DNA of 64,000 nt from Candidatus Gastranaerophilales bacterium (GTDB lineage Bacteria; Cyanobacteriota; Vampirovibrionia; Gastranaerophilales; Gastranaerophilaceae): positions 1-64,000 of the forward strand of contig CALVEB010000002.1 of assembly GCA_944326465.1 (NCBI GenBank), read 5' to 3'. The stretch's first letter is position 1. The number at the start of each line of letters is the position of its first letter. The position numbers and the translations under genes are program-made. Below are positions 1 to 64,000 of the stretch, in pieces. The notes beneath the pieces were generated by a model. It worked only from the letters and a program-made list of their open reading frames with translations, did not search any database and was not told where the DNA came from.

Positions 1-74
1 AGTTCCTTTTGTGTGATGTGGTTCCCGTTGCATAAATCGGAAATCCGCTGTCCGGGTGTTCCGGGTAAAGCCAT
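1..74 (-). CDS. N-terminus of an XRE-type helix-turn-helix regulator (runs off the left edge)
   Basis: Only the first 24 or so codons are present. The peptide begins MALPGTPGQRISDLCNGNH and continues ITQKEL, which fits the start of an XRE/Cro helix-turn-helix domain (RI..L....iTq.eLA). The start is well supported: GGAGG lies 8-9 nt upstream of the ATG on the minus strand, and a promoter with palindromic operators precedes it. It is probably a self-regulated regulator of a mobile element or toxin-antitoxin locus, but the rest of the gene is outside the window, so its target cannot be told. Confidence 0.6.
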   Translation of the reverse strand, partial: MALPGTPGQRISDLCNGNHITQKE

Positions 75-101
75 AAACACGCACCTCCTCCGCATACTTC
101 C

Positions 102-189
102 ATTATACAGAATGATTGCAAAAATGCAATTTCCAAAGTGTAAACTTCATCAAAATGCAATTCTCGCAAAATTCCGGGGATTGCATTTT
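102..189 (-). promoter_or_regulatory. Promoter and palindromic operators of the left-edge regulator
   Basis: Read on the minus strand, a -10 TATAAT (102-107) and a -35 TTGCAT (124-129) are separated by 16 bp. The -35 lies inside a perfect palindrome ATTGCA-AAAA-TGCAAT (115-130). A second perfect inverted repeat, AAAATGCAAT (152-161) with ATTGCATTTT (180-189), lies just upstream and uses the same half-site. Two related palindromes over a promoter suggest cooperative autoregulation by the XRE-type protein; the link to that protein is inference. Confidence 0.6.
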
Positions 190-398
190 CTGATAAGTGT
201 ACTCTTAAGGATGTTACGGTTAAAAGCAATGTTATCGTAACTTATTACAGTAATCTAGCAAGAGAGATTAAATATAAGTTATCGACAATTAATAACTATT
301 CGATGGATTCAGAACTACTTAATAAAACCTATAATAAACTATCTCAATATGCCAATGTTGATGAAATAACAAAGTATAAGCATATTTATAACAATTAA
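144..398 (+). pseudogene. 3' remnant of an unknown gene
   Basis: The frame is open from 144 to the TAA at 396-398 and its second half reads like real protein (for example NVIVTYYSNLAREIKYKLS at about 219-275), but there is no ATG, GTG or TTG in frame and no ribosome binding site. The 5' part overlaps the operator palindromes of the left-edge regulator. I read this as the tail of a gene whose start was lost by rearrangement. No family recognised. Confidence 0.4.
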
Positions 399-420
399 TT
401 ATATAGGATATTTACGACTA

Positions 421-770
421 TCAAGCTATATATTTTAAAGCCCATTGATTCAACATATAAACTAGTTTTGCACTATCTTTATTCATTAACTGCAATTTTA
501 ATGTTGTAATAAATGGTTCGATATAAAACGCATTATTTCCGCCATTTACAAATTGACCCTTTTTAGGGTCTTTTTTGTTAATAAAATCAATACTTTCGGG
601 TGGTTCGAGAGTGCTAAATTTCTTATCTTCTTCTCTTATTAGTTCTGAAAGAGTATAGAACACCGGAAACAGCTCTATGTCTAGGTTTTTGTCGTGGTAT
701 GTGTACTTTTTTGTCCAGATTGATTTGTACGGATAGATAGATTTTTTTGGTAAAGTTGGCTTTGTGTGGG
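421..770 (-). pseudogene. Gene remnant at the left flank of the transposon-like element
   Basis: On the minus strand the frame ends with a stop at 421 and stays open far beyond the GTG at 663, to about 843, where an in-frame TAA occurs. The downstream two thirds read like protein (SIYPYKSIWTKKYTYH, then NLDIELFPVFYTLSELIREE, ending LVYMLNQWALKYIA). No ATG with a ribosome binding site exists upstream, and the open frame runs into the repeat array I assign to the transposon end. The likely story is a host or plasmid gene cut by the insertion, leaving its C-terminal part. A short protein starting at the GTG (661-663, 80 residues) is the alternative. Family unknown. Confidence 0.4.
726..738 (+). 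repeat. Left copy of the direct repeat TGTACGGATAGAT
   Basis: The 13-bp sequence TGTACGGATAGAT recurs in the same orientation at 20321-20333, and its first 10 bases again at 20377-20386. The copies lie just outside the outermost inverted transposase-site-like repeats at both ends of the 19.5-kb element. They could be an attachment or target motif, or part of the end array. They are too long for the 5-bp duplication typical of Mu and Tn7. Confidence 0.5.
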
Positions 771-793
771 AGTTTCCGGTGTAAAGAAACAGG

Positions 794-1019
794 ACAGTAC
801 AGAAAAGTGGAACCTGCCTTAAAGTCGCTGTTGGTAAATAATTTTAAATAAATTTAGGGTTTCAGAAAAGTCCAAAATGTCTGATTACTGTCCTTTATAT
901 GTCTAAAAATACCGAAAAAATTTAATAGACATGCCCCAAAGGGTTATTTCCGTAAGAGAAAAGATAAGGACAGTGATAAGACATTCATTGTCAAAAATTT
1001 AACAGAAGTTCCAGAAAAA
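794..1019. repeat. Left-end array of the putative Mu/Tn7-like transposon
   Basis: Three related sites point outward here: ACAGTACAGAAAAGT (794-808), CAGAAAAGTCC (863-873) and AACAGAAGTTCCAGAAAAA (1001-1019). Their reverse complements (cores ACTTTTCTG or TTTTTCTG) match sites at 20208-20325. The 1000-1019 copy equals the reverse complement of 20208-20228 except for one inserted base, and the 794-808 copy matches 20308-20323 apart from one extra T and one substitution. Arrays of three sites in inverted orientation at both ends are the layout of transposase-binding ends in Mu and Tn7. The exact terminal dinucleotides cannot be fixed by eye. Confidence 0.6.
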
Positions 1020-1034
1020 AATTTTTCTGTTCAT

Positions 1035-1076
1035 AAACGGAACCTTAACGGAACTTTATTCGGAACCAAACGGAAC
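1035..1076 (+). promoter_or_regulatory. Four CGGAAC boxes upstream of the DUF262 operon
   Basis: CGGAAC occurs in direct orientation starting at 1038, 1049, 1061 and 1071, spaced 11, 12 and 10 bp, so all four lie on the same face of the helix. The fuller form is AAACGGAAC. The array sits about 50 bp before the DUF262 start. The same box occurs three times between the Mor-like regulator and the transposase (5397-5433). I take it as an operator array bound by a regulator of the element; which protein binds is inference. Confidence 0.6.
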
Positions 1077-1128
1077 ATTAGTTTTAGTATGTTTAATGTA
1101 TAATGAAGTTCAAAGGAAAATAAAGCTG

Positions 1129-2853
1129 ATGAATAATGAAATAATACTTGATACAAAGCTTATTGGTGATATAAAAGGAAACTTCTTTGTTCCTTCTTAT
1201 CAAAGAGGTTATCGTTGGGGAAAGTCAGAAGTTACACGTCTTTTAGAAGATTTATGTTCTACCGATGGGAAAAGAAATTACTGTCTTCAACCTATTGTTG
1301 TAAGAGCAAATGGTGATAAATATGAACTGATAGATGGCCAACAAAGATTAACTACAATATATTTAATTTATAGGTACATGAACGAAGTAAGTTTTGGATT
1401 TATTGATGAACCACGTTTTACACTTTCTTATAAAACTAGAGAAAAATCAGAAAAATTTCTAAAAACAATAGATGAATCGTGCAAGGATGACAATATTGAC
1501 TTTTGGCATATTTGTTCTGCCTATCAAAGTATTAAAGAATGGTTTGACAAAAAGGATAAAAAATCAACTATAACAAATATAAATAAATATTTTGATGAAA
1601 TCGTCAAAGTTATATGGTATGAAGTCAGTGAGTCAGAAGATGCTATAAATTTATTCACAAGGCTTAATATTGGTAAAATCCCGCTTACTAGTGCTGAGCT
1701 CGTAAAAGCAATGTTTTTAAGTAGGAGTAAAGAAACAAATCTTGGAAAGAAAAAACAAGAAGAAATTTCTTTGCAATGGGATTATATCGAAAAAGAACTT
1801 CACAATGATCATTTATGGTATTTTTTAACAAACAAAACAAAAATAAAATATCAGACAAGAATAGATCTAATTCTTGATCTCATCTCTGCAAAACCTATTG
1901 ATAATCGTGAAAAATACTACACTTTTTTTAAATTTGATGAAATGAGCAAAATCGACTCATTGGATAGTATATGGGAGAATATTCAACAAACATTTCTTAT
2001 ATTAAAAGATTGGTACGAAAACCATGAATTATACCATAAGATAGGCTATTTAATTGCATCAGAGACACTAACATTGGGAGAAATTTTTGATATTTCAAAA
2101 AATAAAACAAAAAATAAATTTAGGGAAGTTATTGATGAAAAAATAAAAAATAGTATAAAAATCAATGAAAATTATTCCGAATTAAGTTACGAAAAAGAAA
2201 CAGATAGAAATAGAATATCTACCTTATTGTTACTTTTTAATATTGAATCCGTTCGTCAAAATGGTGAAGAAACTCAATGGTTTCCTTTTGATAAATACAA
2301 ATATAGTAAGGATGAAAAAGTTTTATGGAGTCTTGAACATATTCATGCACAACATTCTGAGGGGATGAAAACTCAAGAAACTTGGAAAACATGGCTTACA
2401 CTTCATCTTCCTTCTATCCAAGTCGTTAAAAAAGAGTCAAACGAACTTATAGATAAGATAAAATCTGCAATAAAAAAAGAAAAATTAGAAAGAACAGAAT
2501 TTGAAGCAATTCAAAAAGATATCATTAATATACTTTCAGTAGAAGGAAATATTGAATATCTACATTCAATATCTAACTTAGCAATACTTAATTGTGGTGA
2601 TAATGCAGCATTGAACAATTCAACTTTTGATGTTAAAAGAAATGCAATTATAGAGATGGATAAAGGAGGAAAATATATACCATTTTGTACTAAAATGGTC
2701 TTTTTAAAATATTACACACCTTCGTCAGATAATCAATTACATTTTTGGGGACATTCTGACAGAGTGGCATATATCAAAGCAATAAATGAGATTTTATACT
2801 ATAAATCTCATTATCTTGATGAACCTATATACCTTGAAGGGGAGGAAAATTAA
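1129..2853 (+). CDS. DUF262/DUF1524-like protein, first of a pair (GmrSD-like restriction candidate)
   Basis: The N-terminal region has the DUF262 ParB/sulfiredoxin-like signature: VPSYQRGYRWG near residue 22 and LIDGQQRLTT near residue 68. The C-terminal part has LEHIHAQHSEG, resembling the EHI motif of the DUF1524 HNH-type nuclease domain. This domain order is that of GmrSD-type, modification-dependent type IV restriction enzymes, where DUF262 binds or hydrolyses NTP and DUF1524 cuts DNA. I chose the ATG at 1129 because AAGGA lies upstream at a long spacing; an ATG at 1096 in the same frame would add 11 residues but has no visible ribosome binding site. The stop abuts the GTG of the next DUF262 gene, so the two are co-translated. 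The CGGAAC boxes lie directly upstream. Role in antiphage defence is inferred from family and context. Confidence 0.75.
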   Translation: MNNEIILDTKLIGDIKGNFFVPSYQRGYRWGKSEVTRLLEDLCSTDGKRNYCLQPIVVRANGDKYELIDGQQRLTTIYLIYRYMNEVSFGFIDEPRFTLSYKTREKSEKFLKTIDESCKDDNIDFWHICSAYQSIKEWFDKKDKKSTITNINKYFDEIVKVIWYEVSESEDAINLFTRLNIGKIPLTSAELVKAMFLSRSKETNLGKKKQEEISLQWDYIEKELHNDHLWYFLTNKTKIKYQTRIDLILDLISAKPIDNREKYYTFFKFDEMSKIDSLDSIWENIQQTFLILKDWYENHELYHKIGYLIASETLTLGEIFDISKNKTKNKFREVIDEKIKNSIKINENYSELSYEKETDRNRISTLLLLFNIESVRQNGEETQWFPFDKYKYSKDEKVLWSLEHIHAQHSEGMKTQETWKTWLTLHLPSIQVVKKESNELIDKIKSAIKKEKLERTEFEAIQKDIINILSVEGNIEYLHSISNLAILNCGDNAALNNSTFDVKRNAIIEMDKGGKYIPFCTKMVFLKYYTPSSDNQLHFWGHSDRVAYIKAINEILYYKSHYLDEPIYLEGEEN

Positions 2854-5040
2854 GTGGAAGCTAAACTTTATTCTTTTATTGACATTTTCAATAGTGAATT
2901 TAATACCGATCAAGAAATTGTAAGACTTGAGCAAATTACAATACCAATCATACAAAGAGATTACGCCCAAGGAAGAAATGATCCAAGCATAGAACGTATA
3001 AGAGATCGTTTTCTTAATTCTTTGTATGCTGCTGTTACCAAAAAGCCTATAATTCTTGATTTTATATATGGTGATATTGATAAGTTTGGTAATATGACAC
3101 CGTTAGATGGTCAACAACGACTTACAACCTTATTTTTACTTTATTGGTATGCTGCAAAAAAAGAAAATATTTCAGAAAACGAATATAGTTTTCTGAATAA
3201 ATTCAGTTATGATACAAGATATAGTGCTCGAACTTTTTGTAAATATCTTGTAAAATTTTGTCCATCTTTTGAGGACGCTCTTTCTAATGAAATTATCGAT
3301 CAGGAATGGTTCCCACTGGATTGGAAAAAAGACTCTACAATTAGTTCAATGCTTGTAATGCTTGATGCTATAGATGAAAAATTTAAAGATGTAGAAAAAC
3401 TGTGGCAAAAATTAAAAAATAAATCTATTATGTTTTATTTTTTGCCAATCAAAGATATGGGACTTACAGATGAACTTTATATAAAAATGAATTCTCGTGG
3501 CAAACCTCTAACTATCTTTGAGCATTTTAAAGCCGAATTAGAACGTAATATTCGTATAATAGATGAGAACCTTGCAGACAATATAATTTATAAAATTGAC
3601 CAAGATTGGACTAATTTATTGTGGCGATATAGAAATAGTCATATTGGCTCTGAAGACGATAATATCATTGATGATGAATTTCTTCGTTATTTTAAATTTA
3701 TATGTGATATAATCTGTTATAAAAATAAGGAAAATCCAAAAGAAAATAAAGATGAATTTGATTTACTACAGAAATATTTTTCTCCCGACAATCCAGATGT
3801 ATTAAAAAATCTTTCTACAATGGAAGCATTTTTTGATTGTTGGTGTAATCTTTCAGGATATAATACTCCTTTTGATTTTTTTAAATCGTTTATGTCATAT
3901 AAACATGAATTTAATAAAATTATAGTAGAATCTCGTTTTAACATTGATATCCTTGGAGATTGTCTTCATACATATTCTGATAGAAATGGTCGTATAAGAT
4001 TATTTCCATTGAATAGAATGGTGTTATTATATGCAATCATATTTTATCTTAACAATCATGATAGAATAACAGAAAATGATTTCAAACGAAGGATTAGAAT
4101 AATTAATAACTTAATTCAGAATTCGGAAGATGAAATAAGTGATAGGGCGGATAAAAATCGTATTCCCGCTATTTTGGATGAAGTAGATTACATTCTCATG
4201 ACAGGAGAGATCAACGATAATATCAGTAGCAACTTTAATATTAATCAATTAGAAGAAGAAAAAGAAAAAATTGCTTTTCTAAAGGAAAAACCACATTTAA
4301 TAGAGACATTATTTAGACTTGAAGATCACAGTATGTTATTTGGACAAATTAGCATTTTAGGGTTAGATAATTTAACATATGCTGAGAGATTTGAATCATT
4401 ATTCAAGTGTAATTGGGATAAAATAGATTGTGCTCTGATGGCAATAGGTGATTATGGGCAAATGGAACAAAATAGGTGGCGCTATCAATATGCTTCTAGC
4501 GCTATTAAACAAGCTTGGATAAAGCTTTTTCATAAAAGTTCCAATTTTGGCTTTGATAAAACTAGAAATATTCTTGTCAAATTGTTGTCTATGCACAAAG
4601 AATTTAATGATGAAATCTTAGATAAAATAGCTAAAAATTACACGGATGAATGTTTACGTAACAAAATTTTTCCATTTAGATACTATTATATATGTTATCC
4701 CGAATATCGTCCTGGTTCTTATGGAAAATTAAGTAATGGTTCTGCTAAGGATGAACCTTATATGTTTGCGGTACTACAAACAAAGGCACAATGGTCGAAA
4801 AATGCTTATATTCCTTTTTTAAAGGCTGCTGATGCTGAAAATCTTTCTGTCGATTATATGGGACAACGTCTTATATATGATAATGAGCAAATTATTTGTA
4901 AAAACGATTCATATATATGCCTAAAGAATAATAATATAGTTTACACAATAAAAATCAATCAAAATGAAAATGGTTTTGATATTGAAGACCGCATCTTAAA
5001 ATTGAAAGAATATATTAGGACTCTTCCTAAATGTAATTAA
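2854..5040 (+). CDS. Second DUF262 protein of the pair
   Basis: A 728-residue protein with a second, diverged DUF262 domain: IPIIQRDYAQGRND near residue 30 and PLDGQQRLTTLFLLYWYAA near residue 85. The rest is large, mostly helical by composition, and carries no nuclease motif that I recognise. It starts with GTG immediately after the TAA of the upstream DUF262 gene, with GGGGAGG in the end of that gene, which indicates translational coupling and a fixed subunit ratio. Pairs of unlike DUF262 proteins are found in defence islands next to type I restriction systems. A two-subunit nuclease or sensor is plausible, but the mechanism of this arrangement is not something I can state from sequence. 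Confidence 0.75.
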   Translation: MEAKLYSFIDIFNSEFNTDQEIVRLEQITIPIIQRDYAQGRNDPSIERIRDRFLNSLYAAVTKKPIILDFIYGDIDKFGNMTPLDGQQRLTTLFLLYWYAAKKENISENEYSFLNKFSYDTRYSARTFCKYLVKFCPSFEDALSNEIIDQEWFPLDWKKDSTISSMLVMLDAIDEKFKDVEKLWQKLKNKSIMFYFLPIKDMGLTDELYIKMNSRGKPLTIFEHFKAELERNIRIIDENLADNIIYKIDQDWTNLLWRYRNSHIGSEDDNIIDDEFLRYFKFICDIICYKNKENPKENKDEFDLLQKYFSPDNPDVLKNLSTMEAFFDCWCNLSGYNTPFDFFKSFMSYKHEFNKIIVESRFNIDILGDCLHTYSDRNGRIRLFPLNRMVLLYAIIFYLNNHDRITENDFKRRIRIINNLIQNSEDEISDRADKNRIPAILDEVDYILMTGEINDNISSNFNINQLEEEKEKIAFLKEKPHLIETLFRLEDHSMLFGQISILGLDNLTYAERFESLFKCNWDKIDCALMAIGDYGQMEQNRWRYQYASSAIKQAWIKLFHKSSNFGFDKTRNILVKLLSMHKEFNDEILDKIAKNYTDECLRNKIFPFRYYYICYPEYRPGSYGKLSNGSAKDEPYMFAVLQTKAQWSKNAYIPFLKAADAENLSVDYMGQRLIYDNEQIICKNDSYICLKNNNIVYTIKINQNENGFDIEDRILKLKEYIRTLPKCN

Positions 5041-5061
5041 CATAAAAGATATATTATATTT

Positions 5062-5370
5062 TTATTTTTCACCCTCAACAAATTCTTTAATAACCTTGTA
5101 TACATATCTTGTGGTGGTTTCGCAAGCTAACACAAGTTTATTAATTGTATATTTAGTTCCATCAAAATTATCTATAATATATTGTTTTTTGTATTTCTGA
5201 TTACAATGAGCATGGATTGAAAACTTTTGTCCTGCAGCATTGAACATTAATTTTTTAGTTGCTTCCAAGCCAATAATAGAACATAAAAACTTTAAATCAT
5301 CTGTTGGCAAATTCTCTTCAGTTATGTATTTTGCCCATACTGGCTCTTCTGTTTTGCAATTTCTAACCAT
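5062..5370 (-). CDS. Mor-like (Mu middle-operon regulator family) transcription regulator
   Basis: About 102 residues. The order of features fits the Mor/C family of Mu-like phages: a dimerisation part (LKFLCSIIGLEATKKLM, the typical IGLEAA.kL stretch), a spacer with aromatic residues, and a C-terminal helix-turn-helix (NKLVLACETTTRYVYKVIKEF). The ATG at 5368-5370 is chosen because AAGGAG sits 4 nt upstream; a longer frame to 5454 has no ribosome binding site. It is transcribed leftward away from the transposase, the position occupied by the repressor in Mu. Its own promoter region carries three CGGAAC boxes, suggesting autoregulation. Whether it activates or represses is unknown. Confidence 0.65.
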   Translation of the reverse strand: MVRNCKTEEPVWAKYITEENLPTDDLKFLCSIIGLEATKKLMFNAAGQKFSIHAHCNQKYKKQYIIDNFDGTKYTINKLVLACETTTRYVYKVIKEFVEGEK

Positions 5371-5396
5371 ATTACTCCTTTTCTTTATTATAGTAC

Positions 5397-5433
5397 AAAC
5401 GGAACCAACAAAGGTTCCGTTTTGTTCCGTTTG
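5397..5433. promoter_or_regulatory. CGGAAC operator cluster between regulator and transposase
   Basis: One CGGAAC box (5400-5405) and two in the opposite orientation (GTTCCG at 5414-5419 and 5424-5429), the last two 10 bp apart. They form the arrangement AAACGGAACC-N7-GGTTCCGTTTTGTTCCGTTT. This lies where Mu has its operator and internal activation sequence, between the leftward regulator gene and the rightward transposase. The same boxes precede the DUF262 pair at 1035-1076. Confidence 0.65.
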
Positions 5434-5589
5434 AAAAAAAATCTTCTCTATCACAAAATTTTTGCTTTTTCAATATCAACAAAACAATGTTTTATCTGCA
5501 TTGAAGAAGTCAAAAAAGATGTGTTTCGATATGGATACATTGACTACACTTTGTACAGCAACAGAGTTAATCTGAGAGAGGAGAAAAAT

Positions 5590-7557
5590 ATGCAAACTTC
5601 AAACGCTGACTGGATTACAACTAAAGAACTGGCAGAAATTAAAGGAGTATCTGAAAGAGCTGTTAGAAAAGCTATAAGTAATAATAAATATGTAATCAGA
5701 AAATGCTCTAAATCTTACGAAATTTTGGTAACATCTTTAGAAGAAAATGTTAGAGAAAAAATAACAGCTAGTAAAGAAAATTTGCCACAAGTAACAAATA
5801 ATTCATATATTGTTCCAGAAATGCAAAAGAAATTAGCTTTAGCAAAATATGATTTAATTAAGAAATGGGATGAGTTTAGAAAGGATAAGAAAAATAAAAC
5901 AATAGCAGGAAAAGACTTCCTTGAAGCATATAATCATAATTGTATTTGCGAAGAATTATTCAATGTAGTAGGTAAAGTTGCAATAGGAACAATTTATGAA
6001 TGGCATAAAAAGCTTCGAACCTATAATGATGATTGGCATTGTTTAATTAATAATTACACTTTTGGTGAAAAGACCAGAAAAACATTAATGAAACCTGAAG
6101 AGGAAGCCGAATTTCTTAAAAACCTGTTACATCCTAATCAGTTAAATATAGGAAAAGCAATTAAACTAACAAAGTTAGCATTAACACAACGAGGTTTTAA
6201 AAATTTGTGTTGCGACCTTACATATAGAAGATTTGCCAATAATTACAAAAATGAGCATTACAATACCTGGATAGAAGCAAGAGAAGGCAACAAGGCTCTT
6301 CACGATAAAGTTCTGCCATATATAACAAGAGATATTTCAAAACTTGAAGTCGGAGATGTCCTTATTGGTGATGGACACAGATTATCATTTTTTGTTAAAC
6401 ATCCATATACCGGTAAACCTATAAGACCAATGATGGTAGCATACCAAGATTGGAAATCGGGAGGCTTTGTTGGTTTTGAAATAATGTTAGAAGAAAATAC
6501 GCAATGTATTGCAAGTGCATTAAGAAATGCAATCATAAATTTAGGGAAAGTTCCGAAATTTGTTTATCAAGATAACGGGAAAGCCTTTAAAGCAAAATAT
6601 TTTATAGAAAATGGGCTAAGCGGTTTATTTACTAATCTTGGAATTCAACCTGTTTATGCAAAACCATATAATGCAAAAGCCAAACCCATAGAAAGGTTGT
6701 TCCGAGAATTACAAGATAGCTGTGAAGTATTGCTTCCTTCTTATACGGGTACAAGTATTATCAAAAAGCCTGCCCAATTAAAAAGGAATGAAAAATTACA
6801 CAAATCTCTTTATAAAGTTAATGTTCCAACTCTTGAGCAAGTAGTAAATTTTATTGGGAATTGGGTACAGAAATATCATTATGAGCAACCTTGTCCTCAT
6901 ATAGCTGGAGAAACGATTGGTAAGGTTCTTGAAAGTGGTAAAGGGGAAGGCGTTAATATAGAAACATTAGACGATCTTATGATGGTAAGAGAAATAAAGA
7001 AAATTTACAGGAATGGCATTTTATTCTTAAAAAATAACTATTATGACGAAGCTTTATTTGGATATAAAAAAGAAGTGATTATTAAATACAGCTTGTTCAA
7101 TTTGAGTTCAATTAAAGTTTATAAATTAAATGGTGAATTTATATGTGAAGCTAAAAGAATTGAGCCAATACATCCATTGGCAAATTACTTAGGTGAAGTG
7201 AAAGATATAGAAGAGCTTAAGCAAAAAACAAGGATAAAAAAGAAATTAGAAAAACAGACAGAGCAAGAATATATAAACCAAATAAAACGTAATCAAGTTC
7301 ATACCCCATTATTAACAATGGATTTAATTGAGAAGCAGGAAGAGGTTGAAATAAATGATTTTAAATTAGCAATAAAAGAAGAAATTCAAGCAGATGATTT
7401 TAACGGTTGTTTTAATACAAGATTTGAAAAGTATGAATACCTAATGAAACAAGATAAGTTAACTAAAAAAGAACAAGAATGGATTTTGGAATACAAATCA
7501 ACAAGTGAATATGAGCAAATATATGGTGACGATAACAAGGAGGTTTTTAATGCATAA
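5590..7557 (+). CDS. MuA-like DDE transposase
   Basis: About 655 residues, close to MuA (663). Residues 1-40 (DWITTKELAEIKGVSERAVR) form a winged-helix/HTH domain like the MuA N-terminal operator-binding domain. The RNase-H-like core has catalytic D261 (IGDGH), D328 (YQDNGKAF) and E368 (KPIERLF). The C-terminal beta-barrel and basic, helical tail fit the Mu-C region that contacts MuB. The start at 5590 follows GAGAGGAG; the frame is open back to 5422, but the product then lacks a sensible N-terminus. It joins element ends to target DNA with the ATPase encoded next. The gene overlaps the ATPase start by 8 nt. All three acidic residues are present, so it may be active. Confidence 0.9.
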   Translation: MQTSNADWITTKELAEIKGVSERAVRKAISNNKYVIRKCSKSYEILVTSLEENVREKITASKENLPQVTNNSYIVPEMQKKLALAKYDLIKKWDEFRKDKKNKTIAGKDFLEAYNHNCICEELFNVVGKVAIGTIYEWHKKLRTYNDDWHCLINNYTFGEKTRKTLMKPEEEAEFLKNLLHPNQLNIGKAIKLTKLALTQRGFKNLCCDLTYRRFANNYKNEHYNTWIEAREGNKALHDKVLPYITRDISKLEVGDVLIGDGHRLSFFVKHPYTGKPIRPMMVAYQDWKSGGFVGFEIMLEENTQCIASALRNAIINLGKVPKFVYQDNGKAFKAKYFIENGLSGLFTNLGIQPVYAKPYNAKAKPIERLFRELQDSCEVLLPSYTGTSIIKKPAQLKRNEKLHKSLYKVNVPTLEQVVNFIGNWVQKYHYEQPCPHIAGETIGKVLESGKGEGVNIETLDDLMMVREIKKIYRNGILFLKNNYYDEALFGYKKEVIIKYSLFNLSSIKVYKLNGEFICEAKRIEPIHPLANYLGEVKDIEELKQKTRIKKKLEKQTEQEYINQIKRNQVHTPLLTMDLIEKQEEVEINDFKLAIKEEIQADDFNGCFNTRFEKYEYLMKQDKLTKKEQEWILEYKSTSEYEQIYGDDNKEVFNA

Positions 7558-8239
7558 ATTATTTGTGAAAACACGTAATGTTAAAAATTTTATTGATTTA
7601 ATGAACAACCTTATTGATAAATCAAATGAAGTCCCAAAGATGGGATTAATCTATGGTGATCCTGGTTTAGGAAAAAGTCGAACAGCAGTTTGGTGGGCAA
7701 CACAAAATGATGCGGTCTATGTAAGAGCTCAAAATAATATGACAAGTCATGGAATATTGGAAAAAGTTGTGGAAGATTTAGGAGAAGCACCTTCTAAAAA
7801 ATCTACAGAATTAATGAAACAATGTATTGCCCATTTAAGACTTCATCCACAGATAGTTATTGTTGATGAAATTGATTATCTAATAGGTCATTCCAGAACA
7901 ATTGAAACTTTGAGGGATTTACACGATTTAACGGGTGCTCCCATTGTCCTGATAGGAATGCATGAATCAAAAACAAAACTTGGTAAATACAGACATTTGT
8001 ATGACAGAATTTCTGAAATTATCGAATTTAAACCGTTTTCTAAAGAAGATATGGACATTATTGTAGAAGAATTATCAGAAATAAAAATAACAGACGAGGC
8101 TAAAGAAATATTTTTTGAAAAAACAAATCGTTTTAGACAAGTAATTAAGGGGATTGCTTTACTTGAAAATATAGCTAAAACAAATGGGTTGAATAAAATT
8201 GATGTTAAACAAGTGAAAGGATTAAACATTGAAAAATAA
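7550..8239 (+). CDS. MuB-like AAA+ ATPase (transposition target-selection protein)
   Basis: 229 residues with Walker A GDPGLGKS (residues 36-43) and Walker B IVIVDEIDYL (near 105), followed by a sensor-like VLIGMHE and the C-terminal helical domain of the MuB/TnsC/IstB group. Such ATPases polymerise on DNA, recruit the transposase and give target immunity. AAGGAGG lies 7 nt before the ATG, and the start overlaps the end of the transposase, so both are made from one message. It lacks the long N-terminal HTH of phage MuB, as do transposon-type homologues. Confidence 0.88.
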   Translation: MHKLFVKTRNVKNFIDLMNNLIDKSNEVPKMGLIYGDPGLGKSRTAVWWATQNDAVYVRAQNNMTSHGILEKVVEDLGEAPSKKSTELMKQCIAHLRLHPQIVIVDEIDYLIGHSRTIETLRDLHDLTGAPIVLIGMHESKTKLGKYRHLYDRISEIIEFKPFSKEDMDIIVEELSEIKITDEAKEIFFEKTNRFRQVIKGIALLENIAKTNGLNKIDVKQVKGLNIEK

Positions 8240-9875
8240 AGATTTAATAATAAAAGTAGCAAGAAGATTAGATAAATTTAATCTTGATGAAATAATTGTA
8301 GTATCTGAACTTCAAGAACAAGAAGTGAAAGAAATTTTATCTGATTTAATTAAAGAACAGGTAATTATTAAAAGTAGTAACAAGTATTTTTTTAATAATA
8401 AAAGAAATAATGAGCAAAACGAAATATTATCTACAAAAAACAATACTCTTAAACCTATTATTCTTGAAGAAGAGGAAGGTTATGAGGAACTACTAAAATA
8501 TAATAAAGATGTTCAAAATAAGATAAAAAGATATGTCGCAGCGATAAATTTTGTAATTAATGCTGGAAAAGGTAATTTAAAACGTGTGGTAGAATTATTT
8601 AATGAAACTTCAGGCTTAAAGCGAGTTCCATATTCTATTTTAGTAAAACTTCTTCATAACTATAAAATGTATGGGTTTAAAGGCATATTACCTAAATACC
8701 ATAATCATGGTGAAAGCCCTATTCCAGATGAATTATACACGTGTTTTAAAAATTTTTATCTAACAAAAGAAAAATTAAGTACCAAAGAAGCCCTATATCG
8801 TGCACAAAAGTTATTACACGATGAGCAAAGAATTGAACAACCTTATACATATAACTTAAACTCTTTTACAAGAAAAATTAAAACGGATTTTACGGAAGAA
8901 CAAATTAAATACTTTAGAAACAATGTAAAACCACTAAAAGCTAAAATTTCTAATGATGAAAATGATGAACCGCTTGATATGGAGTTTAAAAATGCTGCCA
9001 GAATTTATCTTAATCGATTAAAAATAGAAAATAAGCAAGAAAGATTATTGCATGAGAAAACAGATTACAAAAATCATCTAAAAGAATATTTTGATAATTT
9101 AACTATTCGAGAAATTACACCCAAAGTTGTTGCTAAGTATAAACAAAGTATGTTTGATAAAGGTTTTAAATTAGTATCTGTGAATCGGTATATTTTACTT
9201 TTAAAAGCTATAATAAGAGGTGTTTGCCCCAAAATAAACAATTTAGTAACAAGAGAGGATAAGGATCGTAGAAATGCCTATGCACTAGATATGAATATTC
9301 TAACTGAAGATGAAATTCTAAAATTACTTAATATATGTAAATTGAAATACCCTGAAGCCTATCCTATAATTTATATTTCATTATCAACAGGAGCTAGTGT
9401 TCCTGAATTATTGGGATTAACTTGGGATAGGGTAGACTTTGAAGAAAATACAATATTTTTAAAATACTTTCTATATGATGAACGTTTAATTACAAATAGA
9501 AGCGGTACTTCAAAACGAAAATTAAAAATTGATAAAAGGATGACTGAGATTTTGAAAGAAAAGTATAAAGCTACAAAACCTTTACCTGCTGATTTTGTTT
9601 TTAGATTTTCTTCACCCAAACTACCACAACAATATTTTGAAAATGTGGTATTAAATGGTTTATCAAAAAAATTGAGAATTCAAAGGATCTATCCAAGTGA
9701 TTTACAACATAACTTTACTAATTTATGCCTTAAGCAAAAAATCCCTTTTACATATATACAAAAATCATTAGGATATTTTGGTATTATAAACTTTGTTAAA
9801 ATATATCGAAATCTAATAGAGCAGTCAGAAGAAAAATACTATAATCCGTTAGAAAGTTTAAAGTTTCTAAAATGA
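8229..9875 (+). CDS. Tyrosine-recombinase-fold protein with degenerate active site, third gene of the transposition operon
   Basis: 548 residues, TTG start with AAAGGA upstream, overlapping the ATPase gene by 11 nt. Residues 1-60 look like a winged helix; about 100-160 resemble Mu-type transposase N-terminal DNA-binding segments (KRVVELFNETSGLKRVPYSI); about 255-335 form the core-binding domain of a phage-type integrase; the rest has the tyrosine recombinase fold. The expected catalytic residues are mostly changed: STGASVPELLGL has S390 where TGLR has Arg; YPSDLQHNF has S490 and Q493 in place of the H and R of HDLRH; LGY has Y516 instead of His. A tyrosine, Y526 in KIYRN, remains. It probably binds DNA ends or target rather than cutting by the usual chemistry. 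A distinct resolvase chemistry cannot be excluded. Confidence 0.7.
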   Translation: MKNKDLIIKVARRLDKFNLDEIIVVSELQEQEVKEILSDLIKEQVIIKSSNKYFFNNKRNNEQNEILSTKNNTLKPIILEEEEGYEELLKYNKDVQNKIKRYVAAINFVINAGKGNLKRVVELFNETSGLKRVPYSILVKLLHNYKMYGFKGILPKYHNHGESPIPDELYTCFKNFYLTKEKLSTKEALYRAQKLLHDEQRIEQPYTYNLNSFTRKIKTDFTEEQIKYFRNNVKPLKAKISNDENDEPLDMEFKNAARIYLNRLKIENKQERLLHEKTDYKNHLKEYFDNLTIREITPKVVAKYKQSMFDKGFKLVSVNRYILLLKAIIRGVCPKINNLVTREDKDRRNAYALDMNILTEDEILKLLNICKLKYPEAYPIIYISLSTGASVPELLGLTWDRVDFEENTIFLKYFLYDERLITNRSGTSKRKLKIDKRMTEILKEKYKATKPLPADFVFRFSSPKLPQQYFENVVLNGLSKKLRIQRIYPSDLQHNFTNLCLKQKIPFTYIQKSLGYFGIINFVKIYRNLIEQSEEKYYNPLESLKFLK

Positions 9876-9897
9876 GTCCTAAGGGGCTCATTTTTTT
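9872..9897 (+). terminator. Rho-independent terminator of the transposition operon
   Basis: ATGAGTCC and GGGCTCAT form an 8-bp stem (one G-T pair) with loop TAAG, followed by seven T. The stem begins inside the stop codon of the recombinase-like gene. Confidence 0.8.
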
Positions 9898-9969
9898 ATT
9901 TTGGTATGAAACTATATAAATTGAATTTTATAACCCTTAATGGCGGAGTTGAACACTTTTTGAACGGTA

Positions 9970-10203
9970 TTAAAATCTAGTTTGAATATTACCTTCCGGA
10001 TAATTTATAAAATATGCATTTAAAGTATCAGAATCTTGTCTAAGATTATGAATAATAGGAGTAATATTTCTAAGCTCCTCATATTCTTGTTGTTTTTGAC
10101 AGAAATAATCAATTACAACAACTGTGTTGTAAATCCGCTCTGCTAATTTTTCTAACTCCCTAAAATCTTTTTGTTTAATGCGATATTTCTTACTTTTACT
10201 CAT
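9970..10203 (-). CDS. Small hypothetical helical protein (77 aa)
   Basis: The start MSKSKKYRIKQKDFRELEKL is preceded by AGGAGG 4 nt before the ATG at 10201-10203, which decides against longer readings to 10254. It is basic at the N-terminus and otherwise helical (ELEKLAERIYNTVVVIDYF). I recognise no family. It lies convergent with the transposition operon and downstream of abiH on the same strand, separated from it by 127 nt in which I see no other gene. It may be an accessory or antitoxin-like gene of the cargo, but nothing in the sequence proves that. Confidence 0.6.
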   Translation of the reverse strand: MSKSKKYRIKQKDFRELEKLAERIYNTVVVIDYFCQKQQEYEELRNITPIIHNLRQDSDTLNAYFINYPEGNIQTRF

Positions 10204-10330
10204 ACAACCTCCTAATGTACACAACACATTAGCGTGAAAGTAAAACAAAAGCATTCAAATCTTTACAGAACAACACAATCATTATGATTAGCTTGTAAAA
10301 TATTTTCCAATTATAGCAATTTTTATTGTT

Positions 10331-11404
10331 TTAAGGAGAATGAAATGTCGCTTCTATTTGAGGTATTAAAATTCCACGTTTAGAATCGTATTGGTTGATA
10401 AATCTAACTTTTGCCATAACTTCCTCTTCTCCGATTATTAAATCAATATTGCTTTGCATTCGAGCCAATGCGTCTTCATCATGGTAATAAATATTAATAA
10501 TAGATTTTTCTTTTGCCAGAAGAATATGTTTCAAAATATTATGGTCGGTTTTATCAAGAGAATGTCCTATTATATGGAATGTCGGAACATATATTTTCTT
10601 AGGATATTTTAACTCATTTAACAGTTCTTGATATGGTTCTATTGTTCCATATTTATGTCTTTGATGATGTTTTTTAAATATATTAAATTCGACAGGAATT
10701 TGTTCATTATCAAAGCTATGAGTTCCCAAAACCATATTACAGCTATCTTCATTATTTATTTTTCCATGTACATAAACTGCTTTTGTTTTTATTCCGCAAG
10801 AACTATAATTGAAATTTATTTTATAAAGCTGTTCACATGTATCTGTATAATTAAAATTCAACAAGCTTACACAATCACTATTTACACGTAAGTTAAATTT
10901 GGGCGTATTTTTTATTTTTCTATTTTCTTCTTCAACTAAATATTTTTCAAACTCTTTTACAAAATCACGAAGTTGACTATATAAAAAGTTAACAAAATCT
11001 TTGATTGTTATACAATAACAATCATTAGCGTTATAAAAGAGTTCAGGTTTTCTAAAATATTTTTGAGATTCATCAAAATTAAATTCTTCATAATCTTTCG
11101 AAATCAAGAAAACTATATCTTTATATCTTTCATACCAAACTCCATTTTTAAAATAAGGCAACTCGCTCAGTTTTGTAATTACATTATAAATCTCATTTTC
11201 AAGATCAATCCATTTATCACCGGCTAGTGTTTTATTTAAAAAATGTTTAACCCAAACATTGTTATATAAAAAGTTGTTGCTATGATCTGTACCAACGCTA
11301 TTAATACTACTATATTTTTCTTGGCAATATTTTAAAAAATCATTATATTTAGTGTCTAATTTGTGAGCTAAATCAAATCCATTTCCTAAAATCAAAATAT
11401 CCAT
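10331..11404 (-). CDS. abiH: AbiH-family abortive infection protein
   Basis: 357 residues. The N-terminus MDILILGNGFDLAHKLDTKY is the hallmark of the AbiH family (nucleotide-binding-like LGNGFDLxHgl.TkY), and the C-terminal FHIIGHSLDKTDHNILKHI is its second conserved block. AbiH proteins of lactococci stop phage growth by an unresolved mechanism. The gene follows hsdR with a 4-nt gap on the same strand, so it is most likely the last gene of the hsdM-hsdS-hsdR operon and would be active as part of a layered defence. A second, internally deleted copy lies at 24214-24603. Confidence 0.85.
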   Translation of the reverse strand: MDILILGNGFDLAHKLDTKYNDFLKYCQEKYSSINSVGTDHSNNFLYNNVWVKHFLNKTLAGDKWIDLENEIYNVITKLSELPYFKNGVWYERYKDIVFLISKDYEEFNFDESQKYFRKPELFYNANDCYCITIKDFVNFLYSQLRDFVKEFEKYLVEEENRKIKNTPKFNLRVNSDCVSLLNFNYTDTCEQLYKINFNYSSCGIKTKAVYVHGKINNEDSCNMVLGTHSFDNEQIPVEFNIFKKHHQRHKYGTIEPYQELLNELKYPKKIYVPTFHIIGHSLDKTDHNILKHILLAKEKSIINIYYHDEDALARMQSNIDLIIGEEEVMAKVRFINQYDSKRGILIPQIEATFHSP

Positions 11405-11408
11405 AGAA

Positions 11409-14400
11409 CTACTCCTGATATTCTTTAAAGTTTTCCACTTGTTTCATAACTTTATTAAATACTTCCGGACTATATTGAGGTGGATATCCGTTTTTAACTA
11501 AACACATTTTTATTTCAAATTTTAAATTATTCCGTACATTCTGATTATTAAGCCAATCGGTAAAAGAAGATTTTATATCAATTATTTCTTTAACTTTTTG
11601 TGCTAATGATTTACATTTATCATTAATCACTACTCCATCTACTTCTTTATCAGTACCGTATTCGAAATTATGCTGATTCCTTAATGCAATCAAAATATCA
11701 TAGAAAGCTTTTTCTTCAAAAGTTAAACCAATTTTACGGAAACTTTCTCGACTTTCGTTCATTTGGCTTAATATAGATAAAGCCTGTTCGGTTGCAGTTT
11801 TAATAATATCTTCAGAAGCTTTTTCTTGTGTTACTCCTGCTTCTTCTTCACTTAAATGTTTACGGCGTTCATTATATTCTTCAAGCGTTTTTTCTAGCAA
11901 TTCTTGGAAAGTTTTTGATGCCACTTGATTTACTTTTCCATATTCTTTTATTTGTTTACGAAGCATTTTTACAAGAAGCTCAAGTTTTGTTGCAGGCATT
12001 TTCACATCTGATAATTTTTCAAAATACTCAGGAGAAAAAATATCTTCTTCCTCGCTTGATTCTAGAATGCTTTCAACTCGATTATATTTTAGAGCTTCTT
12101 CAACCATTTTGGAAACTACAATATTCATAGTTTCAGTATCAACTTCGCTTGTTCCGCTCATTTTTCGTACAAAACCTGCAATAGCCATAAAACATTGTGC
12201 AAGTGCTGATTCTTCTTCGCCAAGTTCGCCTGATGGCTGACAAACGTCGAATGCTGTTCTCATTCTTTTTACAGTTTTTAAGAAATAAGTTTTAAATGAA
12301 ACTTTCTTAGAACCATTTCTACCTTCTGTTTTTAATTCTTGAGTTGAGACAAAAACAAATTCAGCGGCTTTAGCCAGTAATCGGTATCTCGTAGCAGGAT
12401 CACATTGCGGATTTAAAAATGGCGATAAATCATAATCCCCAAATAAATTTTTCAATATTTCTAAGTTTTCTCTAAATATCTTAGTTGCCTGTTCAACATC
12501 ATCGGCATTTGGTGCAACAGAAGAATCTCCGCCATATATTTTCATAGCTTCACGCATATTATCACGGATACCGATATAATCTATAACCATCCCATACTCT
12601 TTACCTGGATATTTTCTGTTTACACGACTGATGGTTTGAATTAACAAATGTTTTTTCAACGGTTTATCATTATACAAATATGTAAGTGAAGAAACATCAA
12701 AACCTGTAATCCACATATCAACAACTATTACAATTCTGAAATTAGATTTTTCTTTTTTAAATAAAGCATCCAATTCCTCTGAACGTTTATCGTTTCTTGT
12801 TCCGCCCAGATAATCATACATATCCTTTTTATCATTACTACCTACACTTGCGACCATAGCAATACAAGGCATAGGTTTTAGTTCATTAAGTTCTTCTTGA
12901 GTTGCACAAATCCCGTCAGGAATTTTCTTTTCTTCAAACCATTCAGGATATTTTTCTTTAAATTTCTGCAATAAATCATAAGCAATTTCTCTTTTAGAAC
13001 AAACAATCATTGCCTTCTGGATTCTATCTGGCTCATTGTTGCACGCAGAAACATAATGGTCATGAATATCTACCGCAAGACGTTCCAAACGAGAAGACTC
13101 TCCAAGGATAACTTCCATAGACGACATGGCACTTTTACTTGCTGCAATATCTTCTTCAGTTGCGCCGTCATCAGCACACTTTTTATAATAATCCTCAATT
13201 TCTTTAACCTTTGATTGATCAAGTAAAACTTTTGCTATACGAGGATGATATTTTATAGGAACTGTAAGTCCGTCAGCAACAGCCTGATCCATAGTATATC
13301 GGTCTATTTCATCGCCAAACGTTTGATATGTTTCAGCAATAGGTGTGCCTGTAAATCCAACAAAAGTGGCGTTTGGAAAAGCTTCTTTTAAAACTTTTGC
13401 ATAAGGTTTTGAAATAAGAGCTTTCATATTCTCATCAGTATCTTTGCTGAACTTAATTTCTTTTGCATGTTCAATTTGGGTTCTGTGCGCTTCATCAGAA
13501 AAACAAATAATATTCTGACGTTCGTTTATCAAACCAATTTTATCATCTTTTCTGTCACAGAATTTTTGTATTGTACAAATATAAAAACCGCCGCTTTGTC
13601 TTGCACTTAATTCTTCCCTTAATTGTTTTCTGTTTTTTACGATAGAAACTTCTCCAAGATTCAAAAACTCTTTGCTTTTTGTAAACAACTTCGCACCTTG
13701 TTTTTGCAACTCTTCTCTATCAACAATTAAAATAATTGTTGGGGAACCGATTTGAGGGATATTTGTACATCTTAGCGCAAGTTGTCTTGCTAAAAATGCC
13801 ATTGTGTAAGTTTTTCCGCATCCTGTTGCACCAAAATATGTTCCGCCCTTTCCACTGCCGGTTTCAACAGAATTAACAATACTTTCTTTTAATAGCCTTG
13901 CAGCAAAAAATTGTGGGTACCTGCAAACTATTTCTTGTTCTTCTCTATCATAGATGCTGTCTTGAAAATAAATGTAATCTCTGAATATTTCAAGAAAACG
14001 ATTAGGCTCATATACACCTTTTATCATTGTTTGAGTTTCTGCAAACGGCAATGTAGAAATTTTGTCATCATGGTTTACTCTTCGCCACGCATAGAAATGT
14101 TCATAAGGAGTTCTTACTGTGCCAAGTCTTGTTTTTACTCCATCTGAAATACATGCTAATGGACAATAATGCAATAAATGCGGAATATCTCTCCAATATC
14201 GAATATTAATTTGTTCCCAAGCATTAAAAATTGTAGCATTTGGATCTGCAGGATTTTTAAGTTCTATAATACAAAGAGGCATACCATTAACATACAAGAT
14301 AACATCCGGTCTTCTGTTTTTGTTTTGTCCGTTATCCGTATATTCTATTGTTAGTTGGTTAACAGCTCTAAAGATATTTTTTGATGTTTTGGTTTGCTCT

Positions 14401-14759
14401 TTATCATCTAAATATTCAAAATCAATTAACGGAATAATTCTTGTTATGCCATTTTTAGGTGTAAATTGAATCCCGTCAACCATCCAAGTATAGATTTTAT
14501 GTAATGTCGCAAAATCACTTTCACTACCAACAAGACGAACATTATCAAATATTTGTGTGATTTCGTCTTCTTCTAAATCTGGATTTGTCCTTGCTATAAA
14601 TTCTTTGAAATCATCTTCTATTAAAACATCTCTTTTGTTTACACGCTTAACGTTATTTCCTAAAAGATATTCCCATCCTTCATCCTGCAAAAAAGCAATA
14701 AATGCACATTCAAACTCAGATTCACAAAAAAGACCGTTATATTCTCGTAACTTAGCCAT
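11409..14759 (-). CDS. hsdR: Type I restriction endonuclease subunit R
   Basis: 1116 residues, a normal length. The N-terminal PD-(D/E)xK nuclease has RRPDVILYV and LCIIELKNP (about 150-170). The helicase motor has Walker A GATGCGKTYT (about 306), DEAH box FSDEAHRTQ and motif III FVGFTGTPIA, then the second RecA domain with DMWITGFDVSSLTYLY. The C-terminus is helical and contacts the methylase. It translocates DNA and cuts unmodified DNA at distance when joined to HsdM and HsdS. The ATG at 14757-14759 has GGAGG 6 nt upstream and follows the hsdS stop by one base. It looks intact. Confidence 0.93.
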   Translation of the reverse strand: MAKLREYNGLFCESEFECAFIAFLQDEGWEYLLGNNVKRVNKRDVLIEDDFKEFIARTNPDLEEDEITQIFDNVRLVGSESDFATLHKIYTWMVDGIQFTPKNGITRIIPLIDFEYLDDKEQTKTSKNIFRAVNQLTIEYTDNGQNKNRRPDVILYVNGMPLCIIELKNPADPNATIFNAWEQINIRYWRDIPHLLHYCPLACISDGVKTRLGTVRTPYEHFYAWRRVNHDDKISTLPFAETQTMIKGVYEPNRFLEIFRDYIYFQDSIYDREEQEIVCRYPQFFAARLLKESIVNSVETGSGKGGTYFGATGCGKTYTMAFLARQLALRCTNIPQIGSPTIILIVDREELQKQGAKLFTKSKEFLNLGEVSIVKNRKQLREELSARQSGGFYICTIQKFCDRKDDKIGLINERQNIICFSDEAHRTQIEHAKEIKFSKDTDENMKALISKPYAKVLKEAFPNATFVGFTGTPIAETYQTFGDEIDRYTMDQAVADGLTVPIKYHPRIAKVLLDQSKVKEIEDYYKKCADDGATEEDIAASKSAMSSMEVILGESSRLERLAVDIHDHYVSACNNEPDRIQKAMIVCSKREIAYDLLQKFKEKYPEWFEEKKIPDGICATQEELNELKPMPCIAMVASVGSNDKKDMYDYLGGTRNDKRSEELDALFKKEKSNFRIVIVVDMWITGFDVSSLTYLYNDKPLKKHLLIQTISRVNRKYPGKEYGMVIDYIGIRDNMREAMKIYGGDSSVAPNADDVEQATKIFRENLEILKNLFGDYDLSPFLNPQCDPATRYRLLAKAAEFVFVSTQELKTEGRNGSKKVSFKTYFLKTVKRMRTAFDVCQPSGELGEEESALAQCFMAIAGFVRKMSGTSEVDTETMNIVVSKMVEEALKYNRVESILESSEEEDIFSPEYFEKLSDVKMPATKLELLVKMLRKQIKEYGKVNQVASKTFQELLEKTLEEYNERRKHLSEEEAGVTQEKASEDIIKTATEQALSILSQMNESRESFRKIGLTFEEKAFYDILIALRNQHNFEYGTDKEVDGVVINDKCKSLAQKVKEIIDIKSSFTDWLNNQNVRNNLKFEIKMCLVKNGYPPQYSPEVFNKVMKQVENFKEYQE

Positions 14760-14760
14760 A

Positions 14761-15894
14761 TCACACCTCCACTGTCCTTTTTGCTTCTTCAATAGAACCT
14801 TTTATAAGAATAGGGCAAATCTCTTTGATTTGTGCTTTCAATTTTTCATTAATTTCTTTGCGCTTATTGTATGCATTGTAGATATTGACAATACTTTGTT
14901 GGATTTTTGTATCTGGAACTGGTATTTTAATTTCGTAAAAACGATCCATATCTAGGTTAGTTCTAATACTTGCATCGCTATAGAACCAACCTAGTCTATC
15001 AATTTCTTTACGAGAAAACCACATCATTATATATTCTGGAAGAACACTTTTATCTTGTGCTTCTAAAACGGTATATGCTGGAGAGATTATAATAGGTTCT
15101 TCTCCTCGGTATAAAGCTATGCGAATACATTCATCTCTTCCAGTTTGCATTCCTGAAAATGCAAATTGTCCATTTTTTACTAATTTATATTTTGATAAAT
15201 CCACTTCAAAAGTGTTTGCAACTGATGGCATAAACTGTTTTGTAATGTTTATACCTTGCACATCTTTTATAGAACCATCATTATTACGACAGTCAATTTC
15301 ATTTAAAATATTTCCTACTGCTATTTTATTTGCATTATGCTTATACTTATCAATAAGAACTTCAAAAGATTTTTTTAAATCCACCAAACCACGTTCATAG
15401 GTTTGTTGGTTTTCTACCATCGCTTTGTAAATATCAACATATTTTTGTTGAATAGGAAGTGGCGGAAATTTTAGTTCAATGTTAATAAAATCATCCCAAG
15501 ACATACCATCACGAATAGAACTATCTGTATTGAACCAAAAATATCTATCTCTTTCTTTTGATTTTAAATATATAAAAAAATAATCGTTTAATATATCGAC
15601 ATTTTCTTTAAATCTAAAAACAAAATAAGCCGGGCTTACAATTTTATTGTTTTTAGAATGGTTATATGCAATAGGCAAAACAACATCACGACCAACGTGC
15701 ATTAAATTACAAGCGAAATATTTAGGTGGAACAATCTTATATCCACTAGTATCAGTACCAACCTGATTGGAAGGTTCAAAAAATTCTTTTTCTTTATTAA
15801 TACCAGAAATATCATTATTTGTTAAATCAGGGATATTGCATTTTTCTGAATATAATTCTATATATTCAAAAAGTTTAATCTTCTTTAATGGCAT
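14761..15894 (-). CDS. hsdS: Type I restriction-modification specificity subunit S
   Basis: 377 residues with two target recognition domains, each followed by a helical spacer (LPIQQKYVDIYKAM near 175 and TKIQQSIVNIYNAYNKR near 350). The two domains look paralogous: both contain a block of type GRD...SPAY...WF..D.SIR. This suggests two related half-sites. The start at 15892-15894 overlaps the hsdM end by 20 nt and has a GGGGGA element upstream. It determines which bipartite DNA site the complex methylates or protects; the site cannot be read from the sequence. Confidence 0.88.
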   Translation of the reverse strand: MPLKKIKLFEYIELYSEKCNIPDLTNNDISGINKEKEFFEPSNQVGTDTSGYKIVPPKYFACNLMHVGRDVVLPIAYNHSKNNKIVSPAYFVFRFKENVDILNDYFFIYLKSKERDRYFWFNTDSSIRDGMSWDDFINIELKFPPLPIQQKYVDIYKAMVENQQTYERGLVDLKKSFEVLIDKYKHNANKIAVGNILNEIDCRNNDGSIKDVQGINITKQFMPSVANTFEVDLSKYKLVKNGQFAFSGMQTGRDECIRIALYRGEEPIIISPAYTVLEAQDKSVLPEYIMMWFSRKEIDRLGWFYSDASIRTNLDMDRFYEIKIPVPDTKIQQSIVNIYNAYNKRKEINEKLKAQIKEICPILIKGSIEEAKRTVEV

Positions 15895-17485
15895 AACCAA
15901 TCCCCCTAAATGCATCTTCCAGCATTTTTTGAGATTCTTTTTCAGCCTTCAAAATATTTTTCATTTCAGACTGAATACGAGTCATTTCTTTTTCATAATC
16001 AATATCTAAGTCGTGGTCAATAAATTCGATATATTTACTTGGTGTAAGAGCCCAGCCTTTAGCTTCTATTTCTTCAATATTCACACTGCGATATAATTCT
16101 GGCTCTTGGTAGTTTTTGCCGTCTATTCCTTCGCCTTGCCAAGTATGGTAAATGTTTGAAGCTTTTTCAATTTGGTCAGGTGACAATAATATTTTCTTTT
16201 TATTTTCACCCTTCACAGTATTTTCTCTCCATTGACGCAAATCCATAAAAAGTATTTCATTTTCACGGTTTCTCAACTTACGTCCGTGGTAGTTTCCGCC
16301 TTTTTTGTTTTGGTTTAATATCCAAAGAGTTACACTAATATCTGTAGTGATAAATAATTCTCTCGGCAGAACGATTATTGCCTCTACTTTATCTTTTTGA
16401 ATTAGTTTTTTTCTGATTTCTAAAGTATCGCTATCATTTAAAGCTCCGTTTGCGAGTAAAAAGCCTGCAACACCATCAGATGGCTTCAAGTGAGATAGCA
16501 TATGTAAAATCCACGCATAGTTAGCGTTGCTCTCAGGTGGTGTTCCATAATTAGTCCAACGAGGATCATTTTTTAAATTATCATCATACCAACCTTTAAG
16601 ATTGAATGGCGGGTTTGCCATAATATAGTCAAAATGTAATCCCTTATGCAAATCATGAGTAAATGAAGAATCATTTGTTTCTCCAAGATCATGACTAAGT
16701 CCGCGAAGAGCCAAGTTCATTTTAGCCAAACGGTACGTTGCAGCATCTTTTTCTTGACCGTAAATATTAATTCTATTTATATCACCTTGTCTTGCTTTTA
16801 TAAGCTCAGAACTTTGAATAAACATACCACCCGAACCGCAAGCAGGGTCATATAATGTACCCTCATAAGGTTCTATCATAGATGCAATGAGTTGTACAAC
16901 GTCATGTGGGGTGTAGAATTCGCCTTCTTCTTTTGTTGCATTTACCGCAAATTCCTTTAAAAAATACTCATAAACACGACCGATAAGGTCTTTTTCTTCT
17001 CCAAAAGCTTTATGGCTGATTTTATTAACTTCATCTACGAGCTTTTTAATATCATTAGGTGCAAGGTTCCTATTGGTAAATGTACCTTCTATAAAACAAC
17101 CTTTTAATTGGCTTGAATTTGTTGCAATACTATGCAGTGCAGTATCTAGTGCAACATTCAATTTTGGTGCTGTAGTATTTATAATTGTAGACCAACGAGC
17201 TTCCGGCGGCAAATTGTAGGTTCCGTCTGTAAATGTTGCATCATCAAAAAATGCAGCTCTTATGTTTTCATCATCAGGGTCTAGCCCTTGTTGTACTAAG
17301 GTCTGACGTAACTTTTCAATACCATCTTCATATTTTTCGCCGATGAATCTTAAAAATACCAAAGTTAGCATCATATCGCGCTTTTCAAAAAACGAACCTG
17401 AATTACGTGCTGCCCTAAGAATATCACGGCATTTGAATAAAATATTATCCAGATTTATACCTTTTTCAACAGTTTTCTTTGCCAT
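15875..17485 (-). CDS. hsdM: Type I restriction-modification N6-adenine methyltransferase subunit M
   Basis: 536 residues. The N-terminal helical HsdM domain (LDNILFKCRDILRAARNSG) precedes the SAM-dependent methylase with motif I DPACGSGGMF (about 212) and catalytic motif IV IMANPPFN (about 286). With HsdS it methylates host DNA at N6 of adenine. It is the first gene of the minus-strand operon hsdM-hsdS-hsdR-abiH and is divergent from the zinc-finger nuclease gene. The ATG has GCGGGG upstream. Confidence 0.93.
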   Translation of the reverse strand: MAKKTVEKGINLDNILFKCRDILRAARNSGSFFEKRDMMLTLVFLRFIGEKYEDGIEKLRQTLVQQGLDPDDENIRAAFFDDATFTDGTYNLPPEARWSTIINTTAPKLNVALDTALHSIATNSSQLKGCFIEGTFTNRNLAPNDIKKLVDEVNKISHKAFGEEKDLIGRVYEYFLKEFAVNATKEEGEFYTPHDVVQLIASMIEPYEGTLYDPACGSGGMFIQSSELIKARQGDINRINIYGQEKDAATYRLAKMNLALRGLSHDLGETNDSSFTHDLHKGLHFDYIMANPPFNLKGWYDDNLKNDPRWTNYGTPPESNANYAWILHMLSHLKPSDGVAGFLLANGALNDSDTLEIRKKLIQKDKVEAIIVLPRELFITTDISVTLWILNQNKKGGNYHGRKLRNRENEILFMDLRQWRENTVKGENKKKILLSPDQIEKASNIYHTWQGEGIDGKNYQEPELYRSVNIEEIEAKGWALTPSKYIEFIDHDLDIDYEKEMTRIQSEMKNILKAEKESQKMLEDAFRGIGYAIKED

Positions 17486-17634
17486 ACAACCCCGCTTTTG
17501 TTAAGTTTATTCTATCACAAAAATATACAATCCATCGTTATGTAATAACCGTGACATAATTCATTAATACATGTATGCGTGTCAAAAACGGACAAAAAAT
17601 ATCATTATAAAATTTAAAAAACTCATGTTTATTG

Positions 17635-17640
17635 TATAAT
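17635..17640 (+). promoter_or_regulatory. -10 element upstream of the zinc-finger nuclease gene
   Basis: A consensus TATAAT lies about 45 nt before the GTG start; the -35 region (around TTTAAA at 17613-17618) is weak, which suggests help from an activator. The 190-nt divergent region 17486-17675 also contains TACATGTA (about 17570), a short palindrome that could be an operator. Confidence 0.4.
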
Positions 17641-17684
17641 GATGCCAATAAAAATATACAACGTAACAAATAGGGATGTGTATA

Positions 17685-20186
17685 GTGACTATTAATTTAA
17701 AAGATGTAGATTGGCGAAAATATCGTGTTTTTAATGCTGATGAAGGATACAACAGTGAAAAAGTATTAAAATTAATAGATTTAAAAAATTCTTATGATAT
17801 TGAATTTGTATTTAATAAATTAAAAAACGAACAGCCTGTTTTAAATACAGAAGATAAAGAGTCTGCAATAATAAATAGTTTGTATAAAAGTAATTTTGGT
17901 AAAACATTATTTAAGTTTAATAAATATATTAAAAATAAAATACATTATGCTAAACATATTTTACAAATAGATGATTCTGATACAGAAGAGGATTTGTCTA
18001 TATTGTTAAACATATATGAAAAAATTGAGTATGAAACTAATTTACTTGATCAAATTCATTTGTATTACACGTATTCAAATAGAAATTTAGAAACAAGTTA
18101 TGCTGTAAATAACAAAATTGATGTTAATAAGTTAGAGACAGTTTTTAATGATAACTTTATTAAGAAAAATATCATAAGTTCTGGGAAATTTGAATGTATA
18201 TATCATAAATATGATAAAACAAGTGAGTATATATGCGGAATTTATTTTCCTGGAGAAAGAGAACGTTATGCAGAAGCATTTGAAAATTTAATAACTTATA
18301 ATCCAAAGGAAGCTTTTATCATATATTATGATTCTCATAACAATAATTTTATTTTCCGTGGCTCAAATAAATATGCTGAAAAATTTAAAAATGTATTAGA
18401 AAAAAACTTAGACATTGAAATGTTTGAATGGGGTAATGCTATTGATTTTGATGCCACTTCATTTATGAACAGACTAAAACAGAAACCTTCAAAAAGTGAA
18501 TTATCATTAACTGCTCTATACATAAATGGTCTTTCTTTGGGCAAAAATGTGGATTTACTATTGTCACAAAATTCTTCAAGAAAAAATGATATCTCAGATA
18601 AAATTAATCAACTTATTTCTACTAAATCAATTACTATTAATTCTTTTAAGGATATAAATTATTTAAAAATATTTTATAAAATACCAATGAAAAATACATT
18701 AAAAGAACGCGAAGTAAAGGTTGTTTATGATACAACTAATACAAAAGTTAAATTAATACTGAATTCAAAAGATTTAATACCGATAGAAAAGGCTTTTGTT
18801 AAAGATCATTTTCAAAAAGAATTTGGAATCCCCTTGGAAAAAACTCTTAAACCAGAATTATTTCAAAATGGAATACTCGATTTATACAAACATATATTGT
18901 TAAAAGATAAGGTAGAAAACCTTGAAAGTACTGTTCGAGGAATATTTAATGAATTATTACAAAAAGATTTTGTCAACATTGATGATGAAAGAACATGGTG
19001 TTGTGAAAACTGTGATGAATATAATGATATAAGTGTAAATAACTGTAAGACTTGTCATACAGAAAAGAAACCAAATGCAAAAACATATTCAACATACTCT
19101 ATAAATGAAGAAAAAATTAATGAGTATATAATAGATTTATTAAAAAAAATTATTCCAACCTTTAAAGATAGCAGTACAAATGATAATAAGGATTTTTATA
19201 TTACAACAATCAAAAATCATAATGATGATGAGATGTATATAGTATTATCAAGTAATAAGTTATCTGTATCTTACATTAATAAGCTTAAGAGAGAATCAAA
19301 AGCAGTTATTTTTGTTTTATCAAATCAAAACACTGCGATTGATAATACAATATTATGTAACGACCTTTTTTCTTATATACCATTAGAATACTTTTTGGCA
19401 TATGAAAAAATGGATCCAAAAGAGGTAGAAGATCTTATAAAAAATAGATATGAAATATGTATTAATAAAGCTAATATTATTGCCGAAAATGCAACTGTAA
19501 ACTCACTCGATAACTTGAAAAATACACAAGCAGCATATGCTACCTCTAAGATTAAAGGAGATTGTTTTGAAAATGATATTTATAATTTATTTAGATATAT
19601 TTTTAAAACAACCAAACAATTAGGCAAAAATTTAAAAGGCAAAAAAGTTCCTGATGGATATTTTGATATCCACATAACGGGTGGTTCGGAAATTGAGAAA
19701 GAGAAAAAATATACATTATTATGGGATGCAAAATATTCAGAAAAAGTTGATGGCTATGATTTGGATATTTCTGAAAAGCGGAAACTTGTTGAATATATAA
19801 ATAAGTATAATTCAGATTATGAAATTCGAAGATTTTCGACCCAAAATACTTTGGATGTATTTATTATTGTATACAATAATATGAGTGAAAACAAATTTAG
19901 TGAAATAGTATCTTATGTTCGTGAAAAATCAGAATGGAAAGGCAAATTACTATTTTTAAATAGTAGTGCTTTAAGTAATTTAACACAATTTATTCTGCAA
20001 TATAATGAACAATATCAATCAAAAAGAAATGTTTTCAATAATGATTTTATGAATAATATTGTTAAGATTAATGATTTGCCGGAATATAATTTTTCTATTG
20101 CTAATGAAGGGGACATTAAAAAATTTATTGAATTATTTGATAAACGTACCAAAACTATAGAAAGCATACATGAGAAAGTTGAATAA
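17685..20186 (+). CDS. Large protein with RanBP2-type zinc finger and PD-(D/E)xK nuclease domain
   Basis: About 833 residues. A RanBP2-like zinc finger lies near 436-460 (WCCENCDEYN then NNCKTCHTEKKP: W-x-C-x2-C-x3-N-x6-C-x2-C). The C-terminal domain has the pattern of a restriction endonuclease: KGDCFENDIYNLF, then PDGYFDI (about 655) and LLWDAKYS (about 680), giving acidic residues and the D-x-K catalytic lysine. The first 430 residues are lysine- and asparagine-rich with no family I recognise. The GTG at 17685 is preferred over the ATG at 17676 because AGGG lies 9 nt before it. It is divergent from hsdM. A sequence- or modification-specific restriction nuclease is likely; no matching methylase is adjacent, so self-protection might rely on a type IV mode. 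Confidence 0.65.
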   Translation: MTINLKDVDWRKYRVFNADEGYNSEKVLKLIDLKNSYDIEFVFNKLKNEQPVLNTEDKESAIINSLYKSNFGKTLFKFNKYIKNKIHYAKHILQIDDSDTEEDLSILLNIYEKIEYETNLLDQIHLYYTYSNRNLETSYAVNNKIDVNKLETVFNDNFIKKNIISSGKFECIYHKYDKTSEYICGIYFPGERERYAEAFENLITYNPKEAFIIYYDSHNNNFIFRGSNKYAEKFKNVLEKNLDIEMFEWGNAIDFDATSFMNRLKQKPSKSELSLTALYINGLSLGKNVDLLLSQNSSRKNDISDKINQLISTKSITINSFKDINYLKIFYKIPMKNTLKEREVKVVYDTTNTKVKLILNSKDLIPIEKAFVKDHFQKEFGIPLEKTLKPELFQNGILDLYKHILLKDKVENLESTVRGIFNELLQKDFVNIDDERTWCCENCDEYNDISVNNCKTCHTEKKPNAKTYSTYSINEEKINEYIIDLLKKIIPTFKDSSTNDNKDFYITTIKNHNDDEMYIVLSSNKLSVSYINKLKRESKAVIFVLSNQNTAIDNTILCNDLFSYIPLEYFLAYEKMDPKEVEDLIKNRYEICINKANIIAENATVNSLDNLKNTQAAYATSKIKGDCFENDIYNLFRYIFKTTKQLGKNLKGKKVPDGYFDIHITGGSEIEKEKKYTLLWDAKYSEKVDGYDLDISEKRKLVEYINKYNSDYEIRRFSTQNTLDVFIIVYNNMSENKFSEIVSYVREKSEWKGKLLFLNSSALSNLTQFILQYNEQYQSKRNVFNNDFMNNIVKINDLPEYNFSIANEGDIKKFIELFDKRTKTIESIHEKVE

Positions 20187-20207
20187 TGTATTAAATTTTT
20201 CATTTAA

Positions 20208-20325
20208 TTTTTCTGGAAACTTCTGTTACTTTTTCTGTTTTCTCATGTTAATTAACATCCGGGTCGGAAAAATTAAGTTTACCCAAAAAATCAAACTGGG
20301 AAACTGGACTTTTTCTGGACTGTAC
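20208..20325. repeat. Right-end array of the putative Mu/Tn7-like transposon
   Basis: Three outward-facing sites: TTTTTCTGGAAACTTCTG beginning at 20208, ACTTTTTCTG at 20228-20237 and ACTTTTTCTGGACTGTAC at 20308-20325. They match the left-end sites (794-1019) in inverted orientation. The 343-nt stretch between the nuclease gene and the next gene holds only these repeats and several TCGGAA motifs (around 20264, 20397, 20445, 20466); I see no gene in it. Confidence 0.6.
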
Positions 20326-20333
20326 GGATAGAT
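20321..20333 (+). repeat. Right copy of the direct repeat TGTACGGATAGAT
   Basis: Same 13 bases and same orientation as 726-738, immediately outside the outermost right-end site. A shorter copy, TGTACGGATA, follows at 20377-20386. Confidence 0.5.
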
Positions 20334-20528
20334 TGAGATTTGCAGAATTTCAGTGAGATACGCACCGTTTTTGAGTTGTACGGATAATTTGATTATTTCG
20401 GAATAGTCCAGTTACGCAAATTTTTAGAAAAATTTAAAACGAGGTCGGAAAACATTTCTTTTAGTTCGGAAAATTTTTCACAAAATTTATGAATATACGA
20501 ATGATTCAATTTTGTAACCTGCAACTTA

Positions 20529-22106
20529 TTAATGAATTTTCTTTACTATATTTCTTGTTTGCCAGAGGTATAATTGTCCGTTTTTTATACCGCCCTCAAT
20601 ATCTTGAGGTTTCCCGAATTCTTTTTCTAATACAAGTGCATTTTTAACCAAATTTTCTATTATATCCCGAATTTCATTGATATTTTTAAGTGAGGTTGAT
20701 TGTTTATGTATTAGTTTATAATTTTCATCGAACAAATATTCTTCAAATTTGCTGTGTTCTTGTTCTATTTTTAATTTTTTTGTTAGTTTATTATATGTAA
20801 TTTGATATGGATCAGGTTTACACCATCTTTCTTTATTTATAAACAATTCTATTAACATTTTATTCTTATCAAAAGGTGCTTCGGTGTATGTAGTAAATGA
20901 ATAATCCGAAATAATACGGTCTTGTATTATTACACTCGGTTTTATTAAATCGTCAGGAATGTTATGTTTCTCTCGTGATTTGACCGCGATTGGTTTATTT
21001 TTTGAATTCATTACTTGATAAATATCATATAATACTAAGTCTTTAGTATCTTGAGGGTGTGAATCATATAATCCGGCAGCGGAATAACCTTCTAAATCTT
21101 CGCCGTTAAATGCAGAACGCACCATAACATCCCGCTGTGTAATGATTTTTGAGGCATAGTCTTTTATTTCATCAAGAATTTTATTATCATGCCATAGGTT
21201 ATCAGGGGTTTCTGTAATTATATTTTCAACCTTTTCTAAATATCCAGATGGTAAAACAAAAGCGTTTGGAATAATTACATCTTTCAGCTTTCTTTCTTTG
21301 ACTAAATCTTTCATCAGTTTAAGATTATAGGCTTTGTTTCCGACTGTATCTTTTTCACACTCATCTAAAGATAAAATTCTATCTACTTTTCTCATTTGCG
21401 GAATTTCAATAGTATTTGTTTTGGAATTGCTTTTAATAATTTTTTCTATTGGTTTAAATTCAATATTTTCATTTTCATTGGAGATGAAAATAAATTTTCC
21501 TTCCAGATTATTCAAATCATTTAATATCTTTTTGTCTGTAACCAGCATTCCAAAAGAAAAATAATCCCTGCACAGTGCTGCGAAATGGGATAACAAGTCA
21601 GCAGTGCCGGATTTTAATATTATCCCGTTTGTTCGATTAAAGTACTTATAACATTTTTCCAATTCTTCATCATTGTCGCAAATTATAATTAACGGCTCTT
21701 TTGATTTTAAAAGTGTATCATCAATATTTTTGGCTTGAACAAGTTTCCCTTGGGCTGAACCTTCTGATAAAACTAAATTTGGAGTTTTTTTTATTTGTTT
21801 TGTAAGTGCACGTAATTTCTCCGGTATAAAATATTTTTCTTTTCCGTTATTTTCGTATTTACTGGTATCTTCGTATTTTATTTTATATTTGTTAGTATCG
21901 TAAATATTATATTCTGACGTATAATATTTGCCATCATAGACCATTGGAATTTGCTTATTCTCTGTCTGGAGTACAGGATGAGAACCAAGGTTTTCAGAAT
22001 TATCCGTACTTATGTATATACCGGAATCTTGACCGTATTTTTTAACTAAGAAAAAATTTGCCTTAAAATTTATATTTGGGTTAGTTCTTACTATATCTAC
22101 TTTCAT
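20529..22106 (-). CDS. Glucan,water-dikinase-like protein (His-swivel domain followed by PPDK-type ATP-grasp)
   Basis: 525 residues starting MKVDIVRTNPNINFKANFF, the FKA tag common in proteins of this lineage. Residues about 15-95 are beta-rich and have the look of a starch-binding CBM. Residues 108-195 match the PEP-utiliser mobile domain: LSEGSAQGKLVQAKN and SGTADLLSHFAAL with phosphohistidine candidate H174. Residues 255-525 match the PPDK/PEP-synthase ATP-grasp: VGNKAYNLKLMKDL, MVRSAFNGEDLEGYSAAGL and a terminal LWQTRNIV. His domain before ATP-grasp, with a possible CBM in front and no PEP-binding barrel, is the order of glucan,water or phosphoglucan,water dikinases, which phosphorylate starch or glycogen. 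PEP synthases have the reverse order. Substrate is inference. The gene lies between accessory blocks. Confidence 0.6.
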   Translation of the reverse strand: MKVDIVRTNPNINFKANFFLVKKYGQDSGIYISTDNSENLGSHPVLQTENKQIPMVYDGKYYTSEYNIYDTNKYKIKYEDTSKYENNGKEKYFIPEKLRALTKQIKKTPNLVLSEGSAQGKLVQAKNIDDTLLKSKEPLIIICDNDEELEKCYKYFNRTNGIILKSGTADLLSHFAALCRDYFSFGMLVTDKKILNDLNNLEGKFIFISNENENIEFKPIEKIIKSNSKTNTIEIPQMRKVDRILSLDECEKDTVGNKAYNLKLMKDLVKERKLKDVIIPNAFVLPSGYLEKVENIITETPDNLWHDNKILDEIKDYASKIITQRDVMVRSAFNGEDLEGYSAAGLYDSHPQDTKDLVLYDIYQVMNSKNKPIAVKSREKHNIPDDLIKPSVIIQDRIISDYSFTTYTEAPFDKNKMLIELFINKERWCKPDPYQITYNKLTKKLKIEQEHSKFEEYLFDENYKLIHKQSTSLKNINEIRDIIENLVKNALVLEKEFGKPQDIEGGIKNGQLYLWQTRNIVKKIH

Positions 22107-22206
22107 TTATACTTTGTGCAATATCCTTCAAAATAAATTTATTGATTATAGTATATTAAAAACTCTAAAAATTAAATTTGCTACTTTTACATAACTTACC
22201 GAAAAA

Positions 22207-22253
22207 AATCAAACCATGTGGAACAAATAATCAAACCATGTGTTCTTTTACAA
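22207..22253. repeat. Tandem AATCAAACCATGTG repeats in front of the Sll1717-type gene
   Basis: AATCAAACCATGTG occurs at 22207-22220 and 22229-22242, 22 bp apart. The second copy extends to CAAACCATGTGTTCTTTTAC (22232-22251), and 19 of 22 bases recur at 24048-24069 on the other side of the Sll1717-type gene, next to an integrase remnant. The rest of the 231-nt gap (22107-22337) shows no gene. Confidence 0.5.
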
Positions 22254-22337
22254 TTATGCGGCTTAAATACTTGTGTACGAAACTAATTGTTTATGTTATA
22301 TATTTTCTATACCTGTAATAAGTTGTAGGAGTAATTT

Positions 22338-23882
22338 ATGTCCGAAATTGTTTTTAAGAGAAGTATGAATATTGGAACTATTAGTGCAGAAAGTGATAAT
22401 GAATTTTTAGAAAATTGTTTTTTGGCAACACCTGAATTTGAAGAATTATGTGATTTTAATAGTAAAAAAATGATTCTTTTAGGGCGTACAGGTTCAGGGA
22501 AAACTGCATTATTAAATAAAATCCGAGAAAAAGTTGATTGTTACATAGAAGTTAAACCTGATACATTTGCATTACAATATATTAGCAACGTGCCATTTGT
22601 ACAAAGAATGGAAAAAGAAAAAATAAATTTAGATATATTTTACAAATTTTTGTGGTTGCATGAGTTAATTTCTCAGATTGTAAAAAATTATTTTGCATAC
22701 AATAAACGAAAATTAGTAGATGAATTATCTGAAAAAGTTGATGATTTAGGAAGAATTTCTCAATTAAAAAAATATATGAATGAATATGAGGGTATATTTT
22801 TTGATGAAGGAACAACAGAGAAAATCACAAAAGAAATTGAAAAACAAGTATCAGGCTTTCTTGGAACTGATATTGCCAATATCAATAGTAAATTATCAGA
22901 TAATCAGAAATCTGAAATAGAAACAAAGGCTAGTCAATATATAAACAAAAAACAGATTTCACAACTTAAAAATATTATTACATTGTTCAAAGAGTACTTT
23001 GGCTGTAATAAACAGAAAAAAATAGCGGTTGTAATTGATAATTTGGATGAAAATTGGATAGATTTAACATCTAAATATAAATTAATTGATGCATTACTAA
23101 ATGCCATCAGACTATTTGTGGATGTTCCAAATATGAAAATACTATTAGCTATGCGAGCAGATTTATTAACAAAAACTTGCGATGTAACTCTTAGACAAAA
23201 TGAAAAAGATGAATCATTTACATTACGATTAAACTGGACATCTAAAATGTTAAAAGAACTTTTAGACAAAAGAATTGAATTTTTGTTTAATTATAAATAT
23301 AAAAAAAATAGTAGGATTACATTTTCTGATATGTTTAATTTTTATATTAACGATACTCCAGCATTTGATTATATAATTTCGAGAACAATGATGAGACCTC
23401 GCGATGTTATTAGTTTTGTAAATCATTGTATATTTCAGGCTGATAATGAGACAAAAATAGATGAACGGAATGTATTGGAAGCTGAAAAAATATTCCGGCA
23501 GGAAAGATATAAGGCCTTAGAACATGAATGGGGAAATATATATGGAAAGATAGACACATATTTTCAAATTATGTATAAATTGGGAAATGAATTTACATTA
23601 GAGGATGTTTTTAATGGCGAAAAATTTACAGATATAGAGGTCATTGCTTATTCAAATAATACTTTAGCAGATAGGATTTACAACCGAACAGTAGATGATA
23701 AATCATTAAAAGAGGGTTTTGCAAAAGATATTATTAATATTCTTTTTACTATGGGATTAATTGGTATAAAAGATAAAAAAACAAAAATGGTAAATTTTGC
23801 AACTCCTTATAGAGCAACATTATCAGAACTTGACTTTGCAAATGAACTTTGTTTTGAAATTCATCCACTTTTCAGAAAATAG
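22338..23882 (+). CDS. P-loop ATPase of the Sll1717 type
   Basis: 514 residues. After a short N-terminal strand comes Walker A LLGRTGSGKTALL (about 47-60). A Walker B-like block is AVVIDNLDENW (about 232), followed by MKILLAMRADLL, a sensor strand found in KAP/STAND-related ATPases, and MMRPRDVISFVNHC. The DNLDENW motif and overall length fit the family named after Synechocystis Sll1717. These ATPases are scattered in accessory regions and are suspected to act in defence or signalling. The ATG has GTAGGAG upstream. The gene stands alone, flanked by imperfect direct repeats (22232-22253 and 24048-24069), so it may be a mobile cassette. Confidence 0.75.
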   Translation: MSEIVFKRSMNIGTISAESDNEFLENCFLATPEFEELCDFNSKKMILLGRTGSGKTALLNKIREKVDCYIEVKPDTFALQYISNVPFVQRMEKEKINLDIFYKFLWLHELISQIVKNYFAYNKRKLVDELSEKVDDLGRISQLKKYMNEYEGIFFDEGTTEKITKEIEKQVSGFLGTDIANINSKLSDNQKSEIETKASQYINKKQISQLKNIITLFKEYFGCNKQKKIAVVIDNLDENWIDLTSKYKLIDALLNAIRLFVDVPNMKILLAMRADLLTKTCDVTLRQNEKDESFTLRLNWTSKMLKELLDKRIEFLFNYKYKKNSRITFSDMFNFYINDTPAFDYIISRTMMRPRDVISFVNHCIFQADNETKIDERNVLEAEKIFRQERYKALEHEWGNIYGKIDTYFQIMYKLGNEFTLEDVFNGEKFTDIEVIAYSNNTLADRIYNRTVDDKSLKEGFAKDIINILFTMGLIGIKDKKTKMVNFATPYRATLSELDFANELCFEIHPLFRK

Positions 23883-23928
23883 TTTTATTTGTTTATAAAT
23901 TTAATACATCTATTGTATCGAGTTTTGG

Positions 23929-24040
23929 TTATGGTACAGGGTGAGCATATCTTTGTGTTGTTGTAATCTTTGAATGCCCTAAAATTTCTTGACCAACTGT
24001 CAAATCTATACCTTTCTAAACAAGTTTGTAGATATTTCTC
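23929..24040 (-). pseudogene. Tyrosine integrase C-terminal remnant with nonsense codon
   Basis: On the minus strand the frame reads KGIDLTVGQEILGHSKITT then TQRYAHPVP and a TAA at 23929. This is the LGHxxxxTTxxYaH block of phage-type integrases with catalytic His and Tyr. Directly upstream the frame has a TAG (24016-24018) where the family usually has Gln or Met (KLV*KGID), and the rest of the gene is gone. It is a dead integrase tail, evidence of an earlier element inserted near the tRNA. Confidence 0.75.
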
Positions 24041-24047
24041 TTGATTA

Positions 24048-24069
24048 CAAACTATGTGTTCTTTTGCAG
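24048..24069. repeat. Imperfect second copy of the CAAACCATGTGTTCTTTT repeat
   Basis: CAAACTATGTGTTCTTTTGC matches 22232-22251 with 2 mismatches over 20 bases, same orientation. It lies between the integrase remnant and the degenerate tRNA-like segment, a position expected of an old attachment site. Confidence 0.5.
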
Positions 24070-24082
24070 TAGTCCCGTTTAA

Positions 24083-24147
24083 CGCGAGCAGGTCAAGACA
24101 GCCTCGTCGTTCCCGCCATTTTAAGAGGGTTTTAAACTCTCTTTTTT
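24083..24147 (+). other. Degenerate tRNA-Gly 3'-end-like segment and hairpin
   Basis: CGCGAG (24083-24088) and GCCTCGTC (24101-24108) followed by CCCGCC resemble the T-arm and acceptor 3' strand of the tRNA-Gly at 25292-25363, but in inverted orientation and with a 12-nt insert in place of the T-loop. An AAGAGGGTTT/AAACTCTCTT hairpin with a T-run (24123-24147) follows. It is not a working tRNA; it may be a decayed copy left by recombination. The remaining gap to 24213 shows no gene. Confidence 0.35.
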
Positions 24148-24213
24148 AATGCAAAAATTCGTGTAGGTAATCTGTGGGTAATTGGTCAAATTCAACTTTT
24201 ATATTTTTTGTAA

Positions 24214-24603
24214 CTATTTAACGGGTTTCAAAATGCCATATTTTTCATCGTGTTGATAGATTAGACGTACTTTACTCATAACTTCTTCTTCACCTATAAT
24301 CTCTGTTATATTATTTATCAAATTTTCTTGAGATTCCTCATTGTGATAATAAAGGTTTATTTTAGCATTTTTATTTATAAGAAAGATATGTTTTAAAATA
24401 TTATGGTCAGTTTTATCAAGCGAATGCCCTATTACATGAAAAACAGGTTTTATAATTCTTTTTGGAAACGTTAATTGTACTAAAAGTTCTTGATAATCTC
24501 TTATTGTACCATATCTGTGACGTTGATTATGTTTTCTAAAAACATTAAAATTAACAGGAATAGGGGTTGTGTAACTTGATGAATTTTTAATTAAAATATC
24601 CAT
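24214..24603 (-). pseudogene. AbiH with a large in-frame internal deletion
   Basis: The protein keeps the first five AbiH residues (MDILI) and a ribosome binding site (GGGAGA), then jumps to the C-terminal part: PVNFNVFRKHNQRHRYGTI and VIGHSLDKTDHNILKHIF. It aligns with the last 125 or so residues of the intact AbiH at 10331-11404, lacking about 230 residues that include the GNGFDLAH nucleotide-binding-like loop. The frame is open, so a 129-residue product may still be made, but it can hardly act as AbiH. It might interfere with or regulate the intact protein; simple decay is more likely. Confidence 0.75.
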
Positions 24604-24663
24604 TTCATATCTCCCTTAACTCAATATAGCATAAATAAAAAGCCCACCTTGCTTAGCGATTAA

Positions 24664-25056
24664 TTCTACTTACTAGATGGCAGAATAAGTCAAGAGTTCT
24701 GGCAGGAAAAACATAATCAATGGCATGACGAAAAAGACAAATTGATTGAAAAATTAAAAGCAATAAGCAGTACATCAAGAACGTTTGACGAAGGTTCGAA
24801 CTTATTGGAAAACTTCTGTAAATTCGCGCGTAGTGAGTTTTTGCGGGCAAACGGCAAGAAAAAACGAGCAATCTTAAAAATGTTAGGTTCGAACTTCATA
24901 TATAAAGACCAAGAAGTAAGCGTAGAGCTTACTTCCGTGTTCAATCATCTTTTAAATAATCATTTTGTTAAGTATGGAGCGGGAGACGAGGCTCTTATCT
25001 TGGATTATTGGCAGTTCAATCGTTTCCATTCGTTAAATTTTGCTAACGCAAAATAG
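24664..25056 (+). pseudogene. Serine recombinase C-terminal remnant
   Basis: The frame reads YLLDGRISQEFWQEKHNQWH, then a coiled coil (DEKDKLIEKLKAI) and FARSEFLRANGKKKRAILKM followed by LGSNFIYKDQEVSV. This is the C-terminal zinc-ribbon-to-coiled-coil tail of large serine recombinases (DGRISeefW...kR.lL..lgSN...kd..l). The catalytic N-terminal half and any start are missing; a TAA precedes it at about 24661. From 24978 the frame reads through a 17-bp copy of the tRNA-Gly 3' end, so the last 25 residues are probably not original. Confidence 0.75.
24978..24994. repeat. Second copy of the tRNA-Gly 3' end (att-like)
   Basis: AGCGGGAGACGAGGCTC is identical to 25292-25308, the 3' terminal part of the tRNA-Gly gene, in the same orientation and 314 bp away. 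Integrases that use tRNA 3' ends leave exactly this kind of direct repeat. Confidence 0.75.
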
Positions 25057-25253
25057 GCACTCATTTCAACGATTTCACAGGGACGAGCTCGTTCGCTTAC
25101 TTTTTAACCCAGATTTACTAAAAAAGTTTGCTCATTAGTCCTGCGAACAGCCTGTTATTTTCGCAAACTTTTTATCGCGCATTTCGTCGCTCACTACACT
25201 CTTGCCAAAATCCGCAACTCGCAAAAAGGCTTCGTCAATCCGGTATCTCAACT
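25057..25253. other. Non-coding gap with an inverted repeat
   Basis: No gene is visible. AAAAAGTTTGC (25121-25131) and GCAAACTTTTT (25163-25173) form a perfect 11-bp inverted repeat around a 31-nt loop. It lies between the two tRNA-Gly 3'-end copies and could be a recombinase arm site or a leftover insertion sequence end. Confidence 0.35.
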
Positions 25254-25291
25254 AATTAAAAAGACCCACCTGAAGGTGAGTCTTTTTAATT
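25254..25291. terminator. Bidirectional terminator after tRNA-Gly
   Basis: An 18-bp stem with one mismatch (AATTAAAAAGACCCACCT with AGGTGAGTCTTTTTAATT, loop GA) with T-rich strands both ways. A half copy, AAAAAGCCCACC, lies at about 24632-24643 beside the AbiH remnant, which suggests that this segment was duplicated and cut. Confidence 0.8.
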
Positions 25292-25363
25292 AGCGGGAGA
25301 CGAGGCTCGAACTCGCGACATCCTCCTTGGCAAGGAGGCATTCTACCACTGAATTACCCCCGC
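25292..25363 (-). tRNA. tRNA-Gly (GCC)
   Basis: On the minus strand the acceptor GCGGGGG pairs with CTCCCGC (one G-U pair), the anticodon arm CTCCT-TGCCA-AGGAG gives anticodon GCC, and the T-arm is GCGAG-TTCGAGC-CTCGT. 72 nt with discriminator T; no CCA encoded. It marks the border between the accessory block and the core genome and has been used as an integration site. Confidence 0.93.
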
Positions 25364-25527
25364 GTATTCGGGTTACTTTTTTATATTACATGCTAAAAAA
25401 TAAAATGCAATACCTTTTTAAAATATATATTTTCTAAATGATAATTTTGACGTGTTTTTTTTACGCATCTAAATCCCCTGATACAAAAGAATCCGCCAAA
25501 ATAAAAAATGTGCAAAAATCGGCAGGC

Positions 25528-26799
25528 TTAAATCGGTAATTTTACACAAAATTCCGTACGTACATTTTCTTCGCTGTCTACAATTATCTCGCCGCCATGT
25601 GACTGGATTATCTGCTGGGACAAATATAACCCGAGTCCTGTGCCGATTTTACGGAATTTCTTCGCCGCTGAATAATATTTGTTGAATATTAGTTTAATCT
25701 CATCCTGCGGTATGCCCTGACCGTAATCTATAACTGAAATAGTTATAAAGCCAGGGAGTTCTCCTGTTTTAATATCTATGTTCTCTGATGTGTTGCTATG
25801 TGATATTGCGTTTGAAATCAAATTCTTTATAACTCTTTCCAATTGAAGCGGGTCTGCATAAACTTTTATATCTCGTTTAGGCTCAAAATTGATTTTTAAT
25901 CCGGCATTTACCGCAATAGGCTGCATTTCGTCAACCAGTGAGGCTAAAAATCCGTTTAACAGTATGTTCTCCTTGAAAAGTTTTATCCCCTGTTCTTTCA
26001 TTTTGTAAGTTTCCAACAGGATTTGTACAAGATCTACAAGCTCTTTATTTGAATTTTTCATATTTAACAGCGCAAATTTCTGTTTGTCATTTATTGCGCC
26101 GAATTTTTCATCTAAAAAGAAATTAAGCATGTTCGCTTCTGCAACAATCGGAACTTTTAAATCATGGGTTAATGTCGCAACAAAGTCTTCTTTTAATTTT
26201 TCCAGTTCACGTTCGTTTGTTACATCGGTAATCAACAAAACATAACGTTTTTTATTGTCATCAAGTGAAAGTTTTATTGAACTTATTGAAAAATTATTGG
26301 CCGGTGAATGTTTAATAAATACGTCAAAATTAATCAGTTTATCTATACTGACATCTTCTGCTATCTGTATATAATCGTAGATATTTTTTCCTATAAGCTC
26401 ACTGCCCTTTACTCCGAACCATGTTGAAATTTTAGGAGTTGCACGGAGTATTGTACCTTTTTCATTAACGATTAGAATACCGTCAGACAGCGAGTTAATA
26501 ACACTTTCCAGTAATTTATTCTGGCGCATTAATTCTGCCTGATATTCTATAATCATTTTTTCGCGGTCATTAAGAGTATCTACCATCCGGTTAATACTGT
26601 TTGTTACATTTTGATATGTCGGGTGGCTGATTTCTTCTATTTTTGTGGATAAATTACCGTAACGAACAGAGTTTACAGTATTTGTTACTATCCCGAGATA
26701 ATCATTTATTTTAGACCAGCGGCGGTTTGTCTGCCGCGTTATTATAAACAAAAGTATTAATGCTGCGAGTATTGCCAGATTTAGAAGATACCATGCCAT
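25528..26799 (-). CDS. Membrane sensor histidine kinase (HAMP-PAS-HisKA-HATPase)
   Basis: 423 residues. One N-terminal membrane helix (residues 3-20) without a periplasmic domain, a HAMP-like region (about 25-75), a PAS domain (about 95-190, SLSDGILIVNEKGTILRA), then HisKA with phospho-acceptor in THDLKVPI (about 215) and the ATPase boxes NLISNAISHS, VIDYGQGIP and GTGLGLYLSQ. It autophosphorylates and passes the group to a response regulator that is not encoded next to it. The sensing seems internal or membrane-borne. It is divergent from the TPR gene, sharing an 81-nt promoter region. Confidence 0.88.
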   Translation of the reverse strand: MAWYLLNLAILAALILLFIITRQTNRRWSKINDYLGIVTNTVNSVRYGNLSTKIEEISHPTYQNVTNSINRMVDTLNDREKMIIEYQAELMRQNKLLESVINSLSDGILIVNEKGTILRATPKISTWFGVKGSELIGKNIYDYIQIAEDVSIDKLINFDVFIKHSPANNFSISSIKLSLDDNKKRYVLLITDVTNERELEKLKEDFVATLTHDLKVPIVAEANMLNFFLDEKFGAINDKQKFALLNMKNSNKELVDLVQILLETYKMKEQGIKLFKENILLNGFLASLVDEMQPIAVNAGLKINFEPKRDIKVYADPLQLERVIKNLISNAISHSNTSENIDIKTGELPGFITISVIDYGQGIPQDEIKLIFNKYYSAAKKFRKIGTGLGLYLSQQIIQSHGGEIIVDSEENVRTEFCVKLPI

Positions 26800-26880
26800 A
26801 ATTAAATTATCTTAACCTTTTAATTTTTAAATTCCATTTATGCTATACTGAGATTATAGCAAATATTGTGAGATTTGTAT

Positions 26881-28371
26881 ATGGGTATGCCTGATTGGTT
26901 AACTAAAATTATTGAAAAAATACGAAGCCTTAATCATTCGATAGATAATTATAATAAGGATACAGTCATCCAATCACTGCCTGCTGTAGCACTGGTTAAT
27001 CGTGCCAAAAAGTTGTATGAAAACGAAAAATATCTTGAGGCAAAACTTATTCTGGATAGAGCAATGGAATTGCCGCAAAAAGATGCGCGGGTGCTAAAGT
27101 ATCAGGGAATGGTTGCAGAAAAGTTGGGGCAGACTGAACAGGCTGTTGAATATTTTCAGGATTCAGCCGATTTGAACCCTAATGACAAAAATATCTGGCA
27201 AAAATTAGGGTTTGCGCTGATTGCTGTTAATAAATTTGTTGAAGCAGAAAAATCTTTTGAAAATTCTGACAAAGTCGCCCATGGCAACACTGATACTTAT
27301 ACAGGCTGGGGCATGGCGCTTATGAAACAACAAAGGCATGCCGAAGCACGTGAAAAATTTATTATTGCAACAAAAATAAATCGTTATAATTTCACGGCAA
27401 TATTTCTTGCTGCTGTTATGGACATGCGGCTGAATGACCTTGATAAAGCTGAAACGCGGCTTGCTTTTCTTGCAAATGTAAATCCTAATGAATCAAATAC
27501 TTATGAATATGCCCATTTGAAATTTATAAAGAAGGATTATGACAATGCGCTTTTTTATGCAAAAAAATCACTTGAATATAATTCTAATATGCTGCCGGCC
27601 TATCTTTTGATAGCAGATGTATATGCCTTGAATTGGGATGTTGACAATACTCTTAAAACTTATGAAAAGGCAGAAGAAAAAGATTTGATATCAGCACCTT
27701 TATATCTTGAATGGGGGCTTGCACTGGAGAAGTTTGACCGGTTTGAAGAAGCAGTTAAAAAATTGCAAAAAGCGTATGAACTTATGCCTGATGATAAAGA
27801 TATAATTCCCAATTTGGCATTATGTTACTATATTACAGGGCAAAAAGATGCTATTGATGCACTGCAGCCGCTGCCTGAAGATAAATTTGCATATAAGCTT
27901 ATGCAGGCAATAGATAAATACAAAAATAATGATATAGAGGCGGCTTTGTCTGAATTTCGCGGGTTAGCGGAAGAAAATCTTTCTTGCGCACTTGTTGATT
28001 ACTATATGGCAAAATGCTACGAGATTTTAAATAATGATACAAAAGTAAGAGACTGTTACAATTCATCTGTTGATAAAAATCCAATATTTTTCAGAGCATA
28101 TAAAGATTTTGCAATATATTGTTATGAACACGGAGATTATGCCGAAGCTCAAAGAAAGCTGCGAAAAGCATTAAAACTTGATGAAAATAATTTGGAAATA
28201 TTAAATTTATTATTTTTTGTATGTTACAAACTTGTAAAAGATAATGTTTGTGAATATAATGTAAAGGAAGCGTTGAGTTTTGCGCAGACAGCAGAAAAAT
28301 TCGGACGCTTCGATTACCCCGACGAAAAATCGGAATTATCAGAACTTTTAAAAACTATACAGGAAAAGTAA
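26881..28371 (+). CDS. Tetratricopeptide repeat protein
   Basis: 496 residues made almost wholly of about 12 TPR-like helix pairs, such as AVEYFQDSADLNPNDKNIW and AVKKLQKAYELMPDDKDII. No signal peptide or membrane helix is seen, so it is probably cytoplasmic and works as a protein-binding scaffold. The ATG at 26881 is preferred to TTG at 26875. It ends 6 nt before lysC, which starts with TTG and depends on a GGA inside this gene's end, so the two are co-translated. Partner unknown. Confidence 0.8.
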   Translation: MGMPDWLTKIIEKIRSLNHSIDNYNKDTVIQSLPAVALVNRAKKLYENEKYLEAKLILDRAMELPQKDARVLKYQGMVAEKLGQTEQAVEYFQDSADLNPNDKNIWQKLGFALIAVNKFVEAEKSFENSDKVAHGNTDTYTGWGMALMKQQRHAEAREKFIIATKINRYNFTAIFLAAVMDMRLNDLDKAETRLAFLANVNPNESNTYEYAHLKFIKKDYDNALFYAKKSLEYNSNMLPAYLLIADVYALNWDVDNTLKTYEKAEEKDLISAPLYLEWGLALEKFDRFEEAVKKLQKAYELMPDDKDIIPNLALCYYITGQKDAIDALQPLPEDKFAYKLMQAIDKYKNNDIEAALSEFRGLAEENLSCALVDYYMAKCYEILNNDTKVRDCYNSSVDKNPIFFRAYKDFAIYCYEHGDYAEAQRKLRKALKLDENNLEILNLLFFVCYKLVKDNVCEYNVKEALSFAQTAEKFGRFDYPDEKSELSELLKTIQEK

Positions 28372-28377
28372 GAAAAA

Positions 28378-29643
28378 TTGAGAAAGATTATTGTACAAAA
28401 GTTCGGCGGAACTTCCGTAGCAGACACAGAAAAAATTAAAAACGTAGCAAGAACAGTCATTCGAGAAAAAGAAAACGGTAATGATGTAGTTGTTGTAGTG
28501 TCCGCAATGGGGCACACTACTGATTATCTTGTAAAAATGGCGCATGATCTTGCGCCAAACCCTTCAGGCCGTGAAATGGACATGCTTTTATCAACCGGAG
28601 AAGGCGTATCTATAGCACTTCTTGCCATAGCAATACAGGCTGCCGGCTATGAAGCCGTAAGTTTTAATGCGATGCAGGTTGGTATTATGACGGAAAACGT
28701 TCATTCTAAGGCTCGCATAGTGAATATAAAAACAGAAAAGCTGCGTAAGAATTTAAATGAAGGTAAAATCATTGTTGTTGCAGGATTTCAGGGAGTAACA
28801 GAAGACGGTGAAATTACAACACTTGGCCGCGGCGGATCAGATACTTCTGCGGTTGCACTTGCTGCAGCATTGAATGCAGAACGTTGTGATATTTATACTG
28901 ATGTAGAAGGTGTTTATACAACCGATCCGCGTGTTGTTCCTAATGCTTCACGATTAAAAGAAATATCTTACGAAGAAATGCTGGAACTCGCGCATGCCGG
29001 CGCAAATGTTTTGCATCCGCGCAGTGTGGAAACCGCAAAGCAGTTTAAAGTTCCACTTCGAGTCAGAAGCAGTTTTAAATTAGATAACTTAGGTACTTTA
29101 ATAGTAGGAGTTGACAAAATGGAAATTTATAAACCGGTAGCAGGAGTTGCCGCTGATTCATCACAGGCAAGAATTGTTGTTTGTGATGTGCCGGATAAAC
29201 CGGGAACAGCAGCCACTATTTTCAGCCGTCTGGCAAAAGAAAATATTTCTGTTGACATGATTATCCAATCATATCCGCGAAAAATATCAAATACAAACGA
29301 TATAGCGTTTACGATAGACTGTTCAGACCTCGCAAAGACTATTGCAACATTAGAAGGTATTAAATCTGAGCTAAATTGCGGCGAAATAAAGGTAGATGAA
29401 AATATCGCAAAAGTTTCCATTGTCGGAGCCGGCATGATAGACAGACCCGGAATCGCATCAACAATGTTTGAAACATTGGCAGAACAAGGTATTAACATAC
29501 GTATGATTTCAACAAGTGAAATTAAAATAAGCTGTCTTGTTGATAAAGATAAAGCCAAACAGGCAGTAAAAGCCCTGCATAAAGTGTTTGAACTGGAATG
29601 CGATGAAGTCGCTGATGTTAAAGGCACTTTACCTGATGTATAA
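28378..29643 (+). CDS. lysC: Aspartate kinase
   Basis: 421 residues. The kinase domain starts IIVQKFGGTSVADTEKI and has TLGRGGSDTSAVALAAAL and the ELAHAGANVLHPRSVE block. Two C-terminal ACT domains (about 265-400, with VPDKPGTAATIFSRLA and MIDRPGIASTMFETLA) bind lysine and/or threonine for feedback control. It phosphorylates aspartate at the head of the lysine/diaminopimelate, threonine and methionine pathways. TTG start, 6 nt after the TPR gene. A strong terminator follows. Confidence 0.95.
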   Translation: MRKIIVQKFGGTSVADTEKIKNVARTVIREKENGNDVVVVVSAMGHTTDYLVKMAHDLAPNPSGREMDMLLSTGEGVSIALLAIAIQAAGYEAVSFNAMQVGIMTENVHSKARIVNIKTEKLRKNLNEGKIIVVAGFQGVTEDGEITTLGRGGSDTSAVALAAALNAERCDIYTDVEGVYTTDPRVVPNASRLKEISYEEMLELAHAGANVLHPRSVETAKQFKVPLRVRSSFKLDNLGTLIVGVDKMEIYKPVAGVAADSSQARIVVCDVPDKPGTAATIFSRLAKENISVDMIIQSYPRKISNTNDIAFTIDCSDLAKTIATLEGIKSELNCGEIKVDENIAKVSIVGAGMIDRPGIASTMFETLAEQGINIRMISTSEIKISCLVDKDKAKQAVKALHKVFELECDEVADVKGTLPDV

Positions 29644-29658
29644 TGCTTTTTATAGTTG

Positions 29659-29701
29659 AAAGAGGCGGCAAATGCTAATATTTAGCATTTGCCGCCTCTT
29701 T
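29659..29701 (+). terminator. Terminator after lysC
   Basis: A perfect stem of about 20 bp (AAAGAGGCGGCAAATGCTAA with its complement, loop TAT) ending in T-rich sequence. Confidence 0.9.
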
Positions 29702-29823
29702 ATCAGAATAAACGGATTTTTTATTTTTTTAAATCTTTACATTATTTAACTTATTTACATCTTTCTTTTCTGATTGTATTATTATATTAGTAAACAAGAT
29801 CAGTTCTTTTTTCGGAGGAAAAA

Positions 29824-31149
29824 TTGACAGAGAAATATTATATAAAAGGCGGTACCCCTCTTAAAGGCGAAGTTTCAATCGGCGGTGCAAAAAATTCAGT
29901 ATTAAAGCTTATGGCGGCTGCACTTCTTGCAAAAGGCGCAACTAAAATCCATAATGTTCCGGCACTTACTGATGTCGAGATAATGCTTAGCGTTATTGAA
30001 CAGTTGGGGGCAAAGACATATTATAATAAAGATGAAAAATCTGTTACAATTGATGCAACTGATCTTACAAGTATTACGGCAAAATATGAACTGGTAAGCA
30101 AAATGCGTGCTTCATTCATTGTGCTGGGTGCCCTTGTAACCCGCTGTAAAGAAGCTATTGTCGCGTTGCCCGGGGGATGCGCTATAGGTGAAAGACGTGT
30201 TGATTTCCACATCCGCGGACTTGAAGCTCTGGGCGCTAAAATCAAAATTGAAAACGGTTATGTGCATGCAAAGGCTGCAAGACTTGTCGGAACTGATATT
30301 TATCTTGATATACCTTCAGTTGGTGCAACAGAAAACCTTATGCTGGCTTCAGTACTTGCAGAAGGTTCAACACGTATTCAAAATGCTGCTCAGGAGCCTG
30401 AAATCGTTGATCTGGCAAACTTCCTGAATTCTATGGGGGCTGATATCTCAGGCGCAGGCACATCTGAAATTGTTATTAACGGGGTAAAACAAGAACAGTT
30501 ACATCCGATTGAATACACAACAATTCCTGACAGAATTGAGGCAGGTACATTTATGGCTGCAATTATTGCTACTAAAGGTAAAGCAATTATCAAAAATGTA
30601 TTCCCTGCGCATTTAACTTTCTTCACAGATAAATTATTGAAAATGGGAGCTAATATCAAGCTTATTGAGCCAAATTCTCTTGAGGTAAGCTGTAAAAACA
30701 GATTAAACTCAATCAATTTTGTAACCCAGCCTTATCCGGGGTTCCCGACTGATTTGCAGTCAATGGCTATGACACTTTTGACAACTGCAAACGGAGTCGG
30801 CATAATTACGGAAAGTTTATACGAAAACAGATTTATGCAGGTACCTGAACTCCGCCGTATGGGAGCAGACATTCATCAGGACAGAAACCATGCTATTATT
30901 AAAGGTGTAAAAAAACTAACAGGCGCAACTCTTGCCGCAAGTGATTTGCGTGCCGGTGCTTCTCTTGTCGTAGCTGCTTTGATGGCAGAAGGAAATTCCA
31001 CAATCGAAAACTTACATCATATAGATAGAGGATACGAAAATTTCGAAAGTAAGATAAGATTGTTAGGTGGAAAGATAGAGAGAAAAGATGCGGATATAAT
31101 TTCTCCTGTCAACCTAACGGAGGGTATACGTAATGAATCCTACTTATAA
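29824..31149 (+). CDS. murA: UDP-N-acetylglucosamine 1-carboxyvinyltransferase
   Basis: 441 residues of the MurA family: GGTPLKGEVSIGGAKNSVL at the N-terminus, the catalytic loop LPGGCAIGERRVDFHIRGLE with the active-site Cys (fosfomycin-sensitive form), and DLRAGASLVVAALMAEG near the C-terminus. It transfers enolpyruvate from PEP to UDP-GlcNAc, the first committed step of peptidoglycan synthesis. TTG start with GGAGG 6 nt upstream. It heads a unit with the 112-residue gene and mfd. Confidence 0.95.
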   Translation: MTEKYYIKGGTPLKGEVSIGGAKNSVLKLMAAALLAKGATKIHNVPALTDVEIMLSVIEQLGAKTYYNKDEKSVTIDATDLTSITAKYELVSKMRASFIVLGALVTRCKEAIVALPGGCAIGERRVDFHIRGLEALGAKIKIENGYVHAKAARLVGTDIYLDIPSVGATENLMLASVLAEGSTRIQNAAQEPEIVDLANFLNSMGADISGAGTSEIVINGVKQEQLHPIEYTTIPDRIEAGTFMAAIIATKGKAIIKNVFPAHLTFFTDKLLKMGANIKLIEPNSLEVSCKNRLNSINFVTQPYPGFPTDLQSMAMTLLTTANGVGIITESLYENRFMQVPELRRMGADIHQDRNHAIIKGVKKLTGATLAASDLRAGASLVVAALMAEGNSTIENLHHIDRGYENFESKIRLLGGKIERKDADIISPVNLTEGIRNESYL

Positions 31150-31471
31150 GCGCTGGTATGACCACGATCCGTTACTGTTAGAGGTCATTGAGCTTTTAAG
31201 AAATTATCAAACCGAATTAAGAGCACAGGCAGAAATCTTTTTGCAAAAAATTGAAGAAAAGGTGTCTAAAGAGACTATTGACAAATTTTATGCAATGGTA
31301 AAACCTGTTAATGCCAATAACCGCTGGTATGACAAAGATCCTGTTATCTCTAAAACCGTTGAAATTTTAAGAATTGTGCCGCCGGAGGCTCAAAAAATTT
31401 GTGCCCAGAACTTTATCAGAACTCTGAAAGAAATGGGTATTGAATATGAAAGCCCTAACGGAAATTCGTAA
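31133..31471 (+). CDS. Small protein with a duplicated RWYDxDP motif
   Basis: 112 residues overlapping the murA end by 17 nt; GGAGG precedes the ATG by 8 nt. It consists of two similar units, each opening with RWYD: RWYDHDPLLLEVIELLR and RWYDKDPVISKTVEILR, each followed by a helix of about 30 residues. This is an internal duplication. The acidic, aromatic motif and the coupling with murA and mfd suggest a cytoplasmic binding protein. I do not recognise a named family and give no function. Confidence 0.75.
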   Translation: MNPTYKRWYDHDPLLLEVIELLRNYQTELRAQAEIFLQKIEEKVSKETIDKFYAMVKPVNANNRWYDKDPVISKTVEILRIVPPEAQKICAQNFIRTLKEMGIEYESPNGNS

Positions 31472-31485
31472 ATTACACGAAACCA

Positions 31486-34400
31486 ATGTTTGATATAAAA
31501 AATCCTGAAACTTTAGAAAATTATGCAATATTTGAGAGATACCTTTCCCGCTCTCAATCTTTTGCCGTTACAGGATTAACAACTATTCTGCGTCTTTTAC
31601 TGATTGATAGAATAAGAAAAATTACTAAAAAGAAGGTTCTTGTAATAACATCCACCGAGCAAAATGCGCTCAAATACCAGAATGACCTTAAAAAAGCTTT
31701 TGATTTACAAACACAGTTACTTCCTTTTCAGAATATATCAATGTATGAGGCTGTCTCCCCTAATAGATATGATTATGCTGAACAGATCCGGATTTTGCGT
31801 GAAAAGCCGGAGGTTGTGATAGCTCCCGTTAAAGTGCTGCTGGAAAAATTTCCGAAAGAAAAGTTTTTCAAAGAAAATACTTTAAAAGTTAAAATCGGGG
31901 ATGAAATTGATTTAAAAGCATTTATCAAAAAACTTGTTGCACTTGGTTATAAAAGAACAACTATGGTTAGTGATATTGCTGAATTCAGCGTTCGCGGCGA
32001 TATTATAGATGTATTTTCGCTTGACAAAAATCCGCTGCGTATTGAATTGTGGGGTGATGAGATTGTAGATTTGCGATATTTTAATAACGAAACCCAAAAA
32101 TCTGTCGAAAAGGTTAAGGAAGCCGATATTCTGCCGGTTTATAAGTTTATTCTGCCCGATGAAGTTTTGGAGAAGGATGAAAAGGAAATAACCGCAAATA
32201 AGAACTTATTTCCTTATTCCCTTATTTCCTTATTCCCTTACGAAGACGGCCTCGACATCTATCAAAACTATTTTAATCCGGAGCTTACGGATGTGTTTGA
32301 GTACCTTGATGATTATGTACTTGTTTTTGACGAACGCTCAGAAATTTATTCAAAATACGAATTTGTAGATGAAAATTTTGAGAAACAGGCAGCGGAGAAT
32401 TTAAAACTCGGACTTAATGAGGACTTGCACGGACGCAATCATATACCGTTTGAGGATTTTGTAAGACGGATAGAGACTTTTGAATGTATCGGACTGAATA
32501 ATTTTATTGACAGCGATATGGATGAGATTATTGAATTTGATTCTCAACCGATACAGAATTTCGGGGCTAATCTAGATGATATTGCTAATTTTATTAATTC
32601 AAAACAGGGATATAAAATTATTATTGCAACGGATTATCCGGAACGCGTAAAGGAGATTTTGAAAGAACGCGAGATATTTGATGTTGAATTTTCAGAAAGC
32701 ATAGCGGCTCCGGGGGCAATATTAGAAGATTTTAAGACAGTTATTCTGACCGACAGAGAACTTTTTAATAAAAGGACAAAGGAAGTAACTTCTACAAAAC
32801 GCTCTTATTACAAGGAAAAACCGGAGTTTATCGAGAATATAAACGATATTCAACCCGGTGAATATGTTGTCCATACTGTACACGGTGTCGGAATTTATCG
32901 CGGCTTGACACAACAGGAGATTGACGGACAGTTAAAAGACTATCTGACCATAGAATACGCAAGTAATGACAGGCTGCATATTCCGGCTGAACAGATAAAT
33001 TTACTTTGCAGATACCGCGGTTCAGGCTCGATTAAACCAAAACTTTCCAGAATGGGCGGTAAGGATTGGGAAAATACCAAAGCCAGAGTTAAAAAAGAAG
33101 TTGAACAGGTAGCCTATGATCTTCTAAGACTTTATGCAAGACGTAAAATGCAGACCGGTATTCAGTTTTTACCGGATACAACATGGCAGGTTGAAATGGA
33201 GGAAGCGTTTGAATACACTGAAACTCCAGATCAGATGAAAGCTATAAATGAAGTTAAGGCTGATATGGAAAGCGATAAGCCGATGGACAGACTTATTTGC
33301 GGCGATGTAGGGTTTGGCAAAACAGAAGTTGCAATGCGGGCAATTTTTAAGGCTGTAACATCCGGCAAACAGGTTGCTGTTATTGTCCCGACTACAATCC
33401 TTGCCTTACAGCACTTTCAGACCATTTCGGAAAGATTTAAGCCTTTTGGGGTAAATGTAGATCTGATGTCGCGTTTCAGAAGTGCTAAAGAGCAAAAAGA
33501 GACCATAAAACGGCTGGCAACAGGTGAATGTGATGTTGTTGTCGGCACTCACAGGCTTTTGCAGGACGGCATTGTGTTTAAGGATTTAGGTTTACTTGTT
33601 ATTGATGAAGAACACAGGTTTGGCGTGCGGCATAAAGAACGACTTAAACAGATGCGAGAAAATATTGATATTATTACAATGTCCGCAACGCCTATCCCGC
33701 GTACATTGTATATGTCATTATCAGGTATAAAAGATATGTCTGTTATAAATACGCCGCCGAAAAACAGATTACCGATAAAAACTTATGTCGGCGAATGGAA
33801 TGAAAACATGGTTAAAAACGCAATTATCCATGAACTTGACCGCGAAGGACAGGTATTCTACCTTTACAACCGTGTCGAAACCATTGAGGAGTTCCGATAT
33901 CAGCTTCATCAATTAGTTCCGAACGCCAGAATTGCTGTCGGGCATGGACAGATGGATGAAAAGACTCTTGAAAAAGTAATTGTGGATTTTGCCAATCAGG
34001 AATATGATATACTTTTAGCGACAACTATTATTGAAAACGGGATTGATATTCCGAATGCAAACACCATGATTATCCATGACGCGGATAAATTCGGGCTTGC
34101 ACAGTTATATCAGTTGCGCGGCCGCGTAGGACGTTCTCAAAGACAGGCTTATTGCTACTGCTTCTACAGAAAAAGTAAAAATATAACAAAAGAAGCGCTG
34201 CAAAGACTTCGTGCAATAAAGGAATTCACGACGCTTGGCAGCGGATATCAAATCGCCCTGCGTGATGTCGAAATACGCGGTGTCGGAAATATTCTCGGTA
34301 CCAAGCAGCACGGACACATGATTAATGTAGGTTTTGACACCTACTGTCAGTTGCTTGAAGAAACAGTTCAGGAATTACAGGGGCATGTCGTTGAAAAAGT

Positions 34401-34884
34401 TAATCCTGCTATTGTTGATATTAATGTAACAGCATTTATCCCTGATGACTGGGTTGGCTCAGGCGAACAAAAAATGATTGAATACAAAAGGCTTGCGGAT
34501 GTATCCTCAATCGTTGAACTTGAAAGTATTGTTGAAGAATGGAAAGACAGGTTCGCAAAGCCGCCGGAAAGCGTTGACAATCTTATTAAACTTATCAGAT
34601 TAAGACTGGCAGCAACAGAGGTAAGAATCACTCTTATACGCGAAACGCAGGATAATATCCGTATTTATACACCGTTTACACAGCCTGAATGGAAAATTAT
34701 CCAGAAAGCTCTGCCGGGTAATATTCTGAAGCGCATTAAATTCACTGTCGCACCGGCTTCCTGTGAAGATGGAAATTCTATTCTTCTTTTGAATAATGCT
34801 TATATGAACTTTGATGAAGTATTTAACATTTTGACAGATTTGTTTTATTATATACATAAAGTAAGTAATGAATTTAAATATTAA
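31486..34884 (+). CDS. mfd: Transcription-repair coupling factor
   Basis: 1132 residues, full length. The N-terminal UvrB-like part precedes the RNA polymerase interacting domain (PGEYVVHTVHGVGIYRGL, about 455), then the SF2 translocase with Walker A GDVGFGKTEV (about 605), DEEH (about 706), SATPIPRTL, and QLRGRVGRS. The C-terminal TRCF domain ends the protein. It removes stalled RNA polymerase and brings in UvrA for excision repair. It follows the 112-residue gene by 14 nt. Confidence 0.95.
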   Translation: MFDIKNPETLENYAIFERYLSRSQSFAVTGLTTILRLLLIDRIRKITKKKVLVITSTEQNALKYQNDLKKAFDLQTQLLPFQNISMYEAVSPNRYDYAEQIRILREKPEVVIAPVKVLLEKFPKEKFFKENTLKVKIGDEIDLKAFIKKLVALGYKRTTMVSDIAEFSVRGDIIDVFSLDKNPLRIELWGDEIVDLRYFNNETQKSVEKVKEADILPVYKFILPDEVLEKDEKEITANKNLFPYSLISLFPYEDGLDIYQNYFNPELTDVFEYLDDYVLVFDERSEIYSKYEFVDENFEKQAAENLKLGLNEDLHGRNHIPFEDFVRRIETFECIGLNNFIDSDMDEIIEFDSQPIQNFGANLDDIANFINSKQGYKIIIATDYPERVKEILKEREIFDVEFSESIAAPGAILEDFKTVILTDRELFNKRTKEVTSTKRSYYKEKPEFIENINDIQPGEYVVHTVHGVGIYRGLTQQEIDGQLKDYLTIEYASNDRLHIPAEQINLLCRYRGSGSIKPKLSRMGGKDWENTKARVKKEVEQVAYDLLRLYARRKMQTGIQFLPDTTWQVEMEEAFEYTETPDQMKAINEVKADMESDKPMDRLICGDVGFGKTEVAMRAIFKAVTSGKQVAVIVPTTILALQHFQTISERFKPFGVNVDLMSRFRSAKEQKETIKRLATGECDVVVGTHRLLQDGIVFKDLGLLVIDEEHRFGVRHKERLKQMRENIDIITMSATPIPRTLYMSLSGIKDMSVINTPPKNRLPIKTYVGEWNENMVKNAIIHELDREGQVFYLYNRVETIEEFRYQLHQLVPNARIAVGHGQMDEKTLEKVIVDFANQEYDILLATTIIENGIDIPNANTMIIHDADKFGLAQLYQLRGRVGRSQRQAYCYCFYRKSKNITKEALQRLRAIKEFTTLGSGYQIALRDVEIRGVGNILGTKQHGHMINVGFDTYCQLLEETVQELQGHVVEKVNPAIVDINVTAFIPDDWVGSGEQKMIEYKRLADVSSIVELESIVEEWKDRFAKPPESVDNLIKLIRLRLAATEVRITLIRETQDNIRIYTPFTQPEWKIIQKALPGNILKRIKFTVAPASCEDGNSILLLNNAYMNFDEVFNILTDLFYYIHKVSNEFKY

Positions 34885-34902
34885 AAAAGAAAGAGAGACA
34901 CT

Positions 34903-36078
34903 ATGAAAGGGAAAAAATTATTAACAACACTTGCTGTATCAGCATTGTTATTTTCCGGCTGCGGTTTAAAATCCGGTGAAACAATTATCAAAGTTAACGA
35001 CCATAAGATTTCTCAAGGTCAATTCGATCAGATTTTTGATAAGCAGGTATCTAACAGTATGTTTGCCAAAATGGGGATTAATGTTAAAGAAGATAAAAAC
35101 AGCTTCCTTTATTTGATGATTAAAGGCAGAGTAGTTAATGAACTCGTTATCCGCGAACTTATTGATGAAGAAATTGCTAAGCGTAAAATCGAAGTAACAA
35201 ATGCAGATGTAGAACAGGCTGTCAAAGAAGTTATTGATAAGGTAGGCTCTAAAGAACAATTAGACCAGATTTTGAAACAAAATGAAATTTCAGCAAATGA
35301 TTTCAGAAATGATTTGCGTGAAGAAGTTAAAATGAAAAAACTGGCTGAAAGCCTTGGGGCAGGTAAAGTTTCAGAAGCAGAAGCAAAAACTTTTTATAAC
35401 AAAAACTTAGACAAGTTCAAATATCCTGAAAAAGTAAGAGCATCTCACATTTTAATCACTGCTAATCCGGAAGAAATAAAAGAAATTATTGTATCAGACG
35501 AAGCAAACAAAAAACTTACAGATGCACAAATTCAGGCAAAAGTAAACGAAAAAGTTAATGCGCAGAAAGCAAAAGCAGAAAAACTTCTGGCACAGGTAAA
35601 ACAAAACCCTGCACAGTTCGCAAAACTTGCAAAAGAAAACTCTGAAGATACAACAACTGCTGTAAAAGGCGGTGATTTAGGTTTCTTTGCCGCTCAGGAA
35701 ATGGTACCGGAATTTTCTAAAGCTGCTTTTTCTATGAAACCTAATACAATATCTCCTAACCTTGTTAAATCACCTTATGGTTACCATATTATTATGGTTG
35801 TTGACAGAATGGCCGCAGGTCAGGATTCTTTTGAAAAAGCAAAACCGGACATTATAGCTTATCTGGAAAACCAGAAACAACTTGAAGCTATAGATAAGCT
35901 TGTAGAGTCTTTGAAAAAGAATGCAAAAATTGAATATGTAAATCCAGAATATAATCCTGATACCATAAATAAAACTATTCAGGATGAAATGAAAAAAGAA
36001 GCTGACAAACGTCAGGCTGCCGAAAAGCCGCAGACAAAAGCTCCTGCTGACAAACCGGCTGCAACTCCTGCAAAATAG
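34903..36078 (+). CDS. SurA/PrsA-like peptidyl-prolyl isomerase lipoprotein
   Basis: 391 residues. A signal peptide with lipobox LLFSGCG puts a lipidated Cys near residue 20. A SurA-type helical chaperone region (about 25-155) is followed by a parvulin domain (KVRASHILITA near 180, then KGGDLGFFAAQEMVPEFSKA). The C-terminus is rich in K, A and P. It folds exported proteins in the periplasm. An insertion of about 40 residues rich in K and A splits the parvulin domain after the first strand. It lies 18 nt after mfd and has its own ribosome binding site (AAAGAGAG). Confidence 0.88.
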   Translation: MKGKKLLTTLAVSALLFSGCGLKSGETIIKVNDHKISQGQFDQIFDKQVSNSMFAKMGINVKEDKNSFLYLMIKGRVVNELVIRELIDEEIAKRKIEVTNADVEQAVKEVIDKVGSKEQLDQILKQNEISANDFRNDLREEVKMKKLAESLGAGKVSEAEAKTFYNKNLDKFKYPEKVRASHILITANPEEIKEIIVSDEANKKLTDAQIQAKVNEKVNAQKAKAEKLLAQVKQNPAQFAKLAKENSEDTTTAVKGGDLGFFAAQEMVPEFSKAAFSMKPNTISPNLVKSPYGYHIIMVVDRMAAGQDSFEKAKPDIIAYLENQKQLEAIDKLVESLKKNAKIEYVNPEYNPDTINKTIQDEMKKEADKRQAAEKPQTKAPADKPAATPAK

Positions 36079-36111
36079 TTTTCATTAGCATAATTTAATA
36101 AACCAAAAGAT

Positions 36112-36139
36112 AAGAGGCGGGCTGTTAAGTCCGCCTCTT
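36112..36139 (+). terminator. Terminator after the isomerase gene
   Basis: AAGAGGCGG and CCGCCTCTT form a 9-bp stem around a 10-nt loop, followed by TTTC. It shares the AAGAGGCGG arm with the lysC terminator. Confidence 0.8.
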
Positions 36140-36197
36140 TCAAGAAAGGAAATGAAAAATACAAAAGAATGTATTTTTTGAACGATATTTTTTTGGT

Positions 36198-36752
36198 TTA
36201 ATTCATAGGAATTACTAATTTTTGATCTATAGAAAGCTTGTTAGGATTGGTCATATTGTTTGTTTTTAAAACCAGTGCTTCTTTTTCTTTACTGTAAGAC
36301 CCGTAAAATCTAATAAGGATAGCTTCCATAGTATCACCGTTTTGAACAGTATAGACTTCATTATTTGCAGAAGAAGTTACATCCTGTGTTGCGTCAATAC
36401 TGCCTGACGGAATAAAGTTTAATGCAGCTTTTTCATTTTTAACTTTAGGCACATGAGCAAAATTAGCTTTACTTGATATGTTTCTTGTAGAGAAACTAAT
36501 TAATGTTGTAATCACGAGCATAACAACTGCACCGGCCACAAAACCTGTTGCCAGGTATACCCCCGGAGCTTTGTCTGCTTTCTGATTGATTTTAAAGTTT
36601 TGCCACAGAACATCCAGTTCTTTTTCTTTATTCGGCCTAACGTATACATTTGGTGAATTGTCGTAAGATTCCTGTCTGTATTTAGAAAGAGCTTCCAATA
36701 CAGCCATTTTTTCTTTTGACAAGTTAGATCTTCTTATTGTTGAACTTTTCAT
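36198..36752 (-). CDS. Membrane-anchored LysM protein
   Basis: 184 residues: a basic N-terminal cytoplasmic part of about 80 residues, one membrane helix (GFVAGAVVMLVITTLISF, about 83-100), a linker and a C-terminal LysM domain (YTVQNGDTMEAILIRFYGSY to NKLSIDQKLVIPMN). LysM binds peptidoglycan, so the protein probably ties the inner membrane to the cell wall. Single gene, convergent with the isomerase gene. Confidence 0.8.
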   Translation of the reverse strand: MKSSTIRRSNLSKEKMAVLEALSKYRQESYDNSPNVYVRPNKEKELDVLWQNFKINQKADKAPGVYLATGFVAGAVVMLVITTLISFSTRNISSKANFAHVPKVKNEKAALNFIPSGSIDATQDVTSSANNEVYTVQNGDTMEAILIRFYGSYSKEKEALVLKTNNMTNPNKLSIDQKLVIPMN

Positions 36753-36945
36753 ATCCCGTCCCTAATTTTAAAGATAACATATTCTACTAACAATATAGCA
36801 TGAGTAAAAAATTAAGGCAACATAATTGTTAAGTTATACAAATTTAACAGGAATTTATCTGAAATATTATACTTTTCGGGAATGAAATGATAGTAATAGT
36901 CGTACATGATAATAAGGTAGGATAAAAGAAAGGTTGGTCAAAATT

Positions 36946-37272
36946 ATGAAACGAATAATAATATCCTTGTGTTTAGTTGTATTGGGGCTGCCCTCATTTG
37001 CTATTTGCAGTATAACAGGCGGGGCATGCTCCTTTGACAGCCTGCCCTCAAACATATCACAATCATCGCTTTTGGAGGAACAGGTGCCTGACAACTTACG
37101 TCAATTGCAGCGTACAGATGCTTTTCAGCGGGCATATCAGCCCCCGTATTATGACATGCTCTTAAATACCGAACCCGAAAACATAAACCAAACAGCTGAT
37201 TACAACTCTAATTGTCAATTCGGAGTATGTCTGCCGGGCGGGGAATTCGCTCCCGGAGAAGATGCTGAATAG
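36946..37272 (+). CDS. Small secreted protein of unknown function
   Basis: 108 residues. A clear signal peptide (MKRIIISLCLVVLGLPSFA) is followed by a short mature part with four Cys (SITGGACSF near the start, CQFGVC near the end), suggesting disulfides in the periplasm. The ATG at 36946 is chosen; a TTG at 36934 would only add four residues. I recognise no family. Confidence 0.65.
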   Translation: MKRIIISLCLVVLGLPSFAICSITGGACSFDSLPSNISQSSLLEEQVPDNLRQLQRTDAFQRAYQPPYYDMLLNTEPENINQTADYNSNCQFGVCLPGGEFAPGEDAE

Positions 37273-37363
37273 AATTGTTAAGTCATGTTAAAATTTTGCC
37301 GGCATGGGGTTGCAGAAAAAACATGTTTTGTAAAAAATGTTCTCTGGGAAGGATGGACTTATT

Positions 37364-39778
37364 ATGCAAATACATAATCACCGACAGGTGTATAACAAGT
37401 ACAAGGACTACAACGATTTGAAGACAGCGTACATGTCCCCGAATCGAATCCCTGAATTTCCTTCCGAGTACATGTCATCAAATAAATATTTTAATAACGA
37501 GAGACCTTTAAAAACAAATTCACAGAATTTATCTTTTGAAGGTCTTTCTTTTATGGGAAATAAACCGGCTGCTGTTGCAAAATCTTCATTGAATTTATTA
37601 GACAGATTATTGTATAAGCAGACAAACCAGACTCCTTACAGTAAAGAAAGCTTTTTAAAGTTCGCCGACAAATACACAGATTTTATGGGACGCGAATTGT
37701 TTGAAAATCTTGAAAAATCAAAACTCGCTAAAAAACTCTTACATATAGAAGGCGATGAGGTTACGCTTTATAAAAAACGTATTCCGCAATTAGTCTGGGA
37801 CGGCTTGATTTATCCTGTTAAAATACTTCCGTTTGATTTGTTAAACGGAACAGTCGCTATGCTTGGCAAAATTAAACCGCTCAAAAAATGGTCTGATAAT
37901 GTCTTAAAAACCGATTTCTTCAAAAATATCAGACAGCGTTCAAAATTAGATTCAAAATTCAATGCGCTGCGCGGTTTGATGGAAACTCAGGCAACAATGG
38001 AAGGTAAAATGAAAGACGGCAAATTCCTTTCTCTGCCGCAATCCGCACTGCCTGAAGATATTGTCGACGAAAAAATGATCCGTCAAAAATTAAAAATGTA
38101 TGATCCTAAAAAAGGAAGCTATGACACTAAACACGAACGTTCTCTAAACAGACTTGTTTCAGGTTTACCGCCTGCAATTTTCCTTGCTAACGATGCCTAT
38201 AACTTATCAAGAATGATGGATGACGATCCTGTTCAGGCGGATAAAGAAAGAAAAACAAGGTTTAAACAGGAAGTAGCCAGAATTGTATCAAGCGGCTATC
38301 TGACACTTGTAACTCTCGGGGCTTTGCAAAAATATATTAATAATTCCAAACTCGGAATTATGCTGATGACAGGTGTTACAGTATTGATAACCGAAATGTT
38401 CTCACGTTTGTCTAACGGTAAATATATAACAAGATTGACACCTGAAGAAGCACGCGCTATTAACGAAAAAAATAACGCACCGGAAGCAAAAATTAAACCT
38501 GTAGAAATAAAAGAACAGCCTAAAGATGTTGCATTTAAAGGTGAAGAGCAAAACGGTACACCAAAACCTGCCCCGCAAAAACCTTTGCTATCATTTGACA
38601 CGCTTATGAAAGCGTCTGCCGTTGTAATCGGTACAGGCTATGCAATTAAGGGGCTTAGAAAATTCAAAATGGTTGATAACATCTTTAACACTGCTTTTGC
38701 ACCGTTTAAAAATTTCTATAGAAAAATAACTGTAAATCCTGATTACAAAATGCCTGTTGAAAAGTTTGAAAGTATAATGGAAATTCTTGAGCGCAAAGAA
38801 AACGGGTTCTATAAACAGGCTAAAGATTTCAGAAATTTTGCAAAAGAGCATACGGCAAACGGATATATCACTTTCGGTGAAAAAGATAAAAGAGCTAAAA
38901 TAGCTGTTGATTTCGTAATCGCTCCGTTCAAGTTTGCCTATAACACCGTAACTTTACCTTACAGGTATACAAACCAGCTTCTGCAGTTCGCAGGTAAAAA
39001 CCTCAGAAAAGCATTAAAAATCCCTGAAAAACCGAAATCACCGTCAAAAATTGCAGAAGAACTGGCTAATGCTCAAAAGAAAGCTGAAAAAGCCCGCCTT
39101 GCAGATTTCAGAAACGCAATTGATCGTATCGGCCGCGAAGCTTTAAAGAAAAATTATAATGCTAAAGATTTTAAAACTTTTGTCAGTGATATGACAATGA
39201 AAGCCTTTAACGTAGACAGTTTATCAAATATTTCAAACAGTGATTTGTCAAACCTTGCCAAAACAGCATCTACAGCCGCTACATTATGGTTCCTGATGAC
39301 TGATAACTACAACATGGTTATGTTAAAATCCAATGGTAACGATAAAGAAGGCGCAAATACCAAATTCAAAGAAAGATTTGTTCAGGAAGGTTCAAGACTG
39401 TTCTATCAAACCCTATTGATAGACCTATTTAACTCAACATTCAGAAATCAGTACAACCGCTCACTTGCAGGCATGAGTTGGATTACTCTTGTTGATACAA
39501 CTCTCGGCGAAATTTTAACAAGAAAATCTGTCGGTACACCTGTTAAACAGCATACCAGAGATGAATTAATTGCAATGGAAGATGCTCAAAATAATGCTAC
39601 CGGATTTTTGAAAGGCTATTATAACTTTATGAAGCGCTTAACCGGTAAACGTCCTATACGCTCTTACGAGGTTGATAATAACAAAAATTCCAAACCGGTT
39701 ATCCCTCAGACACAACAGTATTCTGCAGTAAACTTTACCAATCAAAACAGTGTTTTGACTCAGATGATTAAAGGCTAA
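37364..39778 (+). CDS. Large lineage-type membrane-associated protein with internal duplication
   Basis: 804 residues, ATG at 37364 with AAGGA upstream. It carries the short tag LSFEGLSFMGNK near residue 56 and again DVAFKGEE near residue 390, a feature of many proteins in this lineage. Two segments look like diverged copies: about 300-365 (RFKQEVARIVSSGYLTLV... to SRLSNGKYITRLTPEEA) and about 660-730 (KFKERFVQEGSRLFYQTLL... to ILTRKSVGTPVKQHTRDEL), each with one or two hydrophobic helices followed by a charged TPEEA/TRDEL stretch. No signal peptide is seen. Function unknown; two-copy membrane architecture with basic linkers is what can be said. Confidence 0.7.
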   Translation: MQIHNHRQVYNKYKDYNDLKTAYMSPNRIPEFPSEYMSSNKYFNNERPLKTNSQNLSFEGLSFMGNKPAAVAKSSLNLLDRLLYKQTNQTPYSKESFLKFADKYTDFMGRELFENLEKSKLAKKLLHIEGDEVTLYKKRIPQLVWDGLIYPVKILPFDLLNGTVAMLGKIKPLKKWSDNVLKTDFFKNIRQRSKLDSKFNALRGLMETQATMEGKMKDGKFLSLPQSALPEDIVDEKMIRQKLKMYDPKKGSYDTKHERSLNRLVSGLPPAIFLANDAYNLSRMMDDDPVQADKERKTRFKQEVARIVSSGYLTLVTLGALQKYINNSKLGIMLMTGVTVLITEMFSRLSNGKYITRLTPEEARAINEKNNAPEAKIKPVEIKEQPKDVAFKGEEQNGTPKPAPQKPLLSFDTLMKASAVVIGTGYAIKGLRKFKMVDNIFNTAFAPFKNFYRKITVNPDYKMPVEKFESIMEILERKENGFYKQAKDFRNFAKEHTANGYITFGEKDKRAKIAVDFVIAPFKFAYNTVTLPYRYTNQLLQFAGKNLRKALKIPEKPKSPSKIAEELANAQKKAEKARLADFRNAIDRIGREALKKNYNAKDFKTFVSDMTMKAFNVDSLSNISNSDLSNLAKTASTAATLWFLMTDNYNMVMLKSNGNDKEGANTKFKERFVQEGSRLFYQTLLIDLFNSTFRNQYNRSLAGMSWITLVDTTLGEILTRKSVGTPVKQHTRDELIAMEDAQNNATGFLKGYYNFMKRLTGKRPIRSYEVDNNKNSKPVIPQTQQYSAVNFTNQNSVLTQMIKG

Positions 39779-39873
39779 TATTAACAAATGTAACAAAAAT
39801 TACACTCTCTGAAATTCACTCTAATCCAAATACTTTACATGTATAAGAAGAGTAAAACATAAGGAGAGATGAG

Positions 39874-40197
39874 ATGACATTTTTAGCGTTGGATGCACAA
39901 AAGAATTTGTACACCTTACAGAAAAACCAGCTTAACTTTGAGCAGACCCTTGTTATTAGCCGTGCAAGCTATATTAGTAAAGAAATGGGTATTATTCAAG
40001 AAACCGTAGAAGACGCTTCTACACTGGATTCTGATCCAAACTATATCCAGTTGCAGACAGAACAGGAACAATTAGAAGTCCGAAAAGAGTCACTGGATTC
40101 ACAGGTACAGCTTCTTGAACAAGAGATTGCGAACTTGAAAACAGCTGTAACAAACGGTATCAAAAACGGCTGCGGCTTGAACTTAATCGGCGGATAA
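39874..40197 (+). CDS. Small coiled-coil protein
   Basis: 107 residues, AAGGAG 7 nt before the ATG. The central part (QLQTEQEQLEVRKESLDSQV) is a coiled coil, with helical N-terminus LALDAQKNLYTLQKNQLNF and a glycine-rich end. No membrane segment. Size and composition recall needle- or rod-associated helical proteins, but there is no firm match. Convergent with folD. Confidence 0.65.
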   Translation: MTFLALDAQKNLYTLQKNQLNFEQTLVISRASYISKEMGIIQETVEDASTLDSDPNYIQLQTEQEQLEVRKESLDSQVQLLEQEIANLKTAVTNGIKNGCGLNLIGG

Positions 40198-40207
40198 TAC
40201 TGATTAA

Positions 40208-41050
40208 TCAATCACAATGCTGTAGATTATATAATTCAACGGTGTTGAGCATCAATGACGCGATTGTCATAGGGCCTACACCGCCGGGAACCGGTGTTAT
40301 ATATGATGCGATTTTTGAAACATTTTCAAAATCAACATCTCCGCGGGTTTTCCCCGTCTCATCTTTGAAAATCCCTACATCCACGACAATACAATCAGAT
40401 TTTAACATATTTTCTTCTATAATTTTTTCCCCTACTGCTGAGATTAACACATCGGCAGTTTTTGTTATGTTAGCGAGGTTTTGTGTGCGGCTGTGACAGA
40501 TTGTAACGGTTGCATTGCGATCCAGCATCATCTGAGAAAGCGGCCGGCCTACAATATTTGAGCGTCCGATGATTACTACATGCTTTCCCTCAAGGTTGAT
40601 ATTGTATTCATCAAGCAGCAATAATATGCCCTTTGGTGTACACGGATAAACATACGGTTTCTGACCGGAAAACAAAAGCCCGAAATTCGCTGTGGTAAAA
40701 CCATCCGCATCCTTTTGGGGACTTATCGAATTAATTATATTATTTTTATTTATATGTTTTGGCAAAGGCAATTGAACGAGTATTGCAGTTACGTTATTGT
40801 CATTATTGAGAGCTTGTATTTTATGTACAAGTTCGGTTTCGCCGGTTGTAGAAGGCATATTGATAATAATTGATTTAATACCTACATTTTCTGCGGCTTT
40901 TTTCTTGTTGTTTACATAGATTTGGCTGGCAGGATCATCACCAACCAGAACAACTGCAAGGGTCGGTTTGCGTTCAAGTCTTTCAACGCGGATTTTTAAA
41001 TCCGCCAGTAATTTATCCCGTAATTTTTTGCCGTCTAAAATTATTGCCAT
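40208..41050 (-). CDS. folD: Methylenetetrahydrofolate dehydrogenase/cyclohydrolase
   Basis: 280 residues. The substrate-binding N-terminus has VGDDPASQIYVNNKKKAAEN with the catalytic Lys, the central VQLPLPKHIN and DGFTTANFG blocks, and the NADP-binding IGRSNIVGRPLSQMML. The C-terminal PGGVGPMTIASLM is the family signature. It interconverts one-carbon folate forms for purine and formyl-Met synthesis. Confidence 0.95.
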   Translation of the reverse strand: MAIILDGKKLRDKLLADLKIRVERLERKPTLAVVLVGDDPASQIYVNNKKKAAENVGIKSIIINMPSTTGETELVHKIQALNNDNNVTAILVQLPLPKHINKNNIINSISPQKDADGFTTANFGLLFSGQKPYVYPCTPKGILLLLDEYNINLEGKHVVIIGRSNIVGRPLSQMMLDRNATVTICHSRTQNLANITKTADVLISAVGEKIIEENMLKSDCIVVDVGIFKDETGKTRGDVDFENVSKIASYITPVPGGVGPMTIASLMLNTVELYNLQHCD

Positions 41051-41077
41051 AAGTTTACTATAACATAAAAAAGATAA

Positions 41078-42181
41078 TTAAGGATTTAAATTTTGATCAG
41101 CAACGGATTGTTCATATATTTTTTGTTTTTCTTTTAATATCAGTTCATTTACGGCTTTATTGGCCTTTGCCTGTGATTTCAGGGTTCTGTCTATTATTCT
41201 GGGGCTTACTTTTGTTGTGTCAGTGCTAAAAAAGTCAACTAACTTCTGAGCATGCCGATTTATTATATTATCTGCTTTTTGTAATAAATCCTGATAAGTA
41301 TTTTTTATTTCAGAGGTCTGTAAAGTATTATTTTCGTAATCCTTGTTTTCATCTATAAATTTGTCAATTTCATTCAAGGTTGCACTATTATCTTCAATAG
41401 AATGCTCAAATCTCTGAATTTCGCCATTCAGTGTTTCTACACGTTCCAGTAACTTGAAAGAAGGTTCATTTTTTTCGTGGTAAGCGTTCAAAATTGCGTC
41501 TGATTTTTTGCATATTCCGAGAGCGTCCGGATATCCGGAGACAAGAGCCAGCATTACGGCGGTTCTGTTTTTATCGTCAAGTGTTTTAACTTTAGAGTAA
41601 AATTCAGGCAGTGCCTGAGAATTCACACCGTCTAATTCTTCTGACATATCTTGTTTCGTGTTTTGAATTTTTTCATAAAGCGGCTGGAGTTTGGCGAATT
41701 CATCAGTATCACGGTAAATTTTTGCCCGTTTTTTCTCAACAGCATCCGTGATTTCTGAATAATAAGGATTGTTTTTAACAAGGTTTTCGCTGCGTTCAAA
41801 TTCTTTTATATTTTTTTCATATTGCTCGTAAGGGTTTGTTTTCATTTCTGCCTTTTTAAATGCAGGGTGTTTATCAGCGTCGAATTTTTTATTCATTAAC
41901 TGAGTTTCGTAACTCCTGATGAGCTTTAGTTTTTCCTGCGTGTCGTAACCGATTTTGCCGATAATACTAAACCTGTCTTTAATCATTTCTTTGTATGGTT
42001 TAATTTTATTTTCTATCTCATCCTGCATTTCATCAATCTGCATATCAAGGATTGAATAAGATTGGAAAGTATCATTTGCATCATCTGCCGTAAATTGCGG
42101 CTTAAATGCATTTTGCCGGTTTATTGTGCCTGTATTGGCGTTGTTCGTAAAAAATCTTGATACTACAGGTAATATTCTCAT
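41078..42181 (-). CDS. Coiled-coil protein with lineage FKPQF tag
   Basis: 367 residues, mainly long coiled coils from residue 45 on (DEMQDEIENKIKPYKEMIKD, then further helices to the end). Near the N-terminus is FKPQFTADD, a form of the short tag seen in other proteins of this lineage. No signal peptide or membrane helix. Structural or scaffolding role is a guess; no family recognised. Confidence 0.65.
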   Translation of the reverse strand: MRILPVVSRFFTNNANTGTINRQNAFKPQFTADDANDTFQSYSILDMQIDEMQDEIENKIKPYKEMIKDRFSIIGKIGYDTQEKLKLIRSYETQLMNKKFDADKHPAFKKAEMKTNPYEQYEKNIKEFERSENLVKNNPYYSEITDAVEKKRAKIYRDTDEFAKLQPLYEKIQNTKQDMSEELDGVNSQALPEFYSKVKTLDDKNRTAVMLALVSGYPDALGICKKSDAILNAYHEKNEPSFKLLERVETLNGEIQRFEHSIEDNSATLNEIDKFIDENKDYENNTLQTSEIKNTYQDLLQKADNIINRHAQKLVDFFSTDTTKVSPRIIDRTLKSQAKANKAVNELILKEKQKIYEQSVADQNLNP

Positions 42182-42225
42182 TAATATATCTCCTTAGATA
42201 TTCAGGTTGTGATTTATAAAACATG

Positions 42226-42543
42226 TCAACAATTTTTTTTGCCACCGGATTTAATGACAATGTAATTCTTTTTAATTTCTTCTTTAAACGAATCCGGTAA
42301 TTGTTCAAATTCAAAAATATCAATGAGAAAAGGAATATTACTTTCTGAAAACAGATCTCTAAGTTCGCCGACAGACGCGGTATTAGAATGAAAATTTTTT
42401 ACAACTAAATCCAGATCACTGCCGTCGTGCGCCGTACCGTCAATTCTGCTGCCGTATGCCCAAATTTCTGCATCAGGACAATAATTGTCCAAAATATCCA
42501 TCAGCATTTTAAGGTATTCCGGTTTGATAAATAGTTTATTCAT
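42226..42543 (-). CDS. MNT-type nucleotidyltransferase (antitoxin of a HEPN/MNT pair)
   Basis: 105 residues with the minimal nucleotidyltransferase motif WAYGSRIDGTAHDGSDLDLVV (GSR-x-n-G...SDLDL, metal-binding Asp pair). It overlaps the HEPN gene by 8 nt. In characterised type VII systems the MNT partner adds AMP to the HEPN toxin and switches it off. The pair is encoded toxin first here. Confidence 0.88.
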   Translation of the reverse strand: MNKLFIKPEYLKMLMDILDNYCPDAEIWAYGSRIDGTAHDGSDLDLVVKNFHSNTASVGELRDLFSESNIPFLIDIFEFEQLPDSFKEEIKKNYIVIKSGGKKNC

Positions 42544-42949
42544 TTTCTATAACATCCTTGAGATGATTAACATCTTTTATAAAATCATTCATAAGAATGA
42601 GCGTTTGTTCCGCAAATGCACGGCCGTAGTCGTGTGCGGTATTGTTACGGTTGTCTCTGTATTTAAACCAGCGGTTAACTTCACTTTCCTCAAGAAGAGA
42701 ATGTCTTAATGCATAGCGGAAGAGATCCTTAAACGTTAAGCTGTCAACAGCCTTTTTAGTTGCAAAAAACGGTGTCAATTTTTTTCTTAAAAGTTTACCG
42801 CTCTGTTCAAGCGTCATTTCAAAAACTTTTACAAGTGAATTGCGGTACATTTCATATTCAATAGAACCTTCTTCAACAGTTTTTATAAGAGAGTATGATT
42901 TAAGAAGTACTGCAATGTCTTGCTCAAGATATTCTGTATTAATTGACAT
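42536..42949 (-). CDS. HEPN-type toxin / HI0074-like nucleotidyltransferase substrate-binding protein
   Basis: 137 residues, all helical, with the HEPN RNase motif R-x4-H in NRNNTAHDYGRA (about 106-112), including the Tyr that is AMPylated in related toxins. It lies upstream of and overlaps the MNT gene. Such toxins cut RNA or tRNA when freed from the partner. The motif is complete, so the toxin may be active. Confidence 0.85.
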   Translation of the reverse strand: MSINTEYLEQDIAVLLKSYSLIKTVEEGSIEYEMYRNSLVKVFEMTLEQSGKLLRKKLTPFFATKKAVDSLTFKDLFRYALRHSLLEESEVNRWFKYRDNRNNTAHDYGRAFAEQTLILMNDFIKDVNHLKDVIENE

Positions 42950-42965
42950 ATATACTCCGTTTGTA

Positions 42966-42992
42966 AAAAGTGCGGGCAGAAAATCTGCCCGC
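42966..42992 (-). terminator. Terminator of gatA
   Basis: GCGGGCAGA and TCTGCCCGC form a 9-bp stem with loop AAA (42972-42992); read on the minus strand it is followed by ACTTTTTAC. It lies just after the gatA stop. Confidence 0.8.
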
Positions 42993-43001
42993 TTTGAAAA
43001 T

Positions 43002-44465
43002 TTATATATCTGCGAGTTTCAGATAGTAATCATTTGCTCTTTCAAATTTATGAGCTACGTTAAATAATTTGCTTTCCTGTAATTGCGGAGCGAGAATTTG
43101 CAGTCCTATCGGCATACCGTCTCTGTCAAATCCTGCCGGAACACTCATACCAGGAATACCCGCAAGGTTGGCGGAAATTGTCGCGATATCGGTTAAATAC
43201 ATTGCAAGCGGGTCTGATGATTTTGCACCTAAATCAAATGCTGTATTAGGACAGGTTGGTGATATTAAAATATCAACCTTTTTAAATGCATCTACAAAAT
43301 CCTGTGTGACAAGTGCTCTCATCTGTTGTGCTTTTTTGTAATAAGCATCGTAATAACCTGATGAAAGCGCATAAGTTCCGAGCATTATACGGCGTTTAAC
43401 TTCAGGGCCGAAACCTTCTGCTCTGGTTTTTGTATACATTTCCATAAGATTTTTTGCATCAGGTGTTCTGTAACCGTATCTTACCCCGTCAAAACGTGCA
43501 AGGTTGGATGAACATTCCGCAGTCGCAAGAATATAGTAGATTCCGATTGAATATTTCAGGTTAGGAAGGGAAATTTCAACAATTTCACATCCTAATTTTT
43601 TATAATCTTCAATTGCTTTCTGCATTGCTTTTTGAACATCCTCAGAAAGACCTTCACTCATCAATTCTTTGATTACGCCGATTTTCATGCCTTTAATATC
43701 GTTATTAAGGTTAGCGGCATAATGCTCAACCGGCAAGTTTAAGGATGTGCTGTCTTTAGGATCGTGTCCTGAGATGACTTCTAATAAGTTAGCTGCATCT
43801 TCAACAGTTCTTGCAAAAGGGCCGATTTGATCAAGAGATGACGCAAATGCGATTAATCCGTATCTTGAAACACGTCCGTAGGTCGGCTTCATACCCACAA
43901 TCCCGCAGAATGATGCAGGAAGTCTGATTGAGCCGCCTGTATCAGAACCGAGTGAAAGTGTGACTTCACAGGACGCAACACTTGCCGCGGAGCCGCCTGA
44001 GGAGCCGCCCGGAACTTTGTTTAAATTCCAAGGGTTATGAACTTTCTTAAATGCTGAATTTTCGTTAGATGAGCCCATTGCAAATTCGTCAAGGTTAGCT
44101 TTTCCTAAAATAGGAACAAGATTACCGAGTAATTTTTCTGTAATTGTGGCGTTGAATGGTGAAACAAAATTTTCAAGAATTTTACTTGATGCAGTTGTTT
44201 TGGAACCAATCATATTCATGTTATCTTTCAGCGCGAGCGGAATACCGGCCAAAAGAGGTAATTCTTCATTTTTGGCAATTTTTTCATCAACTTTTTTTGC
44301 TGTTTCCAGTGCTGTTTCTTTTGTTAATGAATTAAATGCCCCCAGTTTTTCATCTAACTTATTTATTCTGTCAAAAGCCGCGTTTGTCAATTCAACGGCT
44401 GATACTTCTTTATTTTTTAAGGCTTTGCTCTGTTCGGCTGCCGATTTTCTTAAAAGCTCATTCAT
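43002..44465 (-). CDS. gatA: Asp-tRNA(Asn)/Glu-tRNA(Gln) amidotransferase subunit A
   Basis: 487 residues of the amidase-signature family: catalytic Lys in PLALKDNMN (about 79), cis-Ser in GGSSGGSAASVA (about 155) and nucleophilic Ser in GSDTGGSIRLPAS (about 178). With GatB and GatC it releases ammonia from glutamine to convert misacylated Glu-tRNA(Gln) or Asp-tRNA(Asn). gatB and gatC are not next to it. The start is preceded by AAGGAGACAC. Confidence 0.95.
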   Translation of the reverse strand: MNELLRKSAAEQSKALKNKEVSAVELTNAAFDRINKLDEKLGAFNSLTKETALETAKKVDEKIAKNEELPLLAGIPLALKDNMNMIGSKTTASSKILENFVSPFNATITEKLLGNLVPILGKANLDEFAMGSSNENSAFKKVHNPWNLNKVPGGSSGGSAASVASCEVTLSLGSDTGGSIRLPASFCGIVGMKPTYGRVSRYGLIAFASSLDQIGPFARTVEDAANLLEVISGHDPKDSTSLNLPVEHYAANLNNDIKGMKIGVIKELMSEGLSEDVQKAMQKAIEDYKKLGCEIVEISLPNLKYSIGIYYILATAECSSNLARFDGVRYGYRTPDAKNLMEMYTKTRAEGFGPEVKRRIMLGTYALSSGYYDAYYKKAQQMRALVTQDFVDAFKKVDILISPTCPNTAFDLGAKSSDPLAMYLTDIATISANLAGIPGMSVPAGFDRDGMPIGLQILAPQLQESKLFNVAHKFERANDYYLKLADI

Positions 44466-44526
44466 TAGTGTCTCCTTAGCTAGTCTTATAGGATAATTTT
44501 ATGATAAACAAATTTCAATATCAAGC

Positions 44527-45651
44527 CTATTCAATAGTAAAGACTTTTTTGTAATACAGCAGTGCTCCGAGTGATGTCAAAACAATATTTGGCATCCACG
44601 CTGCCAGAAACGGATGTAAGGCTCCTGCTTCACCAAAAGATATTGAAAGCGCACGGATAAGGTAATATGCAAAAATAATCAATATGCTGAATAAAAATCC
44701 GCGATTATATCTTACCCTTGGCGGGGTTATGGCAAGAGGAACTCCTATCAGTACAAGTGCAAGAGTTGTTAAAGGCAGGGCAATTTTGTCAAACAATTCA
44801 ATGACTATTTCACTGCGTTTTTCCTCATCAAGCTTATTATGGCTGATGTATTTCAAAAGGTTTGAAAAATTCATTTCTTTTGCCACGTTTTTATTCAGTT
44901 CTTTTGATAAATCCACCCCGAATTTTACAACGGAATGATCAAAAAGCGTTGTATTTAATACTTTACCTTTGTCTCCTATTGTATATACAGCACCTTTTTC
45001 AAAATCCCAGCCTTCAGGAGATGTTTTTCCTTCATCAGCCTGCAATACCTGTATTGTATTAATATCCGCCGTATCCAGTACCGTTATGTTATACAATACT
45101 TTGTCTTCACAATAACCGACATAGAAAAGTCTTTTTAGTTTTCCTTCTTCATTTGTTTCTTTAAACACAAAATTCTGTTTGCCATCCGGAATATTTTTTT
45201 GTCCCAGTGCCCATAAAGCAAGGTCTTTTGATTGTTTTGTCATCACAGGCACAATGCTTTCGTTTATTGCAAAACTGAATACAGACATCACAATCGCAAA
45301 GATAAATATCGGTTTTGCGATCCTGTTCAACCCGATGCCGCATGCGCGCATTACGGTAATTTCAGACGCCAGACTTAAACGGTTGAGAGTCATAACCGTT
45401 GCAAGAAGCACGCCCATCGGAATTGTCATAACGATTACAGACGGCAGGTTCAGAATAATCATCATCAATGCGACCTTGAACGGTATGCCGAACATAGAGA
45501 TTTGTTTAATGAGTGTAATAAATGTATCTGATGCGAAAATAATAGATGTAAAAACGCACACCCCCATTATAAACATCTCAATAATCTGTTTGAGTATGTA
45601 TTTATCAAGTATTGTAACTTTTTTGTATTGTTCTTTGATAACTTCGAGCAT
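44527..45651 (-). CDS. LptF/LptG-family permease of the lipopolysaccharide exporter
   Basis: 374 residues with the YjgP/YjgQ layout: membrane helices near 20-110 (MGVCVFTSIIFASDTF, IPMGVLLATVMTLNRL), a periplasmic beta-jellyroll of about 150 residues, and C-terminal helices near 295-365. It moves lipopolysaccharide from the inner membrane to the Lpt bridge, with LptB ATPase elsewhere. It implies an outer membrane. Whether it is LptF or LptG cannot be said alone. 61 nt lie between it and gatA. Confidence 0.85.
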   Translation of the reverse strand: MLEVIKEQYKKVTILDKYILKQIIEMFIMGVCVFTSIIFASDTFITLIKQISMFGIPFKVALMMIILNLPSVIVMTIPMGVLLATVMTLNRLSLASEITVMRACGIGLNRIAKPIFIFAIVMSVFSFAINESIVPVMTKQSKDLALWALGQKNIPDGKQNFVFKETNEEGKLKRLFYVGYCEDKVLYNITVLDTADINTIQVLQADEGKTSPEGWDFEKGAVYTIGDKGKVLNTTLFDHSVVKFGVDLSKELNKNVAKEMNFSNLLKYISHNKLDEEKRSEIVIELFDKIALPLTTLALVLIGVPLAITPPRVRYNRGFLFSILIIFAYYLIRALSISFGEAGALHPFLAAWMPNIVLTSLGALLYYKKVFTIE

Positions 45652-45883
45652 ATTATCATGTTAGCATTAAAATGTAATTTGTCTACATTTTAGGATATCA
45701 AACCAAAGGTTATTGACGCAGTTTAATTTCAATATATTCCGGTAGTTTTTTTAAAAAAATTAGTTTGACTTTTTGAAAAAAATCATTAATTACATGCAAA
45801 TGCCATACAAATGGATGATTTTTTCTGCTCCTGTTGTAAGAAAATAAAAATCGGCCGTTTGTATATAAAAAAGAGGTAGAAGC
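45652..45883. promoter_or_regulatory. Divergent intergenic region upstream of the flagellar rod genes
   Basis: 232 nt between the permease start and the flagellar cluster. TTGACG (about 45712) and TTGACT (about 45763) are the only -35-like hexamers I see, with poor -10 partners (TATATT, AATTAC). No sigma-54 or sigma-28 consensus is evident. Confidence 0.25.
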
Positions 45884-46582
45884 ATGAAAATTAACGGTGG
45901 AATTAGGTTCGTAGAAACAGGATTAAGATCCTCACTCAGAGCAATGCATGTTCAAAGTGAGCTTGTGGCCATGGTTAATGAAAATGTTACAGGATTTGAC
46001 AAAGTCGGATATCAGCGTCAGGAACCTGTTGTGTCTTCTTTTACAGAATTTATCGGAGTCCACGGGCTTTCTCAAACCGTTGATGATCAGGTCGGCCGAA
46101 TTATGAAGGTCGATAATCCGCTAGATTTCGCAATCGCAAACAAAGGGTATTTTCAGGTGTTGGAACCCGAAGGTATCAAAACAACCCGTGACGGCCGTTT
46201 TAAACTTGATCTTGAAGGCAACCTGTTAACAAATGAAGATGCTCAGGTCTTATCTAACACAGGCATGCCGATAAAATTACATGTGGTGCCGGAAAAACTG
46301 GATGATATTAAAGTAGATGCCAAAGGCCGTTTAAGTGTTTTTAACAAAAAAACAAATAAACTTGAATATGTTGCCACAATTGGTGTCGTGGATTCCAACG
46401 GAGTACTTGTAATGGATCCGAATATAAAACAGGGATATAATGAATATTCTAATGTATTGCTGCAAAACGAATTTATCAGCCTGATGCCTGTTATCAGGAA
46501 TTTTGAAGCAAACAGACAGATATTTATGATCCAAAACCAGAATTTACAAAAAGTAATTTCACAACTCGGATCAGCGAGTTAG
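45884..46582 (+). CDS. Flagellar rod protein, FlgF/FlgG family
   Basis: 232 residues. The N-terminal helix has the rod-protein pattern in the form VNENVTGFDKVGYQRQ; the middle matches FlgF/FlgG (NPLDFAIANKGYFQVLEP, TTRDGRFKLDLEGNLLT) and the C-terminal helix NEFISLMPVIRNFEANRQIF fits the Fer-x-NQ packing helix. Being first of two FlgG-like genes, it is likely the proximal rod (FlgF) form. It starts a cluster of four rod genes. Confidence 0.8.
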   Translation: MKINGGIRFVETGLRSSLRAMHVQSELVAMVNENVTGFDKVGYQRQEPVVSSFTEFIGVHGLSQTVDDQVGRIMKVDNPLDFAIANKGYFQVLEPEGIKTTRDGRFKLDLEGNLLTNEDAQVLSNTGMPIKLHVVPEKLDDIKVDAKGRLSVFNKKTNKLEYVATIGVVDSNGVLVMDPNIKQGYNEYSNVLLQNEFISLMPVIRNFEANRQIFMIQNQNLQKVISQLGSAS

Positions 46583-46625
46583 TAGTATTTAAATGCAGGA
46601 CGCAAGACAAAAGGATTAAGCAAAG

Positions 46626-47339
46626 ATGATAAGTTTACAAGCAATTATCAGAAGAGGTGTAAATAACGCAACAAGCCAGTTTGACAGATTGGGTTATGTT
46701 GCAAATAACCTTGCAAACTACAATACAAACGGATATAAGTCTGTCCGCTTTGAACAGATGTTGAAAGAGGACGGGTATCTAAACGGGGCATTAAGAACAG
46801 ATTATGCACAAGGATCCGTACGTATTACAAGTAATCCTTATGATGTTGCAATACAAGGCGTTGGATTTATCCCTGTTGTTTCTCCTGACGGTGAGGTAGC
46901 ATATACCCGTGACGGTGCTTTTAAACAGGGAAAAGACGGTTATCTGGTTACTAATGACGACTGGCTTGTGGGCGAAGGTATAAAAATTCCGACCAACTGC
47001 TATAAATTTGAAATAAAACCAAACGGCGAAGTATATGCTTATGACAATGCAACGGCAGGCGGCCGTAAACTAGGTACAATACCGCTTATCCGTTTTGACA
47101 ATCCGGAAGGGTTAGAGCAGGCAGATATGAACAAAATGGTTCCGACAGCAGACTCCGGTGAGCCGATGCTTGTAAAAGAGCATGAATGCTTTGCCCAGAA
47201 TAATCTGGAAAATTCTAACGTTAATATTTATAACAATGTTAACGAAATGCTCAGACTTAATGCATCAATGCTTGCCAGTATGCGTATGATGAAAGTCGTG
47301 GATGATATGTACAACAAAGCAATCAATATTCGGGAATAA
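46626..47339 (+). CDS. flgG: Flagellar distal rod protein FlgG-like
   Basis: 237 residues, a little shorter than enterobacterial FlgG (260). Typical blocks are NNLANYNTNGYKSVRFEQ near residue 30, NPYDVAIQGVGFIPV, YTRDGAFKQGKDGYLVTND and the C-terminal NLENSNVNIYNNVNEML helix. It assembles in the rod that crosses the periplasm. It follows the FlgF-like gene by 43 nt. Confidence 0.8.
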   Translation: MISLQAIIRRGVNNATSQFDRLGYVANNLANYNTNGYKSVRFEQMLKEDGYLNGALRTDYAQGSVRITSNPYDVAIQGVGFIPVVSPDGEVAYTRDGAFKQGKDGYLVTNDDWLVGEGIKIPTNCYKFEIKPNGEVYAYDNATAGGRKLGTIPLIRFDNPEGLEQADMNKMVPTADSGEPMLVKEHECFAQNNLENSNVNIYNNVNEMLRLNASMLASMRMMKVVDDMYNKAINIRE

Positions 47340-47357
47340 TAGATAAGAGAGGGTAAA

Positions 47358-47705
47358 ATGTTTACATCTTTAGACAGCATGGGAAAAGTTTCATTAATGA
47401 TGGATTTGATAGCGCAAAAGCAAAGAGCGCTAGGCTCAAATCTGGCCAATATCGATACCCCCGGATATGTAAGACGTGATATCAATTTCGGCGACTATCT
47501 CAATTCAATGAACAGCCCGCTGGAAACAAAATTATCTGAAGCCCTCGGGCCGTCAGGTGTCATAGAAGAAAGAGGTTATGAAGAAATTGATCCTGCGCAG
47601 GAATTGATGAAAATTCAAGAAAACGCACTGCTTTATACAATGGCAACGCGAAGAATGTCCAATCTGATTACCGAGATGAAGACAGTAATAAATGTAGGTA
47701 AGTAA
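47358..47705 (+). CDS. flgB: Flagellar proximal rod protein FlgB
   Basis: 115 residues with the rod signature GSNLANIDTPGYVRRDINF near residue 30 and the C-terminal helix NALLYTMATRRMSNLITEM. Short compared with the usual 130-140. Good ribosome binding site (GAGAGGG). 18 nt after flgG. Confidence 0.85.
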   Translation: MFTSLDSMGKVSLMMDLIAQKQRALGSNLANIDTPGYVRRDINFGDYLNSMNSPLETKLSEALGPSGVIEERGYEEIDPAQELMKIQENALLYTMATRRMSNLITEMKTVINVGK

Positions 47706-47732
47706 TAAATTTTAAATAACGGAGAGCAAATC

Positions 47733-48176
47733 ATGGGTATTATGGAATCAATGAATATCGGAGCAAACGCCTTAAAAGCACACGGTTTAAGGCTTGATAT
47801 TCACGCGAAAAATATTGCGAATATTGATACACCAAATTATGTAAGAAGAATACCTGTATTGAATGCGACAGAAGATATTTCTTTTCACGGTTTGATGAAC
47901 TCTATGAAAGAAGATGTTTTCGGAGTCGGCACACTGCCATACCTTCAGGGCGGCGTTACATTTAACGGATGTGTTGAAGATCCGACTCTCGGCGACAGAA
48001 TTTATAAACCGGGACATCCTGATGCAGATGAAAACGGTTACATAAGAGCGTCAAATGTAAATGCAATGGTTGATATGGCTGATGCAATACTCGCTCAAAG
48101 AGCTTATGAAGCAAATTTGGCCGTAATTAATATAACAAAGTCAATGGCCTTAAAAGCCGTAGAAATAGGAAGATAA
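47733..48176 (+). CDS. flgC: Flagellar proximal rod protein FlgC
   Basis: 147 residues: IHAKNIANIDTPNYVRRIPV near 25, the conserved KPGHPDADENGYIRASNVN and the C-terminal AQRAYEANLAVINITKSMA helix. Last gene of the cluster. The usual next gene fliE is absent, and the following gene is a lineage-specific hypothetical on the other strand. Confidence 0.9.
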   Translation: MGIMESMNIGANALKAHGLRLDIHAKNIANIDTPNYVRRIPVLNATEDISFHGLMNSMKEDVFGVGTLPYLQGGVTFNGCVEDPTLGDRIYKPGHPDADENGYIRASNVNAMVDMADAILAQRAYEANLAVINITKSMALKAVEIGR

Positions 48177-48232
48177 TAAGGTATTAAATTTATCAAATTG
48201 AAATACAGGCAAAATGTTTCAATATACCTGTG

Positions 48233-48547
48233 TTAATCATTTTTCAAAAGTTTTTTTGCCTCGCTTAGCCCCATAACTTTTGGCTTTTTGGACATATATT
48301 TTTCTATATTTGTCCTAAATTCTCTGAAATGTATTTTTTTTGTCCAATCAATAAATTCGTCAAAGTCTTTTCCGCTGAAAAGATACAGAATGCTTTTGGT
48401 TTTATCCTTTTTTACGCCTAATGTCATATATTTATCTGTTTGTTCCAGCAATTCCTCACGGAATTTTTGTACACCATGAGGATGCCCTTTTATTTTTATA
48501 AACTTTTGAAATGATGGCTGAGTATTGTTCGTTTTGTTAATATACAT
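48233..48547 (-). CDS. Small hypothetical protein with FQKF tag
   Basis: 104 residues, beginning MYINKTNNTQPSFQKFIKIK, the lineage tag near the N-terminus, then a mixed alpha/beta, lysine-rich body (TKSILYLFSGKDFDEFIDW). No signal peptide. No family recognised. Confidence 0.6.
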   Translation of the reverse strand: MYINKTNNTQPSFQKFIKIKGHPHGVQKFREELLEQTDKYMTLGVKKDKTKSILYLFSGKDFDEFIDWTKKIHFREFRTNIEKYMSKKPKVMGLSEAKKLLKND

Positions 48548-48711
48548 ATCAATTTCCTGTTATAAGTACCGGTTTTAACATGAAAACATCAAAAAAAATA
48601 AATTTGCCACCAATTGTTAAAAATTGGTTAAAAAAGCAGGAACTTATGCAAAACAGAGTAATAATGTAAGTGTAGAAAGTAAATGGTATGAAAAAATGAA
48701 AGGAGATTATT

Positions 48712-49167
48712 ATGAAATTCTTAATTAAAAAATCACCTGACGGATTTATAAAATCAGTTAACGATGAAATCAGTTCTATTTTGAACAGAAATTTTGACAG
48801 CTTCTTCCCAGAATATATATTCAACGAAGAAATGGACAAATATGCAATGCCTGTAGAAATTCATGAAAAAGAAAAAGAATACAGTGTAAAAGCAGAATTA
48901 CCGGGTGTTAAGAAAGAAAATCTTGATATAGACATCGATAAAAATCATATTACTATCAATGCGAAAAAAGAAGAAGAGCATAAAGAAGACACCAAAGGTT
49001 ACAGAAAATCAGAATTCAAATATGGTGAATTTGCAAGAACAGTTTATTTCCCTCAGGAAATTGATGTTGAAAAAACAAAAGCAAAACTTGAACACGGTAT
49101 CTTGTCCATAGAAGCTCCAAAATTAGCAGCTGAAAAGGGTTATGCTAAAAAATTAACAGTAGAATAA
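48712..49167 (+). CDS. Small heat shock protein (Hsp20/alpha-crystallin)
   Basis: 151 residues with an alpha-crystallin domain from about 45 to 140: MPVEIHEKEKEYSVKAELPG, and the C-terminal ARTVYFPQEIDVEKTKAKLE with GILSIEAPK. It is an ATP-independent holdase. GAAAGGAG precedes the ATG. I saw no CIRCE element upstream. Confidence 0.92.
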   Translation: MKFLIKKSPDGFIKSVNDEISSILNRNFDSFFPEYIFNEEMDKYAMPVEIHEKEKEYSVKAELPGVKKENLDIDIDKNHITINAKKEEEHKEDTKGYRKSEFKYGEFARTVYFPQEIDVEKTKAKLEHGILSIEAPKLAAEKGYAKKLTVE

Positions 49168-49188
49168 TCAACCCTTGAATAAATAATA

Positions 49189-49226
49189 GAAAAGTCGTGA
49201 ACGCAGTTTAGCCTTCACGACTTTTC
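49189..49226 (+). terminator. Terminator of hsp20
   Basis: A perfect 14-bp stem AGAAAAGTCGTGAA with TTCACGACTTTTCT around a 10-nt loop; its T-run lies in the 3' arm. Confidence 0.8.
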
Positions 49227-49276
49227 TGTAAACATCTTGCATATTAAAGATATTGGATTATAATTATATTGTAAAA

Positions 49277-49349
49277 GCCGATGTAGCTCAGCTGGCAGAG
49301 CAGCTCATTCGTAATGAGCAGGTCAAGGGTTCAAATCCCTTCATCGGCT
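49277..49349 (+). tRNA. tRNA-Thr (CGT)
   Basis: Acceptor GCCGATG pairs with CATCGGC; the anticodon arm GCTCA-TTCGTAA-TGAGC gives anticodon CGT (threonine, ACG); the T-arm is AAGGG-TTCAAAT-CCCTT. 73 nt with discriminator T, no encoded CCA. Confidence 0.93.
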
Positions 49350-49381
49350 TGTTTGTTTTATTTGCATAACTTGCTGCATAA

Positions 49382-50671
49382 TTAAATATCTTTTCTAAAA
49401 ATAGTCTGTTCTCTATCAGGGCCGACGCTTACGATAGATATAGGAGTTTCTAAAAGTTCTTCAAGTCTCTCAAGATATTTTTTAGCGTTTTCAGGGAGTT
49501 TATCATACACGGTTATGCCTGTAATATCTTGCTTCCAGCCTTTGTGAGTTTCATATACAGGCTCTAAGTATTTGTGGATAAAAACATCGGTCGGGTAATT
49601 TTTGTAAATTTTACCGTCACGGGTATCTTTGTATGCTGTGCAAACTTTTATTTCATCAAAACTATCAAACACATCAATTTTAGTCAGTGCAATTGATGTC
49701 AGCCCTCCGACAAGTACTGCATATTTCATCGTAACAGCATCAAACCATCCGCAGCGGCGCGGACGTCCGGTTGTGACACCGAATTCATGACCTATTTCTC
49801 TTATTTTATTGCCTGTTTCATCTTTTAATTCTGTAACAAACGGGCCTTCTCCGACTCTGGTTACATAAGCTTTTGCAACACCGATAACTTCGTCAATCAT
49901 TTTCGGGCCATAGCCGCTTCCTGTTGCAGCACCGCCGCCTATAGGGTTTGATGAAGTTACAAAAGGGTAAGTTCCGTAATCAATATCAAGCATTACGCCC
50001 TGCGCCCCTTCAAAGAGAACGGCTTTGTTATCTCGTTTGGCATCTTCAAGAACGGTTTGCCAGTCAAAGCATACATACGGTTTAAATATTTCCGCATATT
50101 TTTCGCACAATGAAAGTATGCACTCTTTTGAATACGGTTCTAGACCGTAAACTTCTTTCAGGGTTTTATTTTTTAAAGGCAAAATAATGTCTAATTTTTC
50201 ATTTAAAGCTTCCGGAGAATATAAATCTTGTATTTTTAACCCTATACGTGCCATTTTGTCGGTGTAAGTAGGGCCTATTCCTTTTTTAGTTGTTCCGATT
50301 TTCCCTTTTGTCGCATTATTTTCAGAATATCCGTCTACTTCTGTGTGATAAGGCATTGTGATAGAGGCAAGCGGATTTATTTTCAAACCTGAAACATCAA
50401 CACCTTCTGCGATAAGACCTTTTATTTCAGATTCAAAGGCTTCAGGCAAAATAACCGTACCTGCCCCGATAAAACATATTTTTCCTTTATATAAAATTCC
50501 TGACGGAATCAGGTGGAATTTAAATGTTTTGTTATTTGCAACAACTGTATGTCCTGCATTACAGCCGCCTTGATATCTTATTACCAGATCAGCTTTTTCA
50601 GCAAGAAGATCTGTGATTTTTGCTTTACCTTCATCGCCCCATTGAGCGCCTACAACAACACGATTAGTCAT
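49382..50671 (-). CDS. purA: Adenylosuccinate synthetase
   Basis: 429 residues, normal length. GTP-binding start VVVGAQWGDEGKAKITDLLA, then GGCNAGHTVV, GIGPTYTDKMARIGL and the C-terminal TTGRPRRCGWFDAV. It joins aspartate to IMP using GTP, the first step to AMP. The ATG at 50669-50671 with AAAGGAAT upstream is preferred to an upstream reading to 50722. Confidence 0.95.
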   Translation of the reverse strand: MTNRVVVGAQWGDEGKAKITDLLAEKADLVIRYQGGCNAGHTVVANNKTFKFHLIPSGILYKGKICFIGAGTVILPEAFESEIKGLIAEGVDVSGLKINPLASITMPYHTEVDGYSENNATKGKIGTTKKGIGPTYTDKMARIGLKIQDLYSPEALNEKLDIILPLKNKTLKEVYGLEPYSKECILSLCEKYAEIFKPYVCFDWQTVLEDAKRDNKAVLFEGAQGVMLDIDYGTYPFVTSSNPIGGGAATGSGYGPKMIDEVIGVAKAYVTRVGEGPFVTELKDETGNKIREIGHEFGVTTGRPRRCGWFDAVTMKYAVLVGGLTSIALTKIDVFDSFDEIKVCTAYKDTRDGKIYKNYPTDVFIHKYLEPVYETHKGWKQDITGITVYDKLPENAKKYLERLEELLETPISIVSVGPDREQTIFRKDI

Positions 50672-50765
50672 TTTGTATTCCTTTATATTTCTACCGGCCA
50701 GTACATTATAGCATGAAAACAAAGAGAAAATGATGCATCGTATTCTTGAATATAATCTATAGATT

Positions 50766-51149
50766 TTATTTCCGTTTCAGCAGTTCTTTTTCGCATATAG
50801 CGATAGTGTGTTCATAGCTGTTGATTTTGTAATCAAGCCGTTCTATTGTTGATTGAATTGCGTCACGTTTTTCTATAAGTTTTTTTCGTTCATCAATAAG
50901 TATCTGTTTTCTTTCATTCAGGGTAGAATCTCCCATGTGAAATAGATCTATGTATCTTTTAAGCACTTTTACCGGTAAACCTGCGCTGCGCATGCATTTA
51001 ATAAATTCTACCCAGTTACAGTCACTTTCGGAATAGTCTCTTATTCCGCTTTCATTTTTTTGTACATTAGGCAGTAATCCGGCTTTTTCGTAGTATCTAA
51101 GCGTATCAACCGGTATATTATATTTTTCGCTAACTTCTGATATTTTCAT
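50766..51149 (-). CDS. MerR-family transcription regulator
   Basis: 127 residues. N-terminal winged helix SEKYNIPVDTLRYYEKAGLL with the RYYE signature, wing region SGIRDYSESDC, then a long dimerisation coiled coil. It has no Cys-rich metal site, so it belongs to the group that senses small molecules or aldehydes (AdhR/YraB-like). Its promoter has the 19-bp spacer and palindrome typical of MerR targets, so it controls itself. No other target gene is adjacent on the same strand, so the regulon lies elsewhere. Confidence 0.88.
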   Translation of the reverse strand: MKISEVSEKYNIPVDTLRYYEKAGLLPNVQKNESGIRDYSESDCNWVEFIKCMRSAGLPVKVLKRYIDLFHMGDSTLNERKQILIDERKKLIEKRDAIQSTIERLDYKINSYEHTIAICEKELLKRK

Positions 51150-51172
51150 TTATAACACCTTATTTTATTTTC

Positions 51173-51203
51173 AGGATACAACTTGAAGCCGGCTTCAGGT
51201 CAA
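51173..51203 (-). promoter_or_regulatory. MerR-type promoter with 19-bp spacer and palindromic operator
   Basis: On the minus strand, -35 TTGACC (51198-51203) and -10 TATCCT (51173-51178) are 19 bp apart instead of 17. The spacer contains TGAAGCCGGCTTCA, a perfect 14-bp palindrome. This is the hallmark of promoters that a MerR-family activator realigns by untwisting DNA. Confidence 0.8.
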
Positions 51204-51239
51204 GCGGTTATATAATTGTTTTACATTACTTCATAAAAA

Positions 51240-51842
51240 CTATCGTATGTGAAATTCTTCAATCAGCCATTCAATGAGCGATTTGCATTCACCGAATTGT
51301 ATGCCGTAGCCGATTTCGTGCTCTTTGTTTGTTAAAAATTTGTAACTGACATTGAAGGCTAATGGTTCCTGAATATAGCCGGAGGCAATATATTTTTCTT
51401 CCGAAATAATTTTCTTTTCTTCATCTGCAACTTTTGAGTAGTTTAATCCCTGAAAAGCACAAAACGGTATTTTTGTATTGCCGTCCTCTCGATAGTACAT
51501 AAGCCCGAATGTCCGGCAAATGATACCTCTATGTTTATAAACCGAACATTCGTTATCTATCAGAAATGGGCATTCATACATAAAGTATTTTTCTGACGAT
51601 GTAATTTTTTCTTCGTTAAGGTTTATTATTTTATTTCTAATAAGCTCCTGAGTATTTTTATCTAATTTCTTAAAACCGAGCATTAAATATTCAAATTCTA
51701 TCTTGGAGAACGGGTAGTTGCCGTGTTGACAGCATTTAGCGCAGCCTTTTTGGCAGCAGATATATTCTTGTTGATTATCAAAAAATTCTGCCAGTTTTTT
51801 ATCTAAATATTCCAGATACGTGATAAAATTATACAGATTCAT
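51240..51842 (-). CDS. YkgJ-family cysteine cluster protein
   Basis: 200 residues with the cluster ICCQKGCAKCCQHGNYPFS (about 27-45) and a second set ECPFLIDNECSVYKHRGIIC (about 105-124), ending the motif with RTFG. This is the CxxxCxxCC zinc/iron-chelating domain of the YkgJ/Fli-B-related family. It overlaps the murF end by 14 nt, so it is translated with it. Function in the family is poorly known. Confidence 0.85.
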   Translation of the reverse strand: MNLYNFITYLEYLDKKLAEFFDNQQEYICCQKGCAKCCQHGNYPFSKIEFEYLMLGFKKLDKNTQELIRNKIINLNEEKITSSEKYFMYECPFLIDNECSVYKHRGIICRTFGLMYYREDGNTKIPFCAFQGLNYSKVADEEKKIISEEKYIASGYIQEPLAFNVSYKFLTNKEHEIGYGIQFGECKSLIEWLIEEFHIR

Positions 51843-53223
51843 TGTATTTTGCCATTAACACCTTGAGATAATTGACAATTTTGTAAAGAAAGATTGAATG
51901 AGAAGCTTTAACAAGAACATAATCACCGTCTTTGAGCCGGTTTAAAAGATCTTTGTTTAATGCAGAATATTCGGGATACCATTCACCGGAGTACTGTTCT
52001 TTTATAATTTCCCATAGGGCTTTCATTTCCTGTCCGCACAGTAAAACAACAGACGGTTCAACTTTTTTAATTGTTTCGGCAAGTTCAATGTGATGCCGGC
52101 GTGTTTCAGGGCCGCCTTCTGCCATATCGCCGAGAATAAGAACTCGTGATTTATCAGCCCCGCCAAACATTTTACCAAAACCTTCCAGTGCTGCTTTCAT
52201 TGAAAGAGGGTTGGCATTAAATGCTTCATCAACAAGAACTATTTCGCGATCTTGTTGTATTTTGCCTTTAAAGATTTCGCCGCGGCCTGCCAGTGCCTGA
52301 AACTGATTAAGTTTTTCAACAGCATCTTCAACAGAAAGCCCCATATCGTTAATAACGGCCAGAACAAAGGCCATATCTAAAACTATGTGACGCGGCAGGT
52401 AAGGATTTATTATACACTCTTTATCAGGAAGCCGGATGATATTTTTGTCACCGGTTTCTACTTTCACATCGGCGTTTTCACTTTCTCCGACGGTTATAAT
52501 TTTTAGATTTTTTTCAGCGGCGGCATTTGCCACAATATCATAATGCTGCATTTCCCGATAAATAACAGCAACTCCTGAAGCCGGCACAGCGTCAAAAATT
52601 CTGGCTTTGTTGCGTGCGATATCTTCTACGCTCTGATGTTCTTTAAGATGAACGGGTGCGACATTGGTTACAATTGCATAATCCGGCCGCGTAATCAAAG
52701 AGTTTCTTGTCATTCCGCCGCCGAGGGAAGTTTCTATTGCCCAGTAAGGAACATGTACAGAGAAATTTGACATATTCCAGCTAATTCCCCAGGTTGTATT
52801 TGCCTGATTAAGGTTTGAGGACACGCCGTATTGTTCAAGTACATCGTAAAACATTTTTGTAACTGTAGATTTTCCGGAACTTCCGGTTACCGCAATTACT
52901 TTACCTTTAAAAACACGCCTAATAAACTTTGCAAAATATATAACCGATTTATTTAAGTCAGGCACTTCTATAATCGGAATATTTAATTCCAGAAACGGCT
53001 GAGCGTTGGTACACACTATTGCACTGACCTTATCAAAGATTTTTTCCAGATTTTTTTCGGAAATACCGATTGTTTCATCCCCCATTCTCACAATCGCAAT
53101 ATTACCGTCCTCAAAGGTGCCGTGGGTGATTTTTATTCCTTTTGCATTCCAGCCGTCATAAAAGTTATAAAATTTTGCTTTCGGGTTTGCAAGTCTAACC
53201 CGTTTTTCATTCCAAAAATTCAT
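51829..53223 (-). CDS. murF: UDP-N-acetylmuramoyl-tripeptide--D-alanyl-D-alanine ligase
   Basis: 464 residues with a MurF-type N-terminal domain (about 1-105), the Mur-ligase P-loop AVTGSSGKSTVTKMF (about 112), the central WAIETSLGGG and TNVAPVHLKEH blocks, and the C-terminal VDEAFNANPLSMKAALEGF and ILGDMAEGG. It adds D-Ala-D-Ala to the peptidoglycan precursor. Placement between pgeF and a YkgJ gene is unusual for a cell-wall gene, so a related amide ligase remains possible. Confidence 0.85.
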   Translation of the reverse strand: MNFWNEKRVRLANPKAKFYNFYDGWNAKGIKITHGTFEDGNIAIVRMGDETIGISEKNLEKIFDKVSAIVCTNAQPFLELNIPIIEVPDLNKSVIYFAKFIRRVFKGKVIAVTGSSGKSTVTKMFYDVLEQYGVSSNLNQANTTWGISWNMSNFSVHVPYWAIETSLGGGMTRNSLITRPDYAIVTNVAPVHLKEHQSVEDIARNKARIFDAVPASGVAVIYREMQHYDIVANAAAEKNLKIITVGESENADVKVETGDKNIIRLPDKECIINPYLPRHIVLDMAFVLAVINDMGLSVEDAVEKLNQFQALAGRGEIFKGKIQQDREIVLVDEAFNANPLSMKAALEGFGKMFGGADKSRVLILGDMAEGGPETRRHHIELAETIKKVEPSVVLLCGQEMKALWEIIKEQYSGEWYPEYSALNKDLLNRLKDGDYVLVKASHSIFLYKIVNYLKVLMAKYNESV

Positions 53224-53244
53224 AATACTAATTTTACCATAAAT

Positions 53245-53997
53245 TTAAAGATGCGGCAACCTGTTTAATTTTAAAACTGCACTGTGGCGGTTTGTTGTGG
53301 CATTTTCTTTTCGGTATGAGAAAAATATATCGTTATTACAAACTGTACAATATGGACAAACATCAATTTCTGTTACACCGGTTTCAAGAATTTGTTGTCT
53401 GTTTATGCCTTTTAAATCAACAAAAATATTCTCTCCGCGCTGTTCTGATAACCCGTTTTTATCAGCAACCGTTGCGAGTAATTGATTAGCCACATCTTCT
53501 CCTACATTGTAACAGCATTTAGATATAGCGGGGCCGATTACGGCAATAATGTCCTGTGTATTTGAATTAAATTCTGTTACCATTTTTTGAACAGTTAATG
53601 CAGCTATTTTTTGCGCTGTTCCGCGCCAGCCGGCATGTGAAACAGCCCCTGTATTTTGCTTTTTGTCGTAAAAAATTATCGGGGTACAATCTGCAAAATT
53701 CAAATAAATTGCGATATCAGGATCTGTTGTTATGAGTCCGTCTGTGTCCGGATAAATATTTTGTCCGGCATGTGCAAGAGCAATATTCGCAGTATGAGTT
53801 TGAGAAGGCGTAATTAAGTTCTGCGGTTCTATGTTCAAATATTTACAAATATCTTTTTTGTTCTCAGATATAATTTTTTCATATTCGGATTCTTTTGACT
53901 TAATACAGGTTTCCCTCGTCGTAAAAAAATGCTCGACGCAGCCCAGCATATCGGATTTCAATATTTTTTTATTGTTAATAAAGGCAAAATAAAACAT
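53245..53997 (-). CDS. pgeF: Multicopper polyphenol oxidase-fold protein PgeF (YfiH/YlmD family)
   Basis: 250 residues. Motifs are SQTHTANIALAHAG, FADCTPIIFYDKKQNTGAV followed by HAGWRGTA, GPAISKCCYNVG and the C-terminal RKENATTNRHSAVLKL. The family includes peptidoglycan editing factor PgeF, which clears misincorporated L-Ser from wall precursors, fitting its place upstream of murF. The ATG at 53997 is chosen over a TTG at 54012; neither has a strong ribosome binding site. Confidence 0.85.
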   Translation of the reverse strand: MFYFAFINNKKILKSDMLGCVEHFFTTRETCIKSKESEYEKIISENKKDICKYLNIEPQNLITPSQTHTANIALAHAGQNIYPDTDGLITTDPDIAIYLNFADCTPIIFYDKKQNTGAVSHAGWRGTAQKIAALTVQKMVTEFNSNTQDIIAVIGPAISKCCYNVGEDVANQLLATVADKNGLSEQRGENIFVDLKGINRQQILETGVTEIDVCPYCTVCNNDIFFSYRKENATTNRHSAVLKLNRLPHL

Positions 53998-54096
53998 ATT
54001 TTTATAATACAATAAAATAGGTTAAGTTGACTATATAAATTTGTCAAATATTAAATAAAATTATAAATAAAAATAATTAAGAAAGGAGTTTAGATT

Positions 54097-54732
54097 ATGA
54101 AAGCAAATTCTAAAAAGTATCTGGTAGAATTTATCGGTACATTTTTTCTTGTATTTACAGTTGGCTGCTGTGTATTATTTAATATGCCCGGCGTAATTCC
54201 TGCAATAGCAATAGGAGCGGCATTAATGATAATGGTGTATGCAGGCGGTTCTGTTTCCGGCGGGCATTACAATCCTGCTGTTTCACTTGCGGCTGTTGTA
54301 AGAGGGGCATTGCCGGCATCTGAATTAATTCCTTACTGGATAGCCCAAATACTCGGCGGAGTTGCGGCGTCCCTGTTAATCCTGCAAATGGTAATACCGC
54401 CGATGTATACGAATTCAGCCAGTTATGAGAGTATCGGGCTAATTATCGGTGAATTTTTATTTACCTTCGCACTTTGTTATGTAGTTTTGTTTACTGCAAC
54501 TTCTCCGGAAAATGCAGGGAATTCATACTATGGACTTGCAATAGGCTCAACTGTTATGACAGGTATTTTCACTGTCGGCAGTGTAATTTGTTTAGGTGCG
54601 TTTAATCCGGCTGTAGCTATTGGATTAGGCACTCTACAAATTGCTGACTGGCAAACTGTTTTATTAACCATTCTTGCAAATCTTCTCGGCGCATTTGCTG
54701 CAGCTTATGTGTATAAATATGTAAAACAATAG
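54097..54732 (+). CDS. Aquaporin (MIP family)
   Basis: 211 residues, six membrane helices, with both NPA loops (GGHYNPAVSLAAVV and GAFNPAVAIGLG) and N-terminal LVEFIGTFFLVFTVG. It is slightly shorter than AqpZ. The second NPA is followed by AIGLG where AqpZ has ArgS, so the pore Arg is missing (A replaces R), which may widen selectivity towards uncharged solutes. AAGGAG precedes the ATG. Confidence 0.9.
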   Translation: MKANSKKYLVEFIGTFFLVFTVGCCVLFNMPGVIPAIAIGAALMIMVYAGGSVSGGHYNPAVSLAAVVRGALPASELIPYWIAQILGGVAASLLILQMVIPPMYTNSASYESIGLIIGEFLFTFALCYVVLFTATSPENAGNSYYGLAIGSTVMTGIFTVGSVICLGAFNPAVAIGLGTLQIADWQTVLLTILANLLGAFAAAYVYKYVKQ

Positions 54733-54744
54733 AATGTTTTTTAT

Positions 54745-54786
54745 AAGTAGAGAGGGGCGCTGTTTAACAGCGCCCCTCTACTTATT
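54745..54786 (+). terminator. Terminator after the aquaporin gene
   Basis: A long stem AAGTAGA-GA-GGGGCGCTGTT with AACAGCGCCCC-TCTACTT (2-nt bulge), loop TA, then TATTACATTTTT. Confidence 0.88.
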
Positions 54787-54831
54787 ACATTTTTATGCTA
54801 TAATACAAAAGGAATTACAGGAGAAATAATT

Positions 54832-55410
54832 ATGGATTTTAAAGACGGTGCACAATTTGATCCCGGATTTGTACAGCATATTTCGGCTTTTGTCCCGAAT
54901 ATTGAATATGCATACGGTTCACTAAACAGATTTAAAAATTTCGGTATGAAAAAACAGCAATTTAAGATGCTGCTGCCCAAAATTGAACATTTGCTCGAAA
55001 ATTATATTGGATTTTATACAGGATGTATGCTCTGGGCAAGTTATATCAAAAATATTGATGATACACCGGTTTTGAATAACTTTGGCTACGGCTGTGATTA
55101 TGATGAAACAGAAACTCTCGCCGAGGTAGATTTTATTATTAATTACATAGACCAACTTAAAAAAGACGTTAAATACTATACCGGAAAAGATTTTTCATTA
55201 GATACAAACAGTATGAATATTCTGGAAGCATACCGTACTTTCTTAAAAGCTAATAAAGGATTTACCGGAGTCCAGAAAACCTCTGATATAACTATTCCTG
55301 ACAGCTTTAAAAAAATTGGCAGGGATGAAACAGTGCTCGCCAAAATTGAAGAAGTAGTTGAAAACGGTAATCTTAAAGATTTGATTGCGCTTAGCGGAAA
55401 GATACTTTAA
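54832..55410 (+). CDS. Hypothetical protein coupled to nagZ
   Basis: 192 residues, ACAGGAG upstream. Largely helical with conserved-looking aromatic stretches (PNIEYAYGSLNRFKNFG, GFYTGCMLWASYIKN). No signal peptide, no membrane helix. Its stop overlaps the nagZ start (TAATG), so the two are co-translated and may work in the same cell-wall recycling task; otherwise unknown. Confidence 0.7.
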   Translation: MDFKDGAQFDPGFVQHISAFVPNIEYAYGSLNRFKNFGMKKQQFKMLLPKIEHLLENYIGFYTGCMLWASYIKNIDDTPVLNNFGYGCDYDETETLAEVDFIINYIDQLKKDVKYYTGKDFSLDTNSMNILEAYRTFLKANKGFTGVQKTSDITIPDSFKKIGRDETVLAKIEEVVENGNLKDLIALSGKIL

Positions 55411-56396
55411 TGGATATTAAAGAAAAATTATACCAGATGTTTATCCTCGGTACAGAAGGCGGCGGATATAAAACTGCAATGCAACAAGGACTTGGCGGCA
55501 TAATATTTTTTACGCGGGATATTATAAATTCGCAGCAGTTTACAAAACTTGTTGAAAATATAAAGTCCATTGCCCTAATACCTCCTTTTCTTTCAATAGA
55601 TCAGGAAGGAGGCCGCGTTGAGCGCACAGAAAATATTCATAACGGCAAAAAATATCTGTCAGCAAAGTACGCTTATGAGAAAGGTGAAGAATTTTTGCGC
55701 CGGCAGACAAAAGATATTGCGGCTGAATTGAAATCCTATGGATTAAATCTGAATTTTGCCCCCTGCATTGATGTTAACACAAACCCTGACAATCCGATAA
55801 TCGGCGAACGCGCATTTTCATCAGATGCAGACGGAGTTATAAATGGCGCGCACATTGTTTCTACAGTTTATCAAGAAAACGGAATTATACCGTGTGCAAA
55901 ACATTATCCGGGACACGGTGATGCAAATACAGACAGTCATTTAACCCTGCCCGAAATAGATATTCCGCTTGCAGAAATGGAAAAAACTCATATTAAACCG
56001 TTTATTGCATCTGTACACGACGGCATCGGGATGATAATGGCGGCGCATCTTCATTGCACCTGTTTTGAAAAATCTGCAATTCCGACATCCTTAAGCAAAA
56101 AAGCCCTGTCATATCTTCGTAATAATATAGGATTTGACGGAGTGATAATATCAGATGATATGATAATGAAAGGCGTTGCAAATTTCGGACTGCAAAATGC
56201 CTGCGAAATGGGTATACGCGCCGGATTGAATATGTTTATTTACAGATATTCATCACCCGATATTATTAATATGATTGAAAATGTCGCTCAAAAAGCTCTG
56301 ACAGATCCTGAACTCTATCAGAATATAGAATTTTCTTACGGAAAAATAATGGAACTCAAGCAAAAATCAGGACTGCTTAACAAGAATAATAATTAG
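55410..56396 (+). CDS. nagZ: Beta-N-acetylhexosaminidase (glycoside hydrolase family 3)
   Basis: 328 residues. SIDQEGGRVERTE near 60, NFAPCIDVN, then KHYPGHGDANTDSH (the KH-x-PGHG-x4-DSH motif with catalytic His and general acid) and nucleophile region ISDDMIMKGVA. It removes N-acetylglucosamine from recycled 1,6-anhydro-muropeptides. Start overlaps the previous stop by one base. Confidence 0.93.
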   Translation: MDIKEKLYQMFILGTEGGGYKTAMQQGLGGIIFFTRDIINSQQFTKLVENIKSIALIPPFLSIDQEGGRVERTENIHNGKKYLSAKYAYEKGEEFLRRQTKDIAAELKSYGLNLNFAPCIDVNTNPDNPIIGERAFSSDADGVINGAHIVSTVYQENGIIPCAKHYPGHGDANTDSHLTLPEIDIPLAEMEKTHIKPFIASVHDGIGMIMAAHLHCTCFEKSAIPTSLSKKALSYLRNNIGFDGVIISDDMIMKGVANFGLQNACEMGIRAGLNMFIYRYSSPDIINMIENVAQKALTDPELYQNIEFSYGKIMELKQKSGLLNKNNN

Positions 56397-56411
56397 ACTG
56401 AAGAAAACAAA

Positions 56412-56436
56412 AAGGCTGACTTCTGTTGTCAGCCTT
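56412..56436 (-). terminator. Terminator of the 59-aa gene (and nagZ)
   Basis: AAGGCTGAC and GTCAGCCTT form a 9-bp stem, loop TTCTGTT. On the minus strand it is followed by TTTTTGTTTT, so it ends the small minus-strand gene; it can also end nagZ. Confidence 0.8.
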
Positions 56437-56495
56437 AAACCTATCCTAAAATCCTTTATATTTAAATTTCCTGCTTTCCTATGATTTTCCAACGA

Positions 56496-56675
56496 TTAAG
56501 CTATAAAATTGTAGCTTCCGTATCTGTTCGCGCCGTGGAAGAATGATTGTTTCATCATCTCTACCAGCGTCTTTTTTACAACTAATTTATCGTTTAATTT
56601 AACATTCTTGATCGCTTCTGATGTATCTTTGTATGCGTCAGTAACTGTATTAGAAAATAACAGCATTTGTGCCAT
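56496..56675 (-). CDS. Small protein of 59 residues
   Basis: The frame begins MAQMLLFSNTVTDAYKDTSE and ends HGANRYGSYNFIA. GAGAGG lies 9 nt before the ATG, and a good terminator lies 60 nt after the stop, so it looks like a complete, independently expressed unit. It has a mild amphipathic helix (SEAIKNVKLNDKLVVKKTL) and an aromatic tail. No family recognised. Apart from terminators, the surrounding region 56397-56951 shows no other gene. Confidence 0.65.
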   Translation of the reverse strand: MAQMLLFSNTVTDAYKDTSEAIKNVKLNDKLVVKKTLVEMMKQSFFHGANRYGSYNFIA

Positions 56676-56827
56676 AAGCTTTAACCTCTCTCATTTCTTA
56701 TTTTTTTATCTTTATTTATCTCTTACATTTATATAAAAAATTTTTGGCTTAAATTATTGACTTTTTATATCAAATTTATATAAATTTCTGTTACAAAAGT
56801 TTACATTTACTGCTTTATTACAATATG

Positions 56828-56862
56828 TAAAAGCCGGAAATGCTGTAATGACTGGGCTTTTT
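56828..56862 (+). terminator. Hairpin with T-run in the 56.7-56.95 kb gap
   Basis: AAAAGCC and GGCTTTT pair around a 20-nt loop, followed by TATATTTATATT. Since no plus-strand gene precedes it closely, it may end an unseen small RNA or be chance. Confidence 0.35.
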
Positions 56863-56951
56863 ATATTTATATTCAAAAAGATTAAAGATTATATAAAAAT
56901 GACCGTAAACTATAGCATATAAGTGTCACATTCTATAAGAAGGAGAAAAAA

Positions 56952-57470
56952 ATGGCAGATTCAATGAATGTATCCAATCAAGGCGCGGGTAAAATTGATT
57001 TAACCAAATGGAAAAAACTTACGGCACAAGAGATTATTTCAGAGGAAGGCAAGGGTGAAGAAGTACCGGCCGAGATACTTGCCTGGGCGCAGCAAATGGC
57101 AGCTTTCTCTAAAATACCTGACAACGTAACTTATGATAAAGTAGACGGAGACACAGGTATTGAAGCACTTGAAAAACTTGGCCTGCCAATTGAGGAACCG
57201 GCTGAAATTGAAGAAGAAAATGCTGAAGAGCCGGTAGAGACAGAAACTCCTGACGCGGTTAAGGACACTACAAAACCGGCAGAGCTTCAACCGGAACAAC
57301 CGACTGAAGATGAAAATATTTTTGCAACAGAAAACCCTGCTGCCGCACCTCCTGCACCACCTGAAGAATCCGATACAACAGATGATGCTGCGTTAACTCT
57401 TGCGGATCCTAAATTGAGTACTGATCCGGAAGAAATAAGAAAAAGACGTATGAGAAGAGGCGAAGTCTAA
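56952..57470 (+). CDS. Acidic low-complexity protein
   Basis: 172 residues, AGAAGGAG upstream. The first 80 residues look folded (LTKWKKLTAQEIISEEGKG); the rest is disordered, rich in Glu, Pro, Thr and Ala, with a basic end (RKRRMRRGEV). No signal peptide. Its end overlaps the 3' end of rpe by 4 nt (convergent). Unknown. Confidence 0.65.
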   Translation: MADSMNVSNQGAGKIDLTKWKKLTAQEIISEEGKGEEVPAEILAWAQQMAAFSKIPDNVTYDKVDGDTGIEALEKLGLPIEEPAEIEEENAEEPVETETPDAVKDTTKPAELQPEQPTEDENIFATENPAAAPPAPPEESDTTDDAALTLADPKLSTDPEEIRKRRMRRGEV

Positions 57471-58108
57471 TCACGTAAGGATTTAATGGCTAACTCAACA
57501 TCTGTGGATTTATAAATATAATTACCGGCAACTAAAGAATTTGCACCATAATGCGTGCAAATTCTTGCTGTTTGAGCATTTATTCCGCCGTCAACCTGTA
57601 TAATTAAATTTTCTTGCGCAGCCTGTTTAATAACAGAAATTTTTTCAGCGCATTTTTCCATAAACTTCTGACCGCCAAATCCAGGTTCTACTGTCATTAC
57701 GAGCAGTAAGTCCAAAACCGGCAGGTATTTTAAGATTTCTTCAGCAGGCGTATCTGGTTTAATTGACATGCCGGCCTTAACTCCGTATGATTTAATCAGT
57801 TTTACAATATGTTCAACATTTTCCACGGCCTCATAGTGAAAAGTAAGAATATCTGCACCGGCTTTAACAAACGGCTCAATATATTTTTCAGGATTTTCAA
57901 TCATCAAATGGACATCCAGCGGCAATGTTGTGATCTTTTTTATTGAATTAACAACAGGGACTCCAATTGTAATATTGGGTACAAAGTGCCCGTCCATAAC
58001 ATCTATGTGCAGCCAATCAGCACCTGCTTTTTCAACTTTTTTTATGTCGTTTTCAAGATTAGCAAAATCAGCCGACAAAATAGACGGTGAAATGATTATT
58101 CCTGACAT
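57467..58108 (-). CDS. rpe: Ribulose-phosphate 3-epimerase
   Basis: 213 residues, TIM barrel: SPSILSADFANLENDI, DWLHIDVMDGHFVPNITIG with metal His and Asp, MTVEPGFGGQKFM and QVDGGINAQTA. It interconverts ribulose-5-P and xylulose-5-P. It overlaps the rnc end by 13 nt and is last in the pyrH operon. Confidence 0.95.
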   Translation of the reverse strand: MSGIIISPSILSADFANLENDIKKVEKAGADWLHIDVMDGHFVPNITIGVPVVNSIKKITTLPLDVHLMIENPEKYIEPFVKAGADILTFHYEAVENVEHIVKLIKSYGVKAGMSIKPDTPAEEILKYLPVLDLLLVMTVEPGFGGQKFMEKCAEKISVIKQAAQENLIIQVDGGINAQTARICTHYGANSLVAGNYIYKSTDVELAIKSLRD

Positions 58109-58794
58109 TTAAGTACTCCCAGTTTTTGGCAGGCATTGTATGCTGCCATTTGTTCAGCGTCCTTTTTAGTGCGGCCATGGCCTGCGCCAATTACTTTACC
58201 CTGATATAATACTTCTATATTAAAAATTTTATTATGCTCGGGGCCTTGCGTACTGATAGTTTTATAAACCGGTCTTTCTTTTGTCAGGCTCTGGGTATAT
58301 TCCTGCAACGCTGCTTTTGCATTGTACTTTTCCGGACTGCTGTTTATTTCTTCAATATACGGCGTAAATGTTTTTTCAATAAACTTAAAAAGCTCAGGCA
58401 TTTTGCCGTCTAAATGATATGCGCCTAATAGTGCTTCAAAAGCACAGGCGCGGATAGATTCTAATTTACGGCAGCCCTGTTTATCTTCGTGTTTGGCAAG
58501 TATAATTAAGTCTGAAACTCCGAGTTTTTCGCAAATCTTTGCAAGAATACTGTCTGACACAACTATTGAACGGATTTTTGACATTTCTCCTTCTGCATAT
58601 TCAGGATATTTTCTATACAAAATGTCTGAGATTGTGTATTTTAATACGGCATCACCAAGAAATTCAAGCCTTTCGTAATGTCCATTTATTGAAAGGTTGT
58701 TTTCCTGCGCATAAGAAGGGTGCGTCAGAGCATGTTTGTAAAGAGCTTTATTGTCTGTTTTAATACCAAAAATATCTTCAAGATTCTTTTTCAT
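58096..58794 (-). CDS. rnc: Ribonuclease III
   Basis: 232 residues: RNase III signature NGHYERLEFLGDAVLKYTI (metal-binding Glu and Asp), second half with RACAFEALLGAYHLDG, and a C-terminal double-stranded RNA-binding domain (AKAALQEYTQSL to GRTKKDAEQMAAYNACQKLG). It cuts rRNA precursors and other duplex RNA. The ATG at 58794 overlaps the cdsA end region (TAATATG); a TTG start at 58836 would lie inside cdsA. Confidence 0.95.
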   Translation of the reverse strand: MKKNLEDIFGIKTDNKALYKHALTHPSYAQENNLSINGHYERLEFLGDAVLKYTISDILYRKYPEYAEGEMSKIRSIVVSDSILAKICEKLGVSDLIILAKHEDKQGCRKLESIRACAFEALLGAYHLDGKMPELFKFIEKTFTPYIEEINSSPEKYNAKAALQEYTQSLTKERPVYKTISTQGPEHNKIFNIEVLYQGKVIGAGHGRTKKDAEQMAAYNACQKLGVLKCQE

Positions 58795-58795
58795 A

Positions 58796-59659
58796 TTAGA
58801 GGAGTCCTTGTATAAAGCCTGAAATCTGTTGTGCAATTACATTATTAAAAATAAAATAATGACAGAAGTAATACATAACAGGAATTGTCAGGACAAAACT
58901 GTCAGCCCTGTCAAGGAAACCGCCATGTCCTGGTAGTGTATTACCGGAATCCTTAACACCTGCGTCGCGTTTGATAAGACTTTCGCAAAGGTCGCCGATT
59001 TGTGCAAAAATTGTACATAATAATCCGGCGAACAGGGATGTATACCAGTCTACGCCGATAAATAATCCAACAATCATTGCACCGATAACAGCCGCAATTG
59101 CGCCGCCTATAGAGCCTTCTATTGTTTTATTAGGGCTGATAACCGGAGCAAGCTTGTGTTTGCCCAGATGTGTACCTGCATAATAACATCCGATATCTGT
59201 CATCAGGATTGCAGTAAACATCATTACGACAAATCCAAGCCCGTCATGAAACTGCGCTGAATGGAGTTCCCGCAAAAACAAAAGGTGCATCGGAAACCAG
59301 CCGCAATATACAAATCCTAAAATGGTTGTTGCAACGTTCGCAATATACGGCTGCCGTCCTCTGAATAATACCCACATAAATGCAAGCATTGAACAAACTG
59401 TTAATGCTATCGCAACAAGATGAAATTTTTGAAAATAACTTATTGCAGCAAGCAAAACTTCTGCTGCAAGTATAATTTTCAAACTCGGAAAAAAACCTTT
59501 ATGCTCCAGTATTTTTACATATTCTTTTGACGCAAAAAATATTATAACCAGAACCAGAGTCAATAATGCAACGCCGCCATACATAATGCAGCCCATGGCA
59601 ATCGTTCCCATTATTAAGCCCGTGAGCATCCTTGTTGCGTTTTTGTTTAAACCAGCCAT
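58796..59659 (-). CDS. cdsA: Phosphatidate cytidylyltransferase
   Basis: 287 residues, about eight membrane helices. The C-terminal signature is ISPNKTIEGSIGGA and, further on, GDLCESLIKRDAGVKDSGN with LPGHGGFLDRADS. It makes CDP-diacylglycerol from phosphatidate and CTP for all phospholipids. It overlaps frr by one base and is followed directly by rnc. Confidence 0.95.
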   Translation of the reverse strand: MAGLNKNATRMLTGLIMGTIAMGCIMYGGVALLTLVLVIIFFASKEYVKILEHKGFFPSLKIILAAEVLLAAISYFQKFHLVAIALTVCSMLAFMWVLFRGRQPYIANVATTILGFVYCGWFPMHLLFLRELHSAQFHDGLGFVVMMFTAILMTDIGCYYAGTHLGKHKLAPVISPNKTIEGSIGGAIAAVIGAMIVGLFIGVDWYTSLFAGLLCTIFAQIGDLCESLIKRDAGVKDSGNTLPGHGGFLDRADSFVLTIPVMYYFCHYFIFNNVIAQQISGFIQGLL

Positions 59660-60225
59660 TATACTGTCATAACCTCTTTTTCTTTTTCTGATACTGTTTC
59701 ATCAATGATTTTAGTATATTTGTCGGTTAATTTTTGGATTTTATCCTGATTATCTTTTACGGAATCTTCAGGCATGTTTTCGTCTTTTTCAATTTTTTTC
59801 AAGTCATCAGTCATATCACGACGTATATTTCTGATTGCGACTTTGGCTTCTTCCCCTAATTTTTTTACTTCTTTAACAATTTCTTTTCTGCGTTCTTCTG
59901 TCAAAGGCGGGAATGTTAAACGAATACAAATGCCGTCACTGTTCGGTGTAATACCTATTTCAGCTTTGATAATTGCTTTTTCAATTTCTTTGATAATTGA
60001 TTTGTCATAAGGATTGATGACAAGTGTTGTACCTTCCTGAACAGATACCTGTGACATCTGTCTTAATTGAGTTGGAACACCATAATAATCTACCATTACC
60101 TTGTCCAAAATCATAGGATTAGCACGGCCTGAACGAATAGACCCGAATTCACGCTTCAATTGCGCAACAGCTTTCTCCATTTTTTCTTCACCGAATAAAA
60201 ATAATTCTTCTAAAGCTTCTGACAT
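59659..60225 (-). CDS. frr: Ribosome recycling factor
   Basis: 188 residues, family length: the SIRSGRANPMILDKVMVDYYG block near 30 and NIRRDMTDDLKKIEKDENMP near 135. Works with EF-G to split the post-termination ribosome. 22 nt after pyrH. Confidence 0.96.
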   Translation of the reverse strand: MSEALEELFLFGEEKMEKAVAQLKREFGSIRSGRANPMILDKVMVDYYGVPTQLRQMSQVSVQEGTTLVINPYDKSIIKEIEKAIIKAEIGITPNSDGICIRLTFPPLTEERRKEIVKEVKKLGEEAKVAIRNIRRDMTDDLKKIEKDENMPEDSVKDNQDKIQKLTDKYTKIIDETVSEKEKEVMTV

Positions 60226-60247
60226 TTTTTACCTCATTTCATTTTGT

Positions 60248-60976
60248 CTATAAACTAATATATGTTCCAAGATCATTTCCGTTAAGTATTTTACAAATTC
60301 CGTCTTTACGTTCAAAGTCAAATACAATAATAGGAATATTATTTTGTTTGCAAAGCGCACAGGCTGAAGTATCCATTACCTTTAACCCGTTTTTTATAAT
60401 ATCATCGTATGTAATCTTATCTAATTTTTTTGCATTCGGGTTAGTTTTCGGATCATCGGTATAAACCCCGTCAACGCCGTTTTTCGCCATAAGCATTGCT
60501 TCTGCATTTATTTCGGAAGCTCTCAGAGCTGCCGCCGTATCGGTTGTAAAGAAAGGGTTGCCGGTTCCTGCTGCAAAAATAACAACTCTGCCTTTTTCAA
60601 GGTGCCGTATTGCTCTGTGACGGATATAAGGTTCGGCAATTTGATTCATTGCAATAGCGCTTTGTACCCTGCAAGGTACTTTGAGTTGATTAAGCGCACT
60701 TTGTAATGCTACAGCATTCATAACAGTTGCAAGCATACCGACATAATCGCCTGATACCTGATCCATACCTAATTTGGCACTGTTTTTCATCCCGCGGAAG
60801 ATGTTTCCGCCGCCGACAACAACAGCTATTTCTGCTCCTGCATCACGCGCGGCTTTGATTTCTTCAGCAATCATCCGTACCGGATTCTGATCAATTCCGA
60901 ACTGCTGTTCGCCTAATAATGCTTCTCCGCTTATCTTTAATAAAATTCGTTTGTATTTCAAACTATTTGTTTCCAT
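60248..60976 (-). CDS. pyrH: UMP kinase
   Basis: 242 residues of the amino-acid-kinase fold: YKRILLKISGEALLGE, VVVGGGNIFRG, and FAAGTGNPFFTTDTAAALRA. It makes UDP from UMP. First gene of the pyrH-frr-cdsA-rnc-rpe operon; AGAGGTG precedes the ATG. Confidence 0.96.
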   Translation of the reverse strand: METNSLKYKRILLKISGEALLGEQQFGIDQNPVRMIAEEIKAARDAGAEIAVVVGGGNIFRGMKNSAKLGMDQVSGDYVGMLATVMNAVALQSALNQLKVPCRVQSAIAMNQIAEPYIRHRAIRHLEKGRVVIFAAGTGNPFFTTDTAAALRASEINAEAMLMAKNGVDGVYTDDPKTNPNAKKLDKITYDDIIKNGLKVMDTSACALCKQNNIPIIVFDFERKDGICKILNGNDLGTYISL

Positions 60977-61215
60977 TGGACACCTCTTTCAGCGATTATA
61001 GATAAAAAAAAATATAATGTAAAGTAGTCAGTATTAAAATTAAAACATTGACAAATGTAAATAAATGTAACAAAAGCGCTAAGGCTTAAAATGCAGACAG
61101 GACAATGGTTTTAAGAAATAGTATATATTTTTTAAATAAAAAATAGCACTTTTTTAAATCAAAATGTTTTTATAAAAATATAAGAGAAAAATATTTGTAC
61201 AACAAAGGAGAATAT

Positions 61216-61404
61216 ATGGCGCGAGTATTGATTTCAATGCCTGAAGAATTTTTGAACAAGATTGATCAGGTTGCAAGCGGAGAAAACCGTTCAAGAAGTG
61301 AGTTGATCAGAGAGGCTCTACGGACTTACATTAACAAGCAAAGAGCGAGAGAAACTGGAGCAGCTGCACGTAATGCTGACATTTTGGAAGCCTTGCTGGA
61401 ATAG
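61216..61404 (+). CDS. Ribbon-helix-helix (CopG-type) DNA-binding protein
   Basis: 62 residues: strand ARVLISMPEEFLNKIDQVA then SRSELIREALRTYINKQR, the complete RHH fold with the beta-strand that reads DNA. AAAGGAG lies 5 nt before the ATG at 61216, better than the upstream TTG at 61195. It has no toxin gene next to it, so it is probably a stand-alone regulator rather than an antitoxin. A terminator follows 70 nt downstream. Confidence 0.85.
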   Translation: MARVLISMPEEFLNKIDQVASGENRSRSELIREALRTYINKQRARETGAAARNADILEALLE

Positions 61405-61471
61405 TATAAAATTACTTCAAGGCTGGCGATGTTGGAAAAGGTGTAAAAGAGAAAAGAATGGAAAAAAATAT

Positions 61472-61499
61472 AGAAGCCCCTTTTATTTAAGGGGCTTCT
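61472..61499 (+). terminator. Terminator after the RHH gene
   Basis: AGAAGCCCCTT and AAGGGGCTTCT form a perfect 11-bp stem with loop TTATTT, then GTTTGATTATTTG. Confidence 0.85.
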
Positions 61500-61611
61500 G
61501 TTTGATTATTTGTTTAATTCAAAATATCAACCTTGTATAATGATAAAACACAACCTTATAAAGCATTTTACTTAAATCGTCTTTACAATGAATACAGTTT
61601 GTTTTATATTA

Positions 61612-61639
61612 TTGACATAGATTAAATAGATTGTATGAG
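61612..61639 (+). promoter_or_regulatory. Possible promoter of pheT
   Basis: TTGACA (61612-61617) and TATGAG (61634-61639) are 16 bp apart, just upstream of the start. A TATAAT without a good -35 also lies at 61536-61541. Which one is used cannot be told; the short leader favours the upstream one. Confidence 0.35.
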
Positions 61640-61654
61640 AGGGAATTATAGAAA

Positions 61655-64000
61655 ATGCAAGTATCATTAAACTGGTTAAACGAATTTGTTGATCTTTCAG
61701 ACATAGATGTTGAACAAATAGCGCACGAACTGACAATGAGCGGTTTGGAAGTTGAAGATGTGGAAGAGGTAAAGCCTAAATTTACCAATATTAAGACTGT
61801 AAAAATAGAAAAAATTGATAATCATCCGAACTCCGATCATCTTCATCTTGTAACAGTTAATACAGGTTCAGGCTTAAAAACAGTTGTTTGCGGGGCGCAA
61901 AATATAAAAGAAGGACAAATTGTACCTTATGCCTCTGTAGGCAGTCAGGTGCTTGACAGAAAAACCGGTGAAATGTTTACACTTACACCTGCCGTAATCC
62001 GCGGAGTTGAATCTCAGGGAATGCTTTGTTCTGATGATGAACTCGGGGTTTCTGAACGTAATTATCAGGAAGAGGACGGCATACTTATTTTAAACAGAAT
62101 TTTTCCTGATGTAAAAATCGGAGAAAATGTCGAAGATGTTCTTGGATTTGAAAAAGATTATGTTCTCAATGTTGCTCCGACGGCAAACCGCGGCGATCAA
62201 ATGTCTGTTATCGGTGTTGCACGTGAGTTAAGTGCTATTTTTGACAAACCGCTTAAATTCTCTCCGCTGCAATCCACAAGAGATTTATCTACAAACGAAT
62301 TTAAAGTAGAAATTATCGATAAAGACGTTTGCAAATATTATTCAATCGGGGTTTTGAAAGATATTAAGATAAAACCTTCACCGGATTGGATGCAGAAAAG
62401 ACTTATTGCATCCGGTGTGCGCGCAATCAATAACGTTGTTGATATCACCAACTATGTAATGCTTGAATACGGAACACCTTTCCACGCATTTGATCTTGAT
62501 AAATTAAATGGTTATCTTTGCGTAAGACGTGCAAAAGAAGGCGAAAAAATAGTTACCCTTGACGGTGTTGAACGAGATTTAACACATGACAGCGTGTTAA
62601 TAGCCGATCAAACTAAAGGGGTTTGTCTTGCCGGAGTTTTTGGCGGTGAAAATTCTGAAATTGATGATAATACAAAAAATATTGCGCTTGAGGCAGCGTA
62701 TTTTACACCTGTGACAAACAGAAAATCTTCAAGAAGCGTAGGTTACAGAAGTGAAGCCTGCGCGCGATTTGAACGCGGTGTTGATATAGAAGCTATAAAA
62801 CCGGCGTTAATGCGTGCTATGCAGCTTATGGTAGATTTGGCAGATGCAAAAATTACCGGTGTTGTAGAAGCCGGTGAAAATGAACTTGAGCCGCTTGAAA
62901 TAACTTTAAGATATGCGCAAATTAAAAGAATTCTGGGCTGTGAAATAGCGCCGGATAGATGTTGTTCTATACTGGAGAAACTCGGATTTGAAAAATTGGG
63001 CGGCAATGAAATGGCTGCGAAATTTAAGGTGCCTTCTTACCGCGCTTACGATGTAACGCGTGAAATAGATTTGATAGAAGAAATTGCACGGATTAACGGG
63101 TATGACAAAATTTCTCCGACATTACCGTCCAAAAATCAGATGCCCGAAATATCACTTGCTGAAAAAATAGTTAAAAGAGTGCATGAACACATGCTGTCTG
63201 CCGGATTAAATGAGATTCAGACCAGTTCTTTGATCGGTAAATCTTTGCTTGACAGATACATGGTGACATTTGAACCGGAAAAGGCTGTATATGTTAAAAA
63301 TCCGGCGAGCGAAGAATACTCAATGCTCCGTCAAACGCTGGCTGCAAGTATTTTAAACTGTATGAAGTATAACTTTGACAACGGTCAGAAAAATTTCTGG
63401 GCTTATGAAATCGGCAAAACATATTTTAAAGTTGCTGAAGCTGATGAGAAATCAACCGGAGTTAAAGAAACAAGTGTACTTGCAGGAATTCTTACGGGAG
63501 ATGTGGAAAATTCTAAATGGGAAAAGACATCTCAGCTTGATTTTTATACAGTGAAAGGTATTTTAGACAGTCTGTTTGAAGAATTGGGCGTAGAAAGAAG
63601 ACTAAAACTTGTTCCGCTTGATAAATCTCCGCTTGCGGAATCTCACGGAATATTACATCCATACAAAACGGCTGTTATAATGCTTCTCGGTAAAACGCCT
63701 CAGCCTATCGGCTATTACGGACAAATTCATCCGATATTGAAAGATAAGCTGAAATTAAATCAGGAAGCATATATCTTTAAGCTTGATCTGACAGAGATTA
63801 TATCAATAGTTAAGGAAACAATTACAAGGTATAAAAAACTGCCTCAATTCCCTGAGGTTCGCCGCGATCTCGCATTTGTAATAAAAGATGATGTAACTTA
63901 TGATGATATTCAAAAAGTCATTAAAGGTGCAGTACAGCAAAATATCTTCAAAGGCAGTGAAGTATTTGATGTATATCAGGGCGACAATATTGAAAAAGGT
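61655..64000 (+). CDS. pheT: Phenylalanine--tRNA ligase beta subunit (incomplete at the right edge)
   Basis: 782 codons without a stop. Starts MQVSLNWLNEFVDLSDIDVE, then the tRNA-binding (EMAP/OB) domain (PNSDHLHLVTVNTG, VVCGAQNI), the B3/B4 editing domain, B5 (SRSVGYRSEACARFERGVD), the catalytic-like core (NPASEEYSMLRQTL) and the start of the C-terminal FDX-ACB domain (PQFPEVRRDLAFVI). With PheS it charges tRNA-Phe; pheS is not upstream here. GAGAGGG precedes the ATG. Confidence 0.95.
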   Translation, partial: MQVSLNWLNEFVDLSDIDVEQIAHELTMSGLEVEDVEEVKPKFTNIKTVKIEKIDNHPNSDHLHLVTVNTGSGLKTVVCGAQNIKEGQIVPYASVGSQVLDRKTGEMFTLTPAVIRGVESQGMLCSDDELGVSERNYQEEDGILILNRIFPDVKIGENVEDVLGFEKDYVLNVAPTANRGDQMSVIGVARELSAIFDKPLKFSPLQSTRDLSTNEFKVEIIDKDVCKYYSIGVLKDIKIKPSPDWMQKRLIASGVRAINNVVDITNYVMLEYGTPFHAFDLDKLNGYLCVRRAKEGEKIVTLDGVERDLTHDSVLIADQTKGVCLAGVFGGENSEIDDNTKNIALEAAYFTPVTNRKSSRSVGYRSEACARFERGVDIEAIKPALMRAMQLMVDLADAKITGVVEAGENELEPLEITLRYAQIKRILGCEIAPDRCCSILEKLGFEKLGGNEMAAKFKVPSYRAYDVTREIDLIEEIARINGYDKISPTLPSKNQMPEISLAEKIVKRVHEHMLSAGLNEIQTSSLIGKSLLDRYMVTFEPEKAVYVKNPASEEYSMLRQTLAASILNCMKYNFDNGQKNFWAYEIGKTYFKVAEADEKSTGVKETSVLAGILTGDVENSKWEKTSQLDFYTVKGILDSLFEELGVERRLKLVPLDKSPLAESHGILHPYKTAVIMLLGKTPQPIGYYGQIHPILKDKLKLNQEAYIFKLDLTEIISIVKETITRYKKLPQFPEVRRDLAFVIKDDVTYDDIQKVIKGAVQQNIFKGSEVFDVYQGDNIEKG

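Follow-up and report, generated by a model that had tools for sequence, protein, structure and literature searches.

The window analyzed is a stretch of 64,000 nucleotides from a Candidatus Gastranaerophilales bacterium (contig CALVEB010000002.1). An open reading frame on its minus strand, between positions 20529 and 22106 (stop codon included), encodes a protein of 525 amino acids resembling the glucan, water dikinases (GWDs). The translation showed an ATG start and no internal stop codon, indicating that the ORF is intact, and the GWD-like gene was found in a single copy in the 2.07-Mb genome, which is 99.7% complete. Pfam analysis of the product revealed the phosphohistidine domain PF22973 (GWD1_pHisD; aa 112-221, positions 21444 to 21773, minus strand) ahead of PF01326 (PPDK_N; aa 309-521, 62.2 bits). 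The whole ATP-binding domain, supported by Pfam, structure match, and tree, comprises aa 240-522 (20541 to 21389, minus strand) and contains K258, R330, E336/D337, E504, Q516, and R518. The PF22973 score of the query was 28.5 bits against a cut-off of 27; this narrow margin is not due to chance, because each of the 15 full-length proteins aligned matched both families (best PF22973 E = 4e-11). No PEP-utiliser or rifampin domain was detected by Pfam in the query or the 15 full-length members, the C-terminus included.

The alignment of the 15 full-length members, whose identity to the query ranged from 29 to 93%, was used to locate the catalytic residues. H174 (21585 to 21587, minus strand), the predicted phosphorylated catalytic histidine, was invariant and paired with the TSHLxxRARN histidine in two bacterial GWDs. 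The residues R180, K258, R330, S331, N334, E336, D337, E494, Q501-G506, W515, Q516, and R518 were also invariant. Between the query and six relatives, the whole-protein dN/dS was 0.18-0.26, with values of 0.14-0.19 for the ATP domain and 0.19-0.51 for the N-terminal part. Purifying selection acts on the intact copies (dN/dS ~0.2).

Next, the protein was compared with long bacterial GWDs. A genome scan revealed two of them, ~1115 aa each, in one Auribacterota genome (L123, 2302-5652; L094, 682-4023), both with the GWD1-type Ig domain PF23166 (56-60 bits), GWD1_pHisD (52-56 bits), and PPDK_N. The domain was found in 0 of 43 other genomes of the same phylum, and thus bacterial GWDs look sporadic in that phylum. 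The L123 GWD is followed by a 559-aa ORF (L123, 5665-7344), the N-terminal part of which resembles the GWD Ig region by eye. The query shared 27% identity with L094 over aa 224-506 (E 7e-18), and the alignment was co-linear from the phosphohistidine domain to the C-terminus with GWDs bearing the GWD1-specific domain PF23166. In a small comparison set composed without plant sequences, the ATP-domain profile of the compact family scored bacterial GWDs highest (122-123 bits), followed by a Peptoclostridium PEP-utilising enzyme (103 bits), PEPS-like proteins (56-58 bits), and PPDK (18 bits). The ATP-domain tree of this small set separated the compact family and the two full-length Auribacterota GWDs from the PEPS/PPDK types with support of 100/99. 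At the sequence level, domain order and ATP-domain affinity confirmed the predicted GWD-type assignment of the ORF, and the domain order of PEP synthase and rifampin phosphotransferase (RPH) was not found. The initial annotation had described a GWD-like dikinase with a phosphohistidine domain before the ATP-grasp, in a form shorter than that of plants and algae; Pfam order, profile scores, tree, and alignment agree with the former, and the length of 525 aa against ~1115 aa in bacterial GWDs agrees with the latter.

Known dikinases carry N-terminal starch-binding modules, CBM45 in GWD and CBM20 in PWD. Two AlphaFold models of the query showed an Ig-like beta-sandwich at the N-terminus (aa ~15-95; 21822 to 22064, minus strand), a possible glucan-binding domain with weak fold matches. 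The Foldseek search with this domain gave nothing significant (all E > 0.3), and the VIA matches reached only Z 5-7, a range that could result from mere common topology. Many entries in the VIA list were domains of isoamylase, pullulan hydrolase, maltogenic amylase, and branching enzyme, and CBM56, CBM48, and a glycogen-targeting subunit were also listed (Z 5-7). No Pfam CBM family, CBM20 included, matched the N-terminus of the query or of any of the 15 members. Those starch-binding families that do not appear in the structure-match lists are not excluded by this. The weak matches lean towards domains of alpha-glucan enzymes and are no more than suggestive. The possible starch-binding N-terminus proposed earlier is thus weakly supported, by the Ig-like fold and the mostly alpha-glucan-enzyme matches but not by a Pfam CBM. 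An FKA motif (aa 14-16; 22059 to 22067, minus strand) is common to the full-length relatives, F14 and A16 being invariant in the alignment. The motif F-[KTG]-[AG] was seen ~10-50 residues from the start in several proteins of the lineage (window 22059-22067 and 41081-42181, L071, L053, L059, L089, L092, and L111), and its enrichment at positions 10-19 is owed largely to the GWD family itself.

The gene lies on a small transposon-like unit. The body of the unit (20263 to 22252, minus strand) contains the GWD gene only, is delimited by sharp ends of similarity, and is interrupted by an insert at 780-20257. Its left end (22198 to 22252, minus strand; TGTAAAAGAACACATGGTTTGATTATTTG...) is shared with family genomes; its sequence is TGTAAAAG..., in which TTTGATT sites recur. 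The displaced right end (702 to 770, minus strand; terminus ...CAAAAAAGTACA) was detected by nhmmer with 62.7 bits, and its sequence is as in L055, L048, and L088; in relatives, the right end ...CAAAAAAGTACA carries similar sites in the opposite orientation. The termini TGTA...TACA and the repeated TTTGATTATTT sites in opposite orientation constitute TGT...ACA-type ends with internal repeats. The 5-bp duplication GTTAT was exact in L058, and none was exact in the window copy, L048, L056, or L057. No transposase was found inside the unit, where the GWD gene stands alone between the ends; no empty insertion site was found in relatives, and the flanks gave no Rfam match for a non-coding RNA. Judging from the ends, the unit is probably a non-autonomous Tn7/Tn5053-like element. 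A gene for an Sll1717-family P-loop ATPase (22338-23882; 229.6 bits) adjoins the unit, outside both mobile units.

With one mismatch allowed, the left-end 24-mer was present in 158 of the 383 family genomes, and the reversed-pattern control gave 0 among the matches listed. The repeat end TGTAAAAGAACACATGGTTTGATT, counted in these 158 genomes, was often located near contig ends, beside varied single genes or alone (for example, L127-L156; G000:C29:1847-1870, C29:4521-4544, and C14:30176-30199). The TGTAAAAGAACACATGGTTTGATT repeat ends apparently belong to a widespread non-autonomous transposon family. The idea of a tagged effector-like cargo, prompted by L092 and L108, was dropped after 30 further left-end loci revealed diverse, mostly untagged genes.

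The insert of 19.5 kb (780 to 20257, plus strand) has TGT...ACA ends and is flanked by an exact 5-bp duplication, TCCGG, at 775-779 and 20258-20262. Among its products are a Mu-transposase-C protein, a TniB-like ATPase, a tyrosine recombinase, two GmrSD-type proteins, AbiH, and a type I restriction-modification system, together with an 836-aa protein without family assignment. This insert is a complete Tn7/Tn5053-like defence island inside the GWD unit, the right end of which lies 19.5 kb away at 702-770. Since the island and its TCCGG duplication lie between the parts of the unit, the island jumped into the GWD unit. Membership of the GWD gene in the island was ruled out, as the gene is located outside the 5-bp duplication and gave no PADLOC match.

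The phosphohistidine domain was detected in 17 of 292 sampled genomes of the phylum, all from one family and from 9 of 115 genera. The close relatives all came from 'Candidatus Gastranaerophilales' or gut/rumen assemblies, in accordance with the gut cyanobacterial relative named at the outset. The GWD-like family belongs to the Gastranaerophilales lineage, and the window copy is patchily distributed on its transposon-like unit. Five further genomes sampled from the genus gave no match to a GWD-like gene, and the window copy was 93% identical to a copy in another genus. The DNA similarity to relatives ended sharply on both sides of the unit, and no conserved flanking genes were found among close relatives. 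Neighbours were conserved in one other group (L070-L073, L081, and L091), indicating that some GWD-like copies have settled. Many relatives are remnants, truncated or frameshifted; together with the patchy distribution, this indicates that the gene is dispensable. The claim that the gene is native rather than recently acquired was not supported, given the patchy distribution, the identity of 93% across genera, and the transposon-like unit; the argument from the lineage tag to a native origin was rejected on account of distribution and transposon ends. Carriage by phages or plasmids was rejected, as no relative was found in viral contigs or phages and the single plasmid match was a PEP-utilising enzyme whose mobile domain is C-terminal.

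Several relatives showed features of their own. In L059 (8660-8740), the gene for a GWD relative is interrupted where a run of the 5-bp repeat CAATA lies between the parts for the His and ATP domains, and slippage at this run could act as an on/off switch. The relatives in L023 (493-2826) and L024 (460-2790) are 777-778 aa in length with a C-terminal extension of ~200 aa, for which no Pfam family was matched in L023. Three divergent GWD-like copies were present in each of two single assemblies, JAEEHV (L062, L065, and L068) and UBA1221 DBXD (L082, L084, and L089).

With modest confidence, we favor the interpretation that the protein is a compact GWD-type alpha-glucan dikinase that acts on a cytosolic glucan, most likely endogenous glycogen, and whose gene spreads as transposon-like cargo. 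The interpretation builds on the observed domains and their order, the conserved catalytic residues, purifying selection, and closeness to bacterial GWDs. The phosphohistidine-mediated chemistry is established for plant GWD (PMC12892837), and we infer the phosphotransfer chain of the compact enzyme by analogy with that reaction. ATP would bind at the C-terminal ATP-grasp domain, its beta-phosphate would be transferred to H174 on the phosphohistidine domain, and the gamma-phosphate would be released to water. H174 would then donate the phosphate to a hydroxyl group on a glucosyl unit of an alpha-glucan inside the cell, in all likelihood endogenous glycogen, with the N-terminal beta-sandwich positioning the chain; both the alpha-glucan acceptor and this role of the N-terminal domain are presumed. 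The gene would have spread among gut Gastranaerophilales as cargo of the small transposon-like unit.

The genome contains a glycogen-synthase-like gene (485 aa, 236 bits) and an alpha-glucan-phosphorylase-like gene, and fermentation of starch or glycogen has been predicted for Gastranaerophilales (PMC4040986). No signal peptide was evident by eye in the 525-aa protein and the reaction needs ATP; a cytosolic glucan is therefore likelier than dietary starch, and host dietary starch, suggested in the initial annotation, is an unlikely substrate. No glycogen or starch gene was found among the neighbouring genes examined, and no clear glucan phosphatase partner was found in the genome. The only candidate for the latter, a 211-aa DSP-like protein that scored below threshold, has a CX5R motif but lacks the laforin-type signature and was rejected. 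These absences speak against the favored interpretation, as do the lack of conserved neighbours among close relatives, the weak N-terminal fold match, the missing middle region and shortened ATP-domain segment relative to larger GWDs, and the dispensability of the gene.

A rather unlikely alternative is that the enzyme is a GWD-descended dikinase that has kept the H174 chemistry, lost its glucan specificity, and moved to another acceptor such as a polysaccharide, sugar, glycolipid, or protein. The GWD1-type Ig domain and the middle region that full GWDs possess have been lost, the N-terminal part evolves fast relative to the ATP domain, and the gene sits in a mobile setting away from glycogen genes, all of which is consistent with such a shift. 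However, the phosphohistidine domain of every member still matches the GWD1-specific family, and the weak N-terminal matches tend towards alpha-glucan enzymes. Survival of a non-catalytic or decaying ORF by chance on the transposon is very improbable: many relatives are degraded as described above, but the dN/dS of ~0.2 and the invariance of catalytic residues in intact copies argue against it.

If the alpha-glucan dikinase interpretation holds, the protein may be a minimal bacterial enzyme, that is, a self-contained core carried between gut bacteria as the only gene on a non-autonomous Tn7/Tn5053-like element and phosphorylating glycogen reversibly in some strains; this wider proposal is tentative. 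With the GWD catalytic core in 525 aa, the enzyme would be an accessible target for studies of structure and mechanism. Were glycogen the substrate, the action of a starch-type dikinase on glycogen would be shown for a bacterium of the animal gut, and the link of GWD to organisms that store starch, most of which bear plastids, would be broken. The patchy distribution of bacterial GWDs might also be explained by the mobile setting.

Among known enzymes, RPH, PEP synthase, and PPDK matched the ATP domain in structure (Z 20-23; Foldseek, VIA), the best solved structures being those of RPH and PEP synthase. Matches to RPH and PEP synthase had been named beforehand as grounds for rejecting a GWD, and they were indeed found; this match cannot discriminate GWD from RPH or PEP synthase, since a high-resolution structure has been solved for no GWD or PWD (PMC12892837). 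An antibiotic phosphotransferase of the RPH type or a PEP-synthase-like enzyme is scarcely credible, because the best solved structures and the weak NCBIfam matches to PEP synthase (scores under one tenth of the cut-offs) are outweighed by a His domain that precedes the ATP domain, the lack of a rifampin-binding or PEP-binding domain, the position of the ATP domain with GWDs in the tree, and the lack of any GWD structure as competitor (PMC12892837). RPH and PEP synthase thus share the ATP-domain fold with the query, whereas they carry the ATP domain first and the phosphohistidine domain after it, possess substrate domains missing in the query, and fall on the other side of the ATP-domain tree.

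Like Tn7/Tn5053-like elements, the GWD unit has TGT...ACA ends and repeated internal sites, but it has no transposase genes of its own. A published tree of 2018 includes bacterial and cyanobacterial GWD homologues, some of them thought to be laterally acquired (PMC6260743). No description of the compact architecture or the transposon setting was found in the limited literature searched; GWDs of bacteria as such have thus been covered by published trees, and the compact, mobile form looks new. PWD/GWD3 is similar to the query in having a single N-terminal beta-sandwich followed by the His and ATP domains, and CBM20 comes first in its layout; however, the query is much shorter and no member gave a Pfam CBM20 match. 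GWD1, which occurs in plants and algae and sporadically in bacteria, the Auribacterota genome being one example, shares with the query the GWD1-type phosphohistidine domain ahead of a PPDK-type ATP domain, the catalytic His and ATP-site residues, and the clustering of the ATP domains. In contrast, the query has under half the length of bacterial GWDs, gives no PF23166 match, has an Ig-like N-terminal domain without type assignment, lacks the long middle region that separates the N-terminal module from the phosphohistidine domain in larger GWDs, and has a shortened ATP-domain segment GLGEA...YPG (GLGEAIV..YPG in GWDs).
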